From contig CAKZQZ010000003.1 in assembly GCA_937142855.1 (NCBI GenBank), positions 1 through 48,806 on the forward strand: a DNA stretch of 48,806 nt, read 5' to 3'. The notes beneath the pieces were generated by a model. It saw only the letters and a program-made list of their open reading frames with translations, was not told where the DNA came from and ran no database searches. The translations under genes were made by a program, and so were the position numbers. The DNA is from an uncultured Alphaproteobacteria bacterium. GTDB lineage: Bacteria; Pseudomonadota; Alphaproteobacteria; Puniceispirillales; Marisalimonadaceae. Below are positions 1-48,806 of the stretch, piece after piece (positions within the stretch are counted from its first letter, which is position 1; the number at the start of each line of letters is the position of its first letter).

Positions 1-1875
1 CAAATAAGGCTTCTGAAACAAATAATGCTTGATGAGGATATTGATATAAAAAAATTTACTCCAAAATCAATGTCGTCTTTAATATCATCCTGGAAAGATA
101 AAGGTTATCAACATAACGATTTAAATATTTCAAACAATGATATTTTTGCGAATGGCAGAGCAAAATCAATATATAAAACGTATCAGTCAAGACTAAAAAC
201 GCTTAACTCAGCTGACTTTGGTGATTTACTGTTATATAATTTAATAATTTTTTCAGAGCATCCAGATGTTCTTGATAAATATCATTCAAAATTATCACAT
301 TTTTTAGTTGATGAGTATCAGGATACAAACACTATCCAATATTTATGGCTTAAACTACTTGCAGATAAAACAAAAAACATTTGTTGTGTTGGTGACGATG
401 ATCAATCTATTTACGGTTGGCGTGGTGCTCAAGTAGGAAATATACTTAGGTTTGAAAAAGATTATCCGAAAGCAAACGTTATAAAACTTGAAGAAAATTA
501 TAGATCTACAGGTAGAATTTTAGAAGCAGCTAATAGTGTGATTATTAATAATAAAGAAAGGCTTGGAAAAAACCTTAAAACGTCATTAGAAAAAGGCGAA
601 AAAATTGAGCTTATATCTGTTTGGGATGGGGTAGAGGAAGCTAAAAAAACTAGCAATGAAATTGAAACACTTTTTTCTTCAGGGTTTAAATATGATCAAA
701 TGGCTGTCTTAGTGAGGGCCGGCCACCAAACTAGATTTTTTGAAGAAAGATTTGTAGATATTGGAATTCCTTATAAAGTAATTGGAGCAAAATTTTATGA
801 ACGATTAGAAATAAGGGATGCATTAGCCTATTTACGAGTTGTTCAGCAACATAATGATGATTTAGCTTTAGAGAGAATTATAAACGTTCCTAAACGTGGA
901 TTAGGTACCAATACCATTAGTTTGATCCGGTCTTATGCTAAAAAAAACAATATTTCATTTTTTGTTTCCTCACAAGAATTACTAATGACAGACGAGTTGA
1001 GGCCTAATGTTAAGAGGACATTACAAGCATTAGTTAATCAATTTAGTGATTGGAAAAATCAAGAAAAAACAATTCCACATACAGAGTTAGCTTTAAAAGT
1101 ACTTGAAGAATCAGGTTATATTTCTCACTGGCAAAATGAAAAATCAATTGAAGGAGAAGGTCGGTTAGAAAATTTAAAAGAGCTTATAAACGCAATGAGT
1201 AGCTTTGAAAACCTTTCTGGTTTTCTAGAACATATTTCTTTGGTAATGGATGGAGACAGCGAAGCTGAAGCAGGTGAAGTATCTTTAATGACTTTGCATG
1301 CAGCAAAAGGGCTTGAATTTGATGTGGTTTTTCTACCAGGCTGGGAAGAAGGCTTATTTCCTAGTCAAAGGTCAATTGATGAATTAGGTTTGGCTGGTCT
1401 AGAAGAAGAAAGAAGATTAGCATATGTTGGAATTACTCGCGCTAAAAAAAGATTATATATAACATTCGCTGCTAATAGGCAAATACACGGTTTGTGGCAA
1501 GGTTCTATACCTTCAAGATTTATAAGTGAATTACCCAAAAATGACTTGAACGAACAAATAGAAGGCAATTTAGGTGCAGAAGCTTCTAGCTATAATCAAA
1601 TTGATTTTGAAATTAAAAACAACAATTCATCATATGGCCCAGGTTTTTTTAGAGCTAAAGATAACGGTATAGATGTCATTGATGTATATAAACAAAAGAG
1701 GATTAATCAAAATCAAGCAAACTTCAACATTGATTTTGACAGTGGACAAAGAGTTTTTCATCAAAAATTTGGTATGGGTCTTATTATCTCATCTGAAGGA
1801 GATAAATTAAATATAAGTTTTGATAAAGCTGGTGAAAAGAGGGTGATGGCTAGTTTTGTTAAGATAGTAGATTAA
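1..1875 (+). CDS. uvrD: ATP-dependent DNA helicase UvrD/PcrA, 5'-truncated
   Basis: Superfamily 1A 3'-5' DNA helicase that unwinds DNA in nucleotide excision and mismatch repair and strips recombinase filaments. The reading frame is open to base 1. The eight residues before the first ATG (base 25) still resemble the PcrA/UvrD stretch before 'DEDID', so the true start and the Walker A motif lie off the contig. Counting from that ATG, motif II DEYQD is at 96-100, motif III GDDDQSIYGWRGA at 123-135 and motif IV EENYRS at 156-161. Motif V (TLHAAKGLEFD) and motif VI (YVGITRAKKRLY) follow. The C-terminus has the small Tudor-like fold with KFGMG that is typical of PcrA/UvrD. About 625 residues remain of a usual 720-780. 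It is followed after 4 bases by prmA. UvrD and PcrA cannot be told apart here. Confidence 0.95.
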   Translation, partial: QIRLLKQIMLDEDIDIKKFTPKSMSSLISSWKDKGYQHNDLNISNNDIFANGRAKSIYKTYQSRLKTLNSADFGDLLLYNLIIFSEHPDVLDKYHSKLSHFLVDEYQDTNTIQYLWLKLLADKTKNICCVGDDDQSIYGWRGAQVGNILRFEKDYPKANVIKLEENYRSTGRILEAANSVIINNKERLGKNLKTSLEKGEKIELISVWDGVEEAKKTSNEIETLFSSGFKYDQMAVLVRAGHQTRFFEERFVDIGIPYKVIGAKFYERLEIRDALAYLRVVQQHNDDLALERIINVPKRGLGTNTISLIRSYAKKNNISFFVSSQELLMTDELRPNVKRTLQALVNQFSDWKNQEKTIPHTELALKVLEESGYISHWQNEKSIEGEGRLENLKELINAMSSFENLSGFLEHISLVMDGDSEAEAGEVSLMTLHAAKGLEFDVVFLPGWEEGLFPSQRSIDELGLAGLEEERRLAYVGITRAKKRLYITFAANRQIHGLWQGSIPSRFISELPKNDLNEQIEGNLGAEASSYNQIDFEIKNNNSSYGPGFFRAKDNGIDVIDVYKQKRINQNQANFNIDFDSGQRVFHQKFGMGLIISSEGDKLNISFDKAGEKRVMASFVKIVD

Positions 1876-1879
1876 TATT

Positions 1880-2869
1880 ATGGAATTATGGACAATAAGT
1901 TTTACGGTTCAAGATAAATATAAAAATATTTTTTCAGAGTATGTGGAGTCAATAGAAGGGTATGTTTCTTCAAGTTTATTTGTAAATGAGAGTTTGCTTA
2001 CAAAATCAATATCAAAAAAAAATACCCAAAATATTTATAACTATCTAGGTGAATTTCACCACAATGACTATTGGTTATTAGATGTTCTGGTAAGTGTAAA
2101 GCCAAGATTTGATATAATACAAAAAAAAATAAATGATCTTGCTAAAGAATTAAAAATTAGTCCTTATACATTCCAAAATAGCACCTATGATGAAGAAAAA
2201 GATAAAAAATATATTTATTCTAAAAAAATTAAAAAAAAAGACTGGCTAAAAGAAAATAGAAAATCTTTTCCAACAATTGAAGTTGATAATTTTTATATTT
2301 TTGGATCACATATAAAAAAAAATAATCTAAATAATACTTTCCCAATTAAAATTAATGCATCCACTGCTTTTGGAACTGGGTCTCATCCAACTACACAATG
2401 TTGCCTTAAATTAATTACTTATTTATCTAAGTCATTTAGGCCAAATAAAATTCTAGATTACGGATGCGGCACCGGAATTTTAGGAATAGCATCAAAAAAA
2501 ATATTCAGAAAAAGTAAATTTACTTTAGTTGATATTGATAGAGAGGCAATAAAATTATCAAAAGAAAACATTAAGCTTAACAATATTTTATCGTACCAAT
2601 TATATATAACAAATAAATATTTTTTTTTTAAATATATAAAGAAAAATAATTACGAGTTAGTTTTTGCTAATATACTTTTTTTACCTCTGTATAATTTGGC
2701 TCCATTATTTAAAAGTGTTATTAAGACTAATTGTTATCTAATTTTGTCTGGACTTTTAGATTATCAAATCCCAAGGATAATAAGAAGGTATAATAATTTT
2801 GGTTTTATTAAAAAAAAAATAATACTTTCCTCAGGTTGGGGGGCGATAATAATGAGAAGAAATTCATAA
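1880..2869 (+). CDS. prmA: Ribosomal protein L11 methyltransferase PrmA
   Basis: SAM-dependent methyltransferase that trimethylates lysines and the N-terminus of ribosomal protein L11 in the cytoplasm. The 329 residues have the two-part PrmA plan: an N-terminal substrate-recognition domain (about 1-120) and a C-terminal class I methyltransferase domain. Visible motifs are FGTGSHPTT at 164-172, the SAM loop LDYGCGTGILG at 192-202, the acidic ribose-binding DID at 218-220 and ANIL at 263-266, where the family's NIL(A) motif lies. The gene is extremely A/T rich with long lysine and asparagine runs, so the N-terminal domain is diverged. It starts 4 bases after uvrD and is probably co-transcribed with it. 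The start is the only good ATG near the uvrD stop. Confidence 0.93.
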   Translation: MELWTISFTVQDKYKNIFSEYVESIEGYVSSSLFVNESLLTKSISKKNTQNIYNYLGEFHHNDYWLLDVLVSVKPRFDIIQKKINDLAKELKISPYTFQNSTYDEEKDKKYIYSKKIKKKDWLKENRKSFPTIEVDNFYIFGSHIKKNNLNNTFPIKINASTAFGTGSHPTTQCCLKLITYLSKSFRPNKILDYGCGTGILGIASKKIFRKSKFTLVDIDREAIKLSKENIKLNNILSYQLYITNKYFFFKYIKKNNYELVFANILFLPLYNLAPLFKSVIKTNCYLILSGLLDYQIPRIIRRYNNFGFIKKKIILSSGWGAIIMRRNS

Positions 2870-2891
2870 GGGATTTTTTGAGAGCATAGAT

Positions 2892-4658
2892 TTGGAAAAT
2901 AATTTAAAATTATTATTTAAAAAAATGAAATCTTTAAATTTAGACGTATTTCTCGTACCCAGGATTGATATGTTTTCTGGTGAAGAGGTTCCGTTAGAAG
3001 AAGAACGTTTAAAGTTTATATCGAATTTTACAGGCTCCGCAGGGATAGCAATTATTTCTGTAAACCCTAATTTTAAGTCAGCAATTTTTAGCGATGGCCG
3101 TTATCAATTACAAATTAAGAAAGAAGTAGATATAAAATACTATGATGCTTTTAATGGAGGTTTCAAAGAAGTTGCTAATACACTTATTAAAAATAAACAT
3201 ATTCTTAAGAAAATAGGGATTGATCCCTGGTTAATTACAATAGATCAATTTGCTTATTTAAAAGATATAAGTAACAATTTAAAATTTTTAGAAAATAATT
3301 TAATAGACGAGATTTGGTTTGATAGACCAATTGAAATTCAAAATAAAATTTTTGAATTAGGTACAAAGTATACTGGAGAAGACAAAGAGTCTAAAATTGA
3401 ACGTCTTGCGGCCACTATATTAGAAAATAAATTTGATTTCTATATTTTGTTTAATCCTATGGGTCTTTGTTGGTTGCTTAACATAAGAGCTATGGACCTA
3501 AAACATACTCCAGTTTTAAGAGCTTTTTGTTTTGTATCGAAATTTGGCGAGGTTTTTGTTTTTTCAAAAAATAAATCACTAAAAAGGTATTTAAATAATA
3601 GCAAAAAAATTTATTTGTATGATTTTGAGGATTTATCTGGTTTTCTTGAGAAAAATTCGCATTGTAAAATATTATTTGATCCAAAGGTACTACCTTTAAA
3701 AATTTATGATTTACTAAATAAAAATAAAATCCAATATAAAAAAATTCAATGTCCAGTTGATGGTTTCAAAACAATTAAAAACTCAAATGAAGTATCAGGT
3801 TTTAAAAATGCTCATTTAAAAGATGGTTTGGCCATTTTAAAACTCTTTTCTTGGATCGAAAAAAATGTTTCTTCTAAAAAACTAACTGAAATATCAATTG
3901 CTGAAAAACTTCTTGAAATTCGTTCATTGGACTCATCATTCGTTTGTGAAAGTTTCTCAACTATTTCAGCTTTTCGCGATCATGGTGCCATAATACACTA
4001 TAAGGCTTCTGAGTTATCAAACAAAAAAATTAATAAAGATGGTTTGTATTTAATAGATACTGGAGCGCATTATTTCGATGGCACAACAGATGTAACTCGT
4101 ACTTTGTTAGTTGGCAAACCAGATGCAGAAATGATTAATGATTACACTTTGGTTTTAAAAGGTCACATTGGTATTGCTACAGCAGTTTTTCCTAAAAAAA
4201 CTAAAGGTAGGGACTTAGATGTTTTAGCTAGAATAGCCCTTTGGTCTGAAGGTAAGGATTATGCTCATGGCACAGGTCATGGTGTAGGTTTTGTTTTAAG
4301 TGTTCATGAAGGTCCTATTTCTATATCAAAGTTATCCAGAACTGTTATTGAACCTGGGATGATTATTTCTAATGAGCCTGGTTATTATAAAACTGGACAT
4401 TATGGTATACGCATTGAGAACTTGGAGCTTGTTTTATTAAAAAAGATTAAAGATTTAAATCAAAGTTTTTTATGTTTTGAGAACTTAACTAGAGTTCCTT
4501 TAGAAAAAAAGTTAATTGATAAAAACAAGTTAACAAAATTTGAAATTGACTGGATCAATTGTTACCATAAAAAAGTTTTTAATGATTTATCAAAATTAAT
4601 TGGTAAAGAGAATGTGGACTTAATTGAGTTTTTAAAAATTAAAACGTCTGAAATATAA
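2892..4658 (+). CDS. pepP: Xaa-Pro aminopeptidase (aminopeptidase P, M24B)
   Basis: Dinuclear-metal (usually Mn) aminopeptidase that releases an N-terminal residue in front of proline. At 588 residues it is the long form: two creatinase-like N-terminal domains (about 1-150 and 150-300), the pita-bread M24 catalytic domain (about 300-520) and a short C-terminal extension. Expected metal ligands can all be placed: D389 and D400 in the DTGA...TTDVTRT segment, H463 in HGTGHGVG, E495 in NEPGYY and E509 in GIRIEN. The start is TTG at 2892. GAGAG at 2880-2884 sits 7 bases ahead of it, and no ATG precedes the conserved N-terminal domain before codon 12. The gene converges on ligA with a 5-base gap. 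Confidence 0.93.
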   Translation: MENNLKLLFKKMKSLNLDVFLVPRIDMFSGEEVPLEEERLKFISNFTGSAGIAIISVNPNFKSAIFSDGRYQLQIKKEVDIKYYDAFNGGFKEVANTLIKNKHILKKIGIDPWLITIDQFAYLKDISNNLKFLENNLIDEIWFDRPIEIQNKIFELGTKYTGEDKESKIERLAATILENKFDFYILFNPMGLCWLLNIRAMDLKHTPVLRAFCFVSKFGEVFVFSKNKSLKRYLNNSKKIYLYDFEDLSGFLEKNSHCKILFDPKVLPLKIYDLLNKNKIQYKKIQCPVDGFKTIKNSNEVSGFKNAHLKDGLAILKLFSWIEKNVSSKKLTEISIAEKLLEIRSLDSSFVCESFSTISAFRDHGAIIHYKASELSNKKINKDGLYLIDTGAHYFDGTTDVTRTLLVGKPDAEMINDYTLVLKGHIGIATAVFPKKTKGRDLDVLARIALWSEGKDYAHGTGHGVGFVLSVHEGPISISKLSRTVIEPGMIISNEPGYYKTGHYGIRIENLELVLLKKIKDLNQSFLCFENLTRVPLEKKLIDKNKLTKFEIDWINCYHKKVFNDLSKLIGKENVDLIEFLKIKTSEI

Positions 4659-4663
4659 ATAAT

Positions 4664-8369
<3,706 letters not shown>

Positions 8370-8373
8370 TTAT

Positions 8374-9204
8374 TTAGTTGAATATTGTTGTGAAATAGTT
8401 TTTTACCTTTTGAGCAAACCCTTTATCAATATCTTTATTCAAATTGTTTACTAAAAGAGATTTACTAAGGCTTGCCCATTCATTTTTGGGGAAGTTATAA
8501 TTTAATATGGCAATACTCTTTTGGGCTTCTTCTTTTAAACCGGTTATTAGGAGAGCCTCGCTTAATCTATATAATGTTTCTGGTATAACTGAAGTGTTTT
8601 GAAATTTTTCTAAAATTACTTTAAATCTTTTTATAGCACTTCCTGATGCATTTTTTTTTAAATAAAATTTACCAACCGCTAACTCGTTTTCAGCTAATCG
8701 ATTCTTTAGATATAATATCTTGAGTTTTGCATCCTTTGCATATTTAGAGTTTGGATATTTAGATTCAATTATTTGAAAATAGTTAATAGCTTTCAAGGAT
8801 AAGCTTGCGTCTCTTCCTTTTTGTGATGTTTGAATATAATAACACATTCCTAATAAGTAATGAGCATAGATTGTAAGTTCACCGGTAGGGTTCATTTCAA
8901 TAAAACTATTAAGTTTGTTTATTGCTTTTTGAATTTGATTATCTTCATATAAGGAATAGGCTGATGTTATTTCAGATTTTACAGCCAAATCTGAGAAAGG
9001 ATAATTTAAAAGTAAATTTTCAAATTCATTTAAGGCACTTTTATAGTCATTTTCTTCTATAAGTAATAGTGCTCTTTTATAAATATCTACATCAGTCTCA
9101 ATAGCTTGTTTTTTATCATTTTCTATATTACTACAACTAACTAAAATAAATAATATAGAAATTAATCTTGTTATTAGGGTATAACTTGATGTTTTTGTTA
9201 ACAT
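8374..9204 (-). CDS. bamD: Outer membrane assembly lipoprotein BamD
   Basis: Essential lipoprotein subunit of the BAM complex, which inserts beta-barrel proteins into the outer membrane; it acts on the periplasmic face. The 276 residues begin with a hydrophobic signal peptide ending in a lipobox (LVSC, lipidated Cys24). They continue as TPR-like helical repeats, including the recognisable segment YPFSDLAVKSEITSAYSLY and a later one with YPNSKYAKDAKLKI. The reading GGAAG about 9 bases ahead of the ATG supports the start. A candidate promoter lies in the gap to lpxC, so bamD-recN-ligA may be transcribed separately as well as from upstream. Confidence 0.93.
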   Translation of the reverse strand: MLTKTSSYTLITRLISILFILVSCSNIENDKKQAIETDVDIYKRALLLIEENDYKSALNEFENLLLNYPFSDLAVKSEITSAYSLYEDNQIQKAINKLNSFIEMNPTGELTIYAHYLLGMCYYIQTSQKGRDASLSLKAINYFQIIESKYPNSKYAKDAKLKILYLKNRLAENELAVGKFYLKKNASGSAIKRFKVILEKFQNTSVIPETLYRLSEALLITGLKEEAQKSIAILNYNFPKNEWASLSKSLLVNNLNKDIDKGFAQKVKNYFTTIFN

Positions 9205-9240
9205 TAATATAAACTTCCAATTATTAATTAATTAATTATG

Positions 9241-9277
9241 ATGCTAATTTATATTACTGTATATGATTATATATCAA
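9241..9277 (-). promoter_or_regulatory. Candidate sigma70-type promoter for bamD-recN-ligA
   Basis: On the minus strand, TTGATA (9277-9272) is followed after 18 bases by TATAAA (9253-9248). This predicts a start of transcription near 9241 and a leader of about 37 bases before the bamD ATG. It is read from consensus only, in very A/T-rich DNA where chance matches are frequent. Confidence 0.35.
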
Positions 9278-9299
9278 GAAACTTATAATTAAAATTATA

Positions 9300-10268
9300 T
9301 TAAGCTACGTTTATTAAATTTGGTGATAAACTATCTTTATTTAATACGTTGGTATATGCATCATAAGATACATCAACATATGAATCTTCAATTTTATAAT
9401 TATCTTTGTCATTTAATATTTTAAAAACAAGCTTTTGATTAAGTTTATGTCCAGGTGCAAAACATTCAACATATCCAAGTAATGGTTTCCCTAACAAATA
9501 TAAGTCACCGATACAATCAAGAGTTTTATGTTTTACAAATTCCTTTTCAAACCTTAGACCCCCAGGATTTAAAATCTTAAACTTGTCAACTACAATAGCG
9601 TTGTTCAAGCTACCACCAATTGCCTGGCCAGATGTTCTCATTTTTTCTATATCTTCATGTAAGGCGTATGTTCTTGCTTGAGATAAATAATCAACAAAAT
9701 TTTGTTTAGAATGTGTATAAAAAAAATCTGATTTTCCTATTAAGGTGTTAGGATAATCAATAGTTGTATTTAAAGAAAAATTATTGGATGGAGATATTGA
9801 AATGAATCTCTTGCCATCAGAAACTTTAAGTTTACTCAAAATTTTAATAGTTTTCTTATTTTTTTTCTGTTCCTGAATACCATATTTTATGAACTTTTTT
9901 ATATATTCAGCGGAACTACCATCCAATGCAGGTAATTCAGCATCATCAATATTAACAATTGCGTTATCAATGCCAAAAGCGCTAAAGGCTGCCATTAGAT
10001 GTTCTATAGTTGATACAGACACGCCCATTTTGTTAGTTATTCTAGTACATAAATAAGATGAATCTATATTACTAGCATTTGCTTCAACAATGTTATTTTT
10101 ACTTAAATCTAATCTCTTAAAAATAATACCAGCATCTTCTTTGGCTGGTTCGATAGTCATATTAACGGCTCTACCATTATGGACGCCAACACCAGAAAAA
10201 CTAATTGCTGTTCTTAGGGTATTTTGTTTTAAGAAAATACGTTCAATTTTATTGTTAATATAATTCAT
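9300..10268 (-). CDS. lpxC: UDP-3-O-acyl-N-acetylglucosamine deacetylase LpxC
   Basis: Zinc deacetylase that carries out the committed step of lipid A synthesis in the cytoplasm. Counting from the ATG at 10268, the glutamate and first zinc histidine are E89-H90 in IEHLMAA. The second histidine and the aspartate are H247 and D251 in KHKTLDCIGD, and H274 in APGHKLN matches the catalytic histidine. ELPALDGSSAEY at 111-122 is also characteristic. About 322 residues is a normal length. The frame could start at GTG 10271, but GAGGA sits 6 bases ahead of ATG 10268, so I use the ATG. The position after ftsZ is the classic one. Its presence shows a lipid A-bearing outer membrane. Confidence 0.96.
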   Translation of the reverse strand: MNYINNKIERIFLKQNTLRTAISFSGVGVHNGRAVNMTIEPAKEDAGIIFKRLDLSKNNIVEANASNIDSSYLCTRITNKMGVSVSTIEHLMAAFSAFGIDNAIVNIDDAELPALDGSSAEYIKKFIKYGIQEQKKNKKTIKILSKLKVSDGKRFISISPSNNFSLNTTIDYPNTLIGKSDFFYTHSKQNFVDYLSQARTYALHEDIEKMRTSGQAIGGSLNNAIVVDKFKILNPGGLRFEKEFVKHKTLDCIGDLYLLGKPLLGYVECFAPGHKLNQKLVFKILNDKDNYKIEDSYVDVSYDAYTNVLNKDSLSPNLINVA

Positions 10269-10347
10269 CACAAATCCTCATCATGATTAATATATGAAAT
10301 AATATAAAATACAAATCACATATAATTACTAAATGTTTCAGTAACTA

Positions 10348-11961
10348 TTAATTAGCTTGTCTTCTTAAAAAAGCTGGTATCTCAAGTACTTTTTCGTCAA
10401 TTTCTTTATTTTCTTGTTCTAAATCAATTAAATTAACAAGATCATTCTCTTTAGGCTCATTTTTCTCCTTAAACAAATCAAAGCTCTCTGAAGGTTTGGA
10501 TGGTTCAGCAATATTCAACTTTTCTACAAAATCTTTATTTGTATCCGTATCTATTGTTTCTATTGTCTCTATTTTATCTTCTATTTTTATACCTGGCCCA
10601 GAAGGCATATCTTGATTATTATCAACTCCAAAGAATGAAGAAAATCGACTAAATAAATTTTTAGATTTTTTTTCTGTCAATTCATTTTTAGGTTTGTTTT
10701 CTAAAATAGATTTAAGATCATTTTTTTGGGGATCAGCTAAATAGTCTTTAGACATTTCCAAATCTGTATTGTTTTCGTTTTGCTCATCTTGGTCTATTTT
10801 TAAACGATTTATTTGTGTTTCTAAATCTATTTGATCGTTTTTATTATTTTTTAATTCTGGATCAATATCATCAATTACTTGTAAATCTTTTTCTAATTCA
10901 AACTCCTCAATACTTTTATGGTCTTCATTAATATTATTAAACTCATTATAGTTTTCATCAGTATTAATAATTTTTGTTGGTTCATTTTTATAATTATTAT
11001 TTATTCCAGTTGCTACTATGGATACTTTAATAATTCCTTCTAAACTACTATCAATGGAGGACCCAAAAATAATATTAGCGTTTTCATCAACTTCATTTCT
11101 AATTTTGCTAGCTGCTTCGTCAACTTCAAAAAGAGCCATGTCTGGTCCTCCTTGAATATTAAGTAAAATAGATTTTGCACCTCTGATATCACTATCATCA
11201 AGCAATGGATTGTTAAGTGCTTCTTCTGCAGCTTTCTTTGCTCTATCTTCTCCTGAACTTTCTCCAGTACCCATCATTGCTTTACCCATATTTCCCATAA
11301 CTGTTTTTATGTCAGCAAAATCAAGATTTATCATTCCTGGATCTGTTATTAAGTTTGTGATCCCACAAACACCTTGATAAAGCACATCGTCAGCCATTTT
11401 AAATGCATCAGCAAACGTTGTTTTCTCATTTGCAATTTTAAATAAATTTTGATTTGGTATAACTATTAAGGTGTCTACATTTTCCTTCAGTAAGTTCAAG
11501 CATTCTTCTGCAACCTCCATTCTTTTTTTTCCTTCAAAATCGAATGGTTTTGTTACGACAGCAACTGTCAATATCCCTTTTTCTTTAGCAGCTTTAGCTA
11601 TTACTGGAGCAGCTCCTGAACCTGTGCCACCTCCCATTCCTGTTGTTATAAAAAGCATATTGGAGTCACCTAGTTCTGCAATAACTTCTTCTAACGACTC
11701 TTCTGCTGCTTGCCTTCCTATTTCAAAATCTGAACCAGCACCAAGTCCTGATGTTATGTTTTTTCCTAATTGAATTTGTCTTGGAGTAAGGCTTCTTGAT
11801 AATGCTTGTCCATCAGTGTTTGCGGTAATAAATTCAATATTATTTACGTTTGCATTTATCATTGTGTTTACAGCGTTTCCACCGGCACCACCAATCCCAA
11901 TAACAGTTATTTTAGGTTTAATATCATTAATTTGTTCAGGTATTGATAAATTTAATGTCAT
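10348..11961 (-). CDS. ftsZ: Cell division GTPase FtsZ
   Basis: Tubulin homologue that polymerises into the cytokinetic ring. The N-terminal GTPase domain (about 15-320) has GIGGAGGNA at 22-30 and the tubulin signature GMGGGTGSG at 108-116. A long acidic linker of roughly 200 residues rich in N, D, E and K follows. The protein ends in the conserved peptide IPAFLRRQ (528-535), which binds FtsA and other partners. At 537 residues it is longer than the roughly 380-residue enterobacterial protein, as usual in alphaproteobacteria because of the linker. AAGGAG ahead of the ATG is a strong ribosome binding site, consistent with the high FtsZ level cells need. ftsA lies 36 bases upstream. Confidence 0.98.
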
Positions 11962-11997
11962 TTTATTCTCCTTGGTTGTTAATCTTTTTCACATTAA

Positions 11998-13254
11998 TCA
12001 TAAGTTTTGGTCAAACCATTGGCCAAGCCTTCCAAACTTATTAAAAAAATTAGAATTATCGTTAAGCGCAATTGTAAGATTTTCTTCTTCTAGGCTCTTT
12101 ATCAACAAACCTACTAAACAAGAAAAAGTTGGGTTCTCTACAATTTCTGGTAAATCATTAATAATATTCACAGGGTAGCCAATCCTAGCATTTTTTTTAA
12201 AATATAAATTAGTAAGATGTTTTATATCATTCAGGTTTGCGCCTCCTCCACATAGAATAATTGTTTCAATATCTTCAGTGATAGATAGAACTGATAGTCT
12301 ATTTTTTATTAAATCAAAGATCTCTTCAATTCTTGGCTTGATCATAGCAGTAAGCATTGCCTTTGGAATTATTTGGCTTCTTATTTTACCATCGTCAGAA
12401 ATAATTGGTGCATCTATATTTTGATATTCGTCAATCTCATTAGAAATCACTGAGCCATGTAAGATTTTTAGTTTTTCCGCATCTTCTGCTTTGCAACCTA
12501 ATCCTCTAACAATATCACTTGTTATATGGACACCCCCAATGGGGATGGTATCTGAAAAAATTATATTATTATTTTTGAAAATCCCTACGCTAGTTAAGTT
12601 ACCTCCAAGATCAATTACAATAGCTCCATTTTTCTTTTCCTCCTGAACGACGCTAGCTATACCAGAAGCTTCAGGTGTTATTATAAAATTTTCTACCTTG
12701 AGATGGCATAAATTTATAGCGTTGGTAATATTTTTTAAAACTGAATCTTCTGCATAGGTATAAGTCATATCAAGGATTAATTTTCGTGCATGCAATCCTA
12801 TAGGATTATCTACAGGCATAAAATTATCGATATAAAATTTTATTAAACTAGAAGATAATAATTTGTAATTATCAATTTTTTTAGGAATATTTTCTTTTTG
12901 AATTTTAATTATATCGCTTTTTAATATCTGTTGATTTTGAATTGTAATTTCGTTTCTAAAAACTTTTGTAATAGGTCTTCCACCAGAAATATTACAAGTT
13001 ACTTTATTTATAGAAAAACCGGCCATTGCTTCTGCACCCTCGACGGCTCTTGCAATTGAGTTTGCTATTTCTTTCATATTAGTTATTTTGCCACTCATAA
13101 TTCCTTGTGACACATGTTGTCCGAAACCTATAACCTTTGGTTGTAATTGCTTGTTTTTATCAGTTGTACCTATGAGACAACAAACCTTACTGTTACCAAT
13201 ATCTATAACAGTATGCATATTTCCGTTTGTTTTAATTTTCTTCATAATAGTCAT
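11998..13254 (-). CDS. ftsA: Cell division protein FtsA
   Basis: Actin-like ATPase that ties FtsZ filaments to the inner membrane and recruits later division proteins. The 418 residues contain the actin-type phosphate 1 motif DIGNSKVCCLIG near residue 18, the 1C subdomain, phosphate 2 motif VIDLGGNLTSVG and the adenosine motif ILCGGGANL. The C-terminal amphipathic membrane anchor reads GRLGQWFDQNL, the usual alphaproteobacterial form. The ATG overlaps the ftsQ stop as ATGA (13251-13254), suggesting translational coupling. A second in-frame ATG three codons later could also serve. Confidence 0.96.
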   Translation of the reverse strand: MTIMKKIKTNGNMHTVIDIGNSKVCCLIGTTDKNKQLQPKVIGFGQHVSQGIMSGKITNMKEIANSIARAVEGAEAMAGFSINKVTCNISGGRPITKVFRNEITIQNQQILKSDIIKIQKENIPKKIDNYKLLSSSLIKFYIDNFMPVDNPIGLHARKLILDMTYTYAEDSVLKNITNAINLCHLKVENFIITPEASGIASVVQEEKKNGAIVIDLGGNLTSVGIFKNNNIIFSDTIPIGGVHITSDIVRGLGCKAEDAEKLKILHGSVISNEIDEYQNIDAPIISDDGKIRSQIIPKAMLTAMIKPRIEEIFDLIKNRLSVLSITEDIETIILCGGGANLNDIKHLTNLYFKKNARIGYPVNIINDLPEIVENPTFSCLVGLLIKSLEEENLTIALNDNSNFFNKFGRLGQWFDQNL

Positions 13255-14087
13255 GAACTTTTCCTATTAATAATTAGTCCCTTATCAAAGTTTATTTTTC
13301 CTAAAATTTGCTTTGAATTTCTAAGGTCTATTTCAGTAAGCCCAAGATTTAAAATATTGTATTTTTGATTCAGTTTTGCAGCTAATTTCCAAGCTTCGGT
13401 AGGGTTCTTACTTGGCAAACGAATTACTAATCCTTGTTTAAAATGTAAATCCCATCTTCTCATATTGATATATGATAATGACCAAATTTCATTAGCCATA
13501 GATTTGTTTGTTTTCAGTATATCTAGAATTTCTATAATGTTTTGGTCAATATTTTCTCCTTTGATGATAGGAAGCTTATTTTTAAAAACATTAAAATTAT
13601 AATCAGATATTAAAACGCCTTCTTTTGTTAAAATATTATTACCTTTTTTATTTTGCCATATGGCAATGGGTTCATTCTCTATTAAACTAACTTTAATTTT
13701 ATTGGGCATAACTCTTTTTAGATGAACACTTTTGATCCAGTTGTATTTTGAAATTTCTTTATGAATTCTATTTAAATCAACAGTGAAGATACTCACAGCT
13801 TTATAATTTTCAAAAACATTATGTATTTTTGTGTTGGATAAATATTTTGTTCCATGAATATCTATATGATTAATGGAGAAACCTAATTTAACTAAAAAAT
13901 TGTTAAATATTTTTGTTTGTGTATCAAACTTCTCAGATTCAAAATTTTTAAAAACTATAATGGTGATTAAAATCAGAAGGATAATCGATATGGCTAAATA
14001 ATAAAAATTTTTAAATTTATTTGATATAGAAAGATATTTCATACCAGTTTTAGATAAATTATGAAATTCAAGCTTAAGTGCTAACAT
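13251..14087 (-). CDS. ftsQ: Cell division protein FtsQ (DivIB)
   Basis: Bitopic inner-membrane division protein that links the cytoplasmic ring to the periplasmic FtsBL complex. The 278 residues have a short cytoplasmic tail, one transmembrane helix (about 29-46), a POTRA domain (about 71-142, starting IDIHGTKYLS and containing ISKYNWIKSVHLKR) and a beta-rich FtsQ domain. Sequence similarity is modest, as expected for FtsQ, but the topology and the position between ddl and ftsA settle the call. It overlaps ddl by 7 bases and ftsA by 4. Confidence 0.93.
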   Translation of the reverse strand: MLALKLEFHNLSKTGMKYLSISNKFKNFYYLAISIILLILITIIVFKNFESEKFDTQTKIFNNFLVKLGFSINHIDIHGTKYLSNTKIHNVFENYKAVSIFTVDLNRIHKEISKYNWIKSVHLKRVMPNKIKVSLIENEPIAIWQNKKGNNILTKEGVLISDYNFNVFKNKLPIIKGENIDQNIIEILDILKTNKSMANEIWSLSYINMRRWDLHFKQGLVIRLPSKNPTEAWKLAAKLNQKYNILNLGLTEIDLRNSKQILGKINFDKGLIINRKSS

Positions 14088-15004
14088 TCGTAATCCGCCT
14101 CTTCAATAAGAGTTGTAACCATTTCTTCAAAGCTAATACCACAATATAATGCTTGTTCTGGAGAAAGAGATGTATCTGTCATACCTGGTTGTGTATTTAA
14201 CTCTAATAGATACAGTTGCTTGTTTTTATGATCATACCTGAAATCGCTTCTTGAAATACCTTTGCACCCAATTATATCATGGGCTTTTAAAGCCCAAGAC
14301 ATTGATTGTTCATAGATATTTGTGGGTATCTTTGCGGGAATTCTATGTAATGATCCGTTCTTTTCATACTTTGCGTTATAATTATAGAAAGCTTCATTTT
14401 TTTGAGCTTCAATTTCAGTAACACACAACGGTTTGTCTTTAAGAACAGTAACAGTAAGCTCTTTAGAACCCACATAAATTTCTGCCATTAATTCTTTATA
14501 ATTCAATGTTAATGAAGACTCTTTAATAGGATCCTTTATAATTTTAACCCCAACTGAACTGCCACCTTTTATTGGTTTAATAATGTATGGATCAGAAAAC
14601 TCTTTATTGTGTAATTTACCTTCAGGAGTAAGTTTCAAAGTTTCAGGAAAGCATATAGGATCGGTAGTATTCTCTGTTGCATTAGTGATAATTCTTTTGA
14701 AATGTATTTTATTCATAGCAATAGCCGAAGCTTCTACACCTGAATGAGTATAAGGTAACTTAAGTAAATTTAAGAAACCCTGTAATGATCCATTTTCACC
14801 AATATCTCCATGTAAAGCATTAAAGCAAACATCAGCTTTAATATTAACTAAATCGACAATTTTCATGGTAGCAATATCAAATTCAGTTACTTTAAAATTA
14901 GCTTTTCTTAAAGTTTTTGCACAAATATCAGCAGATTTAAGAGACACTTCTCTTTCAGAACCATATCCTCCTTTTACTAACAAAACATGCATTTTGTTTT
15001 TCAT
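14081..15004 (-). CDS. ddl: D-alanine--D-alanine ligase
   Basis: ATP-grasp ligase that joins two D-alanines, giving the dipeptide added by MurF. Visible motifs are the N-terminal GGYGSEREVS, the HGDIGENGSLQG segment, the substrate loop PIKGGSSVGV and the metal site LELNTQPGMT near the C-terminus. The frame is open to a TTG at 15037, inside murB. ATG 15004 lies next to the murB stop and needs no 31-base overlap, and an ATG four codons later is also possible because conserved sequence starts at MHVLLVKGG. The length from 15004 is 307 residues, normal for Ddl. The gene sits in its usual place between murB and ftsQ. Confidence 0.95.
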   Translation of the reverse strand: MKNKMHVLLVKGGYGSEREVSLKSADICAKTLRKANFKVTEFDIATMKIVDLVNIKADVCFNALHGDIGENGSLQGFLNLLKLPYTHSGVEASAIAMNKIHFKRIITNATENTTDPICFPETLKLTPEGKLHNKEFSDPYIIKPIKGGSSVGVKIIKDPIKESSLTLNYKELMAEIYVGSKELTVTVLKDKPLCVTEIEAQKNEAFYNYNAKYEKNGSLHRIPAKIPTNIYEQSMSWALKAHDIIGCKGISRSDFRYDHKNKQLYLLELNTQPGMTDTSLSPEQALYCGISFEEMVTTLIEEADYEC

Positions 15005-15006
15005 CC

Positions 15007-15888
15007 TCACTTTATACCAACCCTTTGTATTTCCCAATCCAACCTTATTCCAGATTTTTCAAAAACTTTGTCTTGAACCATTTGAGCTAGTTCTTCAATT
15101 TCTTGAGATGTTGATTTCTTAAGATTTATTATAAAATTACAGTGTTTTTCTGAGATCATAGCATCTCCATTTTGAAGACCCCTACAACCTGCTTCATCTA
15201 TAAGTTTCCATGCCTTTTTATTGATTGGGTTTTTAAAAGTACTGCCACCGGTCTTAACTGCTGTTGGTTGGGCTTCTTTTCTTAAATGGATTATTCTTCT
15301 CATCTTAGTTGTTATTTTATCTTTTGAATCTTTGGAACTCTTGAATCGTGCTTCATAAAAAATCCATTCTTTACTAAGGCCAATTTTTCTATATCCCATT
15401 TGTAATTCTTTATTAGAAAATGTTTTAATTTCTCCTAAATTATTTATTGCTTTTACATCTATTAATATGTCCTTAAATTCAGCACCAAAAGCTCCTGAAT
15501 TCATCTTTATACCACCACCAATTGTTCCTGGAATCCCAACTAAAAACTCTAACCCTGTTCTTTCTTGATCTCTTGCAAATCGTGCAACATCAGCATCTAC
15601 TGCTCCGGCTTGTGCGGTTATAACTCCAAAGTTGTCAATACTAATTTGATTAAGTTTTTTAGTTATTAATGTAATTCCTTTAATACCCTTGTCACTAACT
15701 AGGATGTTTGAACCTGCTCCAATTGGATAAATTTCATATTTCTTTGGTTTTGATTTTAATAAACCAATTAGATCTTTGATATCTTCCGGTACAAAAAGTA
15801 TTTCAGCATTCCCACCTACGTTAAACCAATTGTGTTTTGATAATGTTTGGTTTAGCGTTACCGATTTATTAAATTTACTTAAGTTCAT
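15007..15888 (-). CDS. murB: UDP-N-acetylenolpyruvoylglucosamine reductase MurB
   Basis: FAD enzyme that uses NADPH to reduce UDP-GlcNAc-enolpyruvate to UDP-MurNAc. The 293 residues show the FAD-binding pattern: NWFNVGGNAE near the N-terminus, YPIGAGSNILV, and PGTIGGGIKMNSGAFGAE. The catalytic serine lies in GGSTFKNP, and the final helix region reads GIRLDWEIQRVG with the expected glutamate. SEKHCNFIIN is a slight variant of the usual HANFI motif. This is the short type II-like form without the long insertion of the E. coli protein. It overlaps murC by 14 bases. Confidence 0.96.
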   Translation of the reverse strand: MNLSKFNKSVTLNQTLSKHNWFNVGGNAEILFVPEDIKDLIGLLKSKPKKYEIYPIGAGSNILVSDKGIKGITLITKKLNQISIDNFGVITAQAGAVDADVARFARDQERTGLEFLVGIPGTIGGGIKMNSGAFGAEFKDILIDVKAINNLGEIKTFSNKELQMGYRKIGLSKEWIFYEARFKSSKDSKDKITTKMRRIIHLRKEAQPTAVKTGGSTFKNPINKKAWKLIDEAGCRGLQNGDAMISEKHCNFIINLKKSTSQEIEELAQMVQDKVFEKSGIRLDWEIQRVGIK

Positions 15889-17269
15889 TATTCAAATTTT
15901 CTTCGAGTTTGTTAGCAATTTTTGTGATTGAACCAGCACCTAGACATATGATTATATCGTTTGGTTTAATTATTTTTAAGAGTGTCTTGGCTATATCTTT
16001 TTCATTTTTGATGTATGAAACATTTTTATGCCCATATTTGTACAATCCATTTTCTAGATCAATACTTTCAAATTTATTAATTAATTTCTCTCCAGCAGGA
16101 TAAACATCAAGTAAAAAAACATGATCTGCATCATTGAAACAACTACAGAATTCATCAAATAAATCTCTTAAACGAGTGTATCGATGGGGTTGAAAAATAC
16201 TTACAATTTTATTGTTTGGTGCCATTAGCCTTGATGCAGCTAGTGCTGAGCTTATTTCAACTGGATGATGACCATAATCATCTATTATTAACGTATTCTT
16301 AAAATTGCCAACTCTTTGAAATCTTCTTTCAACACCTGTAAAGTCTTTTAATGTTTCCCTTATTTTTTGCAATGGGATTTTTAACTCAATCCCTACAGCA
16401 ATTGTGGCTAACGCGTTTTGTATATTGTGATTACCTACCATTGAAAACTCTATTTCAAAATTTTCTGAGACTGGACTGTGTAAAATAAATTTCATTTTAT
16501 TATTTTTGTATGAAATATTGCTTGCCCTGACATCAGCATTTGCAGACAACCCATACGTAATAATTTTTTTATTATCTAACTTTGAAATTAGTTTTTGGAC
16601 TCTTGGGTGATCAATACAAAGACAAGCAAATCCATAAAATGGTATTGACAATACAAAATTTTGAAAGGCTTCTTCTAGATTTTTTTCTGTTTTATGAAAA
16701 TCTAAATGTTCTAAATCTATATTAGTAATCACGGCAGCTGTTGGGTTTAACTTTGCAAAACTTCCATCACTTTCATCGGCCTCTACAACCATCCATTCGC
16801 CATTTCCTAATTTTGCGTTACTATCTAAAGAAGAAATAATTCCACCATTAATAATAGTTGGATCCATTCCATTTTCTTCTATCATCTTTGCGATTAAAGA
16901 CGTGGTTGTTGTTTTTCCATGTGTTCCAGCTATAGCAATAGATTGTTTTAATCGCATTAATTCTCCTAGCATTTCCGATCTATGTACAATTGGTATAAAT
17001 AACTTCTTGGCAGCTTTTAATTCTTTGTTAGTTTCAGAAATTGCGGAAGAGACAACTATAATCTTAGCATTTACTATATTTGATTTTTTTTGTTCTAAAT
17101 AAATTTTTATTCCTAGTTTTTTTAATCTATCGGTATTTTTATTTTGACTAATATCACTACCTTGAACAAGGTATCCTGATTGGAATAATATTTCTGCAAT
17201 CCCACTCATTCCAATGCCGCCAATACCAATAAAATGTATTATTCCTAAATTTTGTGGACTCCTTAACAT
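15875..17269 (-). CDS. murC: UDP-N-acetylmuramate--L-alanine ligase MurC
   Basis: Mur ligase that adds L-alanine to UDP-MurNAc in the cytoplasm. The 464 residues give the three Mur-ligase domains. The N-terminal Rossmann-like part has HFIGIGGIGMSG at 12-23, specific for MurC. The central ATPase has GTHGKTTTT at 115-123, and the EADESDGSF segment is diagnostic for MurC rather than MurD/E/F. The C-terminal domain includes QPHRYTR. It overlaps murG by 7 bases upstream and murB by 14 downstream, consistent with coupled translation. Confidence 0.97.
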   Translation of the reverse strand: MLRSPQNLGIIHFIGIGGIGMSGIAEILFQSGYLVQGSDISQNKNTDRLKKLGIKIYLEQKKSNIVNAKIIVVSSAISETNKELKAAKKLFIPIVHRSEMLGELMRLKQSIAIAGTHGKTTTTSLIAKMIEENGMDPTIINGGIISSLDSNAKLGNGEWMVVEADESDGSFAKLNPTAAVITNIDLEHLDFHKTEKNLEEAFQNFVLSIPFYGFACLCIDHPRVQKLISKLDNKKIITYGLSANADVRASNISYKNNKMKFILHSPVSENFEIEFSMVGNHNIQNALATIAVGIELKIPLQKIRETLKDFTGVERRFQRVGNFKNTLIIDDYGHHPVEISSALAASRLMAPNNKIVSIFQPHRYTRLRDLFDEFCSCFNDADHVFLLDVYPAGEKLINKFESIDLENGLYKYGHKNVSYIKNEKDIAKTLLKIIKPNDIIICLGAGSITKIANKLEENLNNELK

Positions 17270-18438
17270 GGTTTTGTAACTTCCTCGTTTGTATCAAAAT
17301 CTTTTTTTATTATGAGGTCAGTTAAAAAATCTGTAGATGTTTTATTATTTAACAATTTAGTAAGTTTATTTGAAAGTTTGTTTAATTTCTTGTTAGCCTC
17401 AATAAGCTTGTGAGGATTTATAAAAAGATTGTTTATTAGTTTTTTTAATTCGCTAATTTTATTTTTTCCTTCATCAAAAATCCATCCACCACTATTTTTT
17501 ATATACAGAGCATTTTCTAATTGATGGTTATCTAGAGAGTTAGAAAGTGGAACTAGGATTGCAGGTTTTTTTGACGCAATTATTTCAGCAACAGTCGATC
17601 CACCTGCTCTGGTTATTACCAGATGAGCTAGTTTAAATTTTGTAAATATATTGTTAAAAAAAACACTTATTTCACAATCAATTTTATTTTGAATATACTT
17701 ACCTTGAACTTTATCAATGTCTTCTTTTCTAACCTGTTGGATTATTTTAACTCTTTTTTTTATGTGCTCAGGCATAGAACAAATGATTGATGTGAGGTGT
17801 TCTGAAAAAAAACTAGCACCGAGGCTACCCCCATATATTAATACATGGAACTTATCTTCATTATTAGGAATTGCATACTTACTTTTACCGATATCAAAGA
17901 ATTCACCCCTAACTGGATTCCCTGAATAAATAAAATTTTTGTTGTTGGAAACATTTTTTGTATTTTCAAAAGATAAAGCTAAAATATTAGAAATAGTACT
18001 GAGTAATTTATTTGCTCTACCTATAACTGCATTTTGTTCGTGTATAATTGTAGTTATACCAAATATTTTGGCTGCTAAAACTGGTGCGACTGAAGGATAT
18101 CCTCCAAACCCTAGAACTCTGGTTGGTCTATATTTTATAATTAACAAAATTGATTTAATAAAAGATAAAACAAAATAAAAAAGTGACTTTAGTTTATTAA
18201 TAATTAATTGATTGCTCGGGCTAATAACCTTGTGAGCATGAACTAAAATATTAATATTCTTTTCATTTAAAAATTTAGTAAAATAGTCCTTTCCTCTTAA
18301 ATCTGTGATTACAATATGTTTATCAAACTTTTCTTTGTTTATAATTGATAGGGCAGGGTAGATATGTCCTCCAGTTCCACCTGCTGCAATTAATATTACC
18401 TTTTTATTATTTATTTTTTTCATTTTATTATTTTTCAT
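17263..18438 (-). CDS. murG: Lipid II synthase MurG
   Basis: GT-B glycosyltransferase (UDP-GlcNAc:undecaprenyl-PP-MurNAc-pentapeptide transferase) at the inner face of the cytoplasmic membrane, which turns lipid I into lipid II. Residues 20-25 are GGTGGH, the N-terminal glycine-rich loop. GFGGYPS and HEQNAVIGRANK follow, then GGSLGA, and RAGGSTVAEI marks the UDP-GlcNAc site. Of the two possible starts, ATG 18438 has AAGG about 8 bases upstream, while ATG 18423 has nothing, so I keep 18438, which overlaps ftsW by 11 bases. Length 391 is slightly long for the family (about 355-370) because of the basic N-terminal extension. Confidence 0.96.
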   Translation of the reverse strand: MKNNKMKKINNKKVILIAAGGTGGHIYPALSIINKEKFDKHIVITDLRGKDYFTKFLNEKNINILVHAHKVISPSNQLIINKLKSLFYFVLSFIKSILLIIKYRPTRVLGFGGYPSVAPVLAAKIFGITTIIHEQNAVIGRANKLLSTISNILALSFENTKNVSNNKNFIYSGNPVRGEFFDIGKSKYAIPNNEDKFHVLIYGGSLGASFFSEHLTSIICSMPEHIKKRVKIIQQVRKEDIDKVQGKYIQNKIDCEISVFFNNIFTKFKLAHLVITRAGGSTVAEIIASKKPAILVPLSNSLDNHQLENALYIKNSGGWIFDEGKNKISELKKLINNLFINPHKLIEANKKLNKLSNKLTKLLNNKTSTDFLTDLIIKKDFDTNEEVTKPC

Positions 18439-19558
18439 TAAAATGCCTTGTGAATGGTTCTAATGAATTATTAGTTCTTGTTAGAGAAAGGAGCATACCA
18501 GCAGTAATCGCTGATGCTAATATAGAAGACCCACCGTATGATAAAAAAGGTAGCGTCATCCCTTTGGTAGGAATGAGATCTGTATTACTTGCCATGTGTA
18601 TAAGTGATTGGAAGCCGAATTGAAAAGCTAGACCACTCACAGCTAAGATCAAAAATAAATTATTAATTTTGAGAGTATATAAAAATGATCTTAGTATAAC
18701 TAATCCATAAATCATTATAATAATGCTGCATATTAGAACGCCATACTCTTCAGCAGCCACAGCATAAACGAAATCTGAATGAGCATCAGGTAAAGATTTT
18801 TTGTATAGACCTTCTCCTGGGCCTTTACCTAAGAGACCACCCGATTCAAAAGATTGTAATGATTTTGATACTTGGTATGTTGTTCCCTCAATAAAACCGT
18901 CTATTCTAATTTTAACGTGATCGAAATTGTGATAAGAGATAATCATAAAAATAGGGAATGATATTATTAGAACAATAATAATTATAAGTGGGATTCCTGT
19001 AATAAATAATTGAAAAGCCCATGTAAATATCAATAAAATAGTCATTCCCAAATCTGGTTGTAATAATAAAAGTGCTGAAATTAAGCTTATTGAACAAATA
19101 GACCAAACCCAGCCTGGAAAATTCTTTTTTTCTGCCCACAATGATAAAATCCAAGCATTAAAAATTATAAAAAAAGGTTTACATACCTCACTTGGTTGGA
19201 AACTAAACTTTCCCATATAAAGCCATCTATGTGCTCCTTTTATTTTATCTCCGTCTATAACAGTTAAAAATAGTAGTAAAATAGATATTGCCAGTCCTAA
19301 AATACTTATAATTTTAATTTGCCTTTGATTTAAAATTGAGAAGATTATAATGATTGGAATACTCAGCGCTCCAAACAAAATATGCCTCAAAGTGAAATGA
19401 TGAGATGATAAATTAAGACTTTGTGTAATGTGTTGGCTAGAAGCCATCACCAAAAAGATACCAATTAAAATTAAAATAAAAAAACCTGTTAAAAGATATC
19501 TGTCTGTAGTCCACCACCACAAAGCAATATTTGATCTATCTGAACGAGTTATTATCAT
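18428..19558 (-). CDS. ftsW: Peptidoglycan glycosyltransferase FtsW
   Basis: SEDS-family polymerase that, with FtsI, makes septal glycan strands from lipid II. The 376-residue protein is highly hydrophobic with about ten predicted membrane spans. SEDS landmarks are KGAHRWLYMG, FSFQPSEVCKP and the large periplasmic loop before GLLGKGPGEG. DAHSDFVYAVAAEEYG contains the catalytic-region aspartate, and the C-terminus has PFLSYGGSS. The ATG overlaps the murD stop as ATGA (19555-19558). The position between murD and murG fits FtsW rather than RodA. Confidence 0.95.
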   Translation of the reverse strand: MIITRSDRSNIALWWWTTDRYLLTGFFILILIGIFLVMASSQHITQSLNLSSHHFTLRHILFGALSIPIIIIFSILNQRQIKIISILGLAISILLLFLTVIDGDKIKGAHRWLYMGKFSFQPSEVCKPFFIIFNAWILSLWAEKKNFPGWVWSICSISLISALLLLQPDLGMTILLIFTWAFQLFITGIPLIIIIVLIISFPIFMIISYHNFDHVKIRIDGFIEGTTYQVSKSLQSFESGGLLGKGPGEGLYKKSLPDAHSDFVYAVAAEEYGVLICSIIIMIYGLVILRSFLYTLKINNLFLILAVSGLAFQFGFQSLIHMASNTDLIPTKGMTLPFLSYGGSSILASAITAGMLLSLTRTNNSLEPFTRHFNEK

Positions 19559-20886
19559 TTTTTAATAACATCCTGATCAAATTTAAGATTAACAATTTTT
19601 TTGAAATAGTTCCCTCTATCCTCATAGTTTTTAAACTGATCAAAACTAGCGGCTGAAGGAGAGAATAAAATAACGCAATTCCTTAATTTACTTCTAATAA
19701 CACTCTCAATTGCGAGTAGCGTTGCTTTTTCTAATGTAAAACATGTATTTATTTTCAGTTCAGGGGCAATACTTTTTATTTCCTCTACAAAATAATTTAT
19801 TGAGTTACCTATTAAGAAAACTTCAACCACATTTGTTAAAAATTTTTGAGCTTGACCAATACCGTCTGATTTAGGTTTACCTCCTGCTATCCAAAATATA
19901 TTGTCAAATGAAGATAGAGCGGCAGCTGTAGATTCACCATTAGTAGATTTACTATCATTAATTATTTTAAATTTATTACAAATATATATGGGCTCCATTC
20001 TATGTGGCAAACCCTTGAAGGTCTTGATCGCTAACTTGATTTGAGAATCATTAATATTAAGTTTTTTTGCTAGTGTTATCGCAATTGAAGCATTTATAGA
20101 ATTATGATTTCCTTTCAGATAGTTGTTATCATTGACAAAACTCTTGCTAAAATTTTTATCTACTTCAAAAGATTTGGATGAAACACTGTTTTGAGATTTA
20201 ACTAATTTTTTTAAAAATTGATCGTTTTTATTTAAAACGAAGATTCCATTGATATTCAAACAACTAATAATTTTTAACTTGCTTGAAATGTATTTTTCAA
20301 AGGTTTCATGGAAATCTATATGATCTGGAGTGATGTTAATTATTGAAGCCAGGTCTAAATTTAATTTTTTTATTCCATCAAGTTGATAGCTTGATAGCTC
20401 AAGAATTATAACCCCTTTATTACCAGGATCATTTATAAGACATGCGGGGTACCCAAAGTTGCCACCAATTGCACACTTAACTTTATTGAAAGTTAATATA
20501 TGATATAAAAGAGATACTGTTGTTGATTTCCCATTTGTACCAGTTATGCCTACAATTTTGGCTTTAGGGTTTGTTTCAAAAAACAAATCAATCTCATTAA
20601 TAATTTTTACGTTGTGTTTAATGGCAAGTTCAACAGCCTCATGTTTGTCAAAATTATTAGTGGGTATACTTGGGCTGACTATTAAGGATATTAAGTTTTT
20701 CCATGGCCATTCTTTATAATTTTGCCAATGAGTTTTTTTTATAGATGATGGCCTTGGATTATTATCATCGAATATAAAAATATGTGCATTTGAATTAGCT
20801 AGAATTTCAGCTGCTGCCAAACCTGATTTTCCAGCCCCTAAAATTCCAACATGCTTATCTTTATAGTGTGCAATACTATTATTCAA
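19555..20886 (-). CDS. murD: UDP-N-acetylmuramoylalanine--D-glutamate ligase MurD
   Basis: Mur ligase that adds D-glutamate to UDP-MurNAc-L-Ala. The 443 residues contain an N-terminal Rossmann-like domain with GILGAGKSGLAAAE (14-27). The ATP loop GTNGKST is at 116-122, ELSSYQLD is typical of MurD, and NITPDHIDFH and the C-terminal DSKSTN motif follow. The end carries LFSPSAASFDQF, the classic MurD C-terminal signature. mraY ends 5 bases upstream and ftsW overlaps by 4 bases downstream. Confidence 0.97.
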   Translation of the reverse strand: MNNSIAHYKDKHVGILGAGKSGLAAAEILANSNAHIFIFDDNNPRPSSIKKTHWQNYKEWPWKNLISLIVSPSIPTNNFDKHEAVELAIKHNVKIINEIDLFFETNPKAKIVGITGTNGKSTTVSLLYHILTFNKVKCAIGGNFGYPACLINDPGNKGVIILELSSYQLDGIKKLNLDLASIINITPDHIDFHETFEKYISSKLKIISCLNINGIFVLNKNDQFLKKLVKSQNSVSSKSFEVDKNFSKSFVNDNNYLKGNHNSINASIAITLAKKLNINDSQIKLAIKTFKGLPHRMEPIYICNKFKIINDSKSTNGESTAAALSSFDNIFWIAGGKPKSDGIGQAQKFLTNVVEVFLIGNSINYFVEEIKSIAPELKINTCFTLEKATLLAIESVIRSKLRNCVILFSPSAASFDQFKNYEDRGNYFKKIVNLKFDQDVIKK

Positions 20887-20891
20887 TTTTT

Positions 20892-21980
20892 TTACCTAAG
20901 TTTGAGTGTTGAAATGCCTATCAAAGCCAATATGACAGCTATTATCCAAAACCTGATTACAATTGTTGATTCAGCCCATCCTTTTTGTTCGAAATGGTGA
21001 TGCAATGGTGCCATTCGAAAAACTCGTTTGCCTGTAAGTTTGAACGATACAACTTGTACAATTACTGAGATAGTCTCTAAAACAAAAAGGCCTCCAATTA
21101 TGATTAGAACTAATTCATGTCTTGAAGCTGAGGCGCTTACGCCAATAACACCTCCTAATGACAGTGAACCAGTATCTCCCATAAACACCATTGCTGGAGG
21201 CGCATTAAACCATAGAAAACCTAACCCTGAACCAATTATTGCGCCCAAGAAAACTGTGATTTCTCCTACACCTGGGACATAATTTATTTGTAAATAATTT
21301 GAAAAATTCACATGACCAACTAAGTAAACAATAATAGCTAAGGATCCAGCTGCAATCATTACTGGTACAATTGCAAGTCCATCTAAACCGTCTGTTAAGT
21401 TTACAGCATTTGAAGAGCCTACTATTACTAAAATCGTAAAGGGTATATACAACACACCTATGAAAAACAAACCCTCTTTTAGGAAGGGTATAGATAAAGA
21501 GTTTTGATAAGTTCCAGGAGTATTTTCACCTATGAACCATGCTGCTAAAAAGGCAATAAAAATTTGTGGAATTATCTTTTGGTAACTTTTAAGGCCATTA
21601 CTTGTCATTCGTGAAACTTTAAGCCAGTCATCTAAAAGTCCAATTAAGCCAAAAGATAATGCAACGCCTAAAATTATCCAAATATATATATTATCTAATT
21701 TTGCCCATAAAATTGTTGAGATTGTAAAAGCCAATAATATCAGTAAGCCTCCCATTGTAGGTGTGCCACTTTTTAAAATTATATGATTTTTAGGACCATC
21801 AGAACGTATTGGTTGCCCTTTTTTTTGAAATTTTTTTAAAATCCATATAATTTTTTGTCCAAAGACTAAACTTATTACTAAGGCTGTTAATAGAGCACCT
21901 ATGCTTCTAAATGTAATATAATTAAATAAATTAAGGGGCTGAAAATAGTCTTTGTAATCAAGCAACAAATCAGGCAGCAT
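20892..21980 (-). CDS. mraY: Phospho-N-acetylmuramoyl-pentapeptide transferase MraY
   Basis: Ten-span inner-membrane enzyme that moves phospho-MurNAc-pentapeptide to undecaprenyl phosphate, forming lipid I. The 362 residues include the aspartate pair in GLLDDWLK, NLTDGLDGLA with the third catalytic aspartate, FMGDTGSLSLGG and the diagnostic histidine loop APLHHHFEQKGW. A GGAGAA ribosome site precedes the ATG inside the end of murF (11-base overlap). The gene is in the standard order murF-mraY-murD. Confidence 0.97.
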   Translation of the reverse strand: MLPDLLLDYKDYFQPLNLFNYITFRSIGALLTALVISLVFGQKIIWILKKFQKKGQPIRSDGPKNHIILKSGTPTMGGLLILLAFTISTILWAKLDNIYIWIILGVALSFGLIGLLDDWLKVSRMTSNGLKSYQKIIPQIFIAFLAAWFIGENTPGTYQNSLSIPFLKEGLFFIGVLYIPFTILVIVGSSNAVNLTDGLDGLAIVPVMIAAGSLAIIVYLVGHVNFSNYLQINYVPGVGEITVFLGAIIGSGLGFLWFNAPPAMVFMGDTGSLSLGGVIGVSASASRHELVLIIIGGLFVLETISVIVQVVSFKLTGKRVFRMAPLHHHFEQKGWAESTIVIRFWIIAVILALIGISTLKLR

Positions 21981-23388
21981 TATTATTCTCCTGATTAAAA
22001 TTTTGTAAAACTTTTACTAACTTCCAAAGGTTTGTTCCATTTGAACCTTTAATTAAGATTAATTGATTGGGTTTTACTATTTCCTTAATTTTTGATAGTA
22101 AATCATCAACGTTCAGGTATGAATAAGATTTGATTTTTAGTTCTTTACTTATTAACTGTGTGAAAGATCCTACAGTTATTAGTAAATTTGGATTTATTTT
22201 TTTTAATATGGGTATTAATTCTAAATGTTTAAGTTTAGCTTTTTTGCCTAATTCTAGCATGTCTCCTATTATTAAGACTGTTTCATAATTAATTAATTTT
22301 GATTTTATTTTATATAGATTGCATAATGATGCATACATAGAATCTGGATTTGCATTATAACTATCATCTATTAAAAGACTTTCTTGATTATTTTTAAAAT
22401 TTATTATTATTTTATGACCTCTTCCTGATAGAGGCTTTATACCAGATATAGTTTGTTTAGCAGTTTCTTGTGATAGTCCTAGTTCTCCTACAACTACCAA
22501 AGTTCCAACTGCATTCAATGCCTGGACTGAACTCATATATTTAAGATGCCAAGGTCTTTTGTTTTCTAAGAAAATTGTAGACCCATCTTTTTCATCAATT
22601 ATTTTGTTAATTCTCTGACTAGATTTTATAGTATGCCCATATAATTTTATGTTAGTTGTATATTTTTTTGCGTTTTCTTTAAGATAATCACACCAGGTGT
22701 TGTCTGAATTTATGATGGCTACTCCGTTTGCATTTAAGCCGATAAAAATTTCACTTTTAGCATTTGCTATTTCTTTTTCGCTCTTAAAATTCTCAATATG
22801 AGAACTCGATACATTTGTTATTAATGCAATATGAGGTTTTGAAATTAAAGTTAGCTCTTTAATTTCACCAGTATGGTTCATTCCAAGCTCTAGAACACAA
22901 AAAGCATATTCTTTAGGAAGTCTTGATAATGTTAAAGAAAGACCAATTATATTATTGTTATTACCATGCGTAAAGTGTGTTTTTCCAAACTCTTGAAGGG
23001 AAGTTGCTAAAATATGTTTGGTGCTTGTTTTCCCACTGCTTCCAGTAATTGCAATAACTTTTCCTGTAAATCTATTTCTAGAAAACTGTGCAATATTTAT
23101 TAATGCAATTTTTGTATCTTTTACAAATAGACCACTATATCTAAGTGCAATTTTTTTATCTGATACAATTACCCCTGAGGCTCCTTTTGATATCGCAGAG
23201 TTAATAAAATCATGACCATCATATTTATCACCTTTTATAGCAACGTATAAATCACCCTCTTTTATTGTTCTGTCATCTATACTTATTCCAAAAACATCTT
23301 TTTGATTTATTAGAAAATTAGATGAGGGGTCAGACCCATTGGTAGCGGTTATCAATTCTTTTTTTGTCCACAATAAGTTCAAAATCAA
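21970..23388 (-). CDS. murF: UDP-MurNAc-tripeptide--D-alanyl-D-alanine ligase MurF
   Basis: Last cytoplasmic Mur ligase; adds the D-Ala-D-Ala made by Ddl to complete the pentapeptide precursor. The 472 residues show the MurF N-terminal domain (ISIDDRTIKEGDLYVAIKG), the ATP loop GSSGKTSTK at 116-124, the ELGMNHTGEI segment typical of MurF, and DDSYNANPDSM. Its C-terminal domain contains ILIKGSNGTNLWKLV. The start ATG overlaps the murE stop as ATGA (23385-23388), pointing to translational coupling. Confidence 0.97.
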   Translation of the reverse strand: MILNLLWTKKELITATNGSDPSSNFLINQKDVFGISIDDRTIKEGDLYVAIKGDKYDGHDFINSAISKGASGVIVSDKKIALRYSGLFVKDTKIALINIAQFSRNRFTGKVIAITGSSGKTSTKHILATSLQEFGKTHFTHGNNNNIIGLSLTLSRLPKEYAFCVLELGMNHTGEIKELTLISKPHIALITNVSSSHIENFKSEKEIANAKSEIFIGLNANGVAIINSDNTWCDYLKENAKKYTTNIKLYGHTIKSSQRINKIIDEKDGSTIFLENKRPWHLKYMSSVQALNAVGTLVVVGELGLSQETAKQTISGIKPLSGRGHKIIINFKNNQESLLIDDSYNANPDSMYASLCNLYKIKSKLINYETVLIIGDMLELGKKAKLKHLELIPILKKINPNLLITVGSFTQLISKELKIKSYSYLNVDDLLSKIKEIVKPNQLILIKGSNGTNLWKLVKVLQNFNQENNNAA

Positions 23389-24890
23389 GCCTCAATTAAA
23401 TTCATAGTTTTTAAGGCTTCCTTAGCCACTGCATAATCATCAAACGGAAGCGTCTCTAGCCCAACAGTCTGCAAGGTTTCATGTCCTTTGCCGGCAATAA
23501 GCAAAAAATCGTTCATTTTTAATAATGATACAGCATGCTTTATGGCTTTGTTCCTATCGGGAATTTCAACTGCAGTAGGACTGCCGTTCAAAATATCACT
23601 TCTTATACCGGCAGGACTTTCGTTTCTAGGGTTGTCGTCAGTTACAATTATTAAATCAGAATACTCATGGGCTATCTTGCCCATTAATTTTCTTTTTCCC
23701 TTATCTCTATCGCCACCACAACCAAATAAAGTTATTAATTTACCATTAGCTTTTTTTATTTCTTTTAAAGATAACAGAACAGATTTTAATGCTTCAGGAG
23801 TATGAGCATAATCAATTATGATTGTTGAATTATGGTTTTCACCTGAAACAATCTCCATTCTCCCTCTAGCAGGTTTTAGATAGGAAAGTGACTTAAAAAC
23901 AAAACTTGGTTCCATTCCTAATGCGATACAAATTGAAGCAGATGCGATAACGTTATAGGCTTGAAATTTTCCAATCATTCCCAATGTTGCATCATAAATT
24001 TTATTTCTAAACTCAATTGATATTTTAAGTGTTTGATTATTATGTGTTATAGATTTAATTCTAATATTAGCTTTTTCATTTTCACCAAAAGTTAAAATTA
24101 GATGATTTTTTGATGCTATCTCTTCATATAGTTTTTTTCCAAATTCATTATCAATATTAATAGCAACCGCAGACTGTTTTTTTAGAATGTCCATAAAAAG
24201 TTTTTTCTTTGCAGAAAAATAACTTTGTATATTCCCATGATAATCCAGGTGATCACGAGAAAGATTTGTAAATATCGCTCCAGAAAATTTTATTCCGTCT
24301 AATCTAAATTGATCTAGACCATGTGAAGAAGCTTCAAGTGCTAGATGCGAGACATCATTTTGTGCCAGAAAATTTAAATTTTTATATAATTCATTTGGCT
24401 CAAATGTTGTTAATGAATTTTGTGATGAATTATAAACAGCATCACTTTGATGGGTTCCAACTTTGGTTCCAAGAGTTCCCATCGAGGCAGCTTTCCAACC
24501 AGCTTGAACCCAAATTTGTCTGCAAAACTCAACAGTAGAGGTTTTCCCATTAGTGCCTGTGACACCTATAATCACATTTGGTTGATTTTTATAATAAATA
24601 GATAGCAAAGTTGAATAAACTAGCCTTGAGGTTCCTTTAGTTATAGAAACGCAATTTTTCTTATTTTTATTTTCAGCTAGAATTAAAAAAGCACCTTTGC
24701 TCTTTGCTTCTTTAATAAAACTTTCTCCATCAAAGTTTTTTCCTTTTATTGCAACAAAAATATATCCTGATTTAATGTCTTTACTATTAGAAGATATTCC
24801 TTTGACTTCTTGATTTAATATTTGATGATCAAGGTGACCCAAAATATTAGTTAAAATTTTATTTTTTGACACTAATTCGCTTAAAATCAT
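23385..24890 (-). CDS. murE: UDP-MurNAc-dipeptide--meso-diaminopimelate ligase MurE
   Basis: Mur ligase that adds the third residue of the stem peptide. The 501 residues carry the ATP loop GTNGKTST at 112-119, EASSHGLDQ at 186-194, and DNPR at 419-422, the motif that marks meso-diaminopimelate rather than lysine as substrate. This cell wall is therefore expected to be of the usual Gram-negative DAP type. The N-terminal SSNSKDIKSGYIFVAIKG is the MurE/F-type uridine-binding domain. The gene follows ftsI after 2 bases and overlaps murF by 4. Confidence 0.97.
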   Translation of the reverse strand: MILSELVSKNKILTNILGHLDHQILNQEVKGISSNSKDIKSGYIFVAIKGKNFDGESFIKEAKSKGAFLILAENKNKKNCVSITKGTSRLVYSTLLSIYYKNQPNVIIGVTGTNGKTSTVEFCRQIWVQAGWKAASMGTLGTKVGTHQSDAVYNSSQNSLTTFEPNELYKNLNFLAQNDVSHLALEASSHGLDQFRLDGIKFSGAIFTNLSRDHLDYHGNIQSYFSAKKKLFMDILKKQSAVAINIDNEFGKKLYEEIASKNHLILTFGENEKANIRIKSITHNNQTLKISIEFRNKIYDATLGMIGKFQAYNVIASASICIALGMEPSFVFKSLSYLKPARGRMEIVSGENHNSTIIIDYAHTPEALKSVLLSLKEIKKANGKLITLFGCGGDRDKGKRKLMGKIAHEYSDLIIVTDDNPRNESPAGIRSDILNGSPTAVEIPDRNKAIKHAVSLLKMNDFLLIAGKGHETLQTVGLETLPFDDYAVAKEALKTMNLIEA

Positions 24891-24892
24891 CT

Positions 24893-26593
24893 TTATAAAT
24901 TTGCTCCCTTTTCTTTACCTCTTATTTCGTATTGAATAAGATTCTGAGAGAAGTTTAATGAATTTTCATTTTGTGGTTTTATATTTAATATAGGAGCAAT
25001 TCTTGTAACTAGCCTTTTTACTACTGGCGCTACAACCCATCCGGCTGTTCTATAACCATAAGAAAATTTCTGACCTTTTGGATTGTCGATCATTACGGTG
25101 ATTATAAATTGAGGATTATTTATTGGAAAGGCAGATGTAAAAGCTACAATATTTTGTTTTTTTAAGTAGCCTCCAGTTTTGCTTAGCTTTTCAGCGGTTC
25201 CAGTTTTGCCTCCAACCAAGTAACCCTTTGCTTCTGCTTTTTTTGCAGTTCCGTATTTACTTTTTACAACAAGTCTCATTATGCTTTTAATTTTATTTGA
25301 AGTATTTTTAGAAAAAACACGAGTATTTTTTTCCCTTGTTTTTGAAACAAAGAGAGTAGGGTTAACTTTGATACCGTTATTGACAAGCGTTGCAGTAGAC
25401 GAAGCTAGATGCATTGGCGTTATTGCTATTCCATGTCCGTAGGAAATAGTCATAGTAGAAAGTAATTTTCTGTCCATAAGGACCTGTGGTATCCCTACCT
25501 CAGGTATTTGCAGATCCATTTTATCCATAAACCCAAGCTTTCTTAGGTATTTTAGCTGTGTTGCCGAACCAAATTTTTCAGCAATCTTAGCTGATCCAAT
25601 ATTGCTTGAATGAACAATAACTTCAGGAATATTTATGGCGTAATTTAGAGGATGAAAATCTCGTATTGTTCTTGATGACACTCTTAAAGGACGTGAGACG
25701 TCAAAAACTTCGTTTTCTTCTACAAGTCCACTATCTAAAGCGATAGCAGCTGTAATTAATTTAAGGGTGGACCCAAGTTCATAAATCCCCTTTGTTGCTT
25801 TGTTAAACAGTAGTTCATCTGATACTTTACTATAGTTATTAACGTTGTAATCAGGCAATGATGTTATAGCATAAACTTCACCGTTTTTAGAGTTCATTAC
25901 TATTCCGGCACCACCTTCAGCTTCAAATTTATTAATCTGCTCAAATAAAATTTTTTCTGTGATGTGTTGAATTCCACTATGAATTGAAATTTTAATATTT
26001 TTACCGTTTTTTAATTGACTATCTAATGATTTTTCTATTCCAGCTATACCACTACCATCAACATCAGTGCTTCCTAAAATATGTGCAGCCAAATTATTGT
26101 TCGGGTATATTCTTTTATGTTTGACCCTTATTTTTAGTCCCTCAATACCCTCATTCAAAAGTAATACGTGCTCTTTTGGAGAAATTTCTCTGAGTATATT
26201 TACGAATTGCTTTTTAGAATCTAATTTTGTTTTTAAAGCTACTTCATCTAATTGAGGAAAAATTTCAAGCAGTTTCTCTATTGTGTTTTTTTTGTTTAAC
26301 ACCTCTTGTGGATTTATATTTAAACTTGATGTGCTGATTGTTGTTGCTAGTAATTCTTTATTTCGATCATAAATGTTTCCACGTGTTAAATTTTTATTGA
26401 GATCTGATTTAATAGTCTTAAAAGAAATATTAGCAGGGTTGGGTTTAGTAATACCTGCCAAAGATATTGTTCTATAACCAATAGTCATGAAAGAAAACAG
26501 AAACAAACTACCACACATCAATAATTTAATTTTTCTAAATTTTGTGTTGCTCCTTACTACTAGTGCGCTTTTGAAGTTAATTAAACTTTTCAT
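24893..26593 (-). CDS. ftsI: Septal peptidoglycan transpeptidase FtsI (PBP3)
   Basis: Class B penicillin-binding protein that cross-links septal peptidoglycan in the periplasm, paired with FtsW. The 566 residues have one N-terminal transmembrane helix (about 24-43), then RGNIYDRN at 71-78 of the pedestal domain. The transpeptidase motifs are SxxK at 275-278 (S275 acyl nucleophile, K278), SSN at 329-331 and KTGT at 463-466. The C-terminus has YGYRTAGWVVAPV, typical of the family. The ATG overlaps the ftsL stop as ATGA. No PASTA domain is present. Confidence 0.97.
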   Translation of the reverse strand: MKSLINFKSALVVRSNTKFRKIKLLMCGSLFLFSFMTIGYRTISLAGITKPNPANISFKTIKSDLNKNLTRGNIYDRNKELLATTISTSSLNINPQEVLNKKNTIEKLLEIFPQLDEVALKTKLDSKKQFVNILREISPKEHVLLLNEGIEGLKIRVKHKRIYPNNNLAAHILGSTDVDGSGIAGIEKSLDSQLKNGKNIKISIHSGIQHITEKILFEQINKFEAEGGAGIVMNSKNGEVYAITSLPDYNVNNYSKVSDELLFNKATKGIYELGSTLKLITAAIALDSGLVEENEVFDVSRPLRVSSRTIRDFHPLNYAINIPEVIVHSSNIGSAKIAEKFGSATQLKYLRKLGFMDKMDLQIPEVGIPQVLMDRKLLSTMTISYGHGIAITPMHLASSTATLVNNGIKVNPTLFVSKTREKNTRVFSKNTSNKIKSIMRLVVKSKYGTAKKAEAKGYLVGGKTGTAEKLSKTGGYLKKQNIVAFTSAFPINNPQFIITVMIDNPKGQKFSYGYRTAGWVVAPVVKRLVTRIAPILNIKPQNENSLNFSQNLIQYEIRGKEKGANL

Positions 26594-26895
26594 TTAGGCA
26601 CTCTTGCATTAATAGATTTTGTTGCCTCAACTAAATCTTTTAAATTCCAAATATCAGTCGGTAGAATTTCTTTTAGTTCTAGTTTAGTTAAAGCAATTTT
26701 CTCTATCCTATCTGGTCGTTTTAGGTAGCTAAGTTCAGCATTTAAAATTTCTAAATCAGATTTTGCATTAACTATTTTTGTTTTAATTGTTTTTAGTGCC
26801 ACCTCATTTTGTGTGATAAAAAATTTAATTTGGTATAATGAAATTCCAACCACAACAATTAAAAAAACCACAAGAAAAGAAGGGTACCTAATCAT
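26590..26895 (-). CDS. ftsL: Cell division protein FtsL-like
   Basis: Small bitopic division protein expected to pair with FtsB and FtsQ. The 101 residues have an N-terminal transmembrane helix (about 6-24) followed by a heptad-like coiled coil (about 30-60) and the region SYLKRPDRIEKIALTKLELKEI. In alphaproteobacterial FtsL-type proteins the family ends with such a 'RIE..A...L' segment. Sequence similarity is low across this family, so the call rests on size, topology and position between rsmH and ftsI. It is joined to both neighbours by ATGA overlaps. Confidence 0.85.
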   Translation of the reverse strand: MIRYPSFLVVFLIVVVGISLYQIKFFITQNEVALKTIKTKIVNAKSDLEILNAELSYLKRPDRIEKIALTKLELKEILPTDIWNLKDLVEATKSINARVPK

Positions 26896-27845
26896 TCTTC
26901 ATCTCCAAAATATGATGGAAAATTTGTTCTTCTTGCAACTCGCAATTTAGCTGATCTTGATCGTTTGTTTCTTTCTATTTCTTTTGATGATGGGGATATG
27001 GGTTTTCTTGTTATGATTTCGAGGCTATTTTTTCTTTCGTTCTTTTCAGGTAAATATCGTGATGTTGACTGATTGTTAGAACATTTTATAAAAAATTCTT
27101 TTATAATCCTGTCTTCAATTGAATGAAAAGAAACAACTGCTAATATACCATCTGGTTCAAGTGATTTTTCAGCAGCGATTAGCCCTTTTTCTAACTCATA
27201 TATTTCATTATTGAGATATATTCTTATGGCTTGAAAAGTTCTTGTGGCAGGGTCAATTTTTTGTTTTGAGAACGGAATTGACTTCCTGATAATTGTAGCT
27301 AACTGACCTGTGCTATTAATTCTATTCGTTAATCTCTCATAGGCTATATTTTTGGCTATTCTTCTTGAGAAAACCTCGTCACCATATTCATATATGATAT
27401 TAGCTAATGTTTTTTCCTCTACTTTATTTATGAACTCTTCTGCTGTAGGGCCTTCAAGTGACATTCTCATGTCCAATGGACCATCTAATTTAAATGAAAA
27501 TCCTCTTTCTTTTGTATCAATTTGCGGACTGGAGACGCCCAGATCAAAAACTATACCATTAACTTTATTTATATTGGTTTCTTTTAAATATTTTAGTAAT
27601 TCTGAAAATTTTCCATTTATAAAGGTAAATTTATTTTCAAAAGTTGATTTGATAGGGGCAGCAAATTCTTTTGCTTGTGGGTCTCTATCAATAGCTAATA
27701 GACTACAATTACATTTATTTAGGATTTCTCTAGAATACCCTCCCAAACCAAACGTTGCATCTACGTAAATACCTTCGTCTTTTAATGATAATGCATTTAT
27801 CGTTTCATTGAGAAGAACAGGGGTGTGTTGAGTGCAATTTAACAT
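26892..27845 (-). CDS. rsmH: 16S rRNA m4C1402 methyltransferase RsmH (MraW)
   Basis: SAM-dependent methyltransferase that makes N4-methyl-C1402 in the decoding centre of 16S rRNA. The 317 residues start with QHTPVLLNETINAL and have the SAM loop DATFGLGGYS at 29-38. GIVFDLGVSSPQID, RGFSFKLDGPLDMRM, TFQAIRIYLNNE and SFHSIEDRIIKEF follow, together the family fingerprint. The end KLRVARR is also typical. mraZ ends 8 bases upstream, and the rsmH stop overlaps ftsL as ATGA. Confidence 0.97.
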   Translation of the reverse strand: MLNCTQHTPVLLNETINALSLKDEGIYVDATFGLGGYSREILNKCNCSLLAIDRDPQAKEFAAPIKSTFENKFTFINGKFSELLKYLKETNINKVNGIVFDLGVSSPQIDTKERGFSFKLDGPLDMRMSLEGPTAEEFINKVEEKTLANIIYEYGDEVFSRRIAKNIAYERLTNRINSTGQLATIIRKSIPFSKQKIDPATRTFQAIRIYLNNEIYELEKGLIAAEKSLEPDGILAVVSFHSIEDRIIKEFFIKCSNNQSTSRYLPEKNERKNSLEIITRKPISPSSKEIERNKRSRSAKLRVARRTNFPSYFGDEE

Positions 27846-27853
27846 AATGAATG

Positions 27854-28303
27854 CTACTCAGTTTTCTTATTAAGGATTAATTTTGGAGGTCCTTTTTCTT
27901 CAAGAATTTTTTGTGATTTTTTATATTGCTTTTCATATTCTTTAGGGCACCATATATAAAAAGATTCACCTATACCCATAAATACAGCTTTATTTGAAAG
28001 CTCTGCAAAATTCATAAGAGTTTCAGGAATCACAATTCTTCCGCTAGCATCAAATTTTGTTTCAAAAGAGTCAGCCATCATCATCCGTAAAACAAATGCT
28101 TCGTCGGACATGGCATCCAATTCGTCAATGGCGTTTATGTATCTTTGCATTCTACTAAAAGAAGTGCCTTCTAAGCATTTGAATTGAAGACTTTTAAATA
28201 AAATAAGCTGTTCGTCTGATTTTTCTAAAAAAAATCTGTATGCTGCAGGAATTGAAACTCTACATTTTAAATCAATCTTATTATGTGAAGTTGATAAAAA
28301 CAT
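27854..28303 (-). CDS. mraZ: Transcriptional regulator MraZ
   Basis: DNA-binding protein at the head of the dcw cluster; in E. coli it represses its own operon by binding repeated TGGGN boxes. The 149 residues contain two SpoVT/AbrB-like halves, each with the D-x-x-x-R-x-x-x-P pattern: IDLKCRVSIPAAYR near residue 10 and FDASGRIVIPETL near residue 80. The first has cysteine where glycine is usual. It is the first gene of a minus-strand block that runs to ligA. Repeats resembling MraZ boxes lie in the leader and promoter region (28408-28453). Confidence 0.95.
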   Translation of the reverse strand: MFLSTSHNKIDLKCRVSIPAAYRFFLEKSDEQLILFKSLQFKCLEGTSFSRMQRYINAIDELDAMSDEAFVLRMMMADSFETKFDASGRIVIPETLMNFAELSNKAVFMGIGESFYIWCPKEYEKQYKKSQKILEEKGPPKLILNKKTE

Positions 28304-28407
28304 CGACTTTAAGGACCCTAAGTTAAAAGTGATATGACTAGGATTTGCACTATTATTTAATTCAGAATTCTAACCTAAACAGTTTTCACTATTAAAAAGG
28401 GATATCA

Positions 28408-28453
28408 TGGTATTTTATGGGAGTCAATGGTAATTTGCGTGTGTAATATGGTA
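28408..28453. promoter_or_regulatory. Candidate MraZ operator: four TGGKA boxes
   Basis: On the plus strand TGGTA is at 28408-28412, TGGGA at 28418-28422, TGGTA at 28428-28432 and TGGTA at 28449-28453. Each is preceded by A. The first three start exactly 10 bases apart, i.e. 5-base boxes with 5-base spacers, the architecture reported for E. coli MraZ (TGGGN repeats). The fourth is 21 bases on and touches the predicted -10 box of the mraZ promoter. Relative to mraZ the boxes read on the opposite strand. Confidence 0.55.
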
Positions 28454-28481
28454 TTATATTTAGATATTGAAATAATTTTAA
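28453..28481 (-). promoter_or_regulatory. Candidate mraZ/dcw promoter
   Basis: On the minus strand TTAAAA (28481-28476) and a perfect TATAAT (28458-28453) are separated by 17 bases. Transcription would start near 28446, leaving a leader of about 140 bases before the mraZ ATG. It begins directly downstream of the RNase P RNA 3' end. TTGACT at 28427-28422 is a second possible -35 but lacks a good -10. Confidence 0.5.
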
Positions 28482-28482
28482 G

Positions 28483-28823
28483 TGTCAGAGAGCAATAAGC
28501 CGGGTTTTGTATCAAAAATTGATAGTAGTTATTAATCTTGAGAATTTGTTACCAAATTCTTCTAGCGACCTACCCAAGAAACTTTGTAGAAATTCAAAAA
28601 ATGTTCCTTCTATTTGGTCTTGCTCTAGGTGGGGTTTACCATGCCGTTTCTATTACTAAAAACGCGGTGCGCTTTTACCGCACCTTTTCACCCTTACCAA
28701 AATTGGCGGTATTTTTTCTGTGGCACTTTCCCTAGGGTCGCCCCCGCTGGATGTTATCCAGCACCTTATTCCTATAGAGCCCGGACTTTCCTCTTTAAAA
28801 AGCAACTACCTTACTCTCTGACT
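28483..28823 (-). ncRNA. rnpB: RNase P RNA, bacterial type A
   Basis: Catalytic RNA of RNase P, which trims tRNA 5' leaders. Read on the minus strand, the ends form a perfect 9-pair P1 helix, GTCAGAGAG (28822-28814) with CTCTCTGAC (28492-28484). The conserved core is clear: GAGGAAAGTCCGGGCTC (28793-28777), the AAACCCCACC and GAGCAAGACCAAATA segments (28637-28611), TGGGTAGGTCGC before 28570, and ACCCGGCTTAT near the 3' end (28505-28495). At about 340 bases it is compact. It lies between the ABC-F gene and mraZ, its usual alphaproteobacterial position. The exact ends are inferred from P1. Confidence 0.96.
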
Positions 28824-28856
28824 AAGTTAAAATATAAGCTCAAAAGTTAAGGTCAA
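28823..28856 (-). promoter_or_regulatory. Candidate rnpB promoter
   Basis: On the minus strand TTGACC (28856-28851), 16 bases of spacer and TATTTT (28834-28829) are followed after 6 bases by the first base of the P1 helix. The initiation point therefore matches the structural 5' end of the RNA. The promoter fits into the 46 bases between the ABC-F stop codon and rnpB. Confidence 0.55.
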
Positions 28857-28869
28857 TGATTAAATTTAT

Positions 28870-30690
28870 TTATGTGTTATTTATTTCTTCATTTAATATT
28901 TGAAGTTTGAGCCAATTATCTTCTTTTGTGGATAAATCATCTTTTATTTTTGTAATTTCAGATATTATAGAATTAAACTTGTTAAAATCATTGTGGTATA
29001 AATTTTCTTCATTTAACTGTTTTTCCAATAAATTCAGTTTGTCCTCTAATTTAGAAATTTCTTTTGGTAAAACTGTTAATGCATAAGCCTCTTTATAACT
29101 TAATTTTTTAACATTTGGTCCTTTGTTAACAAATTTATTTGTTTTTTGAATATTTCTTTTAACTGATTGTGTAGATTTGATTTTTCTAACTTTTGATAAT
29201 CCATATTTAGAGTAATAACTAGAAAAATTACCCTCATGTTTGGTAATTTTATTATCATTTTCAAATACTAAAAGCTTATCTATTGTGTGATCTAAAAAAA
29301 ACCTATCATGACTTATTATTAAAACAGTTCCATCATACTTTTTAATTATATCTTTTAAAATATTTAAAGTATAAAAATCAAGATCATTTGTAGGCTCATC
29401 CAATATTAAAAAATTATGATCATTCAAAAATAATTTTGCCAATAATAATCTAACTTTTTCTCCACCAGATAATGAAGAATTGCTCTGCAAAGATTTTTTT
29501 TCGTTAAAAAGAAACATTTTTAAATACGATAAAACATGAATTTTTTGTCCCATAAAGTTTACATGATCACCCTCATCAGACAATGATCTCCAAGGAGTCA
29601 ATTTTGGGTCGATAGTTTCTTTATTTTGGTCAAAATATTTAATATTAATATTTTCGCCAGTTTTGATTTTACCTTTGGAGGGTAAAATTAATCCTTGTAT
29701 CATTTTTATTAAAGTCGTTTTCCCAGAACCGTTTGCGCCAATTATACCGAGTCGCTCTTTTTTTTGAATTTTGAGGTTAAAATTAGAAATTATTTCTTTT
29801 TTAAGATCACTATTATATGCAAAAGAAACATTTTTTAATTCAATTATATTTGAACCAGAATCATTGGTTTTCTTGAGAGAAAAATCCATAGGTCTTTTTT
29901 CAGTGATTTTGGTACTTTCGTAGTGTTTAGTAAGTTTTTCTAACTCCCTAACTCTACCCATATTTCTTTTTCTTCGCGCAGATATCCCTTCGATTGACCA
30001 TTTAGTTTCACTTTTAATTTTTTGTTTAATTTTAGATGACTGTGTTTTACGTGTTTCTATATGTAATTCGGCCCAGTCATAAAAACCATCATAAAGACCT
30101 TCTCTTGAGATTAATTCATTTTGGTATAACCAATAAGTTTTAGTACCTATTTTTTTTAAGAAATTTTGATCATGACTTACTATCAGCATTGATTTTTTAA
30201 TTGATAACAGTTTATCTTCTAACCAACTTATTGTTGGCAGATCGATATGATTTGTTGGTTCATCAAAAAGTAGAATATCTGACTCATTTAAAAGAGATTT
30301 AGCTATATATATTTTTCGAATTTCTCCAATTGATAATTGTTTTTCAAGCCTAATATCTGATAATTCTAGTTGATTGATAATATCTTTTATTTTAGACAAA
30401 TCTGGATATTCTACATCCTGTGATAAAAATTCTTCAAGATTTTGTGTTTTTGGTTTTGAAGGGTTTTGGTCAAGGTAGTCAATTTTTAGATTTGGTCTTT
30501 TCCAAATGGTTCCTTGATCAGCTTCGTCTATTCCTTTGATAATTCTCATTAAGGACGTTTTGCCAGATCCATTTTCTCCAACTAAAATTATTCGATCACT
30601 TTCATGTATTGTAAAATCTAAATTATCTAAAAGTATTTTGTCAGATTTTAATATTTTTAAATTTTTTACAGTAATAAGTGGTTTTGACAT
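28870..30690 (-). CDS. uup: ABC-F family ATPase, Uup-like
   Basis: Soluble protein with two ABC ATPase domains in one chain and no membrane part. ABC-F proteins act on the ribosome, and Uup also affects transposon excision. In the 606 residues the first domain has Walker A GENGSGKTS (38-46) and Walker B LLFDEPTNHID; the second has GANGSGKTT, LSGGEKVRLLL and FLILDEPTNDLD. The linker between them is basic (SARRKRNMGRVRELE), and the C-terminus is a lysine-rich tether ending in a coiled coil, as in Uup. The first signature reads LSIGEIRK instead of LSGGQ. Uup is preferred over EttA because of the C-terminal coiled coil. Confidence 0.9.
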   Translation of the reverse strand: MSKPLITVKNLKILKSDKILLDNLDFTIHESDRIILVGENGSGKTSLMRIIKGIDEADQGTIWKRPNLKIDYLDQNPSKPKTQNLEEFLSQDVEYPDLSKIKDIINQLELSDIRLEKQLSIGEIRKIYIAKSLLNESDILLFDEPTNHIDLPTISWLEDKLLSIKKSMLIVSHDQNFLKKIGTKTYWLYQNELISREGLYDGFYDWAELHIETRKTQSSKIKQKIKSETKWSIEGISARRKRNMGRVRELEKLTKHYESTKITEKRPMDFSLKKTNDSGSNIIELKNVSFAYNSDLKKEIISNFNLKIQKKERLGIIGANGSGKTTLIKMIQGLILPSKGKIKTGENINIKYFDQNKETIDPKLTPWRSLSDEGDHVNFMGQKIHVLSYLKMFLFNEKKSLQSNSSLSGGEKVRLLLAKLFLNDHNFLILDEPTNDLDFYTLNILKDIIKKYDGTVLIISHDRFFLDHTIDKLLVFENDNKITKHEGNFSSYYSKYGLSKVRKIKSTQSVKRNIQKTNKFVNKGPNVKKLSYKEAYALTVLPKEISKLEDKLNLLEKQLNEENLYHNDFNKFNSIISEITKIKDDLSTKEDNWLKLQILNEEINNT

Positions 30691-30699
30691 TTGACTATT

Positions 30700-31419
30700 T
30701 TAACTTTTTTTTTGAATTACATCCCAAGCATTATTAATTTCCTTAAGTGTTTGAGTATTTTGTTTTATCAATTCCTCAGGCATACCTTGAGAAATCAAAA
30801 GATCAGGATGATGTTTTGTTGCTAATATTTTCCATTTTCTTTTGACTTCATGAATTGGAGTTTTCTCTGAAACACCTAATATTTTATAAGGATTGGATAA
30901 TCCTTTAATTTTATACGAAATTATTCTTTCAAAATCATCGTTTGAGAAACCAAATATTTCACTTACTTGTTTCAAATATATTATTTCTGGATCAGTAATT
31001 TCACCGTCTGCTTCGGCAATCATTACTAACAAGTTTAACAATTCCTCTAAAACTGGCGATTTTTTTTCTAATAAATTTGAAATCTGTTGCGCATAAACTT
31101 CATATCCGTGTGTAGATTTTTTTGCTTGATCCCATAAAAAAGCAACATTTTTGATTTCAGCATCTGGCACATCAATTTTTTTTTTAAACGCTAAAATTTC
31201 TTGTTTTGTAACTTTTCCATCTGCTTTTGCCATTTTTGCTGAAAGAACTATAACCCCAATCGTAAACCCTATTTGTTTAATTGCTAATTCTTCAGGTTTC
31301 TTTTTTTGTCTTTGGATTTTATCTATGGCATGTCCAGCTGCGCCTCCTAAAAGTGCTCCAATGGGTCCGCCAAAGGCAAATCCTGTTGTACTTCCAATAA
31401 TTTTCCCCCATATATTCAT
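30700..31419 (-). CDS. djlA: DjlA-like TerB/DnaJ domain co-chaperone
   Basis: Predicted membrane-associated J-domain protein that would stimulate DnaK. The 239 residues have a glycine-rich N-terminal segment (about 8-30, GPIGALLGGAAGH) that may insert in the membrane, a TerB-like helical domain (about 45-160, with AKADGKVTKQEI and AEADGEITDPEI acidic repeats) and a C-terminal J domain (about 173-239) with the HPD triad in ATKHHPDLL. This is the DjlA domain order. It lies 9 bases upstream of the ABC-F gene on the same strand and may be co-transcribed with it. Confidence 0.9.
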   Translation of the reverse strand: MNIWGKIIGSTTGFAFGGPIGALLGGAAGHAIDKIQRQKKKPEELAIKQIGFTIGVIVLSAKMAKADGKVTKQEILAFKKKIDVPDAEIKNVAFLWDQAKKSTHGYEVYAQQISNLLEKKSPVLEELLNLLVMIAEADGEITDPEIIYLKQVSEIFGFSNDDFERIISYKIKGLSNPYKILGVSEKTPIHEVKRKWKILATKHHPDLLISQGMPEELIKQNTQTLKEINNAWDVIQKKS

Positions 31420-31527
31420 AATTTACCTATTACAATTAAGATTATAGGCTTACAAGTAAAATTAATTTTGCTATGAGTAGTTAGTATGTATTAATAAAAT
31501 TAGTAGATTGTCTTTGAGGAGTATGTT

Positions 31528-31755
31528 TTGATTGAAGAACATGATTTTACAGGATTAAAATGCCCATTGCCAGTTCTAAAAGCTAAGAGAGTTTTAAAGA
31601 GTTTAGAAAAAGGTAATAAGGTGACGTTTATTTCAGATGATCCTGCAAGCCCTATTGATTTCAAGCACTTTTCTGAAAATGAGGGATATAATATATCTAT
31701 CAAGTCAACTAAAGCTGGAAAACACTTCTTTACACTTTTTAAAGTTTCAGTTTAA
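31528..31755 (+). CDS. tusA: TusA-family sulfurtransferase
   Basis: Small sulfur-carrier protein; TusA relays persulfide sulfur, for example for tRNA thiolation or molybdopterin synthesis. The 75 residues have the family's CPxP motif (FTGLKCPLPVLKAKR) with the acceptor cysteine. The start is TTG 31528: GAGGAG at 31516-31521 stands 6 bases ahead of it, and the nearby ATG 31523 is out of frame and reads ATG-TTT-stop. No other tus genes are visible here, so the partner is unknown. It leads a short plus-strand operon with plsC. Confidence 0.9.
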   Translation: MIEEHDFTGLKCPLPVLKAKRVLKSLEKGNKVTFISDDPASPIDFKHFSENEGYNISIKSTKAGKHFFTLFKVSV

Positions 31756-31773
31756 GAGTGTAATTTAAGTAAT

Positions 31774-32511
31774 ATGATTTTTTTTAGATCTCTAATATTT
31801 AATATACAATTTTATTTAGGCACAAGTATTTTGGTTACCTTATGTCTTCCTTGTCTTCTCTTTTCTCGAAATGTTGTCATGGTTGTAAATAGAATCTGGT
31901 GCTTAATAATGATTAAAGGTATGAAGTGGTGGCTTGGGACTGACATAAAGGTTATAGGAAAAATACCATCTAAAGATAAAGTAGTGATTTATGCTATTAA
32001 GCATCAATCAGCGTGGGAAACTGTTTTTTGTACTGACCTTTTTTCAATGCCTTCAATTGTTTTAAAAAAAGTTTTAATTTATCTACCAATTATAGGATTA
32101 TATTTTCTTAAATCTGGAGCAATCCCAATTACAAGAGATCAAGGCATAAACGCTCTAAAAAAAATGGGTAGAAATGCAAAAAAAGCAGTTAAAGAAAAAA
32201 GGTCAATGATGATTTTCCCGCAAGGAACGAGAGTTGACCCTGGGATAAGTTCTATAGAAAAACCATATCTACCAGGTGTTTTTTTTCTTTACTCCCAGAC
32301 TAAAGTCCCTGTTATCCCAGTTGCTCATAATGCTGGTTTACTTTGGCCAAAAAATAGTTTTATGAAGTACCCTAATCGTCTTAAGTCAAAAGCGGTAACG
32401 ATTAAAATTCTTCCTGCTATAGAACCAGGTTTATCAAAGATAAAATTTTTAAAAAAATTAGAATCTGTTATTGAACATCATTCGAATGATTTAATAGAGT
32501 TGGAGAAATAA
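31774..32511 (+). CDS. plsC: 1-acyl-sn-glycerol-3-phosphate acyltransferase (PlsC family)
   Basis: Membrane-bound acyltransferase that makes phosphatidic acid from lysophosphatidate. The 245 residues begin with a hydrophobic segment (about 5-40). The catalytic motif appears as H-x4-E (KHQSAWET) rather than H-x4-D, and the second motif is FPQGTR rather than FPEGTR. Both are conservative changes that I believe occur in alphaproteobacterial PlsC proteins. The later PVIPVAHNAG matches the fourth acyltransferase block. The gene lies 18 bases after tusA and 1 base before a DUF2237 gene. Confidence 0.88.
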   Translation: MIFFRSLIFNIQFYLGTSILVTLCLPCLLFSRNVVMVVNRIWCLIMIKGMKWWLGTDIKVIGKIPSKDKVVIYAIKHQSAWETVFCTDLFSMPSIVLKKVLIYLPIIGLYFLKSGAIPITRDQGINALKKMGRNAKKAVKEKRSMMIFPQGTRVDPGISSIEKPYLPGVFFLYSQTKVPVIPVAHNAGLLWPKNSFMKYPNRLKSKAVTIKILPAIEPGLSKIKFLKKLESVIEHHSNDLIELEK

Positions 32512-32512
32512 A

Positions 32513-32917
32513 ATGGATGGTTTCTTGCCTGAAAGAGGTAATAAAAGACAACTAAACGTATTAGGAAATGAGCTTGAGCCATGCAATTTTGGTTTAGATA
32601 AAAACAATGTTGTTACAGGGTTTTATAGGGATAATTGTTGCAATACCGGCGTTGATGATGTGGGTTTGCACACTGTTTGCTGTATTATGACAAATGAATT
32701 TTTAAGTTTTTCAAAGTCCGTTGGCAATGATCTTAGCACTAATATTCCTGAATACAATTTTCCAGGTTTATGTGATGGAGACAAGTGGTGTTTATGTGCT
32801 TCAAGGTGGCTCGAAGCTTTTAATGCAGGTAAAGCACCTAAAGTAATATTAAAATCAACTAATATAGCAACTCTCTCAATAGTAAAACTAGAATATTTAA
32901 AAAAGCATGCTATGTAA
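32513..32917 (+). CDS. DUF2237 family protein
   Basis: Function unknown. The 134 residues match the DUF2237 pattern known from many proteobacteria and eukaryotes: NVLGNELEPC, TGFYRDNCCNTG, DDVGLHTVCCIMT, GNDLSTNIPEYNFPGL and the GDKWCLCASRW segment. Several conserved cysteines (in EPC, DNCC, VCC, WCLC) suggest metal binding or disulfides, but this is inference. GGAG 8 bases before the ATG sits in the end of plsC, from whose stop it is separated by one base. Translation is therefore probably coupled to plsC. Confidence 0.85.
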   Translation: MDGFLPERGNKRQLNVLGNELEPCNFGLDKNNVVTGFYRDNCCNTGVDDVGLHTVCCIMTNEFLSFSKSVGNDLSTNIPEYNFPGLCDGDKWCLCASRWLEAFNAGKAPKVILKSTNIATLSIVKLEYLKKHAM

Positions 32918-32940
32918 TTTGTTAAAGGGGATAAAATTTT

Positions 32941-33129
32941 ATGCATTTAGATCAAGTAATAACTGTTTTTTGTACTGATCATGAAACGCAAAAAAAGGGA
33001 AAAATTATAAGAATTTATTCTAGCGGAATAGATGTAGAAGTTTCTGGAACAATAATCAAACTTAAGAAGACCAAACCAAATTTTTATATTGGGTCCATGG
33101 CTGGTCTAGAATTTGTAGTAAAGACTTAA
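32941..33129 (+). CDS. Small hypothetical protein, 62 residues
   Basis: I do not recognise this protein. It has 62 residues, no signal peptide or membrane helix, alternating hydrophobic and polar residues suggesting several beta strands (VITVFCTD, KIIRIYSSGIDVEVSGTIIKL, GLEFVVKT), and a basic central part. AAGGGG 12 bases upstream is a convincing ribosome site, and the gene follows the DUF2237 gene by 23 bases on the same strand. It is therefore probably a real gene of the tusA-plsC operon. The all-beta look recalls small PilZ- or SH3-like folds, but no motif supports either. Confidence 0.65.
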   Translation: MHLDQVITVFCTDHETQKKGKIIRIYSSGIDVEVSGTIIKLKKTKPNFYIGSMAGLEFVVKT

Positions 33130-33132
33130 AAT

Positions 33133-33537
33133 TTATACCTTAGAAGAGATTTTAATAATTTTTTCTTCTTTTTCCTGAATTTGTTTCATCCCGTCAACGT
33201 CTATTAAGCCACCCTCAAAAACTGCTATTTGTTTATAAGCAATGTTACCTGATAGTTTTCCTGTTTCCATAATCACAATGCTATCTGCGGTTATAGTTCC
33301 GTCTACCTTACCACTAATAATTAATTCAGAAGACTTAATTTTCCCTTCAAGTTTTCCATTCTCATCGACTATAATTTGATCGGCAGAAATTTCACCAATA
33401 TAATTATTTCTAATTAAAACTGATCCTGAAGTATTATATTTACCTTCAAAAACTCCATCTCCATCTAGCTGAGAACAAGTTTCTAGGTTTTTAAGTTTAT
33501 CTTTTAAAGGAGAAGAAATTCTACTTATTTTTATCAT
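33133..33537 (-). CDS. Bactofilin family cytoskeletal protein
   Basis: Bactofilins polymerise without nucleotide into filaments that scaffold cell-wall enzymes or polar structures. The protein has the family's central right-handed beta-helix of about 100 residues, seen as short glycine-spaced repeats (GVFEGKYNTSGSVLI, GKLEGKIKSSELIISGKVDGTI, GKLSGNIAYKQI), flanked by short polar tails. The frame is open to an ATG at 33561. I prefer ATG 33537 because GGA lies about 6 bases ahead of it, giving 134 residues. It converges on the 62-residue gene with a 3-base gap. No M23 peptidase, a common bactofilin partner, lies beside it. Confidence 0.9.
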   Translation of the reverse strand: MIKISRISSPLKDKLKNLETCSQLDGDGVFEGKYNTSGSVLIRNNYIGEISADQIIVDENGKLEGKIKSSELIISGKVDGTITADSIVIMETGKLSGNIAYKQIAVFEGGLIDVDGMKQIQEKEEKIIKISSKV

Positions 33538-33716
33538 AATATATCCATAAAATATTATCATTACTTTTTAACAACCTAACAACAACATAAAAAATTAAGT
33601 GTCTGAATAATAATAATATTTTTAAATTTTTAAGAATAAGAATATTTTTGTATTATTAATTTAAAGAATCAGTTTATAACTTACATCCAAAAATTAATTA
33701 AAATCATGGAAATAAA

Positions 33717-34646
33717 ATGTTGCAACCATTCTATGCTAGCTCAGAGATCAATCGTCATGGTGATTATAGAAACGACGAAAATTTTTTAAAAAAAATAATG
33801 ATGGATCCAAGAACTAAATTTATTCCTGTTTATAATGGGAAAAATCTTTTTAAAGGGTTTGATCAGAATATCAATGCAATTAAATTTGATTACTCCCTTT
33901 TAAAAAAGTTATTACCAAATGGAATTAGTGATCCAATTTTTCTTGGATCTGCAAATAAATTTTATTATGTAGGTTTTGAATTAAATGACCAAAATTCTGA
34001 GGCAAAAAAGTGGATTGAAGAAAATGACATTATAATTGATGATTTAAGAAAATATGGTCCTACCTTAAACGATATAGATGGATCTTTTTTAGCCCTAACA
34101 AATGGAATGAATTTTTGGCAAAAAACTCATAAATTTTGTGGAGTTTGTGGATATAAAAATTCTTCAAAAGAAGGAGGTTTTGTAAGGGTTTGTTCCAATA
34201 TAAAATGTGGAAAAAGCCATTTCCCTAGGACTGATCCTGCTATCATCACTCTAATTAGTCATAAAGAGAAGGTATTACTAGGAAGGTCTGCAAGGTTTCC
34301 CGAAGGAATGTATAGTACATTAGCCGGGTTTGTTGAGCCTGGAGAAAGCCTGGAACAAGCGCTCGAAAGGGAGGTTTTAGAAGAAGTAGGAGTTAAAGTA
34401 AAAAATATTAAATATTTTCACTCACAACCTTGGCCCTTTCCAGCTTCTTTGATGCTAGGTTTTTTTGCAGAGGCTGAGAGTACAGAGCTAGATATTGATT
34501 ATAACGAAATAGAGGATGCTCATTGGTTTTCGTTAGAAGAACTAAAATCATTAAAACATCCATCTATTAAAAACGGTTTTAAGTTACCTAGGATTGACTC
34601 AATCGCACGTAGATTAGTTGATACTTGGATTAATGAATTTAGATAA
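33717..34646 (+). CDS. nudC: NAD-capped RNA / NADH pyrophosphatase NudC
   Basis: Nudix hydrolase that cleaves NAD(H) and removes NAD caps from RNA. Its 309 residues have an N-terminal domain, a four-cysteine zinc ribbon (C141, C144, C159, C164), and the Nudix box from G204 to about residue 226 with REVLEEVG. The NudC-specific SQPWPFPAS follows at 236-244 and assigns the subfamily. The region upstream (33562-33716) is A/T rich and divergent from the bactofilin gene. An OYE-type reductase follows after 14 bases, suggesting a redox-linked operon. Confidence 0.95.
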   Translation: MLQPFYASSEINRHGDYRNDENFLKKIMMDPRTKFIPVYNGKNLFKGFDQNINAIKFDYSLLKKLLPNGISDPIFLGSANKFYYVGFELNDQNSEAKKWIEENDIIIDDLRKYGPTLNDIDGSFLALTNGMNFWQKTHKFCGVCGYKNSSKEGGFVRVCSNIKCGKSHFPRTDPAIITLISHKEKVLLGRSARFPEGMYSTLAGFVEPGESLEQALEREVLEEVGVKVKNIKYFHSQPWPFPASLMLGFFAEAESTELDIDYNEIEDAHWFSLEELKSLKHPSIKNGFKLPRIDSIARRLVDTWINEFR

Positions 34647-34660
34647 TAAAAGGTAGATTA

Positions 34661-35725
34661 ATGTTATTCACACCAATAAAAATTGGCAATTTAGAAATTC
34701 CTAATAGGGTCGTAGTTGCGCCAATGTGTCAATATTCTGCAGTTGATGGAGTAATGACTGATTGGCACACTCAACATTTAATGCAACTTGGTTATTCAGG
34801 TGCAGGTTTGGTGATGATTGAAGCAACTGCGGTTGAGAGAGTAGGAAGAATTACACATCATTGTGCAGGTTTGTATAATGAATTTTGTGCTAAATCTCTA
34901 AAAGAAATCTTTGAAAGAGCAAAAGCGGTGGCTTCACCAAATACAAGCTTTGGTATTCAATTATCTCATGCTGGTAGGAAAGCATCTTCACAGAGGCCGT
35001 GGGAAGGAAGAAAAAGTTTGAAGGATGAAGAAGATCCTTGGCCAACTTTTAGTGCTTCTTCAATTCCTTTTGATGATGATTGGCATACTCCCCATTCGAT
35101 GAGTAAAAATGATATGGATCGTATCAAAAAAAAATTCGTGGAAGCTGCAATAATGTCTCTGCAAATTGGATTTGATTTAATAGAAATACATGGAACGCAT
35201 GGTTATCTCTTGCATCAGTTTTTATCAAATATATCAAATAAACGTTCTGATGAATATGGAGGGTCTCTTGAAAATAGGATGAGATTTCCTTTAGAAGTTT
35301 TTGGTGCAGTTAAAGAGGCTGTTCCTGAAGGATTCCCTCTTGGAATGAGAATTACGGGTACCGAATGGGAAAAAGAAGGAATAAATGAAAATGAAGCTAT
35401 AACTTTTGCTCAAAAATTACAACAAATAGGATGTCACTATCTATGTGTATCAAGTGGTGGTAATACTCCAAACCCTAAAATTCCTATTGGTCCTCATTAC
35501 CAAGTACATTTAGCAAAAATGATGAAAGAAAATACAGATATGGTTATTAGAACTGTGGGCATGATAACCGAGCCAACCAAAGCTAATGATATAATTGTTA
35601 ATCAAGATGCAGATATGATAGCTATCGCTAGAGCATTCTTATCAAACCCAAGATGGGTGTGGGATGCAGCGAGAACATTACAATATGATATATTAGTGCC
35701 TCCTCAATATGCTAGAAGGTTTTAG
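34661..35725 (+). CDS. Old-yellow-enzyme family NADH:flavin oxidoreductase (YqjM/NamA type)
   Basis: FMN-dependent ene-reductase, expected to use NAD(P)H to reduce activated C=C bonds in enones and similar electrophiles. The 354-residue TIM barrel has the class III signature PMCQYSA with the active-site cysteine and tyrosine, TDWHTQH, and QLSHAGRKA. The histidine pair lies in HGTHGYLLHQFLSN, followed by SDEYGGSLENR. The C-terminal ARAFLSNPRW contributes a phosphate-binding arginine. AAAGG 8 bases before the ATG supports the start. The natural substrate cannot be deduced. It ends 6 bases before the convergent channel gene. Confidence 0.93.
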   Translation: MLFTPIKIGNLEIPNRVVVAPMCQYSAVDGVMTDWHTQHLMQLGYSGAGLVMIEATAVERVGRITHHCAGLYNEFCAKSLKEIFERAKAVASPNTSFGIQLSHAGRKASSQRPWEGRKSLKDEEDPWPTFSASSIPFDDDWHTPHSMSKNDMDRIKKKFVEAAIMSLQIGFDLIEIHGTHGYLLHQFLSNISNKRSDEYGGSLENRMRFPLEVFGAVKEAVPEGFPLGMRITGTEWEKEGINENEAITFAQKLQQIGCHYLCVSSGGNTPNPKIPIGPHYQVHLAKMMKENTDMVIRTVGMITEPTKANDIIVNQDADMIAIARAFLSNPRWVWDAARTLQYDILVPPQYARRF

Positions 35726-35731
35726 TTAAAA

Positions 35732-36634
35732 TTATTTTTTTTCTGAAAGAATGTTTATTAATGATCGGGAATGTTCGGGAGATAGGTTAAGTTCTTTTCT
35801 TAATTTTTCAATTTTTTTAGCCTCAACATCACTAATAACACCATCACTGAGGGCTTGATTAATTTCAGCTTCTAAAAGAGCAGTCCTTTGCGCTCTTTGA
35901 TTTGCAAATGCGGATGCAACTATACCTGTCAAAAGGGCAACAGTACAAACACCCATTATAGCTGTAAAGGCGCCTATAATTTTTCCAAAGGGAGTAATTG
36001 GGGATACATCACCATACCCGACTGTGGTTAATGTAATAAGACCCCACCACATTGTCTCAGGTATTGAGCTAAATTTTTCCGGTTGACTTTCATGTTCGGC
36101 AATATACATCAGAGCACTTGATAAAAATAATGCTACTAATACTAGATATAATGCTGCGCTAAAAGATCTCCAATCTGCCTTAATGGCTGAAAAAAAATCT
36201 TCAATAGCAGAAGTATAATTTGATATTTTTAATAATCGTAATAGTCTTAAAACTCTAAGCCATCTTAGATCTAAACCTCCAAAATAAGTTAAAATTGAAG
36301 GGATTATTGCAAGCAAATCAACTAAACCTGTAAAACTAAAAATATATTTTAATCTTTTTATTGAACTGGAACTCTCTCCTAGGTCGTCTCTTGCAGGTGC
36401 AGACCAAATTCTTAGTAAATACTCTATTCCAAAAATTAAAACTGAAAACATTTCAAAATAATAAAATATTTTTTCATATTTATTACCTATATATTCAACA
36501 GATTCCAAGCACACAGCCATTATATTTAAAAGGATAAGTATAAATAAAGCCATGTCTACAAACTGACTAGGTTTGTCAGTAACATTAGCCTTTGATAAAA
36601 GTTCACTAGTACGTTTTTTTATATTTTCGTACAT
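35732..36634 (-). CDS. Voltage-sensor type potassium channel
   Basis: Six-helix potassium channel subunit. From ATG 36634 the 300 residues show S1 (about 24-44), S2 and S3, and a voltage-sensor S4 with arginines every third residue (R124, R127, R130, R133). S5, a pore loop with TVGYGD (204-209) and S6 (about 217-242) follow. The C-terminal tail (about 250-300) is a charged helical segment, 'DGVISDVEAKKIEKLRKEL', perhaps for assembly. The frame is open to a TTG at 36682, but ATG 36634 has GGGA about 9 bases upstream, so I use it. Four subunits would form one channel that sets membrane potential. Confidence 0.9.
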   Translation of the reverse strand: MYENIKKRTSELLSKANVTDKPSQFVDMALFILILLNIMAVCLESVEYIGNKYEKIFYYFEMFSVLIFGIEYLLRIWSAPARDDLGESSSSIKRLKYIFSFTGLVDLLAIIPSILTYFGGLDLRWLRVLRLLRLLKISNYTSAIEDFFSAIKADWRSFSAALYLVLVALFLSSALMYIAEHESQPEKFSSIPETMWWGLITLTTVGYGDVSPITPFGKIIGAFTAIMGVCTVALLTGIVASAFANQRAQRTALLEAEINQALSDGVISDVEAKKIEKLRKELNLSPEHSRSLINILSEKK

Positions 36635-36712
36635 AATTACATCCCATTTCTTCGCGGTTTCCCAAATTAGTGTCTTACACAATCTAACAAAGAGTTAATT
36701 TACTTACAATTT

Positions 36713-37507
36713 TTATGGAGTTGACGCTGTAAGGCCTCCATCGACAATAATTTCTGTTCCAGTAATATACTTTGCTTCATCAGAACATAAAAATAATACA
36801 GCATTAGCTACGTCCCATGACTCGCCCATTCTACCCATAGGTACTTGACTGTTTCGGTGGTTTACAAAGCCATCATAATCACCATCTGCATATTTTTTGG
36901 CTAATCTGTCAACAAGAGGGGTATGCATTAAACCAGGAACAACACAGTTCAATCTTATGTTATTCTTAGCTTCAATAACAGCAGTGGTTTTTGTCATTTG
37001 AATAAGGGCTGACTTAGAAGCACTGTATGCAACTTGCGGCTTTCCAACATACCTTAATCCAGCAACCGAAGAAATATTGACAATAGAGCCACCTTTATTT
37101 TGTCTCATTATTGGGATAGCTTTTTTAATGCTATAATATGCTGTGTCCAAATTTAATCTAAATTGTTTTTCCCAAGTTTCTGTATTAATTTCTGTTGGTC
37201 CTCCTGGTTCAGATTGCCCAACAACATTTATTAATATTTCTAATGATTTGTATTGTGTTTGAAACGTTTTAAAAAATTTTTTAACCTCATTTTCGTTTGT
37301 CATGTTAACTTTATAAAACTCACAAAAGTTACCTTCTTTTATTATAAAATCTCTGGTATTTTGTCCTGCTGTATCATCTATATCTATTCCAATTACTTGA
37401 GATCCTTGACGTGCAAGTGTTGTAGCTATTGCTCTTCCATTCCCAAAGTCATTTCCGTGTGATCCACATCCACAAACAATCGCTACCTTACCTGTTAAAT
37501 TTAACAT
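36713..37507 (-). CDS. Short-chain dehydrogenase/reductase (classical SDR)
   Basis: NAD(P)-dependent oxidoreductase of unknown substrate. The 264 residues have a Rossmann fold whose glycine motif is GCGSHGNDFGNG (about 12-24), longer than the standard TGxxxGIG. D41/D43 after the second strand suggest NAD(H) preference. The catalytic residues are S146 or S147, Y161 and K165 (YSASK), and the C-terminus has GTEIIVDGG. AAGGA 7 bases before the ATG supports the start. It is divergent from the nitroreductase, with 55 bases between them. Confidence 0.92.
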   Translation of the reverse strand: MLNLTGKVAIVCGCGSHGNDFGNGRAIATTLARQGSQVIGIDIDDTAGQNTRDFIIKEGNFCEFYKVNMTNENEVKKFFKTFQTQYKSLEILINVVGQSEPGGPTEINTETWEKQFRLNLDTAYYSIKKAIPIMRQNKGGSIVNISSVAGLRYVGKPQVAYSASKSALIQMTKTTAVIEAKNNIRLNCVVPGLMHTPLVDRLAKKYADGDYDGFVNHRNSQVPMGRMGESWDVANAVLFLCSDEAKYITGTEIIVDGGLTASTP

Positions 37508-37562
37508 AAAAAAATTCCTTAAAATTAATTAAATTCCTATAATTAAATTAAATAAATTTATT

Positions 37563-38414
37563 ATGAAAGTATACTTAATGTTAAATTATCAACAAATATA
37601 TAAAAACAGATATGGAAAAGAAACAAAAGTTGGTGCTCTGAAAACTGATTTGCCACCACTTTTAAAAACTATTTTATCAAGGGGAAGTGTAAGAAAATTT
37701 TCCAAAAAAAATATTTCTAAGGAATTACTAAGTTTGCTGTTAACGGCAGCACAGTCCGCCCCATCAAAATCAAACCTGCAACAATATTCGATATTAGTTC
37801 TTCAAGATGAAGTTATTAAATCCCAAATCTCAAATTTAATTGGTAATACAAAATGGGCCCTAAAAGCTCCATTATTTTTCTTGTTTCTGGCTGATATCAG
37901 AAGAAATATTAAAATTACAAGAAATAGAGGTTATACTTATAAAAATAATAATTTAGATACATTTATGAATAGTGTGATTGATGCAGCATTATCAATGCAA
38001 TCAATGATATCTGCTTCAGAAACAATAGGTTTGGGAGTTTGTCCTATCAGCATGATTAGAAATATTATAGAAGAGGTAAAAAACATCTGTGAATTACCAA
38101 AGGGGGTGTTTCCTATTGCAGGTTTGGCTGTGGGTTGGCCAGAAGAAAAGTCATCAATTTCATATAGGTTACCTCAAGATGTAGTCATTCATTATAACAT
38201 CTATAATGATGAAAATTTAAGTGACAAAATAGAAGAATATGATGGGCGAGTTTTCGAGACAGCTCCTATATCAGAAGATAAACAGAGACATGTTAACCTT
38301 TATGGTGTAGCAGAAAGAGGTACATGGTCAGAAAATATAAGTAGACAACTATCAGTTCCAGAAAGAGATAATTTCAAAAGTTGGCTTAAAAGCCATGGAT
38401 TTAATCTTGAATGA
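37563..38414 (+). CDS. Nitroreductase family protein
   Basis: FMN-dependent oxidoreductase of the NfsB/NfnB fold. In 283 residues the N-terminal FMN motif RGSVRKF is at 40-46 and APSKSNLQQY, the second flavin-binding region, at 66-75. GLGVCPISMIRN and the AGLAVGWPEE segment lie near residues 160-200, and the last 70 residues form an acidic extension. This resembles the 'nitroreductase' members found beside catabolic genes, but the physiological substrate is unknown. ATG 37563 and ATG 37578 are both possible starts, neither with a good ribosome site. The 3' end overlaps the convergent hydrolase by 14 bases. Confidence 0.88.
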   Translation: MKVYLMLNYQQIYKNRYGKETKVGALKTDLPPLLKTILSRGSVRKFSKKNISKELLSLLLTAAQSAPSKSNLQQYSILVLQDEVIKSQISNLIGNTKWALKAPLFFLFLADIRRNIKITRNRGYTYKNNNLDTFMNSVIDAALSMQSMISASETIGLGVCPISMIRNIIEEVKNICELPKGVFPIAGLAVGWPEEKSSISYRLPQDVVIHYNIYNDENLSDKIEEYDGRVFETAPISEDKQRHVNLYGVAERGTWSENISRQLSVPERDNFKSWLKSHGFNLE

Positions 38415-39267
38415 AATTATTTAATATTTTATTAAAAATAACATCATTTTCATACATTATCCAATGACCTAAATTATACTCTACATGAAATCTAACTTTG
38501 CTATTTATATCCCTTAAAATTGACATTCTGTCCTCTAAATATACACCAACACTTGCATCTTTTTCACCCCATAAAAGGAAGAGTGGAACATCTTGTTTTT
38601 CTAAAATTCTAGCTAGAGTATCTGTTGAAGAAATTGGCCGACTTTTAATTCTATGTGCATCCGTATTTTGTTTTTGAATATGAACAGACCAGTCATCTAC
38701 TTTTGTTGCGTCATGCATCATTAAAATTTCAAGATTTGTTTTGTGAGCTTGATAGATTTCCTCTTCTGACATTTTTGAGTGCCTTGCGATCATGTTTCTC
38801 ATTTCACCGCGTTTTGCTCCAAGCCCCCCCGGACCTACCAATATTAATTTTTCAGGATTCAAACCTCTTTCAATAAGATTATAAGATAAATGACCTGCAA
38901 TTAAACCACCAAAAGAAAAGCCACATATTATTGGGGTTTCTTCTGGTGAAATTAGTTTTAGAAGTGTCTCAGCTATATTTGCAGAAATTTTTTCAGGAGT
39001 ATGTGGAAGGGTTAAATCTTCTGATTCTCCAAAACCTGGCATGTCAGGGATTAAAACATTATAATTTTTTGAGAATGGTATAGCTTGTTTTATCCAATGT
39101 GCCCAGCTACCATAACCTCCATGAAGAAGTATTAAAGGCTTACCTTTACCCCATGATCTCCAACAAACCTTTGAGTCTTTTGACTTAATAAATACCTTAT
39201 TACAATTTTTTTCAATTGCAGATAGGTAATTTGAAAATTCTTCAAAATTAAATGTTTTTTTATTCAT
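38401..39267 (-). CDS. Alpha/beta-fold hydrolase
   Basis: Serine hydrolase of the alpha/beta fold, similar in pattern to MhpC-like meta-cleavage product hydrolases and lactonases. Its 288 residues contain the oxyanion-hole HGGYGSW (49-55), the nucleophile S118 in GFSFGG, the acid D237 in WGEKDAS and the histidine H268 in NLGHWI, so the full catalytic triad is present. The cap domain lies between residues 140 and 220. There is no signal peptide, so it is cytoplasmic. It is divergent from the CoA-transferase gene and its end overlaps the nitroreductase. Confidence 0.9.
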   Translation of the reverse strand: MNKKTFNFEEFSNYLSAIEKNCNKVFIKSKDSKVCWRSWGKGKPLILLHGGYGSWAHWIKQAIPFSKNYNVLIPDMPGFGESEDLTLPHTPEKISANIAETLLKLISPEETPIICGFSFGGLIAGHLSYNLIERGLNPEKLILVGPGGLGAKRGEMRNMIARHSKMSEEEIYQAHKTNLEILMMHDATKVDDWSVHIQKQNTDAHRIKSRPISSTDTLARILEKQDVPLFLLWGEKDASVGVYLEDRMSILRDINSKVRFHVEYNLGHWIMYENDVIFNKILNNFIQD

Positions 39268-39401
39268 AGACTTTGCCCAAAAAATTTTTCGTGTGCACTA
39301 TTAATTTTTTTTTTATGATTAACAAGCAATTAATTGATCTTCTGTCAACTTATGATCTATATATAATATTACTTCCAAAATTAGGAATGGAGAAATTCGA
39401 T

Positions 39402-40595
39402 ATGCCTCATTTACCAGCATCAGACGCTTTGTCACATATAAGAGTAATTGACCTAACCAGGGTTAGGTCTGGACCAACGGCAGTTAGACAGTTAGCAGAC
39501 TGGGGTGCAGACGTAATAAAAGTAGAAGCACCTGAGAGTGTAGAACCAGACGGTGCTCTTGGTGCCTCCAGACACACCTCTGACTTCCAAAATTTGCATC
39601 GTAACAAAAGGAGCATTACTCTAAATTTAAAAAAACCAGAAGCTATTGAAATTTTGATGAAGCTAGTTGAAACTTCTGATGTTGTTGTTGAAAATTTTCG
39701 TCCAGATGTAAAGGATCGACTAGGAATAGATTACGAAACCCTCAAAAAAAGAAATCCTAAAATTATTTTAGCCAGTATATCAGGTTTTGGTCAAAATGGT
39801 CCATATGCTAAAAGACCTGGTTTTGATCAAATAGCCCAAGGCATGGGAGGTTTGATGAGTATTACTGGTGCTCCTGGTGAGGGGCCTATGAGAGTAGGCA
39901 TACCAGTAGCTGATCTTACAGCTGGTCTCTTTTGTGCTATGGGAATTCAGACAGCACTTCTTGAAAGGCAAAAGTCAGGTATTGGACAATGGGTCAATAC
40001 TTCATTGCTTCAAGCACAGATTTTTATGCTTGATTTTCAAGCAGCAAGGTGGTTGAGCGAAAAACAAATTGCTGGACAAGCTGGAAACAACCACCCAACA
40101 AGCGTTCCTACTGGTGTTTTCAAAACTTCCGATGGTTCTATAAATTTGGCTGTGGCTGGAGAAACAATTTGGAAAAGATTTGTGGAAGCCATAGAAAAAA
40201 AAGAGTGGATTCAGATGGAAGAATTTATAGACGCTAAGAATAGATTAAAAAACCGTGACTATTTGAATGAACTTATTGAAGAAGTAACTATTACTAAAAC
40301 TTCCAGTGAATGGGTAGAAATGCTTGAAAAGGTTGGGGTGCCTTGTGGCCCTATTAATTCAATTGACAAAGTTTTTGATGATCCACAAGTAAAGCATCTT
40401 GGAATTGCTCAGGAAATAGAGACTATTCCATTTGGAGATACAAAATTAGTTGGTCAACCTTTTAATTTGTCACGTTCTCCAAGTTCAATGAAATGTAGGC
40501 CTCCTGAAAAGGGTGAGCATAATCACGATGTATTGGGTGACCTTGGATTTAGTGTGGAAGAGTTAAACACTTTAAAATCAAAAAGCATAATTTAA
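39402..40595 (+). CDS. CoA-transferase family III (CaiB/BaiF type)
   Basis: Family III CoA-transferase; moves CoA between an acyl-CoA and a free carboxylic acid through an aspartyl-CoA anhydride. From ATG 39402 it has 397 residues, a normal length, starting at the conserved LPASDALSHIRVIDLTR. The catalytic aspartate is D172 in PVADLTAGL, and the fold's SGFGQNGPYAKRPGFD lies at 128-143. The open frame runs back to 39273, but the extra 43 residues are not family-like, and GGAG at 39389-39392 lies 9 bases before ATG 39402. Donor and acceptor are unknown. It is followed by a crotonase after 15 bases. Confidence 0.92.
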   Translation: MPHLPASDALSHIRVIDLTRVRSGPTAVRQLADWGADVIKVEAPESVEPDGALGASRHTSDFQNLHRNKRSITLNLKKPEAIEILMKLVETSDVVVENFRPDVKDRLGIDYETLKKRNPKIILASISGFGQNGPYAKRPGFDQIAQGMGGLMSITGAPGEGPMRVGIPVADLTAGLFCAMGIQTALLERQKSGIGQWVNTSLLQAQIFMLDFQAARWLSEKQIAGQAGNNHPTSVPTGVFKTSDGSINLAVAGETIWKRFVEAIEKKEWIQMEEFIDAKNRLKNRDYLNELIEEVTITKTSSEWVEMLEKVGVPCGPINSIDKVFDDPQVKHLGIAQEIETIPFGDTKLVGQPFNLSRSPSSMKCRPPEKGEHNHDVLGDLGFSVEELNTLKSKSII

Positions 40596-40610
40596 ACATA
40601 AGGATTAGTT

Positions 40611-41399
40611 ATGACTACAGAAAAAATGTTATCTCGAGTAAAAGATGGAGTTGGATATATTACTTTTAATAATCCAGAAAAGCATAATGCAGTTTCAATA
40701 GAAATGTGGGACGCTCTTGAACAAATTCTCGATGGATTTAGATCAAGTCAAGAAATAAGAGTTATTGTGCTCAGTGGAGCAGGTGGTAAAGCATTTGTTT
40801 CTGGCGCTGATATTTCAAAATTTGATAAAGAAAGAAGCTCGAAAGAAGCTGTGTTGAGCTATAACAAAAGAACTCAAAAAGTTTATGAAAATCTAGAAAC
40901 ATTTCCAAAACCAACTATTGCCATGATTGATGGTTATTGTATCGGGGGTGGGCTTAATTTGGCTGTTTGTTGTGATATTAGGATATGTTCTGAAAAATCT
41001 AAATTTGCAATGCCAGCCGCAAAACTCTCGCTTGGATATCCTTTTTCTTCTATTAAAAGGCTCTTTGATGTCATGGGGCCAGGAATGGCAAAGCATTTTA
41101 TGTTCACAGCTGAAAAAATTTCTGCAAGTGAAGCTCTTGCATGTGGTTTAGTTCAAAAGCTTGTAAGTGAAGACAGTATAGATAGTTATGTTAAAGATTA
41201 TGCCTTAAACATTGCTAATAACGCACCATTAACTATCAAGGCAATGAAACAAATAGGGATTGAGATTTCAAAAAACTCTGATGAAAGAGACCTTTTGTTA
41301 TGTGAAAAGTTAGCATCTGCATGTTTTGATAGTGAAGATTATAAAGAAGGAAGAAAAGCTTTTATGGAAAAAAGAAAACCTAATTTCCAAGGATTATAG
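40611..41399 (+). CDS. Enoyl-CoA hydratase/isomerase family (crotonase) protein
   Basis: Crotonase-fold enzyme acting on acyl-CoA thioesters. The 262 residues keep the oxyanion-hole segments, GKAFVSGAD (59-67) and IGGGLNLA (111-118), that polarise the thioester carbonyl. Against rat crotonase the two catalytic glutamates, E144 and E164, align with N116 and A136, and the 20-residue spacing is preserved. It is therefore unlikely to hydrate enoyl-CoA in the classical way and may be an isomerase, hydrolase, dehalogenase or C-C lyase. AAGGA 6 bases before the ATG supports the start. It is probably in one operon with the CoA-transferase. Confidence 0.9.
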   Translation: MTTEKMLSRVKDGVGYITFNNPEKHNAVSIEMWDALEQILDGFRSSQEIRVIVLSGAGGKAFVSGADISKFDKERSSKEAVLSYNKRTQKVYENLETFPKPTIAMIDGYCIGGGLNLAVCCDIRICSEKSKFAMPAAKLSLGYPFSSIKRLFDVMGPGMAKHFMFTAEKISASEALACGLVQKLVSEDSIDSYVKDYALNIANNAPLTIKAMKQIGIEISKNSDERDLLLCEKLASACFDSEDYKEGRKAFMEKRKPNFQGL

Positions 41400-41401
41400 T
41401 A

Positions 41402-42316
41402 CTAGAGTGGTGTATAATATTTGATAGCGTTATCGTGAAATAGGCAATTAATTTCATGTGTATTCATTCCAGAAGTTATTGCTTTAAATCCATCATAAAT
41501 TTCGTCAAAGCTTGCTAGGATGCTATCAACAGGAAAATTGGAAGCAAACATACACCTTTCATATCCAAAAATATCAATAATATCTAAAATGATTTTCTTA
41601 TTTAATTCGATAGTCCATTTTTTGTTAGGCACACAGATTCCAGATATCTTGACAGCTACATTTGGTTGCTCAGCAAATTCTTCCATGTTTGTTTTCCAAT
41701 TATCTAAGCCCTTATCAGACCTGTCTGATGGAAGTCCCGCATGATTTAAAATAATAATTGTATCTGGAAAATCCTTGGCTAAAGAGCTGGCATCATTTAG
41801 ATGCCACCAAGGGGTTTGAAGGTCAAAATGAAGTTTATATTTTTTTAGGAGGGAATAGCCTTTTCTAAAAAGGGGATCTTTAAGAGTTCCTTTAGGGTTA
41901 AAATCTCTAGTTTCAGGGCTTGCTGAAGATTTGGGCTTATGTCTAATACTTCTAATTAATGGGAATTGTTTATGTCCACTTAAGACTTTTTCAATATCTT
42001 CTTTATCAAACCATGCCTGACCAACTAATGCGTTTGGCCAACCTGTATCATCAAATAATTCTTGAAGCCATTTTGTTTCCCCAATAGGATCTCGGGGGTC
42101 CCATTCAGTTTCCATATGTATAGTTTTAACTATATTGTGTCTTTTGCTAACTCTTTTGTAATCTTCTATTAAGAAGTTTTTGCATATTGACTTATAATTA
42201 CCATACCTAAATGGAATTTGATTATTAGAATCTAGCCAAGGGTTTTTATTTAAGGATAAATCCCAAAAATGATGATGTGCATCAATAATTGGTAAATTTT
42301 TATTTGCTATATTCAT
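41402..42316 (-). CDS. Metal-dependent hydrolase, amidohydrolase-2 family
   Basis: TIM-barrel hydrolase of the amidohydrolase superfamily, in the group with sugar lactonases and 2-pyrone-4,6-dicarboxylate hydrolase. The 304 residues start with IIDAHHHFWD, giving the H14-x-H16 metal motif. Further metal or catalytic residues lie in ILNHAGLP and the C-terminal ASNFPVDS with the conserved aspartate. A lactone or a related ester bond is a likely target, but the substrate is not readable. The ATG directly abuts the TAA of the upstream dehydrogenase (TAAATG), so the two are probably translated together. Confidence 0.88.
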   Translation of the reverse strand: MNIANKNLPIIDAHHHFWDLSLNKNPWLDSNNQIPFRYGNYKSICKNFLIEDYKRVSKRHNIVKTIHMETEWDPRDPIGETKWLQELFDDTGWPNALVGQAWFDKEDIEKVLSGHKQFPLIRSIRHKPKSSASPETRDFNPKGTLKDPLFRKGYSLLKKYKLHFDLQTPWWHLNDASSLAKDFPDTIIILNHAGLPSDRSDKGLDNWKTNMEEFAEQPNVAVKISGICVPNKKWTIELNKKIILDIIDIFGYERCMFASNFPVDSILASFDEIYDGFKAITSGMNTHEINCLFHDNAIKYYTPL

Positions 42317-43210
42317 TTAGAGACTTCTGTTTTTGTCAAACAGTTTAACTATGGATGTTCCATCTAAGTTTTGTTTTGATTTATTATTAAGAATAGAGAA
42401 CAATTGTTTAGTAAGACTCGATAGTGGTGTTGGAATGTTTTTCTTATCTGCTAGATCACATACCATCTTCAAGTCTTTTTGAATTTGTGTGGCATACCCT
42501 TGCGGATCAAAATCCTTGTTAATCATTCTTGGAAACAAATGAGTTAATAAATTTGATCCTGCATGACCGTCACTTAATGCATCTGGAATTTTACTTGCAT
42601 CAATTCCATACCCTTCAGCAAAAGAGAGTGCTTCTGCTAAGATTGCGTAATTATTAAGAACTAATATTTGATTTATCATTTTAACAATTTGACCTGATCC
42701 TACAGGACCAAAATGTGTAAAGTTTGATGAAAGTTTATCCAACACAGGAGTTATTAATTTAATATTTTTGCTATCTCCACCAATCATTATAGCTAGAGAC
42801 CCATCTAAGGCTTTTGAAGGCCCTCCAGATACAGGAGCATCCACCCAAGAGACCTTTTTTTTCAACTTCACCTTATCCGCAAAAAGAATTGTTTTATCTG
42901 CAGAGGTTGTCGATAAGTCAACAATTATTGAGTTTTTAGAAGCATTTTGTATTACACCGTTCTCTCCAAAAACGACTTCCTCCACGTTTTCTGTCTTATC
43001 TACACATATAAAGATTAAATTGCATTCATTTGCAACAGCAGAAGGATTTTGAGAACAGGATACGTTTTTTATGTTTTTTACAAGTTTTAATTTATTTTCA
43101 TCTTTATCATATGCATTAATATTGTATTCGGCTTGAGATAGCCTTTTTACAAAAGAATACCCCATTAGTCCTACACCAATAAAACCAATTTTTTTGAAAA
43201 GATTACTCAT
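42317..43210 (-). CDS. Beta-hydroxyacid dehydrogenase (3-hydroxyisobutyrate dehydrogenase family)
   Basis: NAD(P)-dependent dehydrogenase interconverting a 3-hydroxy acid and its semialdehyde, as in HIBADH or tartronate semialdehyde reductase. From ATG 43210 the 297 residues have the Rossmann motif GFIGVGLMG (9-17), the substrate motif DAPVSGG (124-130, S128) and the catalytic lysine K177 in GQIVKMINQ. The open frame includes a TTG three bases earlier, but GAGGA 4 bases before the ATG favours the ATG. It forms a two-gene unit with the amidohydrolase, which suggests lactone or ester opening followed by oxidation. It is divergent from the DMT permease. Confidence 0.9.
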   Translation of the reverse strand: MSNLFKKIGFIGVGLMGYSFVKRLSQAEYNINAYDKDENKLKLVKNIKNVSCSQNPSAVANECNLIFICVDKTENVEEVVFGENGVIQNASKNSIIVDLSTTSADKTILFADKVKLKKKVSWVDAPVSGGPSKALDGSLAIMIGGDSKNIKLITPVLDKLSSNFTHFGPVGSGQIVKMINQILVLNNYAILAEALSFAEGYGIDASKIPDALSDGHAGSNLLTHLFPRMINKDFDPQGYATQIQKDLKMVCDLADKKNIPTPLSSLTKQLFSILNNKSKQNLDGTSIVKLFDKNRSL

Positions 43211-43346
43211 CAATTCCTCATAAGATATTTAAAAGATTTATGTATTAATTATAATAATAATTTATTAATATATACAATTAAATTAATAAGAAAACTTTCC
43301 TAAATTCTCGTTTTTTTTGTCTACAATTTTTCCAAGTAATAGAGTT

Positions 43347-44237
43347 ATGGTATCTATGGTTAATAATGTTAAAAAAGGTATTTTTATAATTATTTTAGCA
43401 ACATTATTTTTTGCAATTATGGATGGCGTTTCGAGATATTTAGCAGAAACATATAATGTTTTTGTAATAAATATGATAAGAAGTTGGGTTTTGGCCTTGC
43501 TCGTAACATTAATAAGTTTAAGAAAGAAAGACGGAATAAAAAAAGTCTTTTATTCCAAACAACCATTCACACAATTGATAAGAGGCCTATTGCTAACATC
43601 GGCAATATTAATAGGAGTATATTCTTTTACTAAACTTGGACTTGTTCAAACACATTCAATTATGTCTGTATTTCCTCTAATTGTTGTTGCTTTTTCTGGG
43701 CCTATTTTAAATGAAAAAATTGGAATACAAAGGTGGTTGGCAGTAGGGTTTGGGTTTATTGGTATAATTATAATTTTAGATCCATCTAAATTTATTTTTA
43801 GCATTGATGCTTTTTTGCCGGTACTTGGTGCGTTTGTGTTAGGGTTTTATACTATCTTAACCAGAAAAGTATCCCAAACAGATAGATCAGAGACCAGTTT
43901 TTTTTGGGTTGCTATTGTTGGATTCTTTATCATGTCTATTCTTGGACCCTTTCATTGGGAACCTATTTTTTTCAAAGATTGGGGTTGGATGGCTTTGCTT
44001 TGTGTTTTAAGTACAGCTGGACACTTTTTGCTGATAATGGCCTATGAAAATGCTGAGGCTAGTGTATTGCAGCCATTTACATACTTTCAACTATTTTTTG
44101 CTTCATTAATAGGGATAAGTTTTTTTAATGATAAAATTACCTTATCAATTTTTCTTGGTGGAAGTATAGTTGTAATCAGTGGTATATTTGCTGCATGGAG
44201 AAATCATATAAATAGTAAGAAAATATTAAATCGTTGA
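43347..44237 (+). CDS. DMT superfamily (EamA) permease
   Basis: Inner-membrane transporter of the drug/metabolite family. It has ten hydrophobic segments arranged as two EamA repeats, with typical FAIMDGVSRYLAETY in the first helix region and a second-repeat PFTYFQLFFASLIG. Such permeases move amino acids, nucleosides, organic acids or drugs, in either direction, and sequence does not tell which. The frame opens at TTG 43317, but ATG 43347 (or 43356) gives a normal N-terminus and about 296 residues. It is divergent from the dehydrogenase/amidohydrolase pair, with roughly 135 bases between. Confidence 0.88.
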   Translation: MVSMVNNVKKGIFIIILATLFFAIMDGVSRYLAETYNVFVINMIRSWVLALLVTLISLRKKDGIKKVFYSKQPFTQLIRGLLLTSAILIGVYSFTKLGLVQTHSIMSVFPLIVVAFSGPILNEKIGIQRWLAVGFGFIGIIIILDPSKFIFSIDAFLPVLGAFVLGFYTILTRKVSQTDRSETSFFWVAIVGFFIMSILGPFHWEPIFFKDWGWMALLCVLSTAGHFLLIMAYENAEASVLQPFTYFQLFFASLIGISFFNDKITLSIFLGGSIVVISGIFAAWRNHINSKKILNR

Positions 44238-44271
44238 AGCTTATGAATAATCTAGAATTTGAGAGAATATT

Positions 44272-44964
44272 ATGAATAAAACAATATTAATTACTGGAGC
44301 TAATCGTGGTATTGGATTAGCTTTAACAAAACTTTCATTAGAACAAAATTTTAATGTTGAGGCCTGTTGCCGAAATATAGAAAAGTCAATAGAGCTAAAT
44401 AATTTATCTCAAAAATATAATAATTTAAATATTTCAGAGATGGACGTGACCAAATCAGAAAGTATTAATGAAGTATCTAATCATTTAAAAAAAAGTATAG
44501 ATATATTAGTTTGTAACGCTGGACTAAATAATGGTAAGGGAAATCTTTTTAGTGAGGACCACAATGAAAAAACTATTAATGATGTAATGAATGCTAACGT
44601 AGCAGGGCCTTTTCTAACCATCCAAAAATTATATAAAAATCTGAATAAGAAAGATGGTGCCAAAATAGCTATCATATCATCACTTATGGGCAGTCAAACT
44701 CATTCATCACCAAACGCACCAATTTACAGAGCATCAAAGGCAGCAGCTAACAATTTGATGCGAAGTATTTCAAGCCAATTGATAAGTGAAAATATTGTTG
44801 TATGCTCTTACCATCCTGGTTGGGTAAGGACAGACATGGGTGGGGCTAATGCTGACATATCACCAGAAGAAAGTGCCAGCGGTTTGTTAAAACATTTTTT
44901 AGGTTTGAAAATGATAAATACAGGAAAGTTTTATAATTATGACGGTAGTAGCTTACCTTTATGA
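44272..44964 (+). CDS. Short-chain dehydrogenase/reductase, CsgA/sniffer-like
   Basis: NAD(P)-dependent oxidoreductase with unknown substrate. Its 230 residues have the classical TGANRGIG at 8-15, NAG at 82-84, the catalytic S136/S137 in ISSLMGS, Y152 and K156 (YRASK) and a PGWVRTDMGG segment, as in the short C-factor/sniffer subgroup of SDRs. A GAGAG ribosome site precedes the ATG. It is 34 bases after the DMT permease and 34 bases before the GNAT gene on the same strand. Confidence 0.9.
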   Translation: MNKTILITGANRGIGLALTKLSLEQNFNVEACCRNIEKSIELNNLSQKYNNLNISEMDVTKSESINEVSNHLKKSIDILVCNAGLNNGKGNLFSEDHNEKTINDVMNANVAGPFLTIQKLYKNLNKKDGAKIAIISSLMGSQTHSSPNAPIYRASKAAANNLMRSISSQLISENIVVCSYHPGWVRTDMGGANADISPEESASGLLKHFLGLKMINTGKFYNYDGSSLPL

Positions 44965-44998
44965 TTATTGAACAATTATTTTAATTGATACTCAAAGA

Positions 44999-45442
44999 AT
45001 GAAGTTAATGTTGTCACTACAATTTAAAAAAATCAACTCCAAATATGAACTTAAGAAATCTTTTAAAATTAGGAAAACAGTTTTTTGTAATGAGCAAAAA
45101 ATTTCAGAAAAAATTGAGTTTGATAACCTTGACCACTTATGTGATCATTATCTAATATACGATGATAAAAAAGCGATAGCGACGGGAAGAGTTCGTCTGA
45201 AAAACAAAAATAGTTATAAAATAGAAAGAGTGGCTGTTTTAAAAGAATTTAGAAAATTAAAAATTGGATCGTTACTAATCAATGAAATAGTTAATATTTA
45301 TAAAAATAATGGAGATATTGATATAATTTTACATAGCCAGGTTGCGGTGGAAAATTTTTATAAAAATCTTAATTTTTTTTCATATGGAAATGTTTTTTTT
45401 GAAGACGGTATCTCCCACATTGCTATGAAATATGAGAAATAA
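44999..45442 (+). CDS. GNAT family N-acetyltransferase
   Basis: Acetyl-CoA-dependent acyltransferase of the GNAT fold, close in pattern to the ElaA/YjcF group. The 147 residues include KIRKTVFCNEQKI near the N-terminus, the strand IATGRVRL, and the acetyl-CoA pyrophosphate loop RVAVLKEFRKLKIGSLLI, in which the usual Q/RxxGxG/A motif appears as RKLKIGS. AVENFYKNLNFFSYG completes motif B. The substrate (an amine, peptide or small molecule) is unknown. It is lysine and asparagine rich like the rest of the contig. Confidence 0.85.
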   Translation: MKLMLSLQFKKINSKYELKKSFKIRKTVFCNEQKISEKIEFDNLDHLCDHYLIYDDKKAIATGRVRLKNKNSYKIERVAVLKEFRKLKIGSLLINEIVNIYKNNGDIDIILHSQVAVENFYKNLNFFSYGNVFFEDGISHIAMKYEK

Positions 45443-45480
45443 ATTTTAAATTTGTGCTTTCAAACAAAAAAAGTTTTTTC

Positions 45481-45535
45481 TTCAAAAATTAATTTTTATA
45501 ATTTTTTGAAAAGTTTGCTAACAACCGAATATTAC
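45481..45535 (+). promoter_or_regulatory. Peroxiredoxin upstream region: inverted repeat and promoter candidate
   Basis: TTCAAAAATT (45481-45490) and AATTTTTTGAA (45500-45510) form a near-perfect inverted repeat around a 9-base centre. Overlapping its right arm, TTGAAA (45506-45511) and TATTAC (45530-45535) are 18 bases apart and could be the promoter of the peroxiredoxin gene, so a regulator bound to the repeat would cover the -35. It could instead be a weak terminator for the GNAT gene. Confidence 0.3.
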
Positions 45536-45583
45536 TTAAAAATTTAAATACAAAACTTAAAAAATATAGAAATGAGTTAAAAT

Positions 45584-46234
45584 ATGACTATGCGTATTAA
45601 CGATATTATTCCAGATATTGAAGTGGAGACTGATCAGGGAAAATTTAGTCTTCATGAGTTTGTAGGAGAATCTTGGACAATATTATTTTCTCATCCTAAA
45701 GATTTTACGCCAGTTTGTACCACAGAGTTTAGTGCAGTAGCTCAATTAGAAAGCGAATGGGAAAAAAGAGCAACTAAGGTTATTGGCGTTTCTGTAGATG
45801 GTGTTGAGGATCATAAAAAATGGAAGGAAGATATTAAGTCATACGGAAACTATAATCCAAATTTTCCAATCATAGCTGATGCCAACCTTGCTATCTCTAA
45901 GGCTTTTGATATGTTACCAGCAGAAGCTTATCTTCCTGACGGAAGAACTCCTAATGACACTGCTACAGTAAGGTCAGTTTTTATAATTGGTCCAGATAAA
46001 AAATTAAAACTTTCGATGACATATCCTATGACAGTTGGAAGAAATTTTGCTGAAGTGATAAGGGCTTTAGATGCTTTGCAACTATCAACTAATAAAGGTG
46101 TAGCAACTCCAGCTGATTGGCAAATTGGACAAGACGTAATTATTCCAGCCGCAGTAAATGATAATGATGCTAAAGAAAAATTTGGAACTTTTGAAAAGGT
46201 ATTACCTTATTTAAGAAAAGTTAAATTAGAATAA
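45584..46234 (+). CDS. 1-Cys peroxiredoxin (Prx6 type)
   Basis: Thiol peroxidase reducing hydrogen peroxide and organic hydroperoxides. The 216 residues have the active site SHPKDFTPVCTTE with T42 and the peroxidatic C45, and R130 completes the catalytic triad. C45 is the only cysteine in the protein, so it must be recycled by an outside thiol rather than by a resolving cysteine. The long C-terminal domain with PADWQIGQDVIIP is typical of Prx6 proteins. A roughly 140-base upstream gap with a candidate promoter suggests separate control. It converges on tRNA-Thr. Confidence 0.95.
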   Translation: MTMRINDIIPDIEVETDQGKFSLHEFVGESWTILFSHPKDFTPVCTTEFSAVAQLESEWEKRATKVIGVSVDGVEDHKKWKEDIKSYGNYNPNFPIIADANLAISKAFDMLPAEAYLPDGRTPNDTATVRSVFIIGPDKKLKLSMTYPMTVGRNFAEVIRALDALQLSTNKGVATPADWQIGQDVIIPAAVNDNDAKEKFGTFEKVLPYLRKVKLE

Positions 46235-46287
46235 TTATAATTAATTCAAAACTAAGAATTTGGTTTATTTCTTAACCTTTTAAGTTA

Positions 46288-46363
<76 letters not shown>

Positions 46364-46410
46364 ACTGATCAAATCAATAATAGAAAATTATTTTAGAGAC
46401 AAGAACTTAT

Positions 46411-47244
46411 TTAATTATTTATAATATTTTTTTGTAGTTGAAACATTGTTATTGATGCGGCGTTTGCCACATTTAAAGAATTGCTGTCTTCGTTCATTGG
46501 TATTTCTAACAATTGATCTGCTTTTTCCTTTGTCAATCTTCTAAGCCCCTTCCCCTCAGAACCTACAATTATTGCAACATTGCCTTTTTCATTTTCAAGA
46601 TCTAAAATATTTTTATTCCCTCCAAATGCTAGCCCATAAACAATAAAATTCGCTGTTTGAAGTTTTTTAATTTCTCTTGCCATATTAGATAATTGAATAA
46701 TTTTAATCTTCTCAATTGCTCCTGAGGATGCCTTTGCCATACTTCCTGTTTCATCAGGGCTATTACTTTGGGATAAAGCTACCCCATCCATTTTAAAAGC
46801 GTAGGCTGATCTAATTATTGCTCCGACATTTTGAGGGTCTGTTACCTGGTCCATGATAATAATTCTTTTTGGTAATTCAGGGTTTTTTTTATTAGTGAAT
46901 AGAAATTCATCTAATGAAACTCTTTCTAGAGGTTCAGTCACTAAAATGGAGTTTTGATGTGGTTGGTAATTATTGATTAAATCAAGATCTTCTTTAGTCT
47001 TAATTTTTACATCAAGGTTAAGGTTTAAATTCTGGAGTTGTTCTTGCCAAAATAAAGCACTTTCTTGTGTTAGAAGAAGGTAGTGTAGTTTCCTGTCTCT
47101 ATTCTTTATAGCAGACAGGATGGAATGTTTACCTGACAAAACTATTTGGTTAGGTTTTAAATTCAATTTTTTTGAAAGATTATTTTCAATTCTTTTGAAT
47201 TTTCTTTTTTTCACTATTTGGAAAGTTTTTTTATTTTTAGTCAT
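46411..47244 (-). CDS. rlmB: 23S rRNA 2'-O-ribose methyltransferase RlmB (SpoU family)
   Basis: SPOUT-class methyltransferase; RlmB modifies G2251 in the peptidyl-transferase centre. The 277 residues have an N-terminal L30e-like substrate domain (about 30-105) and the knotted SpoU domain. Its three motifs are DPQNVGAIIRSA (136-147), GSEGKGLRR (228-236) and SLNVANAASI (256-265). A basic tail at the N-terminus (first 25 residues) is unstructured. The assignment to RlmB rather than another TrmH-like enzyme rests on length and on its location beside tRNA-Tyr and tuf, its usual alphaproteobacterial place. Confidence 0.92.
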   Translation of the reverse strand: MTKNKKTFQIVKKRKFKRIENNLSKKLNLKPNQIVLSGKHSILSAIKNRDRKLHYLLLTQESALFWQEQLQNLNLNLDVKIKTKEDLDLINNYQPHQNSILVTEPLERVSLDEFLFTNKKNPELPKRIIIMDQVTDPQNVGAIIRSAYAFKMDGVALSQSNSPDETGSMAKASSGAIEKIKIIQLSNMAREIKKLQTANFIVYGLAFGGNKNILDLENEKGNVAIIVGSEGKGLRRLTKEKADQLLEIPMNEDSNSLNVANAASITMFQLQKNIINN

Positions 47245-47395
47245 TCAATATAACTTTATAATTAAATTTTAAATAAATTTTTATTGACATTTAAATAAAG
47301 CTTTTCTAATTGGCAATGCTTGTGTATATAAACTTACCACTAAACTAGAACTATGTAAGGTGCATTATTAGAATTTACTATAAAAATATTTATTA

Positions 47396-47480
47396 GGTGG
47401 GGTGGCCGAGTGGTTAAAGGCAGCAGACTGTAAATCTGCCCGCGTAGCGTACGTAGGTTCGAATCCTACCCCCACCACCA
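47396..47480 (+). tRNA. tRNA-Tyr (anticodon GTA)
   Basis: An 85-base class II tRNA with encoded CCA. It has acceptor GGTGGGG/CCCCACC, D stem GCC/GGC, anticodon stem GCAGA/TCTGC with loop CTGTAAA (GTA, tyrosine), a long variable arm CGC-GTA-GCG and T stem GTAGG/CCTAC with TTCGAAT. All stems pair perfectly. TATAAA at 47379-47384 could be its -10 box. Base composition changes abruptly at the 3' end of this gene. Confidence 0.97.
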
Positions 47481-47614
47481 TTGCCGCAAAGACGAAAGCG
47501 TATTTGCGCTGGGTAACGTTGGCAAGCCGCCATCGTTTCGGGTTGAAATCAAACGGGCCGCAAAAACGTTGTGCGACGTTGGCCCTTTAAATCGAGAAAA
47601 AGGGCGAAAGCAAG
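47481..47614 (+). other. tuf leader with GC-rich composition
   Basis: These 134 bases between tRNA-Tyr and tuf are about half G+C (53 of 100 in 47481-47580 by hand count), against 26 of 100 in the intergenic DNA at 47281-47380. No tRNA-Gly is present, although one often stands between tRNA-Tyr and tuf in alphaproteobacteria. GCCCTT (47582-47587) can pair with AAGGGC (47600-47605), which covers the ribosome site. GGCCC (47581-47585) can instead pair with GGGCC (47555-47559). Confidence 0.6.
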
Positions 47615-48805
47615 ATGTCCAAGGAAAAGTTTGACCGTTCCAAGCCGCATTGCAACATTGGCACAATTGGCCATGTTGATCATGGCAAGACTTCACTGAC
47701 CGCAGCGATCACCAAGATTTTGGCTGAGTCTGGTGGCGCTGAGTTTTCAGCATATGACCAGATTGACAAGGCGCCTGAAGAGCGCGCCCGCGGTATCACG
47801 ATTTCAACAGCGCATGTTGAATATGAGACAGCGAACCGTCACTATGCGCATGTGGATTGTCCGGGTCACGCCGATTATGTGAAGAACATGATCACTGGTG
47901 CGGCACAGATGGATGGTGCTATTTTGGTTGTATCAGCGGCTGATGGCCCGATGCCACAGACCCGCGAGCATATCTTGTTGGCGCGTCAGGTTGGTGTTCC
48001 GGCATTGTGCGTATTCATGAACAAGGTTGATCAGGTTGACGATGAAGAGTTGCTTGAGCTTGTTGAGATGGAAATTCGCGAGCTGTTGTCATCATATGAT
48101 TTCCCTGGCGATGATATTCCGATCGTTCGTGGTTCAGCCTTGGCCGCATTGGAAGATAGCAATGAGACCATTGGTCGTGAGGCGATCAAGTCATTGATGG
48201 AAGCTGTTGATGCTTATATTCCGCAGCCAGAGCGTCCGAAGGATCAGCCATTCTTGATGCCGATTGAGGATGTGTTCTCAATTTCAGGTCGCGGTACGGT
48301 TGTAACTGGTCGTATCGAGCGCGGCATTGTGAATGTTGGTGAAGAGATCGAGATTGTTGGTCTGAAAGACACCGTCAAGACAACCTGTACCGGTGTTGAG
48401 ATGTTCCGCAAGCTTTTGGATCAGGGCGAAGCTGGCGATAATGTTGGTGTTCTTCTTCGTGGTACGAAGCGTGAAGATGTTGAGCGTGGTCAGGTATTAT
48501 GTAAGCCGGGTTCAATTGCGCCGCACACCGAATTCAAATGTGAGGCCTATGTTCTGACCAAGGATGAGGGCGGTCGTCATACACCGTTTTTCTCGAATTA
48601 TCGTCCACAATTCTATTTCCGCACAACTGATGTGACCGGATCTGTGGAATTGCCGGAAGGTACCGAGATGGTTATGCCTGGTGATAACATTGCCATGACC
48701 GTGACATTGATCGCGCCAATCGCGATGGATGAAGGTCTTCGCTTTGCGATCCGCGAAGGTGGCCGCACCGTTGGTGCCGGCGTCGTCGCAACGGTTATTA
48801 AATAA
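47615..48805 (+). CDS. tuf: Translation elongation factor Tu
   Basis: GTPase that delivers aminoacyl-tRNA to the ribosome. The gene is complete: 396 residues with the P loop GHVDHGKT (19-26), switch I ARGITI, G3 DCPGHADY, G4 NKVD and the G5 region SALAALE, followed by domains II and III ending in VATVIK. AAAGGGCG ahead of the ATG is the ribosome site. Every arginine codon is CGT or CGC, and CCG, GCG and CTG are frequent, whereas the other genes here use AGA and A/T-ending codons. The contig ends one base after the stop. It is probably foreign to the rest of the contig, by misassembly or transfer. Confidence 0.98.
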
Positions 48806-48806
48806 T

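Follow-up and report, generated by a model that had tools for sequence, protein, structure and literature searches.

Inverted candidate MraZ boxes interlocked with a conserved promoter ahead of the dcw genes in Alphaproteobacteria

In the 48,806-nucleotide stretch of DNA analysed here (the window), which is SAR116-like alphaproteobacterial, a five-base box recurs every 10 bp between rnpB and mraZ. This raises the question of whether the boxes form an operator for MraZ, the presumed regulator encoded just downstream, and of how boxes that read against mraZ could serve that purpose. The genes concerned are as follows:

28481..28821, minus strand: rnpB (RNase P RNA; Rfam RF00010, 310.5 bits), upstream of the array and on the same strand as mraZ
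27854..28303, minus strand: mraZ, heading the operon and presumed to encode its regulator (Pfam PF02381, 67 bits; cut-off 23)
9300..27845, minus strand: dcw genes, with the best-match names rsmH, ftsL, ftsI, murE, murF, mraY, murD, ftsW, murG, murC, murB, ddl, an unnamed ORF, ftsA, ftsZ and lpxC
13251-14087, minus strand: the unnamed ORF, occupying the usual place of ftsQ
Down to 4664, minus strand: same-strand run beyond lpxC, with bamD, recN and ligA

mraZ is the first of a run of 20 same-strand ORFs (from 27854-28303 to 4664-6703), among which ftsW and murG owe their names to best hits scoring below the NCBIfam cut-offs, and terminator-like sites within 9000-28300 are no commoner (five found) than in shuffled sequence (mean of 7.6). 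The window's MraZ is a divergent member of its family. Its best stretch against PF02381 is the C-terminal half only, and it scores below the NCBIfam MraZ equivalog cut-offs (111.6 bits vs 162 at best; 73.5 vs 98.35 for TIGR00242), which are thresholds for naming and not defining traits; automatic annotation may therefore overlook this gene. Two D-x-x-x-R motifs characterise the MraZ family, and both are retained (D11/R15 and D85/R89). Eight positions, mostly conservative changes, set the protein apart from 24 or more of the 26 congeners.

No clear terminator was found after rnpB in the window, so that rnpB transcripts reading through could bypass the operator. S. meliloti likewise has rnpB (positions 1-376 of locus L221) immediately before mraZ and in the same direction, and for Pelagibacter a table in the accessible part of PMC2704228 also puts the RNase P RNA next to mraZ; the rnpB-mraZ pairing may be old in Alphaproteobacteria.

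On the plus strand between the two genes, TGGTA at 28408, TGGGA at 28418 and TGGTA at 28428 follow each other at steps of exactly 10 bp, as the original prediction had it. Its count of four boxes held in part: the TGGTA that it placed at 28449 exists, but lies 21 bp, not 10, from the nearest box of the array and was ruled out as a member of the run by this spacing, and an in-phase box at 28398-28402 (AGGGA) had been overlooked. The individual sites are:

28428..28432, plus strand: box 1, TGGTA (ACCAT on the mraZ strand); congeners have CCCAT in 26/26
28418..28422, plus strand: box 2, TGGGA (CCCAT on the mraZ strand); congeners have CCCAT in 6/26, ACCAT in 17/26 and another sequence in 3/26
28408..28412, plus strand: box 3, TGGTA (ACCAT on the mraZ strand); congeners have CCCAT in 26/26
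28398..28402, plus strand: box 4, AGGGA (CCCTT on the mraZ strand), in register with the other three; congeners have CCCAT in 25/26 and CCCGT in 1/26
28449..28453, plus strand: TGGTA, candidate accessory site outside the 10-bp run

A single TGGKA is frequent in the window (174 matches vs a mean of 155 in shuffles); three of them at exact 10-bp steps occur at just one place there, and 100 shuffles that preserved dinucleotides produced no instance; a relaxed four-box pattern likewise gave one place and 0/100 shuffles.

An MraZ match was obtained in 78 of 101 genomes, comprising the own genome and those of its genus, family and order. mraZ was detected in 26 congeners, and every one of them has the array at the corresponding position, its boxes mostly reading TGGGA (CCCAT on the mraZ strand), so the proposed check of conservation upstream of mraZ in relatives came out in favour of an operator. 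In the genus alignment the array is the best-conserved intergenic block, its 40 bp being 93-99% conserved vs 53-89% for the remaining blocks. Across the order, the strict three-box pattern is present in 43 of the 101 genomes, with 54 of the 60 places listed adjoining an mraZ match and six lying elsewhere (one each in G022, G060, G082, G088, G093 and G098); a control pattern yielded no place in the same 101 genomes. An array-like three-box hit in G082 (G082:C134:12498-12520) comes from a genome that yielded no MraZ match, possibly owing to a contig break or a missed gene. Within the own genome, the relaxed pattern picks out the array (two overlapping hits) and a single other place, on contig C90, which was judged to be due to chance; a regulon beyond the dcw genes was accordingly dropped. 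Lying upstream of mraZ, with at least three direct TGGG-type repeats at 10-bp steps and conservation in relatives, the array shows these sequence features of MraZ operators and, placed ahead of the co-directional dcw genes, it is very probably the MraZ operator that was predicted.

The original prediction had further proposed a changed box, TGGTA/TGGGA, together with a predicted -10 box, TATAAT, touched by the 28449 box; the promoter concerned would be TTAAAA-17-TATAAT at 28481-28453. Three of the four window boxes do deviate from the genus norm: with two TGGT variants among the four (ACCAT, CCCAT, ACCAT, CCCTT), they are the poorest of 27 genus sequences, matching four copies of CCCAT at 17 of 20 positions vs 18-20 in the 26 congeners. 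The proposed promoter matches 10 of 12 consensus positions, and 25 of 26 congeners have a counterpart of the 28449 box, an ACCAT with no more than one mismatch that is located 19-21 bp upstream of box 1. However, congeners carry CCCAT (= ATGGG) in boxes 1, 3 and 4, and because a TGGT variant, ACCAT (= ATGGT), is already a normal variant of box 2 (17 of 26), a changed specificity is unsupported and was rejected as the main reading; the eight positions peculiar to the window's MraZ, mostly conservative changes, also argue against it, and a changed affinity for the boxes is conceivable. TATAAT occurs in 4 of 27 genus sequences, window included, and was rejected on conservation; promoter-like sites of this kind are about equally common in shuffled sequence (four found, mean of 2.8). 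Taken as a whole, a changed box beside a TATAAT promoter is very unlikely, and the 28449 box is a conserved out-of-run site in the genus, possibly an accessory one.

The promoter that is conserved throughout the genus, TTGACT-17-TATCCC (27/27 sequences), lies inside the array:

28422..28427, minus strand: -35 hexamer TTGACT, between boxes 1 and 2; TTGAC in 27/27 genus sequences
28399..28404, minus strand: -10 hexamer TATCCC, overlapping box 4 and 17 bp from the -35; 27/27 genus sequences
28391, minus strand: predicted transcription start, giving a leader of about 88 nt, placed by the -10-to-start spacing of S. meliloti

The common genus form on the mraZ strand is CCCA-TTGACT-ACCATAAAAT-CCCATGT-TATCCCAT, and in the window a TG stands one base upstream of the -10, as in an extended -10. 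The boxes overlap the -35, the spacer and the -10 of this promoter, with the -35 set in the first inter-box gap, the TG of the extended -10 drawn from box 3 and the -10 itself from box 4.

Under a loose rule (TTGA and then, in phase, at least two of the four boxes), the TTGAC-17/18-TATCCC interlock was found in 152 of 171 alphaproteobacterial loci and failed in 19, a proportion that, like those for orientation below, is not a random-sample estimate, because the loci were taken by HMM rank, hand choice or best score. Among the 152, TTGAC is exact in 140, TATCCC in 134, and a TG precedes the -10 in 148. In a phase control that required three of the four boxes, with five shuffles per locus, TTGA fell at 17 bp in 58 and at 18 bp in 16 of the 77 loci within the order, and at any other phase in at most 6; the 94 loci outside the order gave 47, 28 and at most 4, respectively. 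Shuffles, which in this control and in the orientation analysis preserve base composition only, produced two hits per set, and the summed counts of five control 4-mers reached at most 10 loci at any single phase of the class set. The in-array promoter model also fits a mapped start: the accessible text of PMC5089854 gives the S. meliloti mraZ leader as 170 nt and, in strain Ak57 (L221), whose -10 lies at 609-614, such a leader implies a start at 622, seven bases later, if the annotated start codon is the same.

It had been pointed out that boxes on the plus strand, with mraZ and rnpB on the minus strand, would have to be reconciled with the orientation known from E. coli. The conflict is resolved by an inversion relative to E. 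coli that extends to the Alphaproteobacteria sampled. Scoring the best three-box array on each strand, we found CCCA on the mraZ strand in 167 of the 171 alphaproteobacterial loci (165 strong), the other four being three weak ties and one weak opposite call. Among 41 loci of other bacteria (30 loci plus 11 named records, covering Gamma- and Betaproteobacteria, Bacillota, Bacteroidota and Actinomycetota), the best array was TGGG in 38, E. coli included (30 strong and 8 weak), with three ties and the CCCA orientation in 0/41. Strong arrays appeared in 1.4% of 2,120 shuffles, and counts of box pairs 10 bp apart agree with the orientation (150 vs 2 in the class set, n = 69; 4 vs 22 outside the class, n = 30). 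For the class-level set, 89 loci were selected by HMM rank or by hand, one source search having matched 164 genomes, and the 30 non-alphaproteobacterial loci are the best-scoring of 71 such genomes with a match; the start codons of loci other than the named records were placed by a purpose-built HMM and are approximate. L054 was left out because its upstream DNA was too short; L001, L081-L118 and L148-L150 were left out as repeats of other loci or pattern hits.

In a loose scan of 32 strong non-alphaproteobacterial loci, 29 had a first box beginning no earlier than the final base of the best promoter-like -10, the exceptions being L159 and two actinobacterial loci, and an E. coli-like placement downstream of the -10 was rejected for the alphaproteobacteria sampled. 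In actinobacterial L226 (Nonomuraea) and L254 (Microbacterium), the boxes overlap a promoter-like -10 in the E. coli orientation; with a promoter-like -10 inside these arrays, the notion that interlocking is unique to alphaproteobacteria was dropped. What the sequences show, in sum, is an array phased at 10 bp, conserved in relatives, inverted relative to E. coli across the Alphaproteobacteria sampled and held in fixed phase to TTGAC and TATCCC.

With a probability of roughly 80%, the boxes constitute an MraZ operator interlocked with the main dcw promoter, through which MraZ would repress mraZ itself and the dcw genes; binding and repression we infer from the layout of the DNA. A ring-shaped MraZ oligomer (an octameric ring is mentioned in the accessible text of PMC7761207) would place adjacent DNA-binding units on successive boxes, which, being one helical turn apart, share a face of the DNA. 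Units sitting over the -35, the spacer and the -10 would keep RNA polymerase off, and the promoter would fire when MraZ is scarce. Because mraZ is the first gene of the operon, MraZ would act as an autorepressor, holding down its own gene together with the dcw genes that follow. The same bases would serve both as promoter and as MraZ boxes, unlike the E. coli array, which follows just after the -10. Covering the core promoter is the most likely way for MraZ to repress its own dcw operon, as far as binding, repression and reach along the operon can be deduced from the arrangement of sites, and repression of the whole gene block is plausible on the same grounds.

Bound MraZ might instead activate transcription or merely fine-tune it. 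MraZ is an activator in M. gallisepticum. The accessible text of PMC8475190 links filamentation in an MraZ study of that species to raised FtsZ; the same text reports MraZ boxes and repression in E. coli and a rise of dcw genes upon mraZ deletion in M. genitalium. Activation or fine-tuning is improbable for an array that takes up the -35, the spacer and the -10, where a bound protein would be expected to exclude polymerase, and the repression reported for E. coli and M. genitalium speaks against it too. It is more improbable still that MraZ does not read the repeats, which would then be chiefly sequence of the promoter and its spacer, or else a site for some other regulator. TTGAC and TATCCC are conserved as much as the boxes, and the mraZ upstream region of R. 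sphaeroides is a target of CenR binding (PMC9275681, accessible text); however, boxes also lie outside both hexamers, running at 10-bp steps to four in the genus and up to five in the order, and an asymmetric TGGGA-type box is found upstream of mraZ in other phyla without such a promoter arrangement. Since CenR binds there, and since the accessible part of PMC10469942 counts agrobacterial mraZ as one of the genes that have secondary start sites, the in-array promoter and MraZ may not be the sole promoter and regulator of mraZ.

An MraZ operator fused with the promoter would also bear on the long mraZ leaders of Rhodobacteraceae. Four Rhodobacteraceae-like loci (L228-L231, from G118, G230, G391 and G407) share a long mraZ leader with a strong hairpin, located behind a worn CCCAT array. 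In G118, whose cytochrome oxidase is closest to PDB entries of Paracoccus and Rhodobacter, the worn array lies where the mraZ promoter is expected and the predicted leader is 265 nt. No in-phase TTGA was found with the worn arrays of L229-L231, and no Rfam family matched the four long leaders. The leader of these loci resembles that described for UpsM: in R. sphaeroides, mraZ is transcribed from one upstream promoter, with a UpsM/mraZ leader of 268 nt, according to the accessible text of PMC5089854, in which no mention of an MraZ operator was found. That UpsM-like long leaders follow a worn CCCAT array in L228-L231 suggests an old MraZ-type promoter as the origin of UpsM.

The balance tips slightly towards a wider proposal, namely that an inverted MraZ operator whose bases are at the same time those of the dcw promoter is common to Alphaproteobacteria, that MraZ acts there by direct promoter occlusion, and that the same element controls the abundant small RNA UpsM in Rhodobacteraceae. 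MraZ is a widespread bacterial regulator, and class-wide inversion together with promoter fusion would provide a precise, testable model of dcw switching that would cover rhizobia, Rhodobacter relatives and marine SAR116 bacteria; it would imply that MraZ is able to work in either orientation relative to its gene.

The MraZ operator of the E. coli dcw operon was reportedly described by Eraso et al. in 2014. A literature search with most subscription journals outside its reach returned, in the texts accessible, descriptions of MraZ operators from E. coli, Burkholderia and mycoplasmas, and none of an alphaproteobacterial MraZ operator, of its inversion or of its fusion with a promoter. E. coli MG1655 resembles the window in having three asymmetric TGGGA-type boxes at 10-bp steps upstream of mraZ; its boxes, however, lie on the mraZ strand and start 8 bases past the best -10 match, whereas those of the window lie on the opposite strand, overlapping the promoter from its -35 through the spacer to its -10, and show neither the strand nor the position downstream of the -10 that mark the E. 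coli type. In Burkholderia, MraZ binds a fragment upstream of mraZ in gel shifts, and the boxes, like those of E. coli, are stated to be downstream of the -10 (PMC7761207, accessible text). B. cenocepacia shares the 10-bp period upstream of mraZ, with four repeats of 7 nt separated by 3-nt spacers; its site, like that of E. coli, lies past the -10 and covers the start, whereas the window array is inverted and within the core promoter (PMC7761207). Mollicutes likewise have direct repeats at the mraZ promoter, where alone the motif occurs in M. genitalium, but their box, AAAGTG[T/G], is unlike that of the window (PMC8475190, accessible text). Finally, R. sphaeroides UpsM, as far as the available description goes, shares a single upstream mraZ promoter, at whose expected place the Rhodobacteraceae-like genome G118 has the worn array, but it has a long leader there, whereas that of the window is short by prediction.
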